Shown here piece by piece: positions 1 to 64,000 of a DNA stretch of 64,000 nucleotides. The number at the start of each line of letters is the position of its first letter. Position 1 is the stretch's first letter. Under the pieces are notes generated by a model. That model ran no database searches, was not told where the DNA came from, and saw only the letters and a program-made list of their open reading frames with translations. The stretch comes from Isoetes taiwanensis (Eukaryota; Streptophyta; Lycopodiopsida; Isoetales; Isoetaceae), in the NCBI GenBank assembly GCA_021234155.1, contig JAJEKV010000039.1, positions 498,001 through 562,000 on the forward strand. Reading direction: 5' to 3'. Made by a program: the position numbers and the translations under genes.

Positions 1-225
1 TTAGAAGGTTTCTGTTCAGTTGATGGCATTGTGACTTGGATCTCTAAAACAACGTTATGCCCTGCTAAAGCAAATGCAATCTGGCCTATCGAAGCAAAAG
101 ACTGAAATATATTTGTGCCTGTGCTTTGTCCAAGAGCAGGTGAGGGGGCAGACGATGGAGAAAATGAGCATGTGGTTGGATCAAGACAATTGAATGGAAC
201 AACGGAGCAGGTAATTGTTGTATAG
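1..225 (-). CDS. LHT-type amino acid transporter, internal exon, runs off the window
   Basis: Reading the minus strand from an acceptor (GGCAG at 226-230) gives an open frame to the window edge. It begins SYTTITCSVVPF and ends with SIGQIAFALAGHNVVLEIQ followed by VTMPST. That block matches the conserved core of plant lysine/histidine transporter-like proteins (amino acid/auxin permease family), where AFAYAGHNVVLEIQATIPST is typical. These are plasma-membrane proton/amino acid symporters. The loop in the first half is Ser/Pro-rich and longer than usual. I found no upstream exon of the family on the minus strand within the next 3 kb, so the gene is either cut here or has a long intron. The family call rests on one strong motif. 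Confidence 0.7.
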
Positions 226-1012
226 CTGCCACAAAAATTCGAACATGTAAATCATTCAAATTTTGAGATTTTATATGCTTTTATGTTATATTCCCCAGGA
301 ACAAAGAAAACAATAAAATAAGACAACCTGTTTGAGAGAACAAACTATGACAATTTAATCCGGCGCTTAGGAAATGAGAAATTTACCTAAACAAAACAAA
401 GAAACATTGTGGCGACCGTTCCCAATCCATGCTAAAGAGCTTGCGGTTGCCATAGCCACGACTGATTCTCTCACAAAAATACGAGAGGACAAATCGAGTT
501 AATAATAAGCGATAAAAAAGTACCGGAACAAGCATGAAAGATAAGATAGAATCGATTGTTTAAGGAAGGTCGAAACCACCGCTACCTCCAACAGTCTGGG
601 GCATAACATGCAAGAAAGGGCAAAAGGATGTTATGGTTCCTCAAATCCCCGGCCGCAATAATAGCGGGGAATGGCTTATTTTTGCAGAGTTAAGGGCCAC
701 GAGAATGGCTTATTTTTGCAGAGTTAAGGGCACGAGCACGGAAAATTTAACCCCAAAAGGCGATTCTTCATGTCATGGCAAAATCTGTAATGATTTTTGG
801 GACATTCAAAACTCGATCTTTGGAAACAAAGGCTGGAAGGCAAAACTCAGATAATATAAAACGGGCGGAGGCTGCTTCTCAAATCCTCCACAGATTTGTC
901 CTTCAGTTTCCAGTTCCGCCATGGCCGGCCTAATGCGATGCTGAAAAAACTCAACCTTGTTGAAAAAGAAAAAATTAACGGCGGGAGGGATCTGCAGCCG
1001 GATCGGAGGGAG
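226..1012. other. non-coding stretch with a short tandem duplication
   Basis: No supported exon. A unit of about 35 bp (gaatggcttatttttgcagagttaagggc...) is present twice in tandem at about 672-737. The rest is AT-rich with no recognisable element ends. Confidence 0.5.
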
Positions 1013-1081
1013 CAATAGAGGTTTATGCTAGCACGAGCGATCTGGAGGAAGGATATGCTAGCACGAGCGATCTGGAGGAAG
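1013..1081. repeat. tandem duplication, unit about 34 bp
   Basis: The segment tatgctagcacgagcgatc followed by tggaggaag occurs twice back to back. It is a simple local duplication just upstream of the first SINE-like copy. Confidence 0.75.
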
Positions 1082-1089
1082 CACTACCT

Positions 1090-1280
1090 ATCCGTTATTG
1101 GCCTCCGTTGCCTATTTTCCTGCCATTTTCTAATTTCTGCAGCCGTGGATATGGAAGATTCAAGATCGAACGGAGAAGCCTAAGTCCACATCATTTTTTG
1201 CTGATCTGGAAATTACACGTGGATATGCTAGAATTTGAGGAAAGGCCGTAGGCCCGGTAGGGCTGGTGTGCTAAAAAACT
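1090..1280 (+). repeat. SINE-like repeat, copy 1
   Basis: This stretch (from gcctattttcctgccattt to ggcccggtagggctggtgtgctaaaaaac) is repeated, diverged, at about 1,378-1,551 and 3,619-3,802. The shared parts are a 5' block with a tctaatttc core, a middle block with cacatca..ttttgctga, and a strongly conserved 3' block cgtaggcccggtagggct. The ending in an A-run suggests a non-LTR, SINE-type origin. No clear pol III A/B boxes were found. Confidence 0.5.
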
Positions 1281-1377
1281 AGCAAAAGGCACACCAGAAG
1301 GCTTTAGCAAGGTCAAATTGGTTAAGGCTTGGTAGTTGATTTAGGCTGCACAAAGGTATTTTATGCTACGTCTACAC

Positions 1378-1551
1378 ACTGCGCCTGGTGCAATCTTCAT
1401 GCCATTTTTTGCAGTTATCTAATTTTCATGGCCCTAGATCTAGAAAGAAGATCTAATGGTGGAAACTAATGCCACATCACTTTTTGCTGAGGTGGAAGTG
1501 CAACGTGGATAGGCTAGAATTTGAGGAAAGAATGTAGGCCCGGTAGGGCTT
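1378..1551 (+). repeat. SINE-like repeat, copy 2
   Basis: Second diverged copy of the family at 1,090-1,280. It has the same block order and ends ggcccggtagggctttt without the long A-tail. It is about 100 bp from copy 1. Confidence 0.5.
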
Positions 1552-1815
1552 TTGAAGGAAGCTCCTAGCCAATTTACAGCATGTGTACAAGTACCTCATC
1601 GTGCCTAGTTAAACTAGTTATGTTTGAGAATTTGTAAGCATTTCAGTGTATGAGAGAATTACTTGCATTGAACGAAATGCTTTTTCTGTATCCTTACCAT
1701 GGCCTAGGCATTTGCACTTTGGTTAAGACTTTGGGCTCCTTCTTAGCATTCTACTCTTGCCTACTTTGGAACTGCAAAATACTTACAGTTTTTGAAAGAT
1801 GCTTCGGCACTGGCA

Positions 1816-1892
1816 CTGATCAGACTTCATATATTCCCTTATAAAATATGTGTGCATGATCAGACTTCATATATTCCCTTATAAAATATGCT
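1816..1892. repeat. tandem duplication, unit about 39 bp
   Basis: The segment gatcagacttcatatattcc followed by cttataaaatatg occurs twice in direct succession. It is an isolated local duplication in AT-rich non-coding DNA. Confidence 0.75.
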
Positions 1893-2766
1893 TATGCACA
1901 CAGTATGTATTGAAAGTTATCCATAAAGCAAAGTTCGCACACCGTGGTCTTTGGTAAAGACACAATTTATTGTGGTACAATTACACTTTGTTACAGCAAT
2001 ACAGTTCAAGTTGATTGTTACAACATTGCTCATAAAATGTTTATACAATGAAACTATACAATTTTATGGTCTAGTACAGACCATATTTAAAGCTAAATGT
2101 ACCTCTTCACAAAATATGATGATGTTCTATAGCCAAAAACAACAATTTACCACCAATATGTGGGTGCTATCATTATTTCCTCATTTTATAATGGCATGAT
2201 TCCATTTGTACATCCAAAAAACAAAATTTGTTATTGCATTGGAGCTTCATCTTTAAAATCAAATATCTGCATTACAACAAAACTGTACCGGGACTATTCG
2301 TGATTGCAACCACTACTTCATCCACAACTAGTTAAATCTGGAATGCAAAATCATCATTTTTTGTCTCAGATATTTTCCCTATAGGACGAAATTCAACCAG
2401 AAATCAACGTACCTTCTAATTTTGCATACTCTATATGGCCTTGCAGTTCTAGCCTCCAAGTAAAAGTTCCAGCTCCAAGCTGCAAGTGAAAGCTCCAACC
2501 CCTATAATTCCATGGTGATAAAATGGCAGTATACAGATTAGGCTTGTGCTTGAGCGGCGGAAATAATGGCGTCCTGCTTTATCATACAATGTATCTTGAG
2601 CTCCACAGAAATGAACATCATAAAATTGAGCAATGTCGCCTGTAATTCGCAGAGCAACGGCCTGCCGTAGTGGGGATCCGGAGGTTGGAGGAGGAGCAGA
2701 GTTCTACTTGAACTACTTTCTATTGAATCCTTTAAAAATCAAAGCTATGTAACATCAAAGCAATTA
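1893..2766. other. non-coding AT-rich stretch
   Basis: I see no supported exon, repeat end or promoter here. It lies downstream of the PAT exons on their strand but contains none of the later PAT exons, so it is either intron or foreign DNA. Confidence 0.4.
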
Positions 2767-3355
2767 AGACCTCAGCTACGACAGGTGGAAGTCGACAGGT
2801 CGGGTTCCCCAGCAGCCAGCCTGATAATTGGAACACCTGCTTGAACAAGTGCTGTGGCTTGATCAGAAATAGCCATAGTCTTTGATGGTCGAAGAGCTGC
2901 AATCCTTGAGCTCAATGATTTATCTATTTCCATAGTACTATTAGAAGCCACTAAGTCATTGCCTGCCAACACGGCTGCAGTTCTTAAGTGTTGGGCATTT
3001 TGATATGTCATAGAGATGTTTCTACAAAACGAAAAATTTTAGGGCATAAGCTTCAACAGTATAACTAGCACCATAAGAAATCCCTGAAGAAACAGAAACA
3101 GCAATCTTGTAATGCACATTCATTGTCATAAAAATTAGCTAGTTATAGGTTACCATATAGAAGTTGTCATGCAGAAAGCAAAGTTACAATAAGAAACCTG
3201 CAAGCTAAAGAAACGTTGTGCCACTGGGTAGCTAGGGATCCTTTTGTCCAGGTTTGTGATAGGCTTTTTATATGCTCTTCACTTCCACGTCTAGCGCTCC
3301 CTCCAAACCCATCTAAGATAACGTTGCAATTTGCCTTGCACAAAACGGCCTCCAT
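2767..3355 (-). pseudogene. PAT: bifunctional aspartate/prephenate aminotransferase, first two exons only, with a frameshift
   Basis: Two exons join cleanly. Exon 1 is 3,198-3,355 (MEAVLCKANC..., donor CAG|GTTTCT); the intron is 176 bp; exon 2 is 2,767-3,021 (acceptor TTGTAG|AAACAT). The N-terminal ~75 residues are Ser/Arg-rich, as expected for a plastid transit peptide. Exon 2 then reads SSRIAALRPSKTMAISDQA and IIRLAAGEPD, which is diagnostic for plant PAT (glutamate/aspartate-prephenate aminotransferase of the arogenate route to Phe and Tyr). Just after GEPDL a single extra T breaks the frame. Behind it the expected VVAE codons are still readable, ending at a potential donor. No catalytic-domain exons follow in the next 2.7 kb. 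It is probably a 5' fragment; an assembly indel is an alternative for the frameshift. Confidence 0.75.
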
Positions 3356-3618
3356 TTCAAATTAAGCTGCAGTACTGGGATTTCTTTCTTTGCAGGCATA
3401 GCACAAGGGGCAGATCGTAGCCAGATGCAGGGAAGCCGACCAAGCCAGGCTCGATCTGGGCCGCCACGGAGCAGGGGATCCGGCCAGGGATCTGGCCATG
3501 GGATTCGACCATAGGCCGCCATGGATCTGGGGCTCCGGCCGCTGCTTGGAGCAGGGCCGCCCCTTTTTTGCAGTCGCAGGCAGACATCGGCCCTTTTGGG
3601 TGCTTCAATAAAAATTTC

Positions 3619-3802
3619 TCCGTGCCTATTTTTGGCCAAATTTCTAATTTCCCTGGCCGTAGATTTGAAAAAGCAGAGATCCGATGGTAGAAACCAAGAC
3701 ACATCAGATTTTGATGACATGGAAATTACACGTGGATAGACTAGAATTTTAGGAAAGGCTGTAGGCCCGGTAGGGCTGGTGTGCTAAAAAAAAAAAAAAA
3801 AA
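3619..3802 (+). repeat. SINE-like repeat, copy 3, with A-tail
   Basis: Third copy of the family at 1,090-1,280. It carries the same cgtaggcccggtagggct 3' block and ends in an uninterrupted run of about 17 A (3,786-3,802). The sequence just before it (3,420-3,600) is unusually GC-rich and may be a separate repeat. Confidence 0.55.
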
Positions 3803-3942
3803 CATGGAGCAAGAAAGAGTTGTTCTAATTAAGCATTGTTGAAGAGACAAAGCTTTCAGTTTAAAAATTTTCATCAAAATATATTATAATTCTTAGCACA
3901 TAGTTTACAATGAAAGAAGTTTATAATTCTGTCTGTATAAAC

Positions 3943-4621
3943 TCATACGGGAGGTGGCTCTTCCCAGTCCACAAGACTCTTGTACCCCTTAGAATCTGGC
4001 TCTTGCGAGGACACAACAGCGGAGACGCCTACTTCTGATTCCAATCCTACTGGCGCAGGCGGTTTCTCTGGCACAGGCTCCACAGGCTCCAGGTCGACAA
4101 ACTCCACCTCCTCGTCTTTTCTCCCCGTAATAGGAGGCTGGATTTCTGTATAAGTGCCTTTAACATCGCCAGCACCGTTCTTTGCTCCCAGTTCCTCGTT
4201 TTCATCAGGAAAGGATTCACAAGAGCTTATCCTGGTCCTGATGAAACTTATTTTATCTGGGTCTATGTCGACAGAGACAACATTGCGCCCCTGCTTAAGC
4301 GCGCAAATTGCTGTGGTGCCTGTTCCAGAAAAAGCATCCAAAATCCAGTCGCCTGGGCGAGAAAACCACTGTATTAAGTTATTAATAAGCCTCTGTGGTT
4401 TCTGATAATGGGACACCACAGCGCCTTGTCTCTGTGGGTCTCTTAACTTTTGCAGAACAGCCGGGTACTGAAAAGCATTGCAGGGAGGGATCTTTTCATT
4501 CTGCGTATTGAAATGAGCCATGGTCTTTTTGGCGTCCGCACTGTAAAAACCTATATGGAAATGCTCAAAACAGCTCACTAAGCGTGGACCACCACCATGT
4601 CCCTTGACGTTCGTTTTTAGC
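3943..4621 (-). CDS. methyltransferase last exon: motif I and C-terminal acidic tail
   Basis: The exon starts at an acceptor (TTTGGCAG|GCTAAAA) and completes a Trp codon split by the intron (ENCIW|LKTNVKGHGGG). It contains KPQRLINNLIQWFSRPGDW, then ILDAFSGTGTTAICALKQGR and VVSVDIDPDK. This is the textbook AdoMet-binding motif I region of Pfam N6_N4_Mtase proteins (LDpFaGSGTT...gR...gvE). About 90 Glu/Pro-rich residues follow and end in a stop at 3,943. This part has no frame lesion. The target base cannot be read from sequence. Confidence 0.85.
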
Positions 4622-4693
4622 CTGCCAAACAATACAGCAATTAAAAATTAGTAGGAAGAAAACAATAAAAATAAGTTAGCCCAGTGGTGTGAC

Positions 4694-4854
4694 GGTATAA
4701 ATTTATACCACGGTTGCCTTGTTGTATAAATTTATACCACGGTGCCATGCTGTATGAATTTATACGAAGGTTGCCTTGCTGTATAGATTTATACCACGGT
4801 TGCTCCAGTCGTATAAATTTATACCTTAAGGCAACTGTGGTATAAATTTATACC
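4694..4854. repeat. palindrome cluster 1, six copies, inside the last methyltransferase intron
   Basis: Perfect copies of GGTATAAATTTATACC lie at 4,694-4,709 and 4,839-4,854. Shorter or one-mismatch copies lie at 4,724-4,737, 4,752-4,765, 4,781-4,795 and 4,811-4,825. They are separated by GC-richer spacers containing CACGGTTGCC. The cluster fills most of the intron (4,622-4,897). Confidence 0.95.
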
Positions 4855-4897
4855 GTGGAGTTACAGTAAAAAGAAAAGCAATGAACGTAAAGCTTAC

Positions 4898-5340
4898 CAA
4901 ATGCAGTTTTCGAAGCCGGCGTTACAGACCGCTCCCATAGGTTTAAGCACCGACATCATTTGAAGGTCTGAATGAAAAATGATAACCCTCCAGTTTGCAG
5001 ATATTGTAACATCCTTTAGCCCGTCCAAAAAAGCACGGACTTGCACGTGCGTGAAGGCTTCATCGTCGAAAGCGCTATCTTTAATTTTGAAGCCGTATGG
5101 AATATCTGCTATGCACAAAGTAAAATTTTGCTTGTCCAAAAATGTCCCCAGCTTAGTGCAATCACCCTGAATGACCCTGTACAAGCAGTCCTGATCAAAC
5201 ATTGTGAATCTTTCATAGCTAGTGTCAAAGCTGCTGGGGCCGACTTCTTTTCCCTGTTCAATGGCCTTAAGTCTCTGCCTTTCCTCTTTGGCCCTACGAA
5301 CCAGGTTCAAAAAGCCTGCTGGTAGCCCTTTCTTCTTGTT
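4898..5340 (-). CDS. methyltransferase exon with catalytic motif IV
   Basis: Bounded by acceptor TCTTACAG|AACAAG and donor TTTG|GTAAGC. It encodes NKKKGLPAGFLNLVRRAKEE, later YRVIQGDCTKLG, then CIADIPYGFKIKD. QGD..KLG and the DIPY tetrad are the front of a beta-class amino-methyltransferase, where motif IV is usually [DNS]PP[YFW]. The second position is Ile rather than Pro, a departure worth noting. The following stretch, WRVIIFHSDLQMMSVLKPM, fits the usual strand after motif IV. The frame is intact across the exon. Confidence 0.85.
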
Positions 5341-5399
5341 CTGTAAGAGAACAGTGAGACAAAGGCATAAAGACAAAACATGTTTTGTGCAAAACTTAC

Positions 5400-5703
5400 C
5401 CAGCCGCTGAAGTTAACTGCATGCCGTACAAGTTGGGTAAAGAAGCTTGCACTCCTCCCAGTCTTCTAAGTTTAGTTGCTTCATTAGTTCAGACTGGCAG
5501 GTGACAATGTCTTTCTGACTGCAAAAGGAAAGAGGTTGTAAGATGAAGTGAGGAATAAAGAACAAAGTACAAAAGGCTTATGTCTTAGCTTCCTTGGCCA
5601 TTTCATCCAGAGTAAATTCCTTGGCCACAACCTTCTCCAGGAGACGTACGAAAATTTCTTTGCTTTTTAGACCCTGTAGCTGAGTCCAGGGTACAATGCT
5701 CAT
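5400..5703 (-). pseudogene. two small central exons of the methyltransferase gene, frame-disrupted
   Basis: Exon 5,400-5,518 (acceptor CTTTTGCAG|TCAGAAAG; donor GGCTGG|GTAAGT) starts QKDIVTCQSELMKQLNLEDW in one frame and ends FTQLVRHAVNFSGW in another. The change is near 5,450 and implies a one-base lesion. Upstream, 5,585-5,703 encodes MSIVPWTQLQGLKSKEIFVR and continues to FTLDEMAKEAK, but no GT donor precedes its stop. The two pieces are plausibly a helical region before the catalytic domain. Their boundaries are the weakest part of the model. Confidence 0.55.
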
Positions 5704-5892
5704 GTTTTTCTATTTTCCTTCAATATTTTTTTTTTGGTTTCTTTCCGGTGGAGCTAGCTTGTTCTTTAAGCTCACCATCCTCGAACATGCAAAAAAAATT
5801 TTCTTGAAGATCCCAAATCTGTTAATGGTCGAAGTCAAATAATTTAGTGTTGAGTAGCGTAACTTGAAAGCCTAACCTTGAAAGCAGGGCTC

Positions 5893-5967
5893 GGTATAAA
5901 TTTATACCGTGCCAAGGCTCGGTATGAATTTATAAGCACTGCTTTCAAGGTTGGTATAAGTTTATAC
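5893..5967. repeat. palindrome cluster 2, three copies, intronic
   Basis: One perfect GGTATAAATTTATACC at 5,893-5,908 and two one-mismatch copies at 5,921 and 5,953-5,967. All lie between the ParB-like exon and the next small exon of the minus-strand gene. Confidence 0.9.
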
Positions 5968-6038
5968 AGTTTGAGGCCACTGCACAGTTCACTCCACATT
6001 AAACATATTATTAAAAGATGATTAAAAGTTTTACTTAC

Positions 6039-6989
6039 TTGACCATCTCGGAAGGCAAGCTGGAAGTAATTGTCGTACTGCTTTACAGCCATTATAGGCT
6101 TCTTATCGGAATCGTAACTGAGGCAGCACTCTGTGACACTCGAAGCTCTTGGAGCTTGTTCTTTTGCTTCTTGAAGTCCTCTCCATGCACTTGTTTAAAT
6201 TCCACGTACTCTCGGTGCATAAAGCGGATCTTGTCTATCAGGCTCATTTTTAATCTGAAGTCATTGTCGAGATTGTGACTCACGGCAATGACCTTTGCTT
6301 CTTCGTCTGTCACCCCCACGTAGATATGTGCTTCCACGCTCTTCCAGACTTCATTACGGGTTTCTTCTTTTGAAAGTTCTTTTCTTGCTTTATAACTATG
6401 TGTGCCTTTGAAGAACATATTAGGTGTAATCTTCGAAATCTGCCTTTTTGAAGTCTTTTAATTGGTTGCACTGACTTCTGTCTACCATCACAACTAGTGG
6501 CGACACATGGGCATGAGGATTCCTTCTCATTCTTTGCTTGAGGATAGCCACATGTGCCGCGTACAGCTTTCGAACCTGAAGCACTCTGACCCCATCTTCA
6601 TTTTTTGGTGGCCTCTTAATCGTGCTCAGTGTCAATGAAATGATTTGCTTGAGGAGTTTGGTCTCACTAACCCTCTTCAAAATAGCACTTGACTTATCTG
6701 ACGGCCGCACAACAATGTCTGCCCCAGGAGCTTTTTGGAGAGCTTCTGCTGACTCCTCTATGGTCAAGGCCTTTGTGGTTCTTGACCTTTTTTTGGTGGG
6801 AGGCTGTGTATCTGTTACCAATGCTGCTCTCTTGCTCTTCCCTCTTGTCACCACCGGTTCCTCCTCTTCCTCTTCTTGTTCCGATACCTCTTCCTTCTCG
6901 ACATCTTCTTGAGGAATGGGGTACCAAAGACCCTTGACCATTTCCTTTTGTTCACAAAGTATTACTGAGGACAAAATGTCCACTATGTC
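6039..6989 (-). pseudogene. exon with charged linker and ParB/sulfiredoxin-like domain
   Basis: The acceptor is TGCATTACAG|GACATAG at 6,990 and the donor GGTCAA|GTAAGT at 6,039. The order is an N-terminal helix (DIVDILSSVILCEQKEM), an acidic run (EEVSEQEEEEEE), a basic nuclear-localisation-like patch (TKKRSRTTK), then the domain. The domain shows HAHVSPLVVMVDRSQC, FEDYT, SYKARKELSKEE, IYVGVTDEEAKVIAVSHNL and DNDFRLKMSLIDKIRFM. The block EAKVIAVSHNLDNDFR matches the ParB N-terminal signature (EA...A..eN..R). One base is missing just after FEDYT (about 6,425), and another shift near 6,150 leads to MAVKQYDNYFQLAFRDGQ. No helix-turn-helix is obvious. Confidence 0.7.
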
Positions 6990-7019
6990 CTGTAATGCAG
7001 GGTAAATTAGAAAGATGAC

Positions 7020-7034
7020 GGTATAAATTTATAC
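7020..7034. repeat. single palindrome copy in a 69-bp intron
   Basis: GGTATAAATTTATAC at 7,020-7,034 lies in the short intron 6,990-7,058 between the first two well-supported exons of the methyltransferase gene. Confidence 0.9.
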
Positions 7035-7058
7035 GTGAAGCCACTAAGACCAACTTAC

Positions 7059-7264
7059 ATAGCCATTCTTGTAATTTTCCGCCATGTAATCATGGACGTC
7101 TTTCGGTTTGCACATGCTTATACGAAGCATTCTACTGTTCAGAATGTAGAAGACTTCACCGTTGTCATTTAGGCACTTCATAAAAATCTCATCTTCATTT
7201 TCTGTAGGCTTATCATTTCGCCGGCGGGGTAGTAATCATCCGACTTCCACTTTCCCTTCCCTGA
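7059..7264 (-). pseudogene. upstream exon of the ParB-methyltransferase gene
   Basis: The exon lies between acceptor GTTCTCAG|TCAGGG (7,265) and donor GGCTAT|GTAAGTTGG (7,058). One frame starts GKGKWKSDDYYPAGE. After a missing base near 7,222 it continues DKPTENEDEIFMKCLNDNGE, and the exon ends MAENYKNGY, joining in phase to DIVDILSS of the next exon. I recognise no domain. Transcription must start further right, probably near 8,128. Confidence 0.6.
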
Positions 7265-7387
7265 CTGAGAACACAAATAAAGGTACGCCTCAGTGGGTTT
7301 GCGCTCTCTCGCTTCCCTGTGTACATACCACGTCTGGTCTGTGAGTTCATATGTTTGTGGCTCTGCTGCCTAGTGGCGTGACGTTAA

Positions 7388-7411
7388 AACTACTATCTAT
7401 CTATCTATCTT
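7388..7411. repeat. (CTAT)n microsatellite
   Basis: A short run of ctat units in the presumed first intron of the minus-strand gene. Confidence 0.85.
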
Positions 7412-7684
7412 TGATGATTGGCCTCTCTGTGTGAACTTGATCTTGGTGCTGAAAAGGCGCAAAAAAACCCATTTTTACACCAAAAATATAGTTTTTCTCC
7501 ACTATTTTAGACACTTTAACTGTAAGAAAAGTGGCTTAAAGGACCTAAAATGCACGCTATTTTAACTCTTTATTTGTGTCACTTGACCTTAAAACACAAC
7601 ATTATTACTCAACTACTAAGGTTCAGGACATTTTTTTAGACACTCGACACTTTACGAGAATAGAAACCATGGATGTTGTCTTCT

Positions 7685-8052
7685 GTATAAATTTATACCG
7701 AAAGTGTTCTGGAACGGTATAAATTTATACGCCTCGAGCACAAGCGGTATAAATTTATACCGCGAGAACACTTCATGCATATAAATTTTATCGCCCTCGA
7801 GCACGAAAGCAAAGATAAATTTATACCGTTCCAGAACACTTTCGATATACGAGCGGTATAAATTTATACCGTTCCAGAACATATTCGGTATGGTATAAAT
7901 TTATACCGAATGTGTTCTGGAATGGTATAAATTTATACCGCTTCGTGCTTTCAGCGATAAATTTATACCGCGAAAGTATTCTCGTGATACCGCCCGTGCT
8001 CGAGGCGTATAAATTTATACCGTTCCAGAACACTTTCGGTATAAATTTATAC
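7685..8052. repeat. palindrome cluster 3, about 12 copies, in a nested inverted repeat
   Basis: Copies of the palindrome (perfect at 7,746, 7,855, 7,892 and 7,924) alternate with spacers such as GTTCCAGAACACTTTCGG. The spacers themselves occur in both orientations. The two ends mirror each other: gtataaatttataccgaaag at 7,685 and its reverse complement ending at 8,052, and cgcctcgagcac against gtgctcgaggcg. The whole block can fold into one long cruciform. It lies in the first intron or shared upstream region of the divergent pair. Confidence 0.9.
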
Positions 8053-8168
8053 AGAAAGAGCTTAGACTCAATAGATTAAAAGAGATCAGAAACTAGAATA
8101 GTACGAATTAGAGACTTACGTGGCCATGACCGTATGGATTCGCTTATAGCTGTTCGGAGAAGCAAATT

Positions 8169-8213
8169 GGTAGGGGGAGGGGGGGGGGGAAGGGGGAGGG
8201 GGAGGTATATAAA
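8169..8213 (+). promoter_or_regulatory. G-tract followed by TATA box, shared upstream region
   Basis: A run of G-clusters (ggtagggggagggggggggg and more) able to form a G-quadruplex leads into TATATAAAG at about 8,205-8,213. This is a good plus-strand TATA box about 330 bp before the ATG at 8,546. On the other strand the same place lies 80 bp upstream of the possible ATG at 8,128, so it may serve both divergent genes. No experimental support is possible here. Confidence 0.45.
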
Positions 8214-8352
8214 GCGCGGCATTGGCGGCTTCGATTCCGAGCAGCGTATATAGAAAATAGGTCGACCGGCGCCAGGCTTAAGTACCTCTGTTAAGTGCCG
8301 TTCCGTATAGCGGTTCTTCATAACGTCTCCCATACAAGTGTCTGTGAGTTTT

Positions 8353-8521
8353 CGTATAAATTTATACCGTTTCTGTTCTATGTTGCCCTTCTCTGTATAA
8401 ATTTATACCATGTCTTTATAAATTTATACAGTCTGCCACTCAAAGTTTCCCTTCTCTGTATAAATTTATACCATCTCTGTACAAATTTATACCGTCTGCT
8501 CTTCTGTCGTATAAATTTATA
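8353..8521. repeat. palindrome cluster 4, six copies, 5' leader of the DUF7869-type gene
   Basis: Copies at 8,353-8,367, 8,395-8,409, 8,416-8,429, 8,458-8,472, 8,479-8,492 and 8,509-8,521 are separated by ctctg- and tgcc-containing spacers. The last copy ends 25 bp before the ATG at 8,546. The palindrome contains TATAAA on each strand, so it could also act as a two-way TATA element. Confidence 0.9.
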
Positions 8522-8545
8522 TAGTGTGACGCTTACTTTCTGAGT

Positions 8546-8854
8546 ATGGCTCGAGAGAAAAGAGCTGCAGAGCCTCTCTCTCCTGCTCGCAGGCTTCCGC
8601 CTCCAATGACTTTCACACCTCCTCAACTGACACCAGGAAGTAGCCACGAAAATTCTGCCTCCGATATTCAAACCCCCAGCTCTGTTCAGTTTACTCCACC
8701 ACGACCACCTCGGCTTCCACCACCAGTTCAATTTACTCCACCACACCCCGCTCCCCGAACGCCGTTTGCCCCCACCAATCGTTTTTTACTCCACCACGCA
8801 GGCTCTGAGCTCGGACTACCTCCTCCAGTTCATTTTAGTATGCGTCTCCCATAG
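8546..8854 (+). CDS. proline-rich N-terminal segment of the DUF7869-type protein
   Basis: ATG at 8,546 opens MAREKRAAEPLSPARRLPPP and then repeats built on FTPPxxxxLPPP. The low-complexity composition suggests a disordered leader. The frame ends at 8,854, but similar P-rich coding continues in another frame (PSEAPPPEANH at about 8,860), so this is a fragment of a longer N-terminus. Confidence 0.6.
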   Translation: MAREKRAAEPLSPARRLPPPMTFTPPQLTPGSSHENSASDIQTPSSVQFTPPRPPRLPPPVQFTPPHPAPRTPFAPTNRFLLHHAGSELGLPPPVHFSMRLP

Positions 8855-9163
8855 TCCATCAGAGGCGCCTCCCCCCGAGGCAAATCACGCCAACTCCATC
8901 CATTTCGTTAATTGGTACTACAACAAGTGGGAGCAGTCAGCGCCACACAACTCCTGTGTTCTACGACACTTCAGGAGCTGGTCAATTACGTCACCAACCT
9001 CGATTACTTTTTCCCTGCAGAGAGGGAAATCCCTCCCCCCTGGACTTGCCCACACCAAACCTCTCAAAGATCTACTAGTACACCATCTGCTGCTCCGTGT
9101 CGAATTTAAGAAACACCTCATGTTGATCTCTCAGACGAGGACCTACCAAAGCCACAAGACTCT

Positions 9164-9868
9164 ATGTTCGAATTCAAAGCTTTTGCAAGTAAAAATCTTA
9201 AGCGAGACTTACACAAGAAAGCATGTACATCCCAAAGAAGAAAGAAACTTATGGACGAGGCTCACTTGAGGGCAACACATACAAAGCACTGTTGTTCTCA
9301 ACGTTGTTTGCTTAAGATTGGACTAAAGGAATTGAGGTTGATTCGTGATAGTTACAGTTCAATGACTCTGTTAGACCAAAGGGGCTACTTAGCCTTCAAT
9401 ATTAGGCCAGATTATGGTGAAAGGTTTACTTACACAGCTGGTGGCCACACCGTCTGTCAAACAGCCTTTAAATTGATTCATGCTTTAGGCAGCAGACGAC
9501 TTGACCGCCTGAAGAAAAGGCTTGACAAGAATCCAGGCATTAATGACTACTGCCATTCAGGAAGTATATCCAGAATTCATGCCCTTCAATGTGTTTCCTG
9601 GATGGAAGGTTTCTTCACGGAGTCATGCGAGAAACTCCCTAACAGCCCTATGTACCACTTGAGTGACAACTTCACGAAACGTGAAGTCTACAATAATTAT
9701 AAGGATATGTGTGTTGAGGCTGGAGAATGCCATGTCTGCTACTCTTACTTCACTGTGCTCTGGAAAAAAGAGTTTTCTCGCGTGTCCATTCCTAGAAAGC
9801 ATCGGATGTCTGTTTGTGCTACATGCTCTGAATTAAAAGCTCAGAGACAAAATGCAAGGACACTAAAA
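9164..9868 (+). CDS. central cysteine-containing exon of the DUF7869-type protein
   Basis: Continuous coding: HTKHCCSQRCLLKIGLKEL, LLDQRGYLAFNIRPDYGERF, GGHTVCQTAFKLIHALGSRR, then HVCYSYFTVLWKKEF and a CATCSEL pair before the donor at 9,869 (AAAA|GTAAGC). The CC..C cluster, the GxxVC.xAF..LHalG-type block and a late CxxC are typical of the N-terminal half of DUF7869-containing proteins, and may bind zinc. The upstream stop at about 9,108 sits in the same frame. Confidence 0.75.
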
Positions 9869-9942
9869 GTAAGCTTCCAAAACATGTTCTTGCCTAGTTC
9901 TACTTAAAAGTAGGTTCTTTCCTAAACATATTTACATTTCAG

Positions 9943-11069
9943 ATGCATTGAAAGAGAAACTGAACAAGCACAGAGAACAACAATATTTGGAAAGGAGAAA
10001 ATTGACAAAACATAGGAAGAAAGCACTGGAACAACCACTCAACTACATATCGGTTGTTATTGATGGAATGGACTAGAAGAAGACCACCCTACCACATTTT
10101 GTCAATGTGCCTAAGGATGCTCCTGAAGAAGATTTCATACACCTGCATGTTGTTGGTGCTATGGTATTTAATGGAAAACTATCTTGCAAGGCATTTTTGA
10201 ACTATCCAAACATTCATGCTGATCCAAATCTCACTATCACAATATTGAATAAGCTTCTTTCCAATCTAGAACATATACCACCGGTTCTATATCTTCAGCT
10301 AGACAACACGACAAGAGAAAATAAGAATCAGGCATTGTTTGCTTACTGTGCTATGCTAGTTGAGAAACAAATCTTCAAGAAGGTGAAGATTGGTTTCCTG
10401 CTTGTTGGTCATACACACGATCAAATTGATCAGATGTTCAGTAGGTTCTCTAAACGTCTTGCTCGAAAAAAAGCTCTCAGCCTACCAGCAATGATTGAGG
10501 TTATCCAAAATTCCTACAATCCTCGTCCAGACATCGAGTTATTAGAAGAAACTTATGATTTCAAGGAATGGATTTTTCGGAGAGATCAACTAGGTCACTG
10601 TGCTATTGAGCCCTTGAGAAACATTATATTTCAGCATCAGATCAAAATTTCACTTGTAGATGGCAAGGCCATCTTACAAGGAAAGAAATATGCCACATCC
10701 TTGCAGTGGCAGCCAGCAGCAGGTATTCAATTCATTCGCACCATCCCCAATACTAGTTCTATGCTCTCTGCAGAGCAAATGCCTCTAAAAAGCTTGAAAG
10801 AAATCAGAAAGAGTAAAAAGGAGGGAAGAGCATTTGACTCAAACAAATCATTGGATTATAATATTGAAACAAGTATTCAGTCATGCTCTAACCGCTTTGG
10901 GGAGGCAGATGCTTTATGGTGGCCTCAGTTTTTTTCTCGGCAACGTGACATGTTGCAAACTTCATTACAAGGTCGAAGACCAGTTACATTCAACTGGCCA
11001 TCTAGGCAAACTCTCCCTGTGCAAGTTGAGAATCAAGAGGAACATGTAGAGATAATGGCTAACTCCTGA
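9943..11069 (+). pseudogene. DUF7869-like core domain, one nonsense codon
   Basis: After the acceptor ACATTTCAG| the frame reads ALKEKLNKHREQQYLERRKL and then VVIDGMD*KKTTLPHF. The TAG at 10,074 replaces the Gln expected there. The core follows: LHVVGAMVFNGK, LQLDNTTRENKNQALFAYCA (from 10,302), IGFLLVGHTHDQIDQMFSRF (from about 10,407). The DN.T.ENKN, GHTH and D..F pattern is the DUF7869 signature. Conserved acidic and His residues suggest an RNase-H-like or other metal-dependent fold, but no activity is known to me. The frame then runs to 11,069. Confidence 0.8.
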
Positions 11070-11682
11070 AGATGAAGATGACAGAGTCATGTACACTGGC
11101 CCCAGACGCACGGCACAACAAGTTGCTCGAGTATCTGGTTCAGTCTCAGAGATTCAGAAAGGAATGCTCATAGCTGTCCCAGCTGATAATGATGAATCTG
11201 GGAAGCCATTCTGGCTAGCTAAAGTACTGGAGGTAACAAGAGAGGATGGAATTCCCACACAATTAAAAGTGCACTGGATGAGAACAAATGCTGCCAATGC
11301 TTTCAGTGGGAGTTATACTTTGGAGATGGTAAAAACAGGAGTGGGAAAGAGAGCAAAGTCCAAAGCAAACACTGCTGTCATAGATCTAGCTGAAGTAAAG
11401 GTTCTTGCATATGACTTTGTTCTAACTGCTGCTAATAAGTTACGTATGGTCACTCAAACTTTAATAAGGTCGGCATGTGGATTAGACAAACAACCTAGAA
11501 AGGTAGCCAAAAAAGATGATGATGAAGACTCACTTGTAGACAGTGAGGAAGAAGATCGTTCGAGTACATCCAGTTTTGAGAGTGAAGCTGAGGATGAAGG
11601 CTCAAGTGATCAGGGATTAAATGAGTCTGAGGATGACATGCATCCTGATATTACTGCAAAATGTAAATTTGTCCGATGACTC
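11047..11682 (+). CDS. C-terminal reader-like segment of the DUF7869-type protein
   Basis: A one-base shift near 11,060 separates this from the core: LTPEDEDDRVMYTGPRRTAQ, then KGMLIAVPADNDE, PFWLAKVLEVTRED and LKVHWMRTN. KGm..aV...FWlakV...l.vhW is the outline of a small beta-barrel reader (Tudor/Agenet/BAH-like) that often ends DUF7869 proteins. A very acidic Ser/Glu/Asp-rich tail follows to the stop at about 11,679. The domain assignment is by pattern only. Confidence 0.65.
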
Positions 11683-11691
11683 GAACATGTA

Positions 11692-12090
11692 AAGAACAGA
11701 AAGTGCAGGTGATGAGGGTTTGTCAAAATTTTCTATATTTTTGACAATTTTGTTCATAATTTTGTAAAATTTTCACAACCTTGAATATATCACTTCTTTG
11801 TCACTCTACTACCCTTGCTATTTTTTTTATTGCCTCTTTTTTGCTACACTTTATATAAGTAACTATTTTTTGTTCTAAATTAGGAGGATGAAAATTGCTA
11901 TTTAAAATTTTTGTATGGAAGTTATGTTCAATCAACCCCTCAAAAAGGGTACCTAAATTACCTAAATTGTCACACCTGTCACAAAAAAACCTTACAAATG
12001 GACTTTTTTAAGGGAATTCTAGGGAATCTTTCAAAGATTCCTTTTGAAGTGCGTTTGGAGCAAATAAGTGCGTTTCAATTTAAACTTTGT
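11692..12090. other. AT-rich non-coding stretch
   Basis: Downstream of the DUF7869-type gene. Nothing recognisable, and no inverted terminal repeat matching the other flank of the module (before 3,943) was found by eye. Confidence 0.4.
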
Positions 12091-12294
12091 TGGTTAGGTT
12101 AGAAGGGATCAAATGGGGTATTGCCACTTGGCAAGGGGGTTTAATTGCATATGTTTAATATATATGTGCAACATACGAGGTTGCCTCCTAGGTGCAACTC
12201 TTTATGGCTCTCAAGTACTTGCCATGGTGACATGACGTGTGACGTGGCAGTATAATATACGTATTCGAACTGTATGTTATGCTGGAACGTCACA
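12090..12294 (-). mobile_element. 3' LTR remnant of chromovirus A
   Basis: On the minus strand it starts TGTGACGTTCCAGCATA at 12,294, immediately after a polypurine tract. It resembles the first ~200 bp of the B-element LTR (TGTGACGTTCCAGCACA). Similarity fades near 12,090 whereas the B LTR is 1,591 bp, so this LTR is truncated. Confidence 0.7.
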
Positions 12295-12308
12295 ATCTCC
12301 CCACCTTG
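12295..12308 (-). other. polypurine tract of chromovirus A
   Basis: The minus strand reads CAAGGTGGGGAGAT directly before the LTR start TGTGACG. This is the plus-strand primer site expected at an LTR boundary. Confidence 0.8.
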
Positions 12309-12973
12309 AATTGATGATGTCCTCATCATCACGTGTCTCCCTACCTTGGAAACCTGCATAAACCTTGCAACACATTCCATGCATATAATTTTACAACACA
12401 ATTACCCAAGGTAACATTTAAGTTTAATTTTCATAAACACATCCTTGTTCAATATCATACTATGATAAGTGGGGGTCTCTCACCCTCTTTATCATTTATA
12501 CAAAATTTTATGGTTTACATCATTATCATTAACATAGTTTCGAAATTTTCTAATTAAGCTTCCGTTTGGTCTCCTTGCAACACATTATGACAAAACATGT
12601 GTTGCAAGTCTTCGCAGTGCGACCTTCTTGCCGCTAGACTCCCCTAATGGCCTGCAGGTCCAACACTACGTCAGTATACATTAATTATTTTAAAGTTGGT
12701 TATTAGGGAACCACCCATTAATTACAATTTATATGGATGTGAGGCTAATCTCCCGGCGTAGGAAGATGATGTTTCTTCCATCTTGGCCATGGCGACAACG
12801 CCCTATCATGCCTAAGATGATCACTCATGCCTACACCTTTAGTTGTCTTTGGCATGAAGGATGGCGTCCTTCCCATAGTAGGCATTGACTAGAGGTGCTT
12901 TCCTATCAATGCATGCCTGAATGACCTCTTATCTCTCAAGTTCATCTACTTCCGTGGGACTGAAGTAGACTTC
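12309..12973. other. chromovirus A 3' untranslated region
   Basis: No ORF. The right half (ccttgcaacacat..., gcctgcaggtc, ggcgtaggaaga) matches 49,225-49,560 of element B, showing a conserved 3' leader between pol and the polypurine tract. Confidence 0.6.
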
Positions 12974-13641
12974 TTAATCTACCTCACACTCACCTATCGG
13001 TTCGGTGTCGACTACTTCGGTGACGAGCCGACCCTTGCATTGCTCCATGAATTGGGGGTACTGTTTCTCCAAATCTGATTGTAGTACCCACGCAACGTCT
13101 TCCATAGGGAAGTGCGTCCATTTCACTAGGTATTGGAGAAATTGAGATCTTCTTGTCTTCTTATAGGAACTGTCAAGAAGAACCTCTAGGACGATTTCAA
13201 GCTGGTCGTCCGTCATTTCCAGTAACTCTGTTGCTCCAATACTTCCTCTGGATTAGGAGTGTGCCTCTTCAAGAGACTTACATGGAAGACCCTATGGATT
13301 TTGAGATGCGCTGGCAGGTCCAACTTGTAGGATTGGCTACCTACTCTTTTGGTTATCCTGAATGGCCCAGCCCATCTTGGAGCAAGTTTCTTGCAATTGC
13401 AGATGCGGAGTTTCGCTTGCTTGACTTTGATCTTCAGCCATACGTTGTCCCCAACTTGGAACTCTCTTACCATTTTGTACTTATCGGCTACGCTCTTCTG
13501 TCAGCTTCTCGCTGCTAGGAGATATCCTCTCACCTCTTCCACTAGCTGCTGCATATTCGATAACATCCGTCGAGAGACTTAAACTTTAAACACTGGATTG
13601 TGCCACAAATCTGGTGTCAATCATTGATACCCATAATTAAT
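12974..13641 (-). pseudogene. chromovirus A integrase C-terminus and chromodomain
   Basis: One frame encodes the GPY/F-type integrase end: VREFQVGDNVWLK, KLAPRWAGPFRITKRVGSQS, PAHLKIHRVFHVSLLKRHTP. The next carries a chromodomain: SQFLQYLVKWTHFPMEDVAW. Chromodomains at the end of integrase define chromoviruses and can steer insertion to modified histones. A frame change near 13,215 separates the two. The stop is at 12,974. Confidence 0.85.
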
Positions 13642-14196
13642 CATTAGAGGAAATTTGAGATCTCATTTCATCCCCATAAGAATCCTCCAATTGAATGGCT
13701 ACCCTCTATTAACTGCAATTAATGCAGCACCAACAACTTCATTGCTGTTGTTTTTCCCCCATAACTTTTGATCCACTTGTCAAAATGTTGCGGCGTTTGT
13801 TGCATTAGATGCGGAATAAAAAGATCTTTCTAATGATATATGGTTATGATGTATTTCAATATGGTCATATGCATTAACCTTAAAAAAATATGATTTTTTG
13901 CTTATTTCTTATATATTTATATCGTAAAAGATATATGAATAGGTTATCACTAGATAGATCTTGTGAAGACAAACCCATTGCTACAAAAAGTTTTTGAATC
14001 GGAGTTCTGGATCAAAAGTTATAATGAAAAAATGATACTACAGAAGTTAGTTGCAGCTGCATTAATTACAGGCTGCCACATAATACTGGAATGAGATATA
14101 CTGGAGCTCTTCTCTTATTGGACAGTTTAAAAAGCTGACATGGCATTTTAAGTATCCCTTAATGGGACAAAATGTGATCTCATTTTTTCTCTAATG
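13642..14196. mobile_element. 555-bp MITE, family 1, inside integrase A
   Basis: Terminal inverted repeats CATTAGAGGAAATTTGAGAT and its partner ending CTCTAATG bound 555 bp without a coding frame. Element B is uninterrupted at this site, and the comparison suggests exact insertion with no clear target duplication. A 555-bp copy lies at 41,840-42,394 and a related one at 27,258-27,808. Confidence 0.8.
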
Positions 14197-14204
14197 CATG
14201 AAGG

Positions 14205-15290
14205 GGGGGGCATCCGGGAAGATTCTTGCTTGGTGCTATGATAGGCAAACTCCACCAAGTGAATGAAATCATCCCATTTAGACTGCTTGTTCCAGACATA
14301 GTTTCTCAACATATCTTCTATGATTCAGTTCGTGCGCTCCGTCTGCTCATCCGTCTGAGGATGATATGCAGTATTCATGGAGAGCTTCATCTGAATCGTG
14401 CTGAATAAATCTTGCCAGAATGTGCTCATGAACTTTGAATCTCTATCAGAGATTATTTCTCTCGGCATCCCGTGGAGTCTAAAGATCTCTTTGGTGAACA
14501 ATACAGCGGTGTCTAACGCCGTGTCTGTGGTTCTGCACAGCATGAAATGTTCCATTTTTGACAACTTGTCCACTATCACCATTAGGGCATCTTTGCCCCT
14601 TATGGTTCTTGGGAGCCCTGTGATAAAGTCCATGCTTATTACCTACCATTTTGCATTCGACACATGCAATGGCTCTAATGCTCTAGGAATTCGGAGTCGC
14701 TCCGCCTTCGTCTGCTGACATAGCTGGCACTCACGAATGTACCTGACTATCTGCTTCTTCATGCCGGGCCAGAAGTAGCTACTTTTGATCTTAAAATAGG
14801 TCCTTCATAAAACCTGCATGTCTGGCTATTGGCCTATTGTGTGTGTCATGGAGTATCAACTTCCTGACTCCCTATGACTCTGGTACACACAATTTGTTCT
14901 TATGGTATAATAGGTTACCTTCTTTCTTAAAATGCTTGAAGGTTTCCCTCTCTTTGTCCGTTCTTGCTTCTTTAGAAAGGCTTGCCCATGTTTCCTTGGA
15001 GTTTCGGTCTAGAGGCAACGTCTCTTCTATCTTCTTGTCAAACTCACTGGTGAGTGTTGATATGGCATTGCAGTGGACTCTCGTCGTCAAGGGATGCCTT
15101 AGAGCGCATCCGGAACCACATTGAGCTTGCCTGGCTTGTACATTATGACAGTCATACTCCTCCAGGAACTCCATCCATCTCCTTTGTCTCAAGTTGAGAT
15201 GTGGTTGGGTGAAGACATATTGTAGACTTTGATGGTCTGTATCCAATTGGAAGTTCCTTTCCAATAGATAATGTCTCCTTATTCTCAATG
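14205..15290 (-). pseudogene. chromovirus A integrase core and zinc-binding end
   Basis: MDFITGLPRTIRGKDALMVI, EIISDRDSKF and HPQTDEQTERTN give the D, D and E positions of the retroviral integrase core. Upstream lie YLIRHDTHN-type sequence and the linker from RNase H (DTDHQSLQYVFTQPHLNLRQ). Several frame breaks occur, and the MITE at 13,642 splits the end of the core from the C-terminal domain. Confidence 0.8.
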
Positions 15291-16480
15291 CTCTTACTAC
15301 TGCTAGTACTCTTGGTCATAGGTTGGGTAGCGCATTTCGGCGTTGTTCATCTTCCTTGAATCATATGCTACCACCCTCTCCTCCTACATCAAGACCCCTC
15401 TTGTTGCAATCTTGCTAGCATCTGTTGCCACCAACTTATCTTTCTCTAGATCAGGCAACACTAAGACTGGGGCAGTCGTTAAAGCTTCTTTCAACGTCCC
15501 AAACACTGCATGGGCCTTCCTTTGCCAATGACTCGCCCATCTTTTATCTTCTCTGCTTTGGTGAGGTCCGTTAATGGTGCTGCTACCTTTGCAAAGTTCT
15601 TGACGAACTTCCTTTAATACCCTGCTAAGCCGAGGAAGCTCCTCACTTCATGGATATTCTTTGGTCAATTACCGCTTCAATCTTCGCAGGGTCGGTGGAA
15701 ATCCCCTTTGCTGTGATCACATGCCCCAAGTACTCTATCCCTTCTGTCGCGAAGTGACATTTGGATAGCTTCACATAAAGCTGATGCCTCCTCAACTTTT
15801 CAAGTACCTTCCTCAAGTGTTGGGCACTCCTCTAAAGATTTGCTGTAGACTAGAATGTCATCAAAGAAAACTATGATGAATGTATCTAGAAATTCGCGAA
15901 AAACATCATTCATGAGCCTCACAAAAGTTGCTGGAGCATTGAACAATCCAAATGGCATCATTGTGAACTCATAATATCCATATCTCATCCTGAATGCAGT
16001 CTTATGGATGTCCTCTTCCTTGATTCTGATCTGCCTGATCTCAAGTCTATCTTGGAGAAACCCTTCACTCCTTGCAGTTGATCCATCAAATCATCTGATT
16101 GGGGTAGCGCATACTTGTTCTTAATGATGTGCTTGTTCAATTGACAATAGTCAATGCACATTCTGAGACTTCGATCCTTCTTCTTGAAAAAAAGTATTGG
16201 CGCTCCAAATGGAGAGATGCTAGGTCTTATAAACCCTAGGTCTAGCAACTCCTACAATTGCTTCTTCAATTCCATCAACTCCTGAGGTGACATCATGTAG
16301 GGCGCCTTACTTGTTGGCTTCGTTCCTGGCTCAAGTGTTATTTCACACTCGACTCCTCTGTAGGGTGGAAGTTGCTTAATCTCATCTGGGAACACATCAT
16401 GGAATTCCTTCACCAACTTGGTTATAGGCTTTGGCAGCCCTGGGGGATTCACCTTTATCACATGAGCATATGCCACCTGC
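15291..16480 (-). pseudogene. chromovirus A reverse transcriptase / RNase H region
   Basis: Fragments in several frames: [60 protein letters not shown] and the catalytic [10 protein letters not shown]. The order and motifs are Ty3 RT. Short indels separate the pieces. RNase H continues toward 14,872. Confidence 0.85.
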
Positions 16481-16680
16481 GTGCTTAAGGTGAGAAGAAA
16501 CACCTCTATATATGTACGCAAAAGTGTTGAAAAAACACCCCTTCCGTGGAGAAAATACACTAGAATGTCAATAAGAGGGGGATTTAAACCCCTATTATAC
16601 GTACGAAAACATCGAGAAAAAACCCCCTTCCACACACTCACTAGGTTTATACGGGTCTTCTGTGTGAATCCCCCGGGTTG
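16481..16680. other. about 190-bp extra segment between protease and RT of element A
   Basis: Element B runs straight from its protease tail to KEFHD..PDEIKQLPPYRG, whereas A carries an extra segment. It includes two similar motifs (gtgttgaaaaaacacccctt at about 16,531 and catcgagaaaaaaccccctt at about 16,610). It may be a small insertion; no clear ends were seen. Confidence 0.4.
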
Positions 16681-18718
<2,038 letters not shown>

Positions 18719-18865
18719 ACATATTAGATTGTACCCTCAAGATTAGCTTTGATGATATAGTTGTGGAGACAAAATATATCAAAGAACATATATAATGCTA
18801 TAACTTATATTCATAAGGTGCAATATTTCTACAATTGATAATAGACAGAAAAAAAAAGTTTTAAT

Positions 18866-20406
18866 TTATTCCTGGAATCTTCTATATACCGGGTTGTCTT
18901 CCAAGAACTTCTTCACTTGGCCTGTGCCAACTGTTCGCCCCAAGTTTCCAAGGATGTTGGTGGCCGTACCACCTTCAAGTGCCGTCACCAGGTCTTCGAT
19001 CCTTCTATCCGACGTGTAGGCTGCAGTGACGACCAACCTGCCATGTCGTCTGTATAAGGCTGCAAAGTCGAAGACACTCAAAGCTATTGTCCTCTTGACC
19101 AGGATGACATGGTCGATGTTTGGAGGCATCCGAGCATGCCTTCCAAATCCTGAGAGGGCAATCAGCATGAAGACTCCTTCTCCCCGTGAGCTAAACTGGC
19201 GGTGTATGACCGCTATCCTTCCGTCGTTGAGGAGTGACAGGTAAAATCTGAGGGCTTTGTTGTGTCCTCCCTCCGCGGCTTCTTCTCCAGTTCTGATTCC
19301 AGTCATGTGTCTTCCGGAGTATTCATCTACCGGTACTGCTATCATTTCTCCGTAGTCTCCGAACATGGACCTGGAAGAGGTCAAGTTGATACCGCCTCTT
19401 TTCAATTCGATTGGCGCTACTGCAGAGGTGCTGGGCAGGAGTGCACTTGTTGTTTTTTCTCTGATGCCCATCCGCTCTTGGAGTGCGATACATTCCTACT
19501 CCGAGGGTAGCTCCTGTTGTGTCATCATCTGTCGGATGCCGGTATAAGCTTCGATGTCCGATGACGACTGGCCAGAGTACGTGTGCGCTTCCCTGATGCT
19601 GATGTGGATGTCTTGAGTCTCCCGGTCGATGAAGTCATCGAGATTGGGCTGCTGGCGTAGAAGGTGCATGAGTTCATCCACCCTGTAACCTCTGTCTCTG
19701 CACTCTGGGAGGTTCTTTATATCATGGAGTGTCAGGTACTCCTCTCCTTAGATGATGACCGGGGTTAGACTGGTGATGCCTAACCCAAGTGGAGGGGCTG
19801 TCCTTGTGACTCTCAACCCTTCTTCGAAGCTTGGAAGATCCTCTTCTGCTTGCTGCCTTTCTTGTATGGGGTCGACGTCGATGATGGCTTCTACGTCGTA
19901 TCCCTGTGCTTCCTCTGCCTCTTCCTCCTGTTCTGATTCCTCATAGTCCAGGAGCATTTGCCCCTCTTCGCCTGCTTCTGTGGCCATGGGTTCAATCTCC
20001 AGAGGCTGAATGGAGGGTTCCCCTGTCTGGGTTTGGGCTCTTTGGGACAAAAAGATAGCTACAGCTGTAGTATAAGAGAAGTATCTCTTCCTATTTATGG
20101 ATATAATCATATAATTTGGCATGCGAGCAGCTTTATTTTCTAGGTATTTATCTATATTTGGGATATCATTCAGAGCGGTAGGGAGGGTTGTTCTAGGTGC
20201 AAAGTAACCTATGCATGGGGGAAGTTCTACTAGAGAAGGTCCTATCTTGGCATGGAACTCGGTCATGATCTCTTGGTAAAAAAGTGTGGCATTTATGGTG
20301 GCATCCACATCGATCTCCTTTTGGAAAATGGTGAAGACCGAGTTGATGTCAGCCTCAGCCACATGAGCAGTGGCGCTGTACCATCGCCTGAATGCAGAAG
20401 TGGACA
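18866..20406 (-). pseudogene. ORF2 of chromovirus A, unknown function, two nonsense codons
   Basis: It starts MSTSAFRRWYSATAHVAEAD at 20,406 and ends VYRRFQE at 18,866, about 510 codons in a single frame. It is interrupted only by TAA near 19,748 and TAG near 19,494. Conserved blocks shared with the B copy are PCIGYFxPR, YFSYTxALAIFLS, LLRQQPxLDDFI, DGRIAVIHR, FMLIALSGFGRHA, DHVILVKRT and NLGR.V.T.QVKKFL. A Glu-rich hinge lies in the middle. It sits between the H3-like ORF and gag. I recognise no family; the length and position suggest an accessory or structural retroelement protein. Confidence 0.7.
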
Positions 20407-20424
20407 TGATGCTGATGCTGCTGG

Positions 20425-20810
20425 TGTGACGTCCCCTACTCATATACGGTGCACTCACCGTATACAAACAGGAGTTCATCCCCCATACCAGCTCCATACT
20501 GATACAGGGCCCTCCACGTATCACTACAACCTTGATGAGTTCTAGTGGGAAGAGTGAAGGGGTCATTTTACCCTGTCTCCCTCAGGGCCTACCTAGCTGC
20601 GGAAGCGTAAACATACATGTCAGTACACAACATCACATCTCATAACCACCTCGAAGGATGACTCATCACATATCTGCATAGACAAAGATCAATACATCAC
20701 ATTAGGAGATCCTACCCAAGGCTCAGACTCAAAGGGTATGACTGACGGCTTGGGTCTCCAGAGGTCATTGCAGACAGAATTCATGGCAATGGATTTGGCT
20801 GGCATAAGAA
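20425..20810 (-). mobile_element. chromovirus B 3' LTR, outer part
   Basis: Starts tgtgacgtcccctactcata and matches 61,263-61,650 of the intact 5' LTR almost base for base. It ends ggcataagaa, where the array inserted. The rest of this LTR resumes at 43,733. Confidence 0.95.
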
Positions 20811-21402
20811 TGTTTGGGGTCTGGGTTCGGGAACTCCTGCAAGACAGCCCTCTGTGAGGACCCTTGGATCTAACAGGAGAATCCGGGGACTATGTCACGC
20901 GGGATTTGCAAGAAAACAAAGGAACGGGAAAAGAAAACAAAGAACAATGAGACAACAATGATAAGCTTCCTTGAAATCAATGATGATGATACATGAGCTC
21001 TCACTACCGAGAGAAAACTGAAGTGAGACAAGACTCAAAACTCATCTAAAAACTCATGTGCTAGCTCTACTCATATATATAGTACAATGGCCTTTGGCCC
21101 AATATAGACACTCGACCGATTTCGATCTGCCCCCTCGAAGGAGGCCTGATTTGCGGGAATGCTTTGGCGGTGCCTCTTGAAAAGCCTGAAATCCGGCCCG
21201 ACGCCGACACGCCGGTGACGGGTCGCCACTTGTCCGAAGGCCGCCTTTGTTGACGCCAGCGTGGTCTTTTGTCTCATGCGGTCTCCGCTTGGTCTTCTGC
21301 TGAGCCTTTGACGATCGACCCGGCGCTGATTGGGATCCTTTCTCTTGACTTGGTCCGTCAGATGCATGAATAGTCCCTGCACCAGAGGCATTGTGACTAA
21401 CA
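20811..21402 (-). mobile_element. array LTR 1 (outermost 3' LTR)
   Basis: A 592-bp LTR beginning tgtttggggtctgggttcgg and ending gtgactaaca. The adjacent ctccccaccaaacg is the polypurine tract on the coding strand (GGTGGGGAG). Confidence 0.9.
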
Positions 21403-21993
21403 CTCCCCACCAAACGACACTCACCAAGGAAAGGAGGAAGTGCTTCCGAGGGCGGAAAACCAGCAGCCGAAAAGTGATCCTCACGGAATGAGGGCGGCAC
21501 CATTGTGATAATTGCCAATGAGGTCCCGGGCGTGTTTGAAGTGCGCCAGAGTGTTGAGCCCAAGAGCAGATCGCATCAATGAGGAAGTGAGAGCGCACCA
21601 TGTCTTCCGTGGCAGCATGTGCGTCCCCAAGGAACAAACCGGCACTCCATGAGAAGGCAGTCACGAGACCGGCAGGCACCGCATTCGGCATTCGCGCAAG
21701 AAAAGATTGACGCCGATTTAAAGAGCTTACCAGATGCACGGAGAGCAAAGACGTAAAACCAAATTTGACAAAGGGACTGGGGTCCGTGAGGTAGCGGCAT
21801 TGTGCAAGAAGGTATCTAGGCCATGAATAGCATCAGCAAAGCCGCTGCCAACCACGCCATTAGCAATATAGAGCCAATTCTCAAGAGTGTCCAAGGTGGC
21901 ATTATCCTCCCAATCTGAGCGCCTGACAAATCGGGGATCCCACCGACATCTGTCCGAGATCCGAGGCGGAGTCGACCCAGCCGCGGGCCATCC
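21403..21993 (-). pseudogene. internal region 1: tail of ORF3 only
   Basis: About 590 bp matching 22,586-23,180. It encodes only broken pieces of the C-terminal part of ORF3 before meeting LTR 2. Its shortness points to recombination or deletion between neighbouring copies. Confidence 0.7.
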
Positions 21994-22585
21994 GCTTGGG
22001 GTCCGGGTTCGGGACCCCGCAAGACAGCCCCTCTGTGGAGGACCCGTGGATCTAACAGAGAACCGGGACTATGTCACGCTGGATTTGCAAGAAGAGAACA
22101 AGAAGAAGAAAACAGTAACAAAAGAGAACAATGAGAGGAAAATGATAAGCTTCCTTGATATCAATGATGAACATACATGAGCTCTAATCGAATCGAGAAG
22201 ACCGAAAAGAGACAAGACTCAAAACTCATCTAAAAACTCATGTGCTAGCTCTACTCATATATATAGTACAATGGCCTTTGGCCCAATATAGACACTCTGA
22301 CTGATCTCGGTGCCGACTCCTGGAAGGAGGCCTGATTTGCAGGAATGCCGGGCGGTGCCTCTTGAAATGCCTAGAATCACGCTGGACGCCGACGCTGGCG
22401 GTGGCGGGTCATTATTTGTCCGAGCGCCTTTTTTGACAGCGCCTTTTGATCAAGCGGGGTCTTCTCACTGGGTCTTCTGGCCGGGCCTTTGACGACCGAC
22501 CCGCGGGTCTGATCAGGGATCCTTGTTCTTGACCTGGTCCGTCAGATGCATGAATAGTCCCTGTATCAGAGGCACAGGACTAACA
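21994..22585 (-). mobile_element. array LTR 2
   Basis: Starts cttggggtccgggttcggga, ends cacaggactaaca, and is again followed by the polypurine complement ctccccaccaaacg. Same family as LTR 1, diverged by scattered substitutions. Confidence 0.88.
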
Positions 22586-25564
22586 CTCCCCACCAAACGA
22601 CTACTGGGTGAAGAAAAGGAGGAAGTGTCTCCGAGGGCTGAAGCCATCGGGCCAAAGTGATCCTCACGGGAGTGAAGACGGGCACCATTATGGTAAGTGC
22701 CAATGAGATCCCGCGTATTTGAAGAGCGGGAGGAGTGTTGAGCCCAAGGGCAGGATCGGCATCAATGAGAAAATGAGAGCGCACCATGTCTTCAAGGGCA
22801 GCATGGGCTTCGTGAAGAAACAAACCGCACTCCATGAGTAGGCAGGTCCGAGACCGGCACACCGACGCCGGCATTCTGGATTGCAAAGGAAAGATTGACG
22901 CCGCCGATTTAAAGAGCTGACCAGATGCATTTGAGAGCAAAGACGTAAACCGCTTGACGGCAGTAATCAAGGGTCTGGTGAGGTGGCGGCATTCTGGAAG
23001 AAGGTGTCAAAGCCATGAATAGCATCAGCAGGGCGTTGCCAACCACGCTCATTTGCAATATAGATCCAATTGGTAGTGTTATCAAGGATGGCACCATCCT
23101 CCCAATTGGAGCGGCGAACAAAACGGGGATCCCACCGGAGATCCGTCGAGATCTGAGGCGGAGTCCATCCAGCATGGCCATCCATGACCTTAGTCCAAAA
23201 GGGGAGACGCCAATCGAGGTGAGGAACCCGGGCGGGAGGGACACCCGTGGGAAGCATATGGAGAGGGGGGCCATGCCCGTGGGCGTGGGTCCGCCTCGCT
23301 CCCTCAATTCCTGACAAGGTCCGGATCAAGAGCTTTGCACCAATGGTCCCAAACGTAAGGTGGAGTCGAGAGTATACAGGAGGGCTATCCCAACCCGTGG
23401 GGACTGTCTTGCTATCCAAAAGAGCACGCAGTTGATTGTAACCTGCCAGTGTTTGCATATAAACTTGTGCAAAGGGAAGATCCTCGGGATGTCCCGTGAT
23501 ACTTCCTTATTATCCGCGGTAGCTTCGGTTTGCCGAGAGGCAATTGATGAGCAAGCTCGCATGTACTCTTGATGAAGAGCATGTGTCCGATCATGATCGC
23601 ATGATAGGGGTTGTTATCCAAAAGCAACCATTGAAATGTGGGATCACCCTGAAAGTTCTGATGTGGCCCATCTCGAAATTTGTCCTGTGTATCACCCGGA
23701 TAGAAATCATGAAAAATGTACGCCATTGGCAACAACTCAAGGTGATGAAATCCGATCCGCACAAAGAATGAGATCAAAGACTAAAAGGGCACAGAATAAA
23801 CCTTTGTCTTCAATAGAGAGGTCTGGCCAGATCCGAAGAAAATCTGCAGTGCACAGGGGAACATCAACGGGACCATCAGCCCCATGCCACTTTAGAAGAA
23901 AGAGGTGGCATCGGGCAACCACATAATCCAGATAACTGGAAGGAATAGGGAAGTCAACAGGCAGGTTGAGAGCAATGGTCACATAGCCGTCAAGTTTGGT
24001 CTGAGCCTCATCAGCAGATTGAATGGCTTGCTGTAGCTGTTGTTCGAGGTCACGGATCCGGTTCTCCTTTTCGAACAGAAGGCGTGACTGGTCACGGACC
24101 CATTTCTGAGAAGTCGTGGCATGTGAGGAGGATTGCCCAGGAACATTGAGTCGAAGCATGGCAATCTCAGCGTCATCAAGAATTTTCTGTTTCTGAACCT
24201 CTGTAAGCTGATCTTGGAGAGATGTGAGCTGAGAGGTCTGCGTGGAAAGATGAGCGGTCAAAGAGGCAATTTGAGTGTCACGCGCTGTAAGGTCTTGGGC
24301 TTGAGTGTTGTAATTCCGAGAGAGCTCTGTATACAGCGTGTCCAGCTTGACAATGTCTTTATCTTTGTCAACCAAGAGAGTCTCTCTTGCCTTGACCTGC
24401 TCCAATAATTCTTGAATGGTGGTCTGCAATTGAGCCTGCTGATCGGCAAGCAGATTATTCTGATTTTGGGCAGCCTTCAGATCCTCACGGGCCTGTAAAA
24501 GAGCCTCGTGCTTGTCTTGAAGCTGGGTCTCCAGAGTATGAACTTGCGTGGTAGCAGCTTGAAGGTCGCGGTGAACCGCGTCGGAGGCCTCCAGGGCCGT
24601 TTGAACCCCATTCAGGAGAGCTTCCTGGGATTCTTGTAACTTGAGAGCAGCAGCTTGAACATCCTGCTGATATTGATACAAAAGCTGGCGAGGGTGCTGA
24701 GGTGGTGGAGCCGGCTGTTGCCTTGTTTGTGACGTTTGGGAGACATGTTGAGGACTGGAGTGCTTGGTTTCTGTAGAGGAGGAGGAGACAGTGACATGCG
24801 TGTGCTGAAGGTTGACATGACCAGAAGAAGAAGGGCGTGAAGTGCCAACTTGGTGAGTCTGAGGAAGGGACTGCTGAGTGGAATCATGAGAATGAGGAGG
24901 TGTGGGAGGAAAGTAATGACGGATGATGGCTTGAAGATGGCCACCCACGGAAACTTCAGAGATAGGGGGGGGGGTCACCCTAAGACTGGGCCGACTTCTT
25001 TGAAGAAGGCGATAGAACAACAATTGGGGCCAATCAATGTGGTGGTTGGAGCGGATAGCAGTGATCACCAAATTATAGAAAGGCTTATTGATATGGGTGT
25101 TCTTGATAGAATACCCAAGGAACTTTCGCCACAGAAACTTAACAAAAGTTTCATGGGTCTTGTCAATATTTGTCGAGCGATGCATGTTCGCTGATAAGGT
25201 GAGCACCAAACTCAGTGACATCGAGATCCTGTAAGGCAGCCCAAGATAAACAAGGGGTTTGCAAAGGAATATGGAATACCTCAGAAATCAGGTGCTGGGT
25301 CAGCAAAATGGTGGTGCCATCGACCACAGTAGCATATCCATTCAGGCTGTTGACGATGTGAGCGATGAACTGCTTCAATTGGTCTGGATTTGGAGCCGGA
25401 AGTTCCATTTGTGAGAATGCATAAAGCTTCTGGCGTTCCGCGACTTCACGACTTGGGCCAACAAGGGCTTCACGAAAAGTGGGCGTCAAGAAGGATACTG
25501 ACTCGAAAAGAGCCGGTTCCCTGGGAGCAGTAGCTTGAAGTGTAGAAAATTTGGGTGCAGCCAT
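22586..25564 (-). pseudogene. ORF3 of the Tat-like element, coiled-coil protein (internal region 2)
   Basis: ATG at 25,564 gives MAAPKFSTLQATAPREPALF, LTQHLISEVFHIPLQ and EFGAHLISEHASLDKY. After a frame change near 25,170 it continues ETFVKFLWRKFLGYSIKN and a long Gln/Leu-rich heptad region (24,700-24,050: AALKLQESQEALLNGVQTAL, LQEDL-like repeats, LLFEKENRIRDLEQQLQQAI). Then DGYVTIALNLPVDFPIPSSY and DLSIEDKGLFCALLVFD. The heptads predict a long coiled coil. Position after pol and before the 3' LTR is where plant Tat/Athila elements carry extra or env-like ORFs. No signal peptide or membrane segment is evident. Function unknown. Confidence 0.75.
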
Positions 25565-26055
25565 AGCAAAGAGCTTCAGAAAAGAACGGTGATACAAAGG
25601 CGGAGAGCGGAGGACTGAGGACGAAGGCGCAGAGAGACGAAAAGGTTTAGGGCGCACAAAGGGAGGCGAAGGGGCATGATGAGGGCGAAACTGCAACCGT
25701 TGATGGTGCCAGGTGTCGAGAGATGCCAAGGAGGCGATTGAGAGGCAAAAATTTGGCTAAGTCCCCAAACAGTAAAGGGAGAAGCAAGGAACGGTGGAGA
25801 TGAGACGTGAGAGAATGATCGGATGTGACATGTGGCAAAAGGACGCACATTAATGTTTGACGGGCGTGAAAAGAAGGAATGGCATTTAATGCTGGCAACT
25901 CGAAGTGGGATAGCATTAAAACGAATGTGTCAGAAGGTACCATGGCTAGATATGCGGCGGGAGAAAAGATTCTCATTTTAGAAACAGCCTTGCATTGCAA
26001 ACACGTTGGCGATTTTTTTGATTGGTCCACGTCGACAAGGAATTCCTCGGTTGGC

Positions 26056-26333
26056 TATATAAGACGAACCGGGAGTGAAGCGAAGACATCCGATGGCGCT
26101 CAGTATGTCTGCTGCTGGTTTGCATGATCACTGCACTATGCCTTCAAACTGTTTGGAGTGGATTACCTGCAAGATGGATTGTCTGGACCTCTGGCGCTGC
26201 CACAACCGTGGCATGGCGATGGACGGGTGGTGTGCCGGGATGGCTGAGCATCCCGATCCGAAGACCAACGGGATGGAGGTGTTTGAGTGCAATGACGATG
26301 GGGCTCACCCATTCAGAATGTTTGACCTCATAG
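26056..26333 (+). pseudogene. antisense Cys-rich small ORF, copy 2, truncated by deletion
   Basis: ATG at 26,093 is 30 bp after TATATAAG. It reads MALSMSAAGLHDHCTMPSNC, LEWITCKMDCLDLWRCHNRG and MDGWCAGMAEHPD as in the intact copy at 35,429. Near 26,278 an internal deletion fuses it to reverse-transcriptase sequence of the opposite strand. The C-terminal third is lost. Confidence 0.65.
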
Positions 26334-28460
26334 ATCAAACCTGTAGCAAGGAGTTTGTCAATTTCTGCCTTGACGCGATCACGGTAATTGGGGTTGAGCC
26401 GGTACTGTCGTTGCTAAACTGGACGTGCATCAGATTTGGTAGGAATGGTGAGTTCCCCCAAGGTTTTGTTGATCCCCCGAAGATCTCTGTAGCTCCAGGC
26501 GAAAATGTGTTTGAACTTTTTGAAGAGCGTGACGGCCCTGTTACGATAGGGTGTCGGAAGATTTGCAGCAATGCGGACAGGCTGATTGTTGCCGACGTCC
26601 ACAATCTCAACTTCAGGAGTCTGAATATGTGGGATAACTTCCGTGTCTTGGACAATATGAGCAGGAGGTTGTAACATGACGGGATGCGTGGCACTCTGCG
26701 TGGTGAAGAAGAGAGGTTGATGAGTTTCATCAAGCAGAGGTTGCTTCATGACAGCGTGTACATCTACAGGAGCTTCAGGAGGTTCAGCATCTGAAAAGTG
26801 ATCAACACGTTGGATTCGATTGCAAAGAGCCAGGTAAGGGTCAAGCAAAGCTGCCACAGCCTGGTCCTGATCAAGAGTCATTTCTCCCCAAGGATCAGCA
26901 TATTCAGGGTAGGATGACAGAGGCAGACTCGCAGGTGGAGCCTGTACTTGATAGATATTCTGGGCTTCCTCAGAATCAGTGTCGGAGAGAGAGGGTTCTG
27001 CATGGTCAACCGAAATGATCTTACCAGTTTCCAAGTCCATGGTGGCATTGAGGTGACCATCTCCGTGGCCCAGTAATGGATACTCTTGGCCTGGCGGAGA
27101 AAAGGTCTGCCGACCAACATTTCATAATCACCTGGATCTTCTCCAGCCTTCCAAACACCAAATTCCAAGGGGAATCGGAGATCACCAATGTTGATGTGAA
27201 GAAGAGGCGTGACGCCTTGAGGTCTCGTGATATGGCCATTAGCCAATTTGATGTCATCATTAGGGATTTTTTGAGATCATAAAAGGGCCTTCTAAGAACT
27301 GCTGACTAAGCTATATGAACTACCAATCAGAAAACAGAACTGGTAATCCAGTCAGCAAAACAGTTATAACTAACTCACTGGATCACATTTTCTAGCATAA
27401 GTGTTGATAGAAAAGTCCAAATGAGCTCTTGTTTGGTGCAATAGATAGATCTCATTGAGATCTTTCCAATCTTGGGTGGTTTGCATGTCTTTTAGCCCCG
27501 TAGGATAGTAAAAAAATGGTAAAAACCATATTTTTTAGAATTTTGATAATCATAAGTGGTTAAAATATGTGCGAAGCATCTAAGATTGGAAAGATCTCAA
27601 TGAGATCTATCTATTGCACTAAACGAGAGCTCATTTGGACTTTTCTATCAACAGTTATGCTAGAAAATGTGATTCAGTAAGTTAGTTATAACAGTTTTGC
27701 TGACTGGACCCGTCAGGTTCTGATTTCTGATTGGTGGTTCATTTATCTTCATTTGGCTTAGTTGGCGTGTTTTGAAGGCCCTTTTTTAATCTCAAAAAAA
27801 CCCTAATGATGGGGCACGATAGAGTTGTTTGATGCCCATTTGTTTGCGGAGTTTATCCGTGATGAGATTAACTGCGCTACCTCTGTCAATTTGAACATGG
27901 TTGACTTTTTGATTGCCCACCGTGGCATGGACCGTGGGGGTAGAGGTAGCAACAGCCCCAACCAAAACAGTCGAGAGTGGTAACTGGTCCTTGAGAGCAG
28001 GACAGAGTTTCAAAATTGTTGCCAAACTTAAGGGAATTTTGATTTTTGCTAGCTCCTCTTGGAGTTCCAGAGGCACATGAGAAAAAAGATCAGCTGGATC
28101 CACAGGTGCTGGAGTGCGTGGTAATGAAGCAACAACTTCTTTGAGTAGGTCAACCTCGGCAGCAATATTCAGATAGGTCTGAGAGCGTGGAGGTTGAGAT
28201 GTGGACGGTGCTTCTTGTCTTTGTTGAGCTCTAGTGGTGGCATGAACATTAGCCAACGTGCGGCCTTCAGCAGCTTGCATGAGGTTCAGAATGCTTTGGC
28301 GAACTTTAGGCATGACATGCGGCATGAGTTTCTCCAAGTCAGGTGCAAAGTGAACCCTTTTTTCCTCTTCATGAGGAATGGTGTCAACTGCAAAGGCAGG
28401 TTGCGTGCCATTAGGAATAATGGTTAAGGGGCGTGACGCCCTGGTCTGGCGTGAAACCAA
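26279..28460 (-). pseudogene. protease and partial RT of internal region 2, MITE-interrupted
   Basis: Reads VNHVQIDRGSAVNLITDKLR (protease-like active-site region, DxGSA), then after the MITE IFAWSYRDLRGINKTLGELT and IYEVKHSEWVSPIVIALKH. The sequence stops at the deletion junction near 26,279. The catalytic RT half, RNase H and integrase are missing here. Confidence 0.8.
27258..27808. mobile_element. 551-bp fold-back MITE, relative of family 1
   Basis: Ends CATTAGGGATTTTTTGAGAT and ATCTCAAAAAAACCCTAATG. Almost the whole element is an inverted repeat (arms about 245 bp; aaagtccaaatgagctct and agagctcatttggactttt mark the inner part). The homologous site at 39,310 is empty (gatgtcatatgggg), showing exact insertion. 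No coding frame. Confidence 0.85.
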
Positions 28461-30037
28461 ACCAACCCAATTTGACTACCGGACTGAGGATTAAGAGCCC
28501 GAAAAATTTCTTCCCGTGCTTGTTGATCCATCCGAGGTTGATTGGCGTGAGCTGGTTGATAGCGTGATTGCCGAGGCGCCGCGAGGTGGCTTCCGAGTTG
28601 GTAAGCCGCGAGGCGGACCGATGTGGTCCGATTGGTGCCGTGAAGCCGCACCAACTTGTGGAAGTTGAGGACACGCCGCGGTGGTATGACCCCATTCTTG
28701 ACAGTGATAACACTGAGCTTTAGAAGGATCAAAAGGAGGACGTGTGTTGGGTCCCCGTTGTTGCTCCTGTTGCGCACTTGATAAACCAGTTTGTTGCGGA
28801 AAGGTGTAGGATGAGTGCGAGTGCACTCTTCCGTGGCATGATTGCACATGTTGCATCTTTTACACGAGGCGGGCCATTGGTGGAGTTGCACTCATTCCCC
28901 AAGTGGCCTTGATATTTGCGTGATATGGCACTGTGATCCGATCAAGGCCGCAGATTGGCGTGTTGAGGTTGGACATCAGTCTGTGGAACCATGACGGGAG
29001 GAATGAAAGGGAGCTCCTGAAGAGCCACGCCACGGGAGGAAACATTGACTGAGTGATTGACAAGGTCGATAGCCTGCTCCAAAGTCTTCGGCCAGTATTC
29101 ATCCATGAGTCGGATAGCCGGAGGAAGTCCTTGTAGAAACCGCACCAAAATCTGGCTCAGGTGGGGTACTCCTTGAGTTTGCCGAAAGCGTAATGTGAAG
29201 ACGATCTGCAAAATCCCGGGCGGACTCCGTGGGCTCTTGTTGAAGGTCATTGAGTTGCTTGAGATGAAGTTGATCATCATCCGTGGTCCCATAGTGAGAA
29301 AGAAAAGCAGTTCTCATTTCTGACCAATCTTGTTTCCAGTGGCTTTTGTTGGACATGAGCCATTGATGAGGAGAGCCATGCGCAAGGTGGTGGAAAAGAT
29401 ATGGAATTTCAGTTGAGGTTGTGCATGACCATTTAGGACAGCCGTGAGCCTCAAATTCTTCCATGTGGCCCGAGCACTTTGGTCTAAAGGTTTGCCTTCG
29501 TGGTTGCCAAAGGTTGGATAGGTCAGCTTTGCCGCCCGAAGGTAGAGGTGAAAGTGCTTGGCGGACAGAACCGGATATGGATTATATTGAGGTGGAGTTG
29601 GTGGTGGCATGGTGCCCGGGACCCCGATGAAGGGGTGATCATGAGGAGGTACCGGCGTGCCCGAGCATTGGTTTTGAGGTCTGGTAAGGTTGTAAACAGA
29701 AGAAGAGCTGGGAAATGTAGGGAAGGGAAATTCCCGGGGAGGCGCAAAAGAGACATGTGGATATCCCCGCCCACCCTGGGAGATGATGGTTGTGAAGGCA
29801 GAGGCGATGTCCCGGCAGAGTGATGGATGTAGGCATGTTCGGGGGTATGAAAGTAAGGTCGAGAAGGTTGAGCCTCGATAGAGCTCCCCGAGAAGTGATG
29901 AGGTGACTGAGGTCGTGAGCAATGTTTGCACGCTTTGAGGCGGGAATTTGACGAGACATGACACGAGGGGTGGGTGGCGCCGACCGAGCCCTAGACCTAA
30001 TGTGGCCTCCCTCAATGTCATAAGCGCATCCATACAT
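28424..30037 (-). pseudogene. gag of internal region 2
   Basis: Pieces in several frames: MYGCAYDIEGGHIRSRARSA, HGSPHQWLMSNKSHWKQDWS, FLSHYGTTDDDQLHLKQLND, LQQEPTESARDFADRL (retrotransposon gag domain), CKRCNMCNHATEECTRTH and CYHCQEWGHTTAACPQ (zinc knuckle, CX2CX4HX4C). Frameshifts are numerous. Confidence 0.8.
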
Positions 30038-30174
30038 ATCGCGCGACAGCTTTCCTTCGATGATGGCGCCCCAAGCGAGACGCCATCTAGGAAAGGAGTT
30101 CTTCCGGGCGTGAAATTTCTACGACATTATGGCGTAAGAAAGGAAAATCGAATCGAACCTCGCAAGCGGACACC

Positions 30175-30765
30175 GCTTTTGGGTCCGGTTCGAAACCCTC
30201 GCAAGACAGTGCCCTCCGTGAGGACCCGTGGATCTAACAGAGAATCCGGAGACTATGTCACGCTGGATTTGCAAGAAGAGAACAAGAAGAAGAAAAAACA
30301 GAACAAAAGAGAACAATGAGAGGAAAATGATAAGCTTCCTTTGATATCAATGATGAACATACATGAGCTCTCGCAATCGAGAGAAGACCGAAAAGAGACA
30401 AGACTCAAAACTCATCTAAAAACTCATGTGCTAGCTCTACTCATGTATATAGTACAATGGCCTTTGGCCCAATATAGACACTCTGACTGATCTCGGTGCC
30501 GACTCCTGGAAGGAGGCCTGATTTGCAGGAATGCTGGCGGTGCCTCTTGAAATGCCTAGAATCACGCTGACGCTGACGCGCGGCGGGACGGGTCGCCATT
30601 TGTCCGAAGCCTTTTTGACAAAGCGCCTTTTGATCGCGTGGGTCTTCTGGCTGGTCTTCTGGCTGGCCTTTGACAACTGACCTGCGGGTCGATCAGGGAT
30701 CCTTGTTCTTGACCTGGTCCGTCGTATGCATGAATAGTCCTGTACCAGGAGGCACAGGACTAGCA
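30175..30765 (-). mobile_element. array LTR 3
   Basis: Starts cttttgggtccggttcgaaa and ends ggcacaggactagca. On its left lie gag start sequences of region 2, on its right the ORF3 end of region 3, so it is shared by two internal regions. Confidence 0.88.
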
Positions 30766-33172
30766 CCATCCAGGACCTTCGTCCAAAAAGGAAGACGCCA
30801 GTCAGAAGAGAGGAACCGTGAGCGTGGAGGGACTCCTAAGGAAGCATAGGGAGAGGGAAGCATGCCCATGTGCGTGGGTTGCAGAGCCATGTCCCGGAAT
30901 GCGCTAACAAGATTCTGATCAAGAGCCCGACACCAATGGTCCCACTCTGAAGTAGAGAGTAATTGATAAACAGGAGGATTTACCCAACCCGTGGGGATGG
31001 TCTTGCTTTCTAGAAGGCCACGGAGTTGATTGTAGCCTCCCAAATGCTGCATATAAATTTGGGCGAACTCAAGATCGTCAGGATGCGCCAAATTTTTGTT
31101 TACCTGTTCCAATGTTTCACCGCCACGCAGGTAAGTAATCGAGCAAGTTCGCATGTACTCCGCTCAAAAGTCCGAGACCGAAAGGGATCCTTGAAATATT
31201 GGTTGGTTGATGATAACAACCAAGCAGCATTGGAGTTGCCTCGAAAAACACAATGGGCCTCATCTCGGAATTTATCATGGAATCTGCCAGGTAGAAGTCA
31301 TGAAAAACATAAGCCATGGGCTGAACAACACGGAAAATGACCAATTCAGGATCTTCAGAAGTGAGCTGATCAAAGACTAAGAGTGCACAAAATAAACCCT
31401 TGTCTTCTATAGAAAGATCCGCCAGATCCGGCGAAGTCCGCACTTTTGAGTGGTCGTTGATGAACATTGCCATTGGCCGCATTACCACTTCAAAAGGAAA
31501 AGGTGCCGCCGGGCCACCACATAGTCAAGATAGCCGGAAGGAGTAGAGAAGTCCACGTGAATGTTGGTAGCAATGTCAATATAGCCCTCCCCGCTTTGTT
31601 TTGGGCTTCTTCAAAGAGATTGAACCGCTTTTGAGCTGATGTTCCGTGTCACGGATCCTGCTTCTCCTTTTCAAATAGAAGACGGATCATCACGGACCCG
31701 CTTAATAGGAAGCGTGGCATGTGAAGAAGATTGCCCCGAGTTTGGAGTCGGCGTGGCAATCTGGCGTCCATCAATGACCTTCGCTTACGAGCCTCCAAAG
31801 CCGAAGTCCGAGGGACGTTAACCGAAGTTGTCGGCCGCGGAAAGCCGAGCTTCAAGGGAGGTGAGTCGAAAGGCCACGCCGTGAGGTCTTGGACTTGAGT
31901 GCGGTAATTGTGAGAAAGCTCCCAATACAAGGTGTCTAGCTTAGCAATGTCTTTCTCCTTGTCACCCGAGAGTATCTTTTGACTTGTTCTATTCCAACAA
32001 GTCCTGAATTGTGGTTTGAGCTGAGCCTTCTGATCTTCAAGTAGGCTTGTCTGATCCTCGAAAGCACTTTTGAGATCTACACGGGCCTGTAATAGAGCCG
32101 CTGCTTTTCTTGAAGTTGGGCCTCCAAAGTTTGAACTTGGGCAGCTTGCAGCTTGAAGGTCTCTTTGAATCGCATCGAAGCCTCCTGTGGACGCCTCAAC
32201 ACCATTCATGAGAGCCTCCCCGTGATGCTTGTAGCCGCATGGCAAAATGGTTTTGAACATCCCGGCTGGAATTGGTACAGAGCCGCCTAGGATGTGGAGG
32301 TGCAGGGCCCCGTTGCTGCCTTTGTCCGAGAGTGTTGAGAGGCATGACGGAATTGGAAGGCGGGCTTCAAAGGGAGGAAGAGGAGACGGTGACATGTGTG
32401 GCCCGGTGTTGAACATGACCGTGGGAAGTCCAGGCGGAAGGTACCAAACCGGGTTTGACGCCGGGAATGCAGAGAGGCCGAGTGGGAGGCATGGGAAGGG
32501 AAGGGCTCTCAAGAACAGAAGATAATGACGGATGAGGGCCTGAAGATGGCCACCCACCTAAACTTCGAGAGAGAGGGAGGGGGTAGCCCTAATACGGCCT
32601 ACTTCTTGAAGAAGGCGGTAGAACAACAAACCGTGGGCCAATCAACATGGAGATGGAGTGGATGGCAGTGATGACCATATTATAAAAAGGCTTATTTATA
32701 TGGGTGTTCTTGATGGAATACCCAAGCAATTTGCGCCACAGAAACTTCACAAAAGTGTCATGTGGCTTGGCAATATTTGTGAGGCGATGCTAGTTGGCTT
32801 GATAAGCAGGAGCACCAAACTGAGTAACGTCCATGTCCTGTAAAGCAGCCCAAGAGACAGAAGGTTTTTGCAAAGGAATACGGAATACCTCAGAAATCAA
32901 ATGTTGTGTAAGTAAAATGGTGGTGCCATTGACCACCAGAGCAAATCCTCTCCCGGCCGTTGGACGATGTGAGCGATGAACCGCCGCAATTGTTCCGATT
33001 GGGGCCGGAGCTCCATTTGCGAGAATTCGTAAAGCTTGTGGCGTTCCGCGACGCCCCGACTTGGACCAAGAAGGGCTTCACGAAAGGTGGGCGTCGAGAA
33101 AGATACAGACCCGAAAAGAGTCGCATCCCGGGGAGCAGAAGCTTGAAGTGTAGGAAGTTTGGGGGCAGCCAT
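30766..33172 (-). pseudogene. ORF3 of internal region 3, heavily mutated
   Basis: Homologous to 22,586-25,564. ATG at 33,172 gives MAAPKLPTLQASAPRDATLF. The coiled-coil part is scrambled by indels (31,650-32,560), and later SIEDKGLFCALLVFDQLTSE and MAYVFHDFYLADS remain. It shows that the C-terminal frame continues past the end seen in region 2. Confidence 0.7.
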
Positions 33173-33344
33173 GGCGAAGAGCCGCCTAACGTAAGGAACC
33201 GCCTCGAGAAGGCGGAGAGCAGAGAACGTAAGACGGCGCCAGATAGATCTAAAAGGTTATAGGGCACGCAAGTGTAGGTGAAGGGGCATGATGAGGGCGA
33301 ACCTTCAACCGTTGATGATGCCGGGTGCCGACAGATGCGAAGTT

Positions 33345-35064
33345 GGGTGTAAATATGGTAATGCTACCCAAAAAAACGCGAAAGCACTTAGCACTTAAAG
33401 CACTTAAAGCACTTGGTCACAAGACGGCCAAAAAGTCATGCCAGAATGCTTCCCCTCACCGTACTTTGTTCTCGGCTAAGTTAGATTAATAATTATCACC
33501 TCCGATACTCTCCAATTTTTGCATTTTGATGCCATGTAATGTCAAATTTTTTTTTTTTTGAGATACATTACATGGCAGCTTTAAATGTTGGATTGGTTTC
33601 AATAGAGTATGGAGAAAGTTAGAGAGAAAACAACAAACAAAGAAGACTGGTTGTCTGCTTCAAAAAGAAGTAATGGAATTGCAAGAATAAAACTAAGAAG
33701 TAATGGAATTGCATGAATAGTATTAAGATTGTTTTAATACGTAGACGGAATTGCAAGAATGTATTAAGATTGCTTTGATACAAAAGGATCTCAAAACTCT
33801 GATTAACAAAGCTTGATCAATAATGTAAATGACGAAATGTGAATGCACGCAAGACTACTCACAACAATATAGAACAACAATGATCATATAAAAGACAATG
33901 TTAACCCACTATTAGTGAAAATTGACCAACTTTGAGAGGTCATTTCTCCCACATCCAAGCTCAGATTTAATTGATTTAAACTGCAAGAGAAAGGCCATAG
34001 TGTCTACTTTTAGATGCAGGTAAAATCATCAAAAATTATTCATTAAAACTCAAGATATCAAATTCTGAGTTTTGGTATATTTCTGTGACAAAAAATCAGA
34101 ACCTGTAACAAAAAATCAGAACTTTGAGAGACTGTTTCTCACTCCTCATAGCTCAGATTTGAGTGATTTAAATTGTAAGAGAAAGTGCTAAGTGTCTAGT
34201 TTTAAATGCATGTAAGATCACTCAAAATCGATCAGCACCACTCAAGATATTAAAGTCTGAATTTTGTATATTCTTGTGACATCAATTTCTGCACCCACTG
34301 TAACAGAAAATCAGCCAAGTTTGAGAGGCTATTTCTCACTCCTCAGAGATCGGATTTGTGTGATTTTGATTGCAAAAGAAAGAGACCAAAGTATACTTCT
34401 AGATCAAAATGAAATCGCTCCAAATAGATTGGTAGAACTCAAGATATCAATGTCTGAGTGCTCGTCAATTTTCCCATTTGGGGAAAAAAAAATAACGTAG
34501 ATCTAGGATACAACATTAGAGATGCACAATACATTGAAAGAATGGAACAAAAATACTCTTAAGAAAAACAAAGAGTAATCAGATTGTCTCTTCTCACTTG
34601 ATTTGAATCCTAAAAAGCTTCTTCCTTAAATGGATGCTTTCAAGAGAGCTGCCCACAATTCAATCTCCATGCAACAGAGATTTGAATTATCAATCTAAAT
34701 CAAATTGCAATAAAACATTGTTAATTCACCTATGATTTCTATGCCGATTTGAACTCTAATTTGTGTTCTTATACTGCATTGAAAAAGAGAAACTCCATCA
34801 ATCTTGTCCCGCCAATGGAGTTCCCGCCAATGGAGTTCCCGCCCTTGAAGATCCTCGTCAGCGATCCTTACCATTTCGGAGATCTCCCACCGCGGGATCA
34901 TCCATCTCATCGATCCTTACCTCCACGGAATGATCCATCCTATTTCTGGAGTAACAACCCCCCGAGGTCGTTGAATGAAAAAGCACTCGAGGGTAAAGCA
35001 CCTAAAGCACTTAAAGCACTTGTCCGGATAGTGCTTTTTGGGTAGCATTACCATATTTACACCC
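33345..35064. mobile_element. 1,720-bp TIR element, target duplication AGTT
   Basis: Inverted ends GGGTGTAAATATGGTAATGC ... GCATTACCATATTTACACCC, about 30 bp near-perfect, extended by aagcactta-type short repeats. AGTT flanks both sides (33,341-33,344; 35,065-35,068). Inside are three diverged ~190-bp repeats (33,920-34,460: gagaggctatttctcactcc and relatives) and no transposase. A non-autonomous DNA transposon; superfamily not assigned. Confidence 0.8.
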
Positions 35065-35391
35065 AGTTGGCGATTGAAAGGCAAGATTTTGGCTAAGTCC
35101 CCAAATGGTAAAGGGAGAAGCAATGAACGGTGGCGATGAGACGTAAGGGAACGATCTGATGTGACAGGTGGCAAAAGGACACACATTAATGTTCGACGGG
35201 CGTGAAAAGAAGGAATGTCATTTAATGCTGGAAACTCGAAGTGGGATATCATTAAAACGAAGGTGGCAGAAGGTACCATGGCTAGATATGCGGCGGGAGA
35301 AAAGATTCCCCATTTAGTAACAGCCTTGCATTGCAACCACGTTGGCGAATTTTCTGATTGGTCCACGTCGACAGGGAGGTCCTCGGTTGGC

Positions 35392-35695
35392 TATATAAGA
35401 CGAACAGTGAGCGAAGCGGAGACACCCGATGGCGCTCAGTATATCTGCTGCTGGATTGCACGACAAGTGCACTATGCCGTCTAACTGTCTGGAGTGGATC
35501 ACTTGTAAAATGGACTGCCTGGACCTCTGGCGGTGCCACAATCGTGGCATTGCTATGGACGGGTGGTGTGCCGGCATGGCTGAGCATGCCGATCCCCATA
35601 CCAACGGGATGGAGGTGATTCTGCACCTGCGCTGGGACCCTGAGAAGAATTACTACCACATCCTGCGTATCACCTCCACTCCCAACCCGGAGTAG
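35392..35695 (+). CDS. antisense Cys-rich small ORF (88 aa) with its own TATA box
   Basis: On the strand opposite to gag-pol. TATATAAG at 35,392-35,399 and a GATTGGTCC (inverted CCAAT) at about 35,357 precede ATG 35,429. The protein reads MALSISAAGLHDKCTMPSNC, LEWITCKMDCLDLWRCHNRG, MDGWCAGMAEH, ILHLRWDPEKNYYHILRITS, stop at 35,695. Six Cys in the first half (spacing 6, 4, 3, 5, 10) suggest metal binding or disulfides. The promoter and ORF are both kept in the copy at 26,056, although neighbouring pol is decayed. Antisense extra ORFs are known in plant Tat-lineage elements. Function unknown. Confidence 0.6.
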
Positions 35696-35834
35696 AGGAG
35701 TTTTCTCCTTAGGACTTAGTGGATAGGGCTCTGAGCCCGTTTTTGTAAATAGGGCGCTGCCCATAGCGGAAATAGATGGGCTCTGCCCACATTTTGTAAA
35801 AAATTCCACCTATATAATATAAATATGCCGCCAG
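35696..35834. other. spacer between antisense ORF and integrase end
   Basis: AT-rich end tatataatataaatatg at about 35,810 could serve 3' end formation of the plus-strand small ORF. No gene. Confidence 0.3.
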
Positions 35835-36989
35835 TTAGTCACTATCTGTTGTGCCTTTGTCTTGAACAGCAGCTGTTGCATGATTGTCACTTTCTGTTGT
35901 ATGAAATGGTTTGAGGCGAAAGCCATTAACTAGTGTAGGTAATGGAGTTCCATCTAATTCAGCCAGCTTGAAAACGCTGGGTTGGACCACTTGAACAATT
36001 TGATAAGGGCCAAGCCAGCGAAACTTTAACTTGCCCAGAAAATTTTTGTAATGAGAATCATAAAGAAGAACCAAATCGCCTTCTTTGAATGTTTTTGTCT
36101 TAAGTCTTTTGTCATGCAATGATTTCTGCAACCGTTGTCCATGAAGAACACGAATATAAGCATCTCGCCTAATTTCATCCAACTGTTCCAATTGATAAAC
36201 CCTTTCTTTGAGTGCAAAGAAAGGGATTATGGGTCAGAGCCGCTTGAAAACGGAGAGTTGGAAGGATGTATTCAAAAGGCATGAGAGCTTCTTGACCATA
36301 AACCAATTTGAAAGGAGTGTGACCAGTAGCTATTTTGAAACAAGTATTGTAAGCCCAAAGAACAGTAGGAAGCTTGTTTTGCCGGTCCACAGAAGCGCCA
36401 CAAATTTTCTTGAGAATTGTGACCGAAGTTTTGTTGGTGCTTTCAGCCCAAACCGCTCCCTTTGAGGATAGTAAGGTGTGCTCTTGTGATGATGGATCAA
36501 TAGATAATCCGCTAGCTCCTTTATGGTATGATTGATAAAATGGACACCTCGATCACTGACCAGCTCCGTGGGGCAGCCAAAACGCGTGATGATTTGCTGA
36601 TAGATAACCTTGGCCATGCTTGCCGCAGTGTTGTCTGGAAGTGCGCAAGCTTCCGCCCATTTGGTAGCGTAGTCAGTGAGAACCAGAATGTAGCGGGCAC
36701 GGGTGTGCCGCGCAGGAGGATCAATGGGTCCCACAAAATCCATCCCCATTTGCTGAAAAGGAAGTGGCGTGGCGACGGTGTCAATGGAAGAGCCGCCACG
36801 GGCCGTGGGCCTTCCCACACGCTGACAAACATCACACGTGCGGGCGTGGGCGTGAGCGTCTTTGAAGAGCGTGGGCCAAAAATAACCTGCAAGAAGGATT
36901 TTGCGTGCCGTGGTGTCACCATGAAAATGACCACAACCGAGCCCTTCATGGGCTTCTGACAATATCCGGAACCTCATGAGGGAGAACAC
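35835..36989 (-). pseudogene. integrase of internal region 3
   Basis: CDVCQRVGRPTARGG (zinc-binding end), MGMDFVGPIDPPARHTRARY, LVSDRGVHFINHTIKELADY and the C-terminal KFRWLGPYQIVQVVQPSVFK. The segment after STPYYPQ, where the catalytic Glu should lie, is altered to RERFGLKAPTK. No chromodomain follows, unlike elements A and B. Confidence 0.8.
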
Positions 36990-39300
36990 AAATCCGGGGA
37001 CGGTATCCTTGCCCTTTTGTAAAGATGGCCTGCAACCATGGTGTAGTCACGGACCTCGCGGAAAATTGGTGTCGACGGGATTGACGCTTTGGCTGGAGAG
37101 AGCGTGGCGCCCTCGGTGGAAGAGCGCTGTGAGGAGATATCGCTGAAAGTTGTGGAACCAATGTGGCGCTTTGTGACGTGACCGTAAAGAGTTGAGCGTC
37201 CGTGAAAGGCGCCGGAGACTCCCATGGAGGGATCATCCGTGGATGCGTGAAAGATAATCCGACAACATGAGATTTGCCTCGCCTTTGTGAACAATTTCAA
37301 AAGGTGCAAAATTCTTGCGAAGGAGAACCTAACGAGCAATGCGCCCGTGGGCGGGATTTGTTGATCAAATAAAGGAGTGCTTGGTGGTCAACAAAGAATT
37401 TGATCCGATCGCCTAAAAGATAGTGACGGAAGCGTTGGACACGTAAAATTAAACCCAAGGCTTCACGCCCGGGGCGAGTAGTTGCGCCGCCAGGATTGAG
37501 TTTTCTCACGGGCATATCGGTTTGGTTTGTCACAGCGCATCATATTCTTGAGAAAGAACAGCTCAATAGCTTAACGCCGACATCTACATGGATCGCGAAA
37601 GGGCTTGTCCCATTGAGGAGGAACAAGAACCGGGGCCTCAAGGTAAAAAAGCTTCAACTGTTGGAAAGCAAAGATCCGCCCGGGAATTCCAAGCCCGTGG
37701 ATTCATCACCCGTGAGTTTATGAATGGGATCTGCAATGGCTGCAAGTCCGTGGAATGAAGGTGGAGTAATAATTTACCTTACCCAGAAAGAGCGGTCTCC
37801 TTGATATTGGCCGGTGCTTGAGCCCGGAGCACACAACCGATTTTGGCAGATCCGTGGTGATGCCCGCTTTGTCGACAACGGTCCCAACGTAACACCTCGG
37901 TGACGCAAAAGGTGCATTTCTGGATTGAGACTAATGCCGGACTCATCACATTTCTGAAAGACGAGTTCCAATTTATCCAAATGGTCAGCCATGGAACTGT
38001 AGGCAGAGAAGTCATCTTGAAAGATTTGCAAGAAGGGATTTTCCTTCATAAAATCATGAAAAACTGAGAGCATTATGCGTTGAAACGTTGATGGAGAGTT
38101 TGATAGTCCAAAAGGAACCACCTTGTAGGCAAAAGTGCCCCACGGGGTGGTGAAAGTATTCTTTGATTGAGATCTGATTGTAGCCAGAAAAACCATCCAT
38201 GAAGGAGTACATCTCATGTCCAGCGACCTCTTCCAGAACCTGGTCTATGAAGGGAAGTGGAAAATGATCATGCTCCGTGGCCTGATTTAGTTTCCTTAGT
38301 CCACGCAAAACACGGATCTTTCCATTGTGTTTGAGTGCAATGACAATGGGGCTCACCCATTCGCAATGTTTGACCTCATAGATCAAACCCCGCAGCAAGG
38401 AGTTTGTCAATTTCGCCTTGACGCGATCACTCGGTAATTGGGGTTGAGCCGGTACTCTGTCGTTGCTATACTGGACGTGCATCGGATTTGGTAGGAATGG
38501 TGAGTTCCCCCAAGGTTTTGTTGATCCCCCGCAGGTCTCTATAGCTCCAGGCGAAAATGTGTTTGAACTTTTTGAAGAGTGTGACGGCCCCGTGGACGAT
38601 AGGGTGTCGAAGATTGGCAAAGAATGCGATGTGCTTGTTGCCCACGTCCACAATCTCGACTTCAGGAGTCTGAATATGTGGGATAACTTCCGTGTCTTTG
38701 ACAATATGAGCAGGAGGTTGAAGCATGACAGATGAGTGGCGCCTGCGTGGTGAAAAAAAAGAGGTTGCTGATTTTCATCAAGCAAAGGTTGCTTCATGAC
38801 AAATGTGTACATCAACAGGGATCGAGGAAGTTCGGCATCTGAAAAGTGATCAACACGTTGGATGCGATTGCAAGGAGCCGTGGGGGTCAAGCAAGGCAGC
38901 CACGGGTCCCGATCAAGAGTCATGTCTCCCCAAGGATCAAAGATATTCGGGGTAGGATGATAGAGGCGCACTCGCAGTGGAGCCCTGAACTTGATAGATA
39001 TTCCGGCGCCCCTCGACCTGTTGGAGAGAGAGGGTTCAAAGATTGTCGACCGAAATGATCTTACCAGTTTCCAAGTCCATAGTGGCATTAAGGTGACCAT
39101 CCGTGATGACTAACCGATCTGTGGCCCAATAATGGATACTCTTGGCTCCGGCGGAGAAAAAGGTCTCACACCAACATTTCATAATCACTGGATCTTCGCC
39201 GCTTCCAAACACCAAATTCTAAGGGGAATCGGAGATCACCAATGTTGATGTGAAGAAGAGGTGTGACGCCTTGAGGTCTCGTGGATATGGCCATTAGCCA
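36990..39300 (-). pseudogene. reverse transcriptase and RNase H of internal region 3
   Basis: RT: IFAWSYRDLRGINKTLGELT, EWVSPIVIALKHNGKIRVLR, LPFIDQVLEEVAGHEMYSFM, DGFSGYNQIS, FLQIFQDDFSAYSS (catalytic DD kept in a mutated context). RNase H: FRHYLLGDRIKFFVDHQALL. Frameshifts at several points. Confidence 0.82.
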
Positions 39301-41758
39301 ATTTGATGTCATATGGGGCACGATATAGAGTTGTTTGATGCCCATTTGTTTGCGGAGTTTATCCGCGATGAGATTAACAACGCTACCTCCGGCCAATTTG
39401 AACATGATTGACTTGTTGATTGCCCACCGCGGCATGGACCGTGGGTGTAGAGGTAGCAACAGCCCCAACCAAAACGGTCGGGAGTGGTAACTGGTCCTTA
39501 AGAGCAGGACATAGTTTCAAAATTGTTGCCAAACTTAAGGGAATTTTGATTTTTGCCAGCTCCTCTTGGAGTTCCATAGAGGCACATGTGAAAAAGGATC
39601 TGCTGGATCCACGGGTGCTGGAGTGCGTGGTAATGAAGCAAAGAACTTCTTTGAGTAGGTCGACCTCTCCGCAGCAATATTCGGATATGTCCGAGTGTGG
39701 AGGTTGAGATGTGGAAGGTGCTTCTTGTCTTTGCCGAAGCTCGGTGGTGGCATGAACATTAGCCAACGTCGCGCCTTCGCCAGCCTTGCATGAGGTTCGT
39801 AATGCTTTGGCGTACTTTTTAGGCATGACATGAGGCATGAGTTTGTCCAAGTCGTGCAAAGTGAACCTTTTTGTCCTCTTCATGAGGGATTGTGTCGATT
39901 GCAAAGGCGGGTTGGCGTGCCATTAGGAATAATGGTTAAGGGACGTGGACGCCTCGGTCCGGGCGTGAAACCAAACCAACCCAATTTGACTACCGGACCG
40001 AGGATTGAGAGCCTGAAAAATTTCTTCCTGTGCTTGTTGATCCAGCTGAGGTTGATTGGCAAGAGCTGGTTGATAGCGTGATTGCTGAGGCGCGCGAGGT
40101 GGTTTCCGAAGAACGGGATGCGGGCCTTGTTTGCCATTGGCAATCCAAAGTTGGTAAGCCGTGAGGCGGACCGAGGTGGTCTGATTGGTGCCAGGAAGCT
40201 GCACCTGAACTTGTGGAAGTTGAGGACATGCCGTGGTGGTATGACCCCATTCGTGACAGTGATAACACTGAGCTTTAGAAGGATCAAAAGGGGGGCGTGT
40301 GTTGGGTCCCCGTTGTTGCTCCTGGGGCTGATAGAGTTGATTGGGTTGAGCCCGCAGCGGTTGCGCCGATATGGCGATTGTTGCCGAGGTGTTGTTTGCA
40401 CTTGATAAACCGCTTTGTTGCGAATGGTGTAGGATGAGTGCGCTGCGTGCACTCTTCCGCGGGCATGATTGCACATGTTGCATCTTTTACAATGAGGCGG
40501 GCCATTGGTGGAGTTGCACTCATTTGCCAAGTGGCCTTGATATTTGCAGATATGGCACCAGATCCGACCGCTACCGAAAGTGGCGATTGAGGTTGGACAG
40601 CCAGAGACCGTGGAACCATGGACCGGTGGAATGAAAGGGAGCTCCTGAAGGGCCACGCCACCGAGGAAACATTTACGGAGTGATTGACAAGGTCGATAGC
40701 CTGCTCCAAAGTCTTCGGGCGCAGGTATTCAGTCATGAGTCGGATAGCTGGAGGAAGTCCTTGGAGAAACCAAACCAAGATCTGGCTCTGGGTCGGGTAC
40801 TCCTTGAGTTTGCCGAAGGGATGTGAAGTCGATCTGCAAAATCCCTGGCGGACTCCGTGGGCTCTTGTTGAAGATCATTGAGTTGCTTGAGATGAAGTTG
40901 ATCATCATCCGTGGTTCCATAGTGTGAAAGAAAAGCAGTTTTCATTTCTGACCAATCTTGTTTCCAATAGCTTTTGTTGGACATAAGCCATTGGTGAGGA
41001 GAGCCACGCAGTGTGGTGGAAAAAATATGGAATTTCAGTTGAGGTTGTGCATGACCATTCAGGACAGCCAGAGCCTCAAATTCTTCCATGTGGGCCTGAG
41101 CACTTTGGTCTAATGGTTTGCCTTTCGTGTTGCCAAAGGTTGGATAAGTCAGCTTAAGGGTCTAAAAGGTAGAAGTGAAAGTGTTGGGCTGGACAGGAAC
41201 GTGATAGGGATTATATGGAGGTGGAGTTGGAGGTGGCATGGTGCCTGAAAGACCCTGATGAAGGGGTTACTGAGGTGGAGGTACTGGAGGTGCCTGATCA
41301 TTGGTTTTGAGGTCTGTAAGTTTGTAAACAGGAAGAGCGGTGGGAAATGTAGGGAAGGGAAAGTCCTGGGGAGGAGCAAAAGAGACATGTGGATATCTCT
41401 GTCCGCCCGGAGGAGATGATGGTTGTGAAGGCAGAGGCGTATGGCCAGAAGAATGATGGATGTAGGCATGTTCGGGGGTATGAAAGTAAGGTTGAGAAGG
41501 TTGAGCCTGATAGGGCTCCTGATAGTGATGAGGTGACTAAGGCTGTGAGCAATGTTTGCACGCTTGAGGCAGAGAACTGGGACGAGATAGGATACGAGGG
41601 GTGGGTGGCGCCGACTGAGCCCTAGACCGAATGTGGCCTCCCTCAATGTCATAAGCAGATCCATACATGTCGCGAACAGCTTCCCTTCGATGATGGCGCT
41701 CCAAGCGAGACGCCGTCTGGGAAAGGAGTTCTTCTGGCGTGAAGTTTCTGACAGACAT
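39301..41758 (-). pseudogene. gag and protease of internal region 3
   Basis: Start MSVRNFTPEELLSQTASRLE at 41,758. Gag domain SPHQWLMSNKSYWKQDWSEM and FLSHYGTTDDDQLHLKQLND. Two zinc-binding stretches: CHICKYQGHLANEC and CYHCHEWGHTTTACPQ. Protease remnant VNLIADKLRKQMGIKQLY at 39,330-39,400. Frames are broken near 41,150, 40,700 and 39,900. Confidence 0.82.
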
Positions 41759-41827
41759 GGCGACAGAAGAAAGAAAAATCGAATCAGACCCGGCAGCGGC
41801 GACAGTGTTTGGGATCTGGGTTCGGGA

Positions 41828-43205
41828 CAGGGTAGCCCTCATTAGAGGTAATTTGAGATCTCCTTTTGTCCCCATAAGAATCCTCCAATAGAATGAGTAC
41901 TCTACATCAAACTGCAATTAATGCAGCATTAACAACTTCATTGCTGTCGTTTTTTCCCTATAACTTTTGATCTACTCATGAAAATGTTGCGGCGTTTGTT
42001 GCATTAGATGCAGAATGAAAAGATCTTTCAAGTGATATATGGTTATGATGTATTTCAATACAAGCCATATGTGTTAACCTTAAAAAATATGGTTTTTTGC
42101 TCTTTTCTTATATATTTACATCCCAAAAGATATAACAATGGGTTGTCATTAGAAAGATCTTGAGGAGACGAATCCATTGCCACAAATAGTGTTCGAATCA
42201 GAGTTTTTGATCAAAAGTTATAGTAGAAAAATGACACTACAAAAGTTAGTTAGAACTGCATTAATTACTGCTGCCACATAATACTGGAATAAAATACACT
42301 GGAGCTCTTCTCTTATTGGACAGTTTAAAAAGCTGATGTGGCTTTTTAAGCATCCCTTAATGGGACAAAATGAGATCTCAAATTACCTCTAATGTAAGCC
42401 CAAATTTTCATAGGTGTAATTTAGAATGTGAGGCGAATCTTAGTTTTTTTCGATTAGTTATGTTGGCGATTTTGTTTCGGGCTTCAATTTGAGTTGTAGC
42501 AACCTTGGCGAATCTTTCATCCATCAAGCGATGGAATATATACTTTTTTCTCAAGTAAAATTTGGGTCTACAATATATATTTGCTATGTCCGTATACAGT
42601 TGTAAGCGTAATGCTCACATAATGAATATACATGTTACCAGACATTGGCATATGATTGTAAATCTCAATAGCTCCACACTAAGGGGTAAACAACAACAAG
42701 TACATAAACTTAGCCGAGGCATGATTGCATATTATGGTGGGCAAGCACAAACCGATTTGATTCCAGTCATCTTTTTAAGATTGGATAAACAACAGAACAA
42801 AAGCAAAAATACTCCAGGATTGCATACCTGGATGTTGGAACCGGATCATGAAATCCATATAACATGCATGGTTTTTTCCCTTTCCTTTTTTTTTTCTTGG
42901 AGATAAACGACAATTCTAAAAAACTCACCAAGAATAGAATTCGTATTAATTTTACATGATTTTAGGGGGTTAAGGGGCGATTTTAGAATAATTACCAAGA
43001 ATAAAATTCACATGGGGGCGAATCTAAGAATCCATCATTTAGTGATGTAGGCTAATTTATGAGTGGAGGGAGAAAATTTCGTAGACAAGGTGGCGATATT
43101 TTATTGGCACCACTCCTAATTGATCCTACTCAACAATAGTGGAAAAAAATGCAAATGTCCAAAAAAATAGCCTTTTGGCGATATTTCGAGCTTAAGGGCT
43201 ACCTT
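41828..43205. mobile_element. 1.38-kb TIR element with 9-bp target duplication (Mutator-like size)
   Basis: Flanked by GGTTCGGGA at 41,819-41,827 and 43,206-43,214. Ends carry a short inverted repeat GGTAGCCCT / AGGGCTACC. It contains a family 1 MITE (41,840-42,394) immediately inside its left end and about 800 bp of non-coding DNA. The 9-bp duplication is typical of Mutator-like elements, but the short terminal repeat leaves the class open. Confidence 0.6.
41840..42394. mobile_element. 555-bp MITE, family 1, second copy
   Basis: Ends CATTAGAGGTAATTTGAGAT and GAGATCTCAAATTACCTCTA plus ATG. Same length and internal sequence as 13,642-14,196 (cttttgatc, gcggcgtttgttgcattaga, atatggttatgatgtatttc). 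No ORF. Confidence 0.85.
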
Positions 43206-43732
43206 GGTTCGGGAACTCCTGCAAGACAGCCCTCTGTGAGGACCCTTGGATCTAACAGGAGAATCCGGGGACTATGTCACGCGGGATTTGCAAGAAAACA
43301 AAGGAACGGGAAAAGAAAACAAAGAACAATGAGACAACAATGATAAGCTTCCTTGAAATCAATGATGATGATACATGAGCTCTCGCTACCGAGAGAAAAC
43401 TGAAGTGAGACAAGACTCAAAACAAGTGGCCCAATATAGACACTCTGACTGATTTCGGTGCCGACTCCTGGAAGGAGGCCTGATTTGCAGGAATGCTGGC
43501 GGTGCCTCTTGAAAAGCCTGAAATCCCGATGACGCTGACGCGGGCGGTGACGGGCCGTCACTTGTCTGAGCACCGCCTCTTGTTGACGCCAGGCGTGGTC
43601 TTTGTCTGCGTGGTCTGCTTGGTCTTCTGCTGAGCCTTTGACGACTGACTCGCGCCTGATTGTGGATCCTTGCTCTTGACTTGGTCTGTTGTATGCATGA
43701 ATAGTCCTGTACCAGGAGGCACAGGACTAACA

Positions 43733-44944
43733 AAGAACATGGTCTAGGGTAGTCCACTCCATCCGCCCCTCCTGTGCACACTTTGCAGAATAGGTTGAGA
43801 AGTGTTGGGACCTGACTGTAGCCCACCGGGTGCATAGCCAAAGGGGCTATTCCCGGGTTGCATCTCCCCAGTCCCGATGGGGCAGGTAGGGATCACTCCC
43901 ACCAGAGATTGGCATGCTGACTCAAGGTGACTAGAGGGCCACTGCCCATACTCGACTTGAACTCCATGGAAGGTGTCCACCACCCCAAGAGTGTCGAACC
44001 CATGCAAAGCCCTCACGCAGTGGCAGAGCATTAGGTCTAGTGCACAATAGTCCCCGATAGGCTTTACTACCAGAGGGACGTGATCATGAGTCAGGACATG
44101 AACCTCCTTGTAAACCAGTCTGGCCCCTTCACCCACAACCAGGTGTGGCTCTTGTACACAGGCCGAATTTACAGTGCACTAAAGAGGCTAGCTAGGAGCA
44201 TCAACTACTAGGCTTTAAGGTCTCTACCCCCCTCCCCAATACAATGAGTCCACAGAGATACATCACCACATATATATCACAGAAGAACTAAGGAACAAGA
44301 TCTAATCTAAATCACAGAGTTAGGTTCTTTAGTTATGGCTCGATATCTAGAGATCTAGATGGCTGCTATGGGCAAATCAATAGGCTAAACCTACTTATTC
44401 TATGTCTGGGAGGCAGTTTAGACTATTGAATTGACAAAATACCTGATCCTTGGCTTGCTCCTCCTGCTCTGAACTCGATCATGCTGCTGAACTGCTAGAA
44501 GATGAAGCTAGGAAGGGAAACTGATCAGCTAGACTGCTCAGACCGAGTCTGGGAGGCGAGTTTGGCTCTTGGAGCAAGCAAAACAGAGTCCTAGAATGCT
44601 ATAGACAAAAATAGAAAGTTAGGGTTCCCTTTACCTATATAGACTAAGGGTTAGGGCTAGGGTTTCCCATTATCCCTTTAAGCATGTGGGATAATTGGGT
44701 GTGGCCCACTTGCCTTTATTAACTAGGTGGCATAAAATGTCCACATGGGTAAATGTGTACACATGGATAAATGTGCACATGAGTAAATGTGCACATAAAT
44801 AAGTGTACACACCTTGCAAGTTGCCCCCTAGGGTGCTACTTGCTCGGCTACGCGTTGGCATACACGTCAGTCGGGATGGCGTGTACGCGTGACGAGGCAG
44901 TACAGTATACGTCTTAGGACCGTATACTATGCTGGAACGTCACA
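43733..44944 (-). mobile_element. chromovirus B 3' LTR, inner part
   Basis: Continues the LTR from 20,810 (aagaacatgg...) and ends gctggaacgtcaca. It matches 61,643-62,853 of the 5' LTR. The two parts together give about 1,593 bp, against 1,591 bp for the 5' LTR. Confidence 0.95.
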
Positions 44945-44958
44945 TTCTCCCTACCTTG
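44945..44958 (-). other. polypurine tract of chromovirus B
   Basis: The minus strand reads CAAGGTAGGGAGAA immediately before LTR start TGTGACG. Same position and form as in element A. Confidence 0.85.
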
Positions 44959-45587
44959 AAATGATGCTGTCCGCAGCATCGTGGGTCTCTCTACCTTGGA
45001 ATCTTCTTATCCTGCAACCAACTTGATGCATACAATTTATTACTATTATACTTACGCAATTATTAGGATTACCTTAAGGTAGTATTTTTAAAACATTACT
45101 GCGATAATACATATATATATAGTAATAAAAGCAAAATGTAGTGTGTGCAGAGCATCTCGGCCGTCTGTTTTTTTTCCACAACTTTCATTTTGGACCGTTC
45201 GGCAGTTAGTTATTATTTTGTGAAACCAGCGTGAACGATTTTTTTATTGTAGACGACGGCTAGCTAGAGCATCTTCATTTCAAGGAGGCATGCTGCTAGA
45301 CGAAGGACCAGCATTTCGATTTTCCAGGCTGCAAAATGGTATTTTCAAAGCTATTTAGGGAGCAATGGCGGAGATTGAACGCGATTCCTTGGGAGCCAGA
45401 GCAAGTGCATGCTTGGATAGGGAATTTTCTTTGCGATCGCCTCCTTTCCAGTTGAAGTTGGCCTTAGTTTTGCCCTTTTTGAATGCCTGACAAAAATGTT
45501 TTTTCATGGACCATTATGATGTGCGCATATGCCCAACACAGAAGATCCATCGCTATCGTGGCGTGACAGTTTTGTGAGAGAGTGGCT

Positions 45588-45786
45588 ATGGCAGGACTAA
45601 CCTTTATATTGGATCTGGCTATTGGTCCGACTGGTGGGTCTTCATGGTTGCCTTCCTCTATTTCCAAGGTCGTGCACTCCACTGCTTTTTTCAGCCCAGC
45701 AGTGGTAGCAGCCTTTGGAGCCGCTGGGGTAACATTCTCGCCCCTTCGACAACATGGTTGGGCTAAGAATGACTTTTCCTTCAGGT
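45588..45786 (+). CDS. exon-like ORF of unknown origin inside Helitron 1
   Basis: ATG at 45,588 gives MAGLTFILDLAIGPTGGSSW, LPSSISKVVHSTAFF and VVAAFGAAGVTFSPLRQHGW, then a good donor (CCTTCAG|GTTAGTC at about 45,785). It is not similar to retroelement ORFs. It may be a captured first exon. I do not recognise the protein. Confidence 0.35.
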
Positions 45787-45890
45787 TAGTCTACTTGATC
45801 CCAAGTTTTTCTCTTTTCTGGATCTTTTCTCTTTATTATTTTCTCAATCAAAACGAGAGCTTTACATCGCCAACGAACTTGGCAATTTTG

Positions 45891-46510
45891 TTTGACATAT
45901 GATAAATTTTTAGTTAGAGTTTCTACAGCATACTACATTGTCTGAAATTCAGATATATGTTGGATAGTTATTACAAATTATTAAATCAAAGTAGAATGGT
46001 AATTGGTGTTGGATGATTTTAGAGATTGGTCAGGAAACACTGTATATTGTGATGCAAGCATATATTCGGACAATGTGAAATGGGCACCAGGATTTGCTAC
46101 TCACGAGAAATATAGACGTGCCAACAAGACATATGATGTAGAGCTGAAGCCTCTGCTTTCTGCATTTACCCCGAGGCCATTGGCACTCACAGTTCTCCTT
46201 TGTTTGACATATGATAAATTTTTAGTTAGAGTTTCTACAGCATACTACATTGTCTGAAATTCAGATATATGTTGGATAGTTATTACAAATTGTTAAATCA
46301 AAGTAGAATGATAATTGGTGTTGGATGATTTTAGAGATTGGTCGAAAACATCAGATAATCGTGATGCAAGCATATATTCTGGACAATGTGAAATGGGCAC
46401 CGGATTTCCTACTCATGAGAAATATAGACGTGCCAACAAGACATATGATGTAGAGCTGAAGCCTCTGCTTTACGATTTACCCCGAGGCCATTGGCACTCA
46501 CAGTTCTCCC
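45891..46510 (+). repeat. 312-bp tandem duplication with exon-like content
   Basis: The unit starting tttgacatatgataaatttt occurs at 45,891 and 46,203, nearly identical. Each holds VLDDFRDWS, DASIYS, FxTHEKYRRANKTYDVELKP. A one-base change in copy 2 alters the frame. The source protein is not recognised. Confidence 0.8.
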
Positions 46511-46534
46511 GCACTACTTATAAATTTTGGGCCA

Positions 46535-46807
46535 TTGTTAGAGAACTTCATGCAAGCTGATGAAGATGACATGGAAGACTATGCGAGAAAGGCCTCTACC
46601 CCCGTGATTCTCGCAGTTTTGTTGAAACGGTCCGGTACACACATTCTTCGAGAGGTATTTTCTTTCCCCAACCAAGACGGGGCTTCTAATATGGTTGTCA
46701 CTTGCTGTTTAGAAGAGAAAGTAGGCAGAAGGATTATTTTTCCTACTGATGTAAGTATCAATTTGAAAGGTCTTTGGGCGATGGCAAGACAAAGGTTAGT
46801 CAAGTAG
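46535..46807 (+). CDS. ORF of unknown origin inside Helitron 1
   Basis: Reads DEDDMEDYARKASTPVILAV, REVFSFPNQDGASNMVVTCC, DVSINLKGLWAMARQRLVK. It directly follows the second 312-bp unit and may be the continuation of the same captured gene. No family recognised. Confidence 0.3.
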   Translation: MLENFMQADEDDMEDYARKASTPVILAVLLKRSGTHILREVFSFPNQDGASNMVVTCCLEEKVGRRIIFPTDVSINLKGLWAMARQRLVK

Positions 46808-46925
46808 ATATGCATAGCTTCTTCAACCTTTCTTTCAGAGGTTTGCCAAGGCCATTTCTACCGCTAGCCTTGAAAAGAGCTGACACACCTTGCCCTTCGT
46901 GTTCGTCGTCGTCTTCGCCCTCAAA

Positions 46926-47352
<427 letters not shown>

Positions 47353-49074
47353 TAAGTGTTTACTCAAGTCCCTCATGAGCTCATTGTAGGATTTAAGTAC
47401 TTCGTAACTGCTCATTTGGAGCACAATCCACATTGCCACATTCAAAATAATGCCTATCAACTGAAAATTTTGTTATTATCTTGCTCTATTTTGCTAGATG
47501 CGACTAAGATATTTCTTAGCTCAACAAATTTCTAACTTATGACAGTCCCAGTAAGGATTAAGGGAGCGTTCAGATGTTTTAGTGTTCAAATTCTTTTGTA
47601 AAACTTTGCATCAAAAAATAATATTGTTAGAGCCAATATGGATGTAGATTATCCTATTGAATCTTACGGCATTAGTTCAGGAACTACTAATCCTCCACTT
47701 CCTTTGGAATGCAACAGTTCATCCAACATAATGACATGTTGATATTCATTGTTTGGAGTTATCCTTTAGCTTCAATGCTAACAAAGAACTTCTATTAGTT
47801 ACTTTGAGACGTCTCTAAAGCTCTCCAGCTCTGCCTTTGGATTCAGCATGCACGTTTATTGCAATAGTCTGTCTTATTATTGCAAGAATTTCGAAGCCAT
47901 TTTTTGCCATCATTAGCCAAGTCTGTGAGTTAATACAGGGTGTTGCAACCTCAATAAATCTGAATGTAGTCCAGGAAAGGAGATAAGGATGCTTGAGCAG
48001 AACAAATAGTCTTGTTGGATACGATGTGTTGGTGAATAAATGAAGTGAGGCCAACTGTGAAGTAACTAGACCAACCAAAATCTGCGAACTTGGGAGGTAA
48101 ACTGATTGGATATGGAAAGGATTGCTAGAAGCAACCTTATAATATGTGGCTATCATGTTTTGGAGTGCAGGAAATGTTTTATATGTGATCCAAATGACCA
48201 CACCAAGTGTGCCTCCTCTGCCACTGCGAAGAGCCCAGAAAAGCACTTGTTTGCAATACAAATTTTGACATCAGGGTTGACAACAGTAAACTGCAAAACA
48301 TTATCTGTAGCCAGGCCAATGTGAAATGCTTATTTCATGCAACTGATGTTGAGCTACTAATTTTTCTCAAGTCAATTCTTCTGGACATTGGGCAAGAATG
48401 CAAAAACACATGGACTGAATGAATGTCTGGCACAATACTGGGCCAAGGTAAAATAAACTTTTGAGATGACTAATCTTGCATAGAGTGAAGCAAGCATGTT
48501 TTATAAAAATGTGTTTTAGAACTGACTACTATTTCTTACTCCAGCTAAAAGAGGATGATGTTATTGTTGACGCAATGTGAACAAATTTGTAGTAAATGCA
48601 GACCCAATGTGCTTTACATAATCTTTATAGGCTAATTCGTTTTGAGCAATTTAAATCTCGGTCTTTCAATTGGACTATTCACTGGCAAGATAAGAGCATC
48701 TATTGTATTTTAACAGTATTTGGCTTTCCTATTTACACAATGTGGTATGCAACCCATGTTGCAGCATACCCCAAAATGAAAAGCACTTCGAAAACTTAAC
48801 TTTTGACACCCTTTTTTTTTTTTTTTTTGACGTTGGCTCCCTAAAAATCCACTCCTTGCCCTCATATTGTTCGTAGGGGAAGTGATTAAACATTGTAAAA
48901 TGAGAGAATGCAATCTAGCTACTCATTTACTTCATTCCACGGATCCTTTCATGCATTTTCATTACATTTGCACATAATCCAGGCTTAGAAACATTTGCAC
49001 AATTCCCAACATTAACATTCCTTAATCATTTAATAATAATCCAGCATTTGCCTTCAATTTATGCTTGACGAAAA
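47353..49074. other. Helitron 1 interior, no gene recognised
   Basis: AT-rich. A 148-codon open frame on the minus strand (47,815-48,261) has no recognisable motif. A T-run lies at 48,812-48,829. Confidence 0.35.
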
Positions 49075-49102
49075 GCCCAGCAACGCTGGGCACTTTTTCT
49101 AG
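49075..49102 (+). other. Helitron 1 3' terminal hairpin and CTAG
   Basis: A perfect 7-bp stem (GCCCAGC / GCTGGGC) with an AAC loop, 7 spacer bases, then CTAG at the junction with host T. The same stem and loop occur in Helitron 2. Confidence 0.9.
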
Positions 49103-49697
49103 TTATCCAATAACTTATCAATCCATAACTTCATTAAAGTAATATACTTATTAGCCTCGCTATACGACAATTAAGTTTATCAAAGTTTAACAATTCCATA
49201 TACAATTATGCTTCGAGGTACTCTTCATTCCTTGCAACACATCCCAACAAAATTTGTGTTGCAAGTCTTCGTAGCTCGATCTCCTTGTCCTTCGGAGCGC
49301 TCTATTGGCCTGCAGGTCGACACTACGTTAGTACCATTTTAATTATTATTAAAATTTTGGTTATAAGGTAACCACCCATCTAATTAACCTAAATGGATCC
49401 CGGCGTAGGAAGAGCATGCTTCTTCCATCGTGGCCGTGGAGACAGCGCCCTATAATGCCTATATGACGCTCATGCCTACACCTTTAGTTGCCCTAAGGTG
49501 GCATCCTTCCCGTAGGCATTGACTAGAGGTGCTTTCCTACCAATGCATTCTTGAATGACCTCTTATCTCTCAAGGTCGTCCACTTCCGTGGGACGGAAGT
49601 AGACTTTTTAATCTACCTTCCAACTCATCCAAGCAGAACCGCGGTCATGCCTACATTGACATTACACCACGTCCTAGAGATCACCGTAGTGGTCTCA
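49103..49697. other. chromovirus B 3' untranslated region, pol-proximal part
   Basis: Non-coding. It matches 12,560-12,960 of element A (ccttgcaacacat, gcctgcaggtcga, ggcgtaggaaga). Confidence 0.6.
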
Positions 49698-50460
49698 TCA
49701 TCGGTAACAACGCATGCAACCCATACCTAGCATAGGCTGCATGCGTAGATTAATCTTAACTACACATAAAATTAATCTAACACAAATCAACATGCCTGAG
49801 CCGATTTCTTCGGAGATGACCTTGCCGTCCCATTGCTCCATAAACTGTGGGTACTGCTTTACTAGGTCCTTCTTAAGTACCCATGTCGCGTCTTCCACGG
49901 GCAAGTGTTTCCAATTGACCAGATATTGGAGAAACTCTGATCTCCTTGTTTTCTTGAAAGCTTTATCAAGAATCAATTCTGGAACTATCTCCAGCTGTTC
50001 TTCTGTCATTTCCAACAACGTTGGAGTGTCCAAGACTTCATCTGGATTTGGAGTATGCTTCTTCAACAAACTCACGTGGAAGACCTTATGAATCTTTAGG
50101 TGTGCTGGTAGCTCCAACTTGTAGGATTGATTACCTACTCTCTTGGCTATTCTGAAAGGTCCAGCCCACCTTGGAGCAAGCTTCTTACAAACGTTGTCGC
50201 CAACTTGGAACTCCCTAACCGTCCAATGCTTGTCGGCGACGCTCTTTTGTCGACTCCTTGCTGCAAGAAGATATCCTTGGACCTCTTCCACCAGCTGCTG
50301 CATGTCGGCCAACATTTGCTGCGAAACCTCTACTTTTGACACGGGATTGTGCCAAGTGTCTGGAGTTAGACATTGGTAGCCGTAGTTGATCATGAATGGC
50401 GACATTTGGGATGATTCCTGCTTGGCGCTATTATAAGCGAACTCAACCAAGTGAATATAC
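49698..50460 (-). pseudogene. chromovirus B integrase C-terminus and chromodomain
   Basis: Open for 250 codons: VEFAYNSAKQESSQMSPFMI, KKLAPRWAGPFRIAKRVGNQ, FHVSLLKKHTPNPDEVLD, then chromodomain residues FLQYLVNWKHLPVEDATWVL. The B copy is continuous where A is frame-shifted. About 15 residues of the GDNVW..KVK segment are deleted. The N-terminal end joins the integrase core across a MITE. Confidence 0.88.
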
Positions 50461-50784
50461 TGGGTGAAAGCATGCTACGGTGTACCACTTTTGGAACCCT
50501 CAAAAGTACCTACACTGGGTACTTTGAAAACTGGTACTTTTTGTTTTTTCTTCCCATTAAAATCAATCCAAAATTTTTGAATTGAAGGTCAATAACATGT
50601 CAATCTATAATAGTAGATGATAACAATACTATTAGAGACTAAAATGAATGAATCAACTCTCAAACTTATTGTTTATTGAGACATTTATGCAAGTTCCTAG
50701 TACCCAGTGTTGGGTACTTTTTTGGGTAGTTTTGCACTCCCTAAAAAGAACTTTATATGGTACACCCTAGCATGCTTTCACCCA
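50461..50784. mobile_element. 324-bp MITE inside integrase B
   Basis: Ends TGGGTGAAAGCATGCTA and TAGCATGCTTTCACCCA, followed inside by GGTGTACCA / TGGTACACC. Element A lacks it. Target duplication is not clear. No coding frame. Confidence 0.75.
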
Positions 50785-51500
50785 CTCTTCCCACATGCTC
50801 TGCTTGTTCCAGACATAGTTTTGTAGCATATCTTCCAAAATTCTGTTGGTCCGTTCTGTTTGCCCATCCGTCTGAGGAAGATAGGCCGTGCTCATGGACA
50901 GCTTCGTCTAAATCGTCGCAAAAAGATCTTGCTAAAAGGCACTCATGAACTTCGGGTCTCTGTCGGAGATAATCTCTCTCGGCATGCCATGGAGCCTGAA
51001 GATTTCTTTGGTGAAGAGCTTCGCTGTATCCATAGCTGTGTCAGTGGTCCTGCAAGGCACAAAGTGTGCCATCTTCGACAACTTGTCGACCACAACCATC
51101 AAGGCATCTTTCCCTCTTACTGTCCTCGGAAGCCCTGTTATGAAGTCCATACTGATGACCTCCCACTTAGCGTTTGGCACCGCTAAAGGTTCCAATGCCC
51201 CTGGAATTCGAAGCTGCTCTGCTTTCGTCTGCTGACACAACTGGCACTATTTGATGTAGCGAGCTATCTGCTTCTTCATCCCTGGCCAATAATAGCTGCT
51301 GCGCACTTTGAAATATGTCTTCATAAATCCTGCGTGGCCAGCTATTGGACTGTTGTGGGTGTCGTGGAGAATCAACTTCCTCACCCCTGATGATTCAGGC
51401 ACACACAACTTGTTCTTATGGTACAAAAGGTTACCTTCCTTCTTAAAATTTTTGAAGGTCTCCCTCTCCTTATCTGTTCTTGCCTCCTTGCACAAGCTCG
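50785..51500 (-). pseudogene. chromovirus B integrase core and zinc-binding domain
   Basis: HDTHNSPIAGHAGFMKTYFK ... CQLCQQTKAE (HHCC), ISMDFITGLPRTVRGKDALM, EIISDRDPKFMSAF and TDGQTERTN near 50,845 (DDE). Stops occur at the end of the zinc domain (about 51,247) and after KFMSAF. Confidence 0.85.
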
Positions 51501-52200
51501 TTCATACTTCCTTGAAATCTATATCTGTTGGCAAGGTTTCTTTGATCTTCTTTCCTAAGTCGCCGGAGAGCGTCGAAATTGCATTGCAGTGTACTCTTGT
51601 TGTCAGAGGATGCCTTGAAAGCGCATCTGCTACCACATTGAGCTTCCCCGGCTTATAAACTATATCAAAATCATATTCTTCGAGGAACTCCATCCACTTT
51701 CGCTGCCTCAGGTTAAGATGTGGTTGCGTGAATACGTATTGGAGGCTCTAATGATCTGTGTCCAACTGGAACTTCCTCCCCAACAGGTAGTGCCTCCAAA
51801 TTCTTAGTGCTCTGACAACTGCAAGCAACTCTTGATCATGAGTCGGGTAGCGCGTTTTGGCGTCATTCATCTTCCGAGAATCATAAGCCACTACTCGCTC
51901 TTCCTGCATCAGCACTGCACCTGTGGCAATCTTACTTGCATCCATCGCCACAAGCTTGTCCTTCTCTGGGTCTGGCAGGGTCAAGACGGGGGCGGTTGTC
52001 AAAGCTTCCTTCAACATCTCGAATCTTGCTTGGGCTTTCTTCTGCCAATGATCTTCCCAATCCTTTACTTTTTTCGCCCTCGTCAAATCTGTTAGCGAGG
52101 CCGCTATTTTTGCAAAGTTCTTCACGAATTCCTGTAGTACCCTGCTAGCTTCTGACCTCATGGATATTCTTCGGCGCCGGCCACTATATGACTGCTTCAA
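51501..52200 (-). pseudogene. chromovirus B RNase H and linker
   Basis: LVAMDASKIATGAVLMQEER, HDQELLAVVRALRIWRHYLL, then a stop after QLDTDH, then SLQYVFTQPHLNLRQRKWME and VVADALSRHPLTTRV. This is the Ty3 RNase H order. Confidence 0.85.
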
Positions 52201-52950
52201 TCTTGGCAGGATCTGTCGAAATCCCCTCCGCTGAGATCATGTGCCCCAGATACTCTACTCTCTCTGTTGCAAAGTGGCACTTCGACAACTTAGCGTACAA
52301 CTGTTGCCTCCTTAGTTTCTCAAGCACTCTCTTTAGGTGTTGTACATGGTCTTCAAGGGATTTGCTGTACACCAAAATATCATCAAAGAATACTATCACA
52401 AAAGTATCCAAAAACTCCCTGAAGATGTCATTCATGAGCCTCATGAACGTTGCTGGGGCATTTGACAAGCCAAACGGCATCAGGTCAACTCGTAATGCCC
52501 ATACCTGGTCCTGAATGCTGTTTTGTGGATGTCTTCTTCCTTTATCCTGATCTGATGGTACCCCGACCTTAGGTCTATCTTGGAGAAAACCTTTGCCCCT
52601 TGGAGCTGATCCATCAGATCATCTGATCTAGGAAGTGCATACTTATTCTTGATGGTGTGCTTATTCAACTGCCTGTAGTCTATGCACATCCTCAAGCTGC
52701 CATCCTTCTTCTTCACAAAAAGAATGGGTGCCCCAAACGGTGAGACGCTAGGTCTAATGAACCCTAGGTCAAGCAGCTCCTGCAATTGCTTCTTCAACTC
52801 GGTCAGCTCTTGCGTCATCTCCTGTACGGAGCCTTGCTCATCGGCTTCGTACCTGGTTCGAGTGCTATCTCACACTCGACTCCCCTGTAAGGAGGAAGCT
52901 GCTTGATCTCATCTGGGAAGAGATCGTGGAACTCCTTGATCAACTTAGCT
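52184..52950 (-). pseudogene. chromovirus B reverse transcriptase
   Basis: [60 protein letters not shown], a one-base break at about 52,482, then MPFGLSNAPATFMRLMNDIF and the active-site [10 protein letters not shown]. Closest to the A copy, with fewer lesions. Confidence 0.9.
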
Positions 52951-52952
52951 AT

Positions 52953-54762
52953 CTACCTTGGCAACTTGTTGAGCACCTTATCTTCCTTGCTTTCTTCTGA
53001 CTCGGGCTCTTCGATCTGAAGCTTGAAGATATATGCTACCTGCTTGCCCTTTATGCACTTGAGCAGCCGCTTACTAGACATACACTGCATGATAGGAACA
53101 ACTTCTTTACCTGTGATCTCAATGATTTTGCCGTTGGGCGCCGTGAGGGTCACTTTCCGCTTCCCACAATCAATGAGGGCTCCTGCTGGACCAAGATACT
53201 CCATTCCTATGATCAAATCATATCTCCCAATATTCATCACTTCTGCCCCCATCTGGATGTTGATTCCCGGCAAGTCAATGTCGAAGTTTATCCTCTTGCC
53301 TGCCGTGTGTCTTACTCCCCCGTTTGCTAACACCACGGGTCTCGGCTTTGACTTCAACGGTTTCAGCTTCAACATCTCAACCATTCTTGGGGACGCAAAG
53401 TTGTGGCTACTTCCCGTATCTATGAGGACTATGAATGACTTGGCCTTGGCCTTCCCTACTGTGGAGATTACCTGATACTGATTCTCTGCTTGGTCTGTAT
53501 CTATGGCAGCAAAAATGTGACACTCACCCTGAATGAAATCGCGTGCCTCCCCGCCATCGTCGTCAGAGGGAGTCTCCCATCCACCCAACTCTGCTAGCGT
53601 CGCATTCATGACGTAGGAGCAGTTCGCTGTTCTGTGGCCCGGCTGGAAGCATCGGAAGCAAAGCTGTTTCTCTATGCACTCCTGCCTCTTCTCCTTGGGC
53701 ATTGCTTGCAAAAAGGACCGCACTGCTTTGGAGTAGTTTGATCCCTTTTGCTTGTCCTTGAAGGACACTTGCTTCTTCTCCTGCTGCTTCCCATAGTTGC
53801 CACTATATGGGGCTTTAGCTGGACCTGGGCTAGCTGCTCTAGGGCTATAACTCCCTCTTCCCTTGCCCTTATCCTGATAGTACTGCTGCTTCTGCCCGCT
53901 GTTCTGAGGCCCCGTTCCTTGCAAGCTTACTGCCGTGGATTCCGCTTCTGACACCGTCTTAGGGTTTATTGCCCTTACTAGCTTTCGGATCTCCTCGTTC
54001 AACCCTTCTATGTATCCTTCCACTGCGTGCCTTTCGCTCAACTTGGGCACATACAACCTCAGCTTCATGAACTCCTCTGTGTACTTTTGCACTGTCCTGC
54101 TGCCCTGCTGGAGTCGATAAAACTGCTGCATCATGTGACATTTATGTTCCCGTGGTACATAATGGCGCTTGAAAGCCTTAGCAAACTTTTTGAACCTGCA
54201 ACTATCCCTGCTTAAGCCATGGGCCTTGGCGTAGCCACCGTAGGCGTTACCATATTCACTCATCTCATCTAGCCAAGCCTCTGCTTCCATGCCTGACCTG
54301 TTGTCACCTGAGAATTGCTCAAGCTTTCTGGCCTTCCATACATTACCCAGCGCCGAGTCTACCTTCTTCTGATAGTCTGAGGCCTTTGTGTCCCTGTGTC
54401 TGCCGTCCCTACGGTCCTGTACCTGTTCTTCCTCTTCCTCGGAGTCGGAGTCCGAATCTGAGCTTGTGTCGGAGGATTCCGTGCTGGGAGACCTCCTTCT
54501 CTTGCTCCTCTTCTTGTCCTTCCCCGTCTTCTGAGGTAGTGCTTCCGGCAACTGGATGTTGTTATCTGAGCCAACTCCTGCTTGCGCTGCCAAAAAGACC
54601 TTTATTTGCTGAAGGTCCATCCTCATCTGTGACATTTCCTTCTCGGGAGTCGTGGGACCGAATTCTTCATACAGGTTCCTTGCTGGGTCCTGCCTGGTGG
54701 AGTCTGTTCATCCCTATGGGCTCGCCGTTCTTGTTCAGCTGTGCCTGGACCTCTAGCTGCAT
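52953..54762 (-). pseudogene. chromovirus B gag and aspartic protease
   Basis: The start MYAARGPGTAEQERRAHRDE at 54,762 is separated by a frame change from a 560-codon open frame (54,635-52,953). In that frame: a Ser/Asp/Glu-rich stretch, KARKLEQFSGDNRSGMEAEA (capsid), CFRCFQPGHRTANC (zinc knuckle), VLIDTGSSHNFASPRMVEML (protease, DTG). About 25 capsid residues present in A (ARIWWKG region) are deleted. Best preserved part of the element. Confidence 0.9.
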
Positions 54763-54898
54763 ACACAAGTAGATCATGGCCTTACGGTTAGCTTTATTTG
54801 TTCTATTGCATTATATGTGTTTGTTGGTATAGTTGTGGAACAAAATACATCAACAAAACATTTAAAGTGCAAAAGAAAATGTATTTATATATATATAA

Positions 54899-56990
54899 CT
54901 AGTAATAGTGCCCAGCGTTGCTGGGCATAATTTGGGAGCCTATGTGGACGGAAACCTATTCAGCCTAGACTTCCTTTCATAAATCATATAATAGAAACCA
55001 AACCCAGTGTTACTGAGCTATAAAAGGTTTTTGTGCATTTAATATCCTTTCCCTTTCCTTTGGTTTTTGCTCTATCTCGTGTTTCTTCTTTTTCATCATT
55101 ATCCTACACAGTTTCCTTTTTCCTTTTTTCTTATTTTTCTCACATGTTATTTTTTTCCCTTCTCCCCTTTTTCTTTTTTTTAGCTCCCTTCTCCCTCCCC
55201 TCCCCTTCCCTTCCCTTCCCATCTCCTTTTTCCCTTTCCCTTTCCCTTTCCCTTACCCTTTCCCTTTTTCTGATAGGCTTTTTTTCTCTTCCCTTTTCAC
55301 CTTTTTCCCGCCCCTCCTATTTTTCCCTTTCTTTTTCCCCTTTCTTTTCATTTTCTCTTACCCTTTTTCCATGCTCCTTTTTCTTCTGTTTTCCCCACCT
55401 TTTTATGTGGCCCGTTTCTTCCTTTCCCCACCATCTTCCTCTTTATCTGTGCTCTTTTTCCCATTTTCCTCTCCCCTTTCCCTCATCCTTTTTTCCCTTC
55501 CCTTCCCCTTTTCTGCTTCCCTTTTATTTTTTCCTTTCTCTTCCCTTTTCATCCCTTCCCCTTTTTCCTAGAATCGTTTTTCCCTTTCCCTTTTCTCATT
55601 CCTTTTCATTTTCGCTTTCCCTTTCCGCTTTCGTATGCCTCTTTCCATTCGCATTTCTTCATCTATTTTATCTGCCCTTTTTCTTTGTTTTTTCCATCAT
55701 CTTCTGCCTTTTTCCTCTTCCACTTTCCCCTTTTCTCTCTCTTTTTTTTTTCCCTTTCCCATGCTCTTTTTCCCTTTCCTCACCCTTTTCCTCTACCCTT
55801 TTTTCTCATGCCCTTTTCCCTTTCCTCTCTTCCTTTTTTTCTATTCCTTGCTCTCCATCATTTCCTGTTCCCCTTTTCCTCCTTTTCCCACCCTTTCCCT
55901 CTTTCCCTTTTCTCGGTGCCTTTTTATCTTCCCTTTCCCCCTCTTTTTTCCCTTTCCCCCTTCCCTGTCCCTTTTCTAATGCCATTTTCCCTTTTTCTTC
56001 TCCTTTTTCCTCATCTTTTCTCTCTAACCTTTTCCCTTCCTTTTTTCGATGTCCCTTTCGATGCTTGTCTTTCCTCTTTTTTCACCCTTTCCCTCTTCCC
56101 CTTTTTTGCATGCCCTTCCCCCCTTCCCTTTTTCCCTTTTCCTCGTGCCCTTTCTCTAGGTACCCTTTTCCCATTTCTATCTCCCTTTTTTCTTTTTTTC
56201 TTTTCCTTTCCCTTTCCCTCATCCCATGCGCTTTATTCGTTTCCTTCTTCCCACTCTTTTCATGTTCATCTTTTCCCCCTCCCTTTTCCTACCCTTTCCC
56301 TCTTTCCCTTTTCATGATGCCTTTTTATCTTCCTTTTTCCCCTCTCTTTTCCTTTTTCCCTTTCGCTTTCCCTTTTTCCATGTCATTTTCCCCTTCCATT
56401 CTCCTCTTTCCTCACCTTTTCTCTCTAACCTTTTCCCTTTCTCTTTTTGATGCTCTCCTTTTGCTTCTCTTTTCCTCTTTCTTCACCTTTTCCCCCTTCT
56501 TTTTTTCCCATGCCCTTTCCCCCTTCCCTTTTGCCCTTTTCCTCGTGCCCTTTTTCTAGGTTTCCTTTTCCCTTTTCCATCTCCCTCATTCTTTTTTCTT
56601 TTCCCGTGCCCTTTTCCCATGCGCTTTGTTTGTCCCCTTCTTTCCATCTTTATTCCTTACCTTTTTTCTCCTTTTCACACCCTTCCCTTCTTCCCCTTTT
56701 TCCGTTGCCCCTTTTCCCTTCCCTTTCTCCCTCTCTATTTCTATTCTTTTTTTTTTTTTCCCACGCCATTTTTCCTTCCCTTTTTCCTTTCTTTGTCCTT
56801 TTCCTCTTCCCCTTTTTCCCACACGCTTTTTCCCTTCCCTTTTCCCTTTTATCCGTGCTTTTCCTCCCCTTTCCTTTTCCTTTTTCCTTAAGAGATCAAA
56901 TCATGACTAATCACGATAGTGGGAAGTCGTGCGATAAATCTCGGCCTTCAGTTTCAATCAGATAAATCTCGGCCTTCAGTTTCAATCAGA
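54899..56990 (-). mobile_element. Helitron 2, mostly a polypyrimidine tract
   Basis: Minus strand: 5' A|TCTGATTGAAACTGAAGG at 56,990; 3' hairpin GCCCAGCAACGCTGGGC (54,910-54,926), ACTATTA, CTAG (54,902-54,899)|T. It lies between ORF2 and gag of element B; A has no such segment. The first 28 bp are duplicated in tandem (56,935-56,990). No Rep/helicase. Confidence 0.82.
55045..56890. repeat. 1.85-kb polypyrimidine (C/T) tract
   Basis: The plus strand is almost only C and T, built from ccctttcccttt-like units interrupted by short words such as catgccctttt and gtgcc. Long open frames here (up to 508 codons, Phe/Ser/Pro/Leu only) arise because stop codons need purines. They are not genes. Confidence 0.95.
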
Positions 56991-57045
56991 TTATAATATA
57001 AGATAAGATATCTTAAATACAATGCCTCCGGGATCAAGAGTCTAA

Positions 57046-58567
57046 CTATTCTTGAAATCGCCGGTAGGATGGATTATCTTGAAGAAACTTCTTAACTTGG
57101 ATTGTTCTTACGGAGCGTCCCAAGTTCCTGAGGATGTTGGTTGATGTCCCGCCCTGCAAGGCTTGCACCAAGTCTTCTATCCTATGGTCGGACGTGTAGG
57201 CCGTGGTCACTGCTAGTCTTCCCTGCCGTCGGTAGGGTATGGCGAAGTCAAAGATGTCAAGTGCCATCGTCCTCTTGACTAGGATGACATGGTCAACTGT
57301 TGTGAGCAGTTGAGCATGCCTGCCAAAGCCGGAGAGTGCGATGAGCATGAACACTCCTTCTTCGCCTCTTGGGCTGAACTTGCGGTGTATGACCGCTATC
57401 CTTCCGTCCATTAGCAGAGGCAGATAATACCTCAATGACCTGTCCCTGCTTGCTGCTGAAGATTCGTCGCCCCTCGGCCACCAAATTCTATGTCTTCCCC
57501 AAGATATTCGCCGACGCCAATCTCTGAGTTCTCTCAGAGTCCCCGATCAACCGATGAGATTCGCCTTTAGGTCAATCTCGCCTTCTCTCTCTGTGGGGCT
57601 GGTGTCAAGAGCTCTAAGATCAAAATGTTCGTGGTTTTGCCACGGATCCCCATCCGTTCTTGGATGGCGAGAACTCTTCTTCACGGGTGGTACCGAAGCT
57701 TCCATCATTTGCCTGATGTCAGCCAGAGGGAAATGTCCCAAGTCGACTCCTGTAGGTGTCGGCTTCTCTTACCTGAATTGGGAAGTCGGAAGCTCCCCGG
57801 ATGATGAAATCATCCAGATCTGGTTGTTGTCGCAGAAGATGCAAAGAACTCGCCAAGTCGGTACAGACTCGCCCCTCGCATTCGGGAGGTTCGATGTCAT
57901 TGAGGAGCGTGTACTCTTGGTCGCCGATGATGATGGGGCTAGGCTTGTGATACCTAGCTCGAAAGCGGGAGCGATCCCGAAAGTGTCCGCCAAATCCGCT
58001 CAAACTTGGTATCTCTTGTTCTGCTAGCTGCCGCTCTTCTTCTGGGTCGAGCTCGACATAGTCCTCGTCATCAGATTCCTCGTCTTCGGCTCTTCCTTCT
58101 TGCTCCTGTTGATACTGTAAAAGGAGTTGACCCTCTGCTGAGGAGGCTAAGGGGTCTACATCCATGGGAGGAATAGAGGTTTCCCCAAGGTTCTGGGCAT
58201 GGTGGGAAAGAAAGATTGCTAGGGCGGCGGTGTAGGAGAAATACTTGGTCATATCAACGGTCAAGACCATGTAGTCTGGCAACCTCTGAGCCTTGTTGGT
58301 CAGATACTTGGCAATGTTGGGAACATCACCCAAGGCTGCTTGGAGGGATGGCCTAGGAACAAAATAGCCTATACAAGGGAGGAGCTGCACTAAGGACGGT
58401 CCTACCCTAGCTTGGAACTCGGTCATGACTTCCATGTAGGCTGGGGTTGCTTGCAAGGTGGCTTGGACATCTATCTCTTTTCGGAAGACTTGGAAAATGG
58501 CATTGACATCGGCCTCAGCTGCATGGGCGTTGGCGCTGTACCATCGCCTAAAATCAACAGTTGCCAT
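57046..58567 (-). pseudogene. ORF2 of chromovirus B, unknown function
   Basis: Start MATVDFRRWYSANAHAAEAD at 58,567, end SYRRFQE at 57,046. Collinear with the A copy (18,866-20,406): PCIGYFVPRPSLQAALGDVP, YFSYTAALAIFLSHHAQN, an acidic hinge, LLRQQPDLDDFI, then after frame changes near 57,740 and 57,480 FMLIALSGFGRHAQLL, DHVILVKRTM and NLGRSVRTIQVKKFLQDNP. Conservation between A and B in both halves indicates a real protein. No known domain recognised. Confidence 0.72.
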
Positions 58568-58873
58568 GGGTCTAGAGGGGATTGGACTAACAAACAGATG
58601 CAAAAGCGCCTCAGGGAGCTGGAAGATCGCCTAGAAGGTCGGGAGCAAACTTGTAGGATGCTAAGTGAGAAATGGGGGCCTATTTATAGACAAGGGGAAA
58701 ACCCTAATTTTTGGATGACTTGGAAAACTCTTGGGGTTGGGCAAATCCGACCTATTTTGAGGTCCAAATGGGGATTGGAAGGCTAATTTGAGGGTGACTA
58801 GGACTATCTAATGAACCTATTGCAACAAACTAGAGGTCAATTGGATATGGCATGCTGGAGAAAATGCTGGGAG

Positions 58874-59140
58874 GTCTCACGGTGTGCGCCAGGAGGCAAA
58901 ACCAAAATTTGGTTTTTGGTCTGGGCGCATACCGTGAGACATTGGCCCCAATTTGGTCTAGACTTATCTAAACAAGGTGAACTAGGGTCAAAACATGATA
59001 ATCTCATCGAGATATGCAAGATTGACCCCTTACTTGGCCGATTTGGAGATGTTTTGGACTAGTTTAGGCATGAAGGTCTCACGGTGTGCGCCAGGAGGCA
59101 AAACCAAAATCTGGTTTTTGGTCTGCGCATACCGTGAGAC
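58874..59140. repeat. two hairpin units downstream of the H3-like ORF (B)
   Basis: 58,874-58,940 and 59,076-59,140 each fold with a stem GTCTCACGGT.GTGCGCC against GGGCGCAT.ACCGTGAGAC around a loop containing aaaaccaaaatttggttttt. Spacing is 202 bp. They lie between the stop of the H3-like ORF and the start of ORF2. Confidence 0.88.
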
Positions 59141-59284
59141 ATTGGGCACTACTTGGCCTACAAATGTCCAAATTTACTAAAACAAAGGGCAATTGTTGCT
59201 AATTTGACCTAATTAACATCAATTATGCACATATAACTTACAACAAAACACTTTGTATTAATCAAAATTTTGTCATTTACAAGA

Positions 59285-60564
59285 TTAATGGGGTTCTCCC
59301 TTAATGTGACTGGCGAGGTGCATGTCTTTCTTCACTAAGGTTACCCTCTTGGCATGTACAGTGCAGGCTGTTGAGTCTTCAAAATGCTGCATCAGCTTCT
59401 GCTCGGTTGCTTCCTGTAATGCCAGCAGCATCTCGTCCATTATCCTCATGTCGGAGCTGTATTCTTGTATAACTTCTCTCACCAGCCGGGCGAACGGTGC
59501 ACGGGGAATAAGGAAGCCGTAGCTGCACTGAAAATGCCTGATCTCCTTCAATGCTCGTGACTGGTTGGACTGGGCTTTCCTTTTCGCTGGCTTCTTTGGA
59601 GGAACAGGCTTCTCGGGCGGCGGCTTGAGCGTCTGCTTCTTGGATGGCCGTCCACCTGCTACAAAAGTGACCTTATTCGCCTGATAGTAAGAGTTGTAAG
59701 CCTCCCACTTCTTCGTAAATTCCTTGTGCGCCTTAAGCTTCTTCTGGTAGACCCTGATAGGGTCTATCACGTATGACTCCCTGGCAGGTCGAGGCGGCTT
59801 CTTGTTGTCCTTATCCTTCTCCCATGTTGGATATGGCGGGGGTTCCTGCACCTGCTCTGGCTGCTCCTGGTCTCCCTGCTCGTCACCTGAAGGCTTGGAA
59901 GAACTCCCACCTTCTAGGTTAGGGTTGAAATCTTCGTCATCCGAGTCGTCCGACGAGGCTGGTTGGTCGGCCATGCGCTCTTCGATGATGATCTTTGTCT
60001 TCGGGGTCTTCTTAATTCTTCTCTTGGCTGCTCCACGTCCTTGCCCTTGAGCTTCTTCTTTTCTTCGGCCTCCTTTTCTTCCCGTTTCCTCTTCTTCTCG
60101 GCCTTCTTCTTCTCTCGGCGCCGTTCCTTCGCCTCGTGCCTTCGAATCCAGGTCGCGAGTTCTTCCTCCAGGGTCGGTTCGGGAGTCGGCTCCCTCTGTT
60201 CTTCGTGCACCTTTGCCTCCTGCTCTCGCTCGGCCTTTTCTTGTTTCTCTTTCTCCATCTGCTCGAGCACTCTCTGGATTTCGTCGTTGCCTTCTATTTC
60301 CTCGAGCACTTCTGTCGAGGCCTCCGAGTGTACCTCTGCCGGCTCGTCTATCTGCTGGTCTATCTCCTGGCCGATGATGTCGGCTAGGTTATCTTGTGCT
60401 CCCTGCTGGGATCCCTCCCCCTGGTGCTCCTCTGAAACTGTCCCCTCACTTGATGAAGGTCGGTCTCCTCTCGCAAGAAGACGCTCCCGAAGCATCTGCT
60501 GGAGTTGGGCGCTGGCCATTTCGTCTCCTCGAGGAACCCGAGCAGTCTGTTTGGTTCTCACCAT
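59285..60564 (-). pseudogene. histone H3-like protein of chromovirus B: H3 tail, long linker, H3 fold
   Basis: ATG at 60,564 gives MVRTKQTARVPRGDEMASAQ, matching the H3 N-terminus in RTKQTAR. A linker of about 250 residues follows: acidic, then strongly Lys/Arg/Glu-rich (EKKRKREEKEAEEKKK). Near 60,000-60,060 the frame shifts by one base, and the second frame carries DDSDDEDFNPN, EPPPYPTWEK, a Lys/Pro-rich basic stretch and the fold (59,554-59,288). The fold reads ALKEIRHFQ, LIPRAPFARLVREVIQEY, LLALQEATEQKL, FEDSTACTVHAKRVTLVKKD, LASHIKGE. These align through the whole canonical H3 fold, with H3-type (not CENP-A-extended) loop 1 length. The expected role is nucleosome incorporation or mimicry. 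The frame break may be mutation, programmed frameshift or a missed intron. Confidence 0.85.
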
Positions 60565-60767
60565 GTTTTACGTCTCGTCGATCGGAGGTCGCAAAAATCG
60601 CCTCAAAAAGCGGGAGCAATTTTCTAAACAGGAAACCTACATGAGGGGGTCTAGGTCTATTTATAGATTGGGCAATTTTAGGTCAAATTCTAAGTTGCTC
60701 TTTTGGATGTGCCAGCGCACCTATTAACCTATAACATATGCTTACTTCAGACTTTTCTAAACCATTG

Positions 60768-61046
60768 GTCTCACGGTGTGCGCTGGGAGGCCAAACCAAA
60801 ATTTGGTTTTGGGTCTGGGCGCATACCGTGAGACATTTGGCATTTTTGACTAAATTATATGATTTCTAGGCATATTCTTAGGGGTATAACATATAGATCT
60901 AACTAATTCTTATCTTAAAACTCGATTTAGCATGTTAGTTTGTTAAAATTCATCATGTTTCAAGGTGATTATGGCCCATGTCTCACGGTGTGCGCTGGGA
61001 GGCAAAACCAGAATTTGGTTTTTGGCCTGGGCGCATACCGTGAGAC
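60768..61046. repeat. two hairpin units upstream of the H3-like ORF (B)
   Basis: 60,768-60,834 and 60,980-61,046 repeat the stem and loop design of 58,874-59,140 (GTCTCACGGTGTGCGC ... GCGCATACCGTGAGAC), 212 bp apart. They lie in the 5' leader between the primer binding site and the H3-like start codon. Confidence 0.88.
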
Positions 61047-61249
61047 CTTTGCTACTTTAAGTAAAAAATTATTCTTTTTTTTTTTTTTTTTAGTTTTCTT
61101 GGTTCTTCAATTCTTCTAACTGTTACTAGCTTAGCATATACTACAAAAATGAGAAAAAAATTTCCCACTTTTTCGAGGTTTGAGAATCCTACTAAGTTAG
61201 TACTACTGGGAGCATGGTCAGTGCTCTGCTCTTGGTCACCAAGAACATT

Positions 61250-61261
61250 GCTCTGATACCA
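61250..61261 (-). other. primer binding site of chromovirus B (initiator Met-tRNA type)
   Basis: The minus strand reads TGGTATCAGAGC one base after the LTR end (GACGTCACA). This is the complement of the plant initiator Met-tRNA 3' end used by many Ty3 elements. It fixes the coding direction and identifies the LTR at 61,263 as the 5' LTR. Confidence 0.93.
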
Positions 61262-61262
61262 C

Positions 61263-62853
61263 TGTGACGTCCCCTACTCATATACGGTGCACTCACCGTA
61301 TACAAACAGGAGTTCATCCCCCATACCAGCTCCATACTGATACAGGGCCCTCCACGTATCACTGCAACCTTGATGAGTTCCAGTGGGAAGAGTCAAGGGG
61401 TCATTTTACCCTGTCTCCCTCAGGGCCTACCTAGCTGCGGAAGCGTAAACATACATGTCAGTACACAACATCACATCTCATAACCATCTCGAAGGATGGC
61501 TCATCACATATCTGCATCGACAAAGATCAGTACATCACATGAGGAGATCCTACCTAAGGCTCAGACTCAAAGGGTATGACTGACGGCTTGGGTCTCCAGA
61601 GGTTATTGCAGACAGAATTCATGGCAATGGATTTGGCTGGCATAAGAACATGGCTTAGTCTAGTCCACTCCATCCGCCCCTCCTGTGCACACTTTGCAGA
61701 ATAGGTTGAAAAGTGTTGGGACCTGACTGTAGCCCGCCGGGTGCATAGCCAAAGGGGTTTTCCTGGGTTGCATCTCCCCAGTCCCGATGGGGCAGGTAGG
61801 GATCACTCCCACCAGAGATTGGCATGCTGACTCAAGGTGACTAGAGGGCCACTGCCCGTACTTGACTGGAACTCCATGGAAGGTGTTCACCCACCCCAAG
61901 AGTGTCGAACCCATGCAGCCCTCACGCAGTGGCAGAGCATTAGGTCTAGTGCACAATAGTCCCCGATAGGCTTTACTACCAGAGGGACGTGATCATGAGT
62001 CAGGACATGAACCTCCTTGTAAGCCAGTCTGGCCCCTTCACCCACAACCAGGTGTGGCTCTTGTACACAGGCCGAATTTACAGTGCACTAAAGAGGCTAG
62101 CTAGGAGCATCAACTACTAGGCTTTAAGGTCTCTACCCCCCTTCCCAATACAATGAGTCCACAGAGATACATCACCACATACATATCACAGAAGAACTAA
62201 GGAACAAGATCTAATCTAAATCACAGAGTTAGGTTCTTTAGTTATGGCTCGATATCTAGAGATCTAGATGGCTGCTATGGGCAAATTAATAGGCTAAACC
62301 TACTTATTCTATGTCTGGGAGGCGGTTTAGACTATTGAATTGACAAAATACCTGATCCTTGGCTTGCTCCTCCTGCTCTGAACTCGATCATGCTGCTGAA
62401 CTGCTAGAAGATGAAGCTAGGAAGGGAAACTGATGAGCTAGACTGCTCAGACCAAGTCTGGGAGGCGAGTTTGGCTCTTGGAGCAAGCAAAACAGAAGCC
62501 TAGAATGTTATGGACGAAAATAGAAAGTTAGGGTGCCCAATACCTATAGAGACTAAGGGTTAGGGCTAGGGTTTCCCATTATCCCTTTAAGCATGTGGGA
62601 TAATTGGGTGTGGCCCACTTGCCTTTATTAACTAGGTGGTATAAAATGTCCACATGGGTAAATGTGTACACATGGATAAATGTGCACATGAGTAAATGTG
62701 CACATAAATAAGTGTACACACCTTGCAAGTTGCCCCCTAGGGTGCTACTTGCTCGGCTACGCGTTGGCGTACACGTCAGTCGGGATGGCGTGTACGCGTG
62801 ACGAGGCAGTACAGTATACGTCTTAGGACCGTATACTGTGCTGGAACGTCACA
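61263..62853 (-). mobile_element. chromovirus B 5' LTR, complete, 1,591 bp
   Basis: On the minus strand it starts TGTGACGTTCCAGCACAG and ends GGGGACGTCACA. Its two parts match 43,733-44,944 and 20,425-20,810. The flanking GCTGG at 62,854-62,858 repeats at 20,420-20,424. Confidence 0.95.
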
Positions 62854-63741
62854 GCTGGGTTATCAAACAGATCTAGAAGCGCCTCTGGGAGCTGAAAAAT
62901 CGCCTTGGAGTGAGGAGTAATGATGCAAATGAGGGTTGTGGTTATATCTATAGGCAAAAACCTAATCTGAGAAGTTTTTAGGGTTTGGGAATATCTATCA
63001 CTTCAAGGTCCCGCTATGCAATTGATAGGTGATCTAAGTTAAAGAGTACCTCCTAATGATTCTATTGCAAAAAAAATTATCTAATTTGGAGGTAGTTGGG
63101 ATGAATTTGGGCCATTTTAGTCTGACCATTCACACAGTGCGCGAGAGGCATTTTCAAAACTTTTGGAAATGGTCCTGGCGCACTTTGTGAGGGGTGGGCT
63201 CCTGTTTGGGGCCTAGATAGCTCTAAAATTATAATCTAAGGACAAAATCCTACTTATCTCGTCGAGTAAGGCGGTTTGTGCCCTTAATTTCTACATTTGG
63301 ACAAGTCTAGACATAGATTAGTGGCCAAACACTCACATAGTGCGTGAATGCCATTCTCAAAACTTTTGGAAATGCTCCTGGCGCACTCTGTGAGGTGTGG
63401 GCTCCTATTTGGGTCTAGATAGCTTGAAAATTACAATCTACGGATAAAATCTTATTTATCTCGTCGAGTTAAGGCGGTTTGTCCCCTTACTTTCTATATT
63501 TGGACAAGTCTAGGTATAGATTAGTGGCCAAACACTCACACAGTGCACGAGAGCCATTTTCAAAACTTTTGGAAATGCTCCTGGCGCACTCTGTGAGGGG
63601 TGGGGCCCAAAATAGTGACTTTTTGTCCAATTTAACTAATTCCAACCGTGCATGCCATTATTACAATCTTATATTAAATACAAAGTTACGCTTCACAACT
63701 TGATCAAAACACATTTTTAAAATGTTTACAGTTACATCATG
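62854..63741 (-). mobile_element. chromovirus A resumes: spacer between H3-like ORF and ORF2, with hairpin repeats
   Basis: The sequence after the GCTGG duplication (agatctagaagcgcctctgg) matches 58,580-58,625 upstream of ORF2 in B, so it is the continuation of element A from 20,424. Hairpins at 63,130-63,190, 63,333-63,393 and 63,536-63,596 (TCACACAGTGCGC ... GCGCACTTTGTGA) repeat every 203 bp. Their sequence differs from the B hairpins but position and GTGCGC/GCGCA stem core are kept. Confidence 0.85.
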
Positions 63742-64000
63742 TTAGCAATCTTCCTTCTTTATGAACCTGGCTAACTTCATGTCTCTGGGCATACAAGTGA
63801 CTTTCTTTGCATGAGAGCACATGCTAGGGAATCTTCAAAGTGCCCGATCAACTTTTGCTCTGCTGCCTCCTGCAATGGAAGTAACATGTCATCTGTTACT
63901 CTGTTGGTCTTGTCAAATTCCTGCAGGATTTCACGGGTTAGTCTTGTGAAGGCAGCTCTTGGAATTAGCAGTCCGTAGCTCCTCTGAAAATGTCGAATCT
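63742..64000 (-). pseudogene. histone H3-like protein of chromovirus A, C-terminal fold, runs off the window
   Basis: Reading in from the edge: IRHFQRSYGLLIPRAAFTRL, TREILQEFDKTN, LPLQEAAEQKLIGHFEDSLA, then a one-base break near 63,812, then HAKKVTCMPRDMKLARFIKK, EDC and stop at 63,742. It aligns to the B copy and to H3 over the same span. The break falls just before HAKK. The N-terminal tail and linker lie outside the window. Confidence 0.85.

Follow-up and report, generated by a model that had tools for sequence, protein, structure and literature searches.

DNA viruses encode histones, as exemplified by the marseillevirus and medusavirus histones and the bracovirus H4, some of these proteins having extended tails, and plant genomes silence transposons largely through H3K9 methylation. 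A review of additional open reading frames (ORFs) in plant LTR retrotransposons (Vicient and Casacuberta 2020, PMC7264820; drawn on here, as are the other papers cited, from the part of its text that was available) finds them more often downstream of pol, ahead of the 3′ LTR, with env-like and antisense ORFs among the kinds named; the word 'histone' is absent from the available part of its main text. Orchid Ty3 elements carry an AlkB-like 2-ODD ORF, described in a screen of 121 angiosperm genomes that names AlkB, G-patch, KOW, ArgoL2, B3 and others as non-standard LTR-element domains (PMC9289625), and the main text of that screen, as far as available, contains neither 'core histone' nor PF00125. 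The main texts of the genome papers for Isoetes taiwanensis (PMC8566536) and I. sinensis (PMC10541799) do not, in their available parts, contain 'histone', and limited searches of open-licence literature found no retroelement carrying a histone.

We analysed a 64,000-nucleotide stretch of the I. taiwanensis genome (the window), in which a retrotransposon, element B, is inserted in an older element, C, just before ORF2 of C. Element B (~19.5 kb when a nested insertion is left out) is a Ty3 chromovirus with LTRs, a primer site, a target duplication, gag-pol and a chromodomain. It resembles Ty3/gypsy chromoviruses in its LTRs, primer site, gag-PR-RT-RH-IN arrangement, terminal chromodomain and 5-bp target duplication, and is unlike them in having three ORFs before gag, one of which is histone H3. 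All coding parts run in the same direction, in the order ORF1, ORF2, ORF3, gag-protease, reverse transcriptase, RNase H, integrase and chromodomain. The features of both elements are listed by coordinates, strand and identity.

63751..63998, minus strand: H3 core of element C; the frame changes near 63813
63129..63599, no strand assigned: three palindromes of element C, with their own sequence and a layout like that of B (repeat comparison)
62854..62858, minus strand: target site duplication CCAGC, 5′ side, flanking element B
61263..62853, minus strand: 5′ LTR (TGTGACG...CGTCACA) of element B, with a length of 1591 bp and 97% identity to the two parts of the 3′ LTR
61250..61261, minus strand: primer binding site TGGTATCAGAGC, separated from the inner end of the 5′ LTR by a single base
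60978..61048, no strand assigned: palindrome of ~70 bp between primer site and ORF1 (repeat comparison)
60767..60835, no strand assigned: second copy of the palindrome (repeat comparison)
59285..60564, minus strand: ORF1, the H3 chimera, from the ORF list and translation; spans two frames in the window copy
60538..60564, minus strand: H3 tail start MVRTKQTAR, from the translation; R2, K4 and T6 kept, V where K9 stands
59288..59653, minus strand: H3 region, beginning near H3 residue 11 and reaching the C-terminus, by Pfam and PDB-sequence matches; it includes the histone fold at 59288-59557
59072..59144, no strand assigned: palindrome copy upstream of ORF2 (repeat comparison)
58872..58942, no strand assigned: palindrome copy upstream of ORF2 (repeat comparison)
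57719..58567, minus strand: ORF2 (MATVDFRRWYS...), conserved in element C (49%)
57049..57546, minus strand: ORF3, a separate frame after ORF2, 69% identical in element C
52953..54707, minus strand: gag and aspartic protease (Retrotrans_gag 4e-12, RVP_2 1.3e-9)
51748..52869, minus strand: reverse transcriptase and RNase H, split over several frames (RVT_1 2.7e-22 and 3.1e-13, RT_RNaseH_2 6.5e-31)
49698..51246, minus strand: integrase core, SH3-like domain and chromodomain (rve, SH3_Tf2-1 1.8e-18, Chromo 7e-9)
43733..44944, minus strand: 3′ LTR of element B, first part (LTR identity)
20425..20810, minus strand: 3′ LTR of element B, second part, separated from the first by the nested insertion 20811-43732
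20420..20424, minus strand: target site duplication CCAGC, 3′ side, flanking element B
12572..20419, minus strand: rest of element C, with ORF2 (20408-19577), ORF3, gag and pol, by similarity to element B

The initial annotation had called element B a chromovirus with the ORF in question between the primer binding site and ORF2; the element map agrees on the position, and the primer site and the matches for gag, pol and the integrase chromodomain bear out the class. The primer site, TGGTATCAGAGC, which presumably pairs with initiator-Met tRNA, is the sole match in the window at one mismatch or fewer (0.28 expected by chance), and the polypurine tract AGGTAGGGAGAA lies directly before the 3′ LTR. 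Over 1595 compared bases, the LTR pair differs at 41 (K 0.026). At the integrase C-terminus the Chromo match scores 35.9 bits (E 7e-9) against a cut-off of 25.1; the match of the integrase core to rve (E 1.5e-6, 28.8 bits) is below its cut-off of 32.6. A CCHC knuckle in gag is visible by eye (zf-CCHC_2 E just 0.1), and the pol frames are broken in the window copy. TATA-like boxes stand 100–121 bp before ORF1 and ORF2, at positions that are inconsistent in other loci. ORF2 and ORF3 are conserved across the family (also at locus L018, 5415-7508) with no Pfam or NCBIfam match above cut-off; window ORF2 also has no match in the protein collection, and window ORF3 no family match above cut-off in either library. 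In element C, the start MARTKQTARV and the primer site fall past the end of the window, in the adjoining piece L087, and the H3 cores of C and B share 57–65% identity in the pieces that align. Element B has, between its ORF3 and gag, a tract of ~2 kb (55000-56960) that is almost pure pyrimidine on the plus strand—purine on the sense strand of the element—and contains repeats at a spacing of 400 bp. A tandem duplication of ~312 bp (45887-46509; 95% identical) lies in the 3′ internal part of this element. The nested insertion 20811-43732 is repeat-rich (20813-21403, 21992-22586, 30173-30766 and 43203-43732), and its ORFs have no match to element B.

ORF1 of element B starts with an ATG at 60564, and its N-terminus, MVRTKQTAR, is the start of an H3 tail, a feature absent from the initial annotation. 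The window copy is split over two frames (60567-59917 and 60388-59288, minus strand); relatives with a single frame are found at loci L040 (414 codons from M) and L056 (~430 codons, start codon changed). The H3 motifs that the initial annotation had read in this ORF are present on the minus strand of the window, and the profile check proposed there, against Pfam Histone (PF00125), gave a significant match (ORF 60388-59288, minus strand; residues 255–362, E 2.1e-24, 86.6 bits, cut-off 26.4). Among PDB sequences, the window ORF aligned with H3 over H3 residues 11 to 133 (best E 1.7e-23). ORF1 of element B thus consists of both ends of H3 with ~290–300 non-H3 residues inserted near H3 residue 9. 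An intact tail, ARTKQTARKS with both K4 and K9, is not present: the K4 end is kept, the insert follows residue 9 and the remainder of the tail is reworked (by eye), leaving AGGRPSKKQTL before the core in the lineage of the window (host, TGGKAPRKQL). The structure check that had been proposed gave a weak result. With the predicted core as the Foldseek query, each of the 16 best matches was a histone chain from a nucleosome, octamer or hexasome (E 1.1e-4 for the best), but the superposition was poor (TM 0.34, rmsd ~14), and the prediction, in which H3 was modelled without H4, reached a pLDDT of 51 alone and 62 with an alignment. Judged by its sequence, the C-terminal part of ORF1 is histone H3, far beyond chance; the identification rests on the sequence because the isolated fold is poorly predicted. 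In database searches, 13 long proteins matched the window protein with E of 1e-5 or lower; the layout of ORF1 was absent from the eight of these 13 whose sequences were inspected. The H3 region alone gave top identities of 42–57% among the best 120 of 1020 matches, and two IMG/VR scans for relatives found none.

Like the histones of DNA viruses, ORF1 would be a case of a mobile genome supplying a nucleosome component, some of the viral proteins also having extended tails; unlike them, it belongs to a reverse-transcribing element, H3 alone is seen and the insert in the tail is ~300 residues long. The family is similar to the LTR elements in the available part of the review cited above (PMC7264820) in having a conserved additional ORF in most copies, and differs from the usual additional ORFs described there in that ORF1 sits between primer site and gag. 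It is also similar to the orchid AlkB elements, as far as the available text describes them (PMC9289625), in being a giant Ty3 family that has kept a captured host-type domain over replication rounds, but those elements encode an RNA demethylase and the H3 family encodes a chromatin component.

The H3 ORF belongs to a large retrotransposon family. The assembly (1,658,258,908 bases in 1110 contigs) yielded 8705 first-look candidates for the Histone profile, which are not copy numbers, and 150 of them were scored, all above cut-off. The 15 best cover profile positions 2–122, and the eight of these that were fetched are ordinary host H3 genes (N-terminus MARTKQTARKSTGG); the remaining 135 begin at profile positions 4–25, many of them in open frames of up to 494 codons. 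Twelve loci were selected from the 135, and hence by the histone, and examined over 10 kb: each of the 12 contains ORF2 together with the H3 core and the N-terminal domain of ORF1, while ORF3 is present in ten, gag in ten and the exact primer site in eight. The initial annotation had asked whether family copies lack the ORF, and a search run outward from ORF2, independent of the histone, did not refute the ORF as a family feature, finding H3 in most of the copies sampled. Among 90 ORF2 places scored from 6978 candidates, 35 have an H3 core (from the 150 scored Histone places) upstream on the same strand, at a distance of 230–363 bp in 33 of the 35. When 20 of the other 55 were drawn at random, 18 had an H3 core within the 441-bp upstream piece, several of them broken and one (L075) a remnant only, and two (L072 and L079) had no H3 core in that piece. 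From the ORF1 side, an H3 core from the scored list lies downstream in 20 of the best 40 of 150 N-terminal-domain places. The window's own kind is abundant, with at least 150 scored places at 74–100% identity. A chance insertion of host H3 in one copy is ruled out, given that both window elements and most sampled family copies carry H3.

The cores fall into two lineages. In lineage I (26 cores), 79–86 of 97 core residues are identical to host H3, and the cores form one group in the core tree (100/98; bootstrap not fully settled); in lineage II, that of the window, 46 of 93 are identical, and its long branch groups only with element C. Tail residues were read by anchoring on the sequence after the start or tail, so that K was not demanded. 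The fifth residue from M is K in all 25 lineage-I starts (26 loci anchored, one without a start), which are of three kinds—MPRFK and MSRFK, MExxK, and MANTK—and the N-terminal domain of this lineage is a new one of ~200 residues, for which nothing was found above cut-off in Pfam or NCBIfam, or among PDB sequences; the tail remnant HPSTGGKS stands before the core (compare ARKSTGGKA). For lineage II, 23 of 30 loci could be anchored; K occupies position 4 in 19 of the 23 (the remaining four have a stop or are out of register). At residue 9, 16 loci have V, two have K and five have another residue.

These lineages may descend from one old capture of H3, or host H3 may have been captured two or more times, with each lineage having a capture of its own. 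Repeated captures would fit the core tree, which does not join lineages I and II, places II on its long branch and needs two changes for a group of all retroelement cores; they would also fit the weak alignment upstream of the core, where hhalign of the two lineages is convincing over the H3 core only and the preceding 60 residues align weakly. ORF2 of lineage I matches that of lineage II weakly (E 0.02, 18% identity), and lineage-I ORF2 has no match to window ORF3. On the other side, both lineages share the slot, the break point in H3 (about the same place, by eye), the K4 end and gag (44–50% identity in the five best of nine matched loci; 26–59% over all pieces), which favours one old capture, and the 26 lineage-I cores form a single group with shared changes. 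One old capture is the more probable, although lineages I and II stay apart in the core tree, and we consider repeated captures unlikely. The idea that a centromeric H3 was captured came from the motifs LIPxAPFxRLVRE and EIRHFQ in the window protein and is not supported by loop length or tree. ORF1 is like CENH3/CENP-A in being a divergent H3 with a non-standard N-terminal region, and the best long matches of the window protein look CENH3-like; unlike plant CENH3, its loop 1 has the length of canonical H3, without the plant CENH3 insertion, and neither lineage groups with CENH3 in the tree (lineage II on a long branch; bootstrap unsettled).

ORF1 is under strong purifying selection, and it is an additional ORF kept in most sampled copies. 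Among 17 lineage-I genes with a recognised start (pairs with dS ≥2 or ≤0.05 dropped), the core has a median omega of 0.042 (from the 61 usable pairs of 136), the N-terminal domain one of 0.114 (38 of 136) and the linker one of 0.178 (54 of 136), so that the H3 core is the most conserved part of lineage-I ORF1. The lineage-II core has a median omega of 0.103 (range 0.043–0.902; 222 of 231 pairs, from the 22 of 30 loci with an open core). Omega is biased downward in both lineages, since the sequences were taken from the top of score-ranked lists. Elements B and C of the window, which were not chosen by score, differ at pS 0.83–0.89 and pN 0.23–0.25 with synonymous sites saturated, the longer count reading element C in two frames. 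That lineage II is a mere decay of lineage I is ruled out by the many open frames and the median omega of 0.10. A host H3 copy dragged along as a passenger of no use to the element would fit the many copies broken by stops or frameshifts (the window's included), but omega far below 1 in nearly all pairs, saturation between B and C and the presence of H3 in most sampled copies make a passenger highly improbable.

Selection has left a distinct pattern of residues in lineage I. All 26 cores have T107A, with S or G in place of E105, A or T in place of S86 and F or H in place of S87, and the most consistent differences from host H3 lie at residues 86–89 and 102–107. Changes common to all lineage-I cores argue against repeated recapture within this lineage and for function. 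R83, C110, H113, K115, R116, T118, K122, D123 and L126 are unchanged in all 26, and we take such invariant positions (R83, C110, H113, K115, R116, D123, L126 and others) to be in contact with H4, H3 or DNA. On the DNA side, R42 is changed to K in 5 of 26 cores, R49 to C in one, R63 to C in one and K64 to R in 19. A conserved core with invariant contact residues is most simply explained if the protein pairs with H4 and enters nucleosomes; such assembly is less certain for lineage II because this lineage is far from host H3 (46 of 93).

Two other functions would also be compatible with a selected H3 core. The chimera could coat element cDNA or the pre-integration complex, in the particle or the nucleus, as a private nucleoid protein that does not act on host chromatin. 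In favour of packaging, ORF1 precedes gag and shows the conservation of a structural gene, and most DNA-side residues are retained in the core. H3 needs H4 for folding and for wrapping DNA, however, and the Pfam-scanned ORF2, ORF3, gag and pol pieces contain no second histone; the kept K4 end of the tail would also have no clear use in packaging, which we regard as unlikely though by no means negligible. Alternatively, the chimera could interfere with the host away from the element, as a decoy for H3 chaperones, H4 or K4 readers, or as a chromatin poison. The foremost lineage-I differences lie at 86–89 and 102–107 (residues around 87–90 are presumably the ones that chaperones tell apart), and the lineage-II tail start is close to exact, but a pure decoy would not need the DNA-side residues R83, K115 and R116, which are kept, and we find host interference distinctly doubtful.

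The reading that we favour, with slightly better than even confidence, is that a chromovirus family captured H3 long ago as ORF1 and that the chimera enters nucleosomes, lacking the K9 site and keeping K4. In the old capture, a host H3 gene would have become ORF1 between primer binding site and ORF2. The ORF1 protein would pair with host H4 and enter nucleosomes, for which the DNA or cDNA of the element itself is the likeliest place, which suggests that the elements may build their own altered chromatin. Nucleosomes with the chimera would lack the K9 site methylated in plant silencing but retain the K4 end, and would bring in the extra domain of the element; with them the element would stay open to transcription, and its chromodomain integrase could recognise them. 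From the tails, we infer that keeping the K4 end and losing or displacing K9 in most copies could confer resistance to H3K9 marking, against which stand the two of 23 lineage-II tails that keep K9. More tentatively—we see this as possible rather than probable—H3 laid on the element's own copies would block H3K9 silencing and let the chromodomain integrase find kin chromatin.

We know of no description of an H3 changed at K9 that serves a transposon as a countermeasure at the level of the nucleosome. If the favoured reading is true, an element-borne H3 altered at K9 would be a direct nucleosome-level countermeasure to silencing and would amount to an element-encoded epigenetic state. The family would also be a natural experiment, with many diverged, selected H3 cores with a rebuilt tail in one genome beside host H3, and it offers a test of whether chromatin deposited by an element is read by that element's chromodomain integrase. 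Transposons can also push up the number of histone genes counted in such genomes.

One lineage-I element, at locus L013, has two LTRs that are 95.3% identical and a target duplication, GTGACC (5–6 bp). Its gag frame continues into integrase-like sequence, and reverse transcriptase is absent by tblastn in L066, the piece downstream of L013; the element may be a deletion derivative. The stretch between primer site and ORF1 contains palindromes of ~65–77 bp, mostly as tandem copies, which are also found at loci L010, L013, L014 and L015 (near 3280-3760); their sequence varies between subfamilies with a similar layout, and element B has further copies before ORF2.
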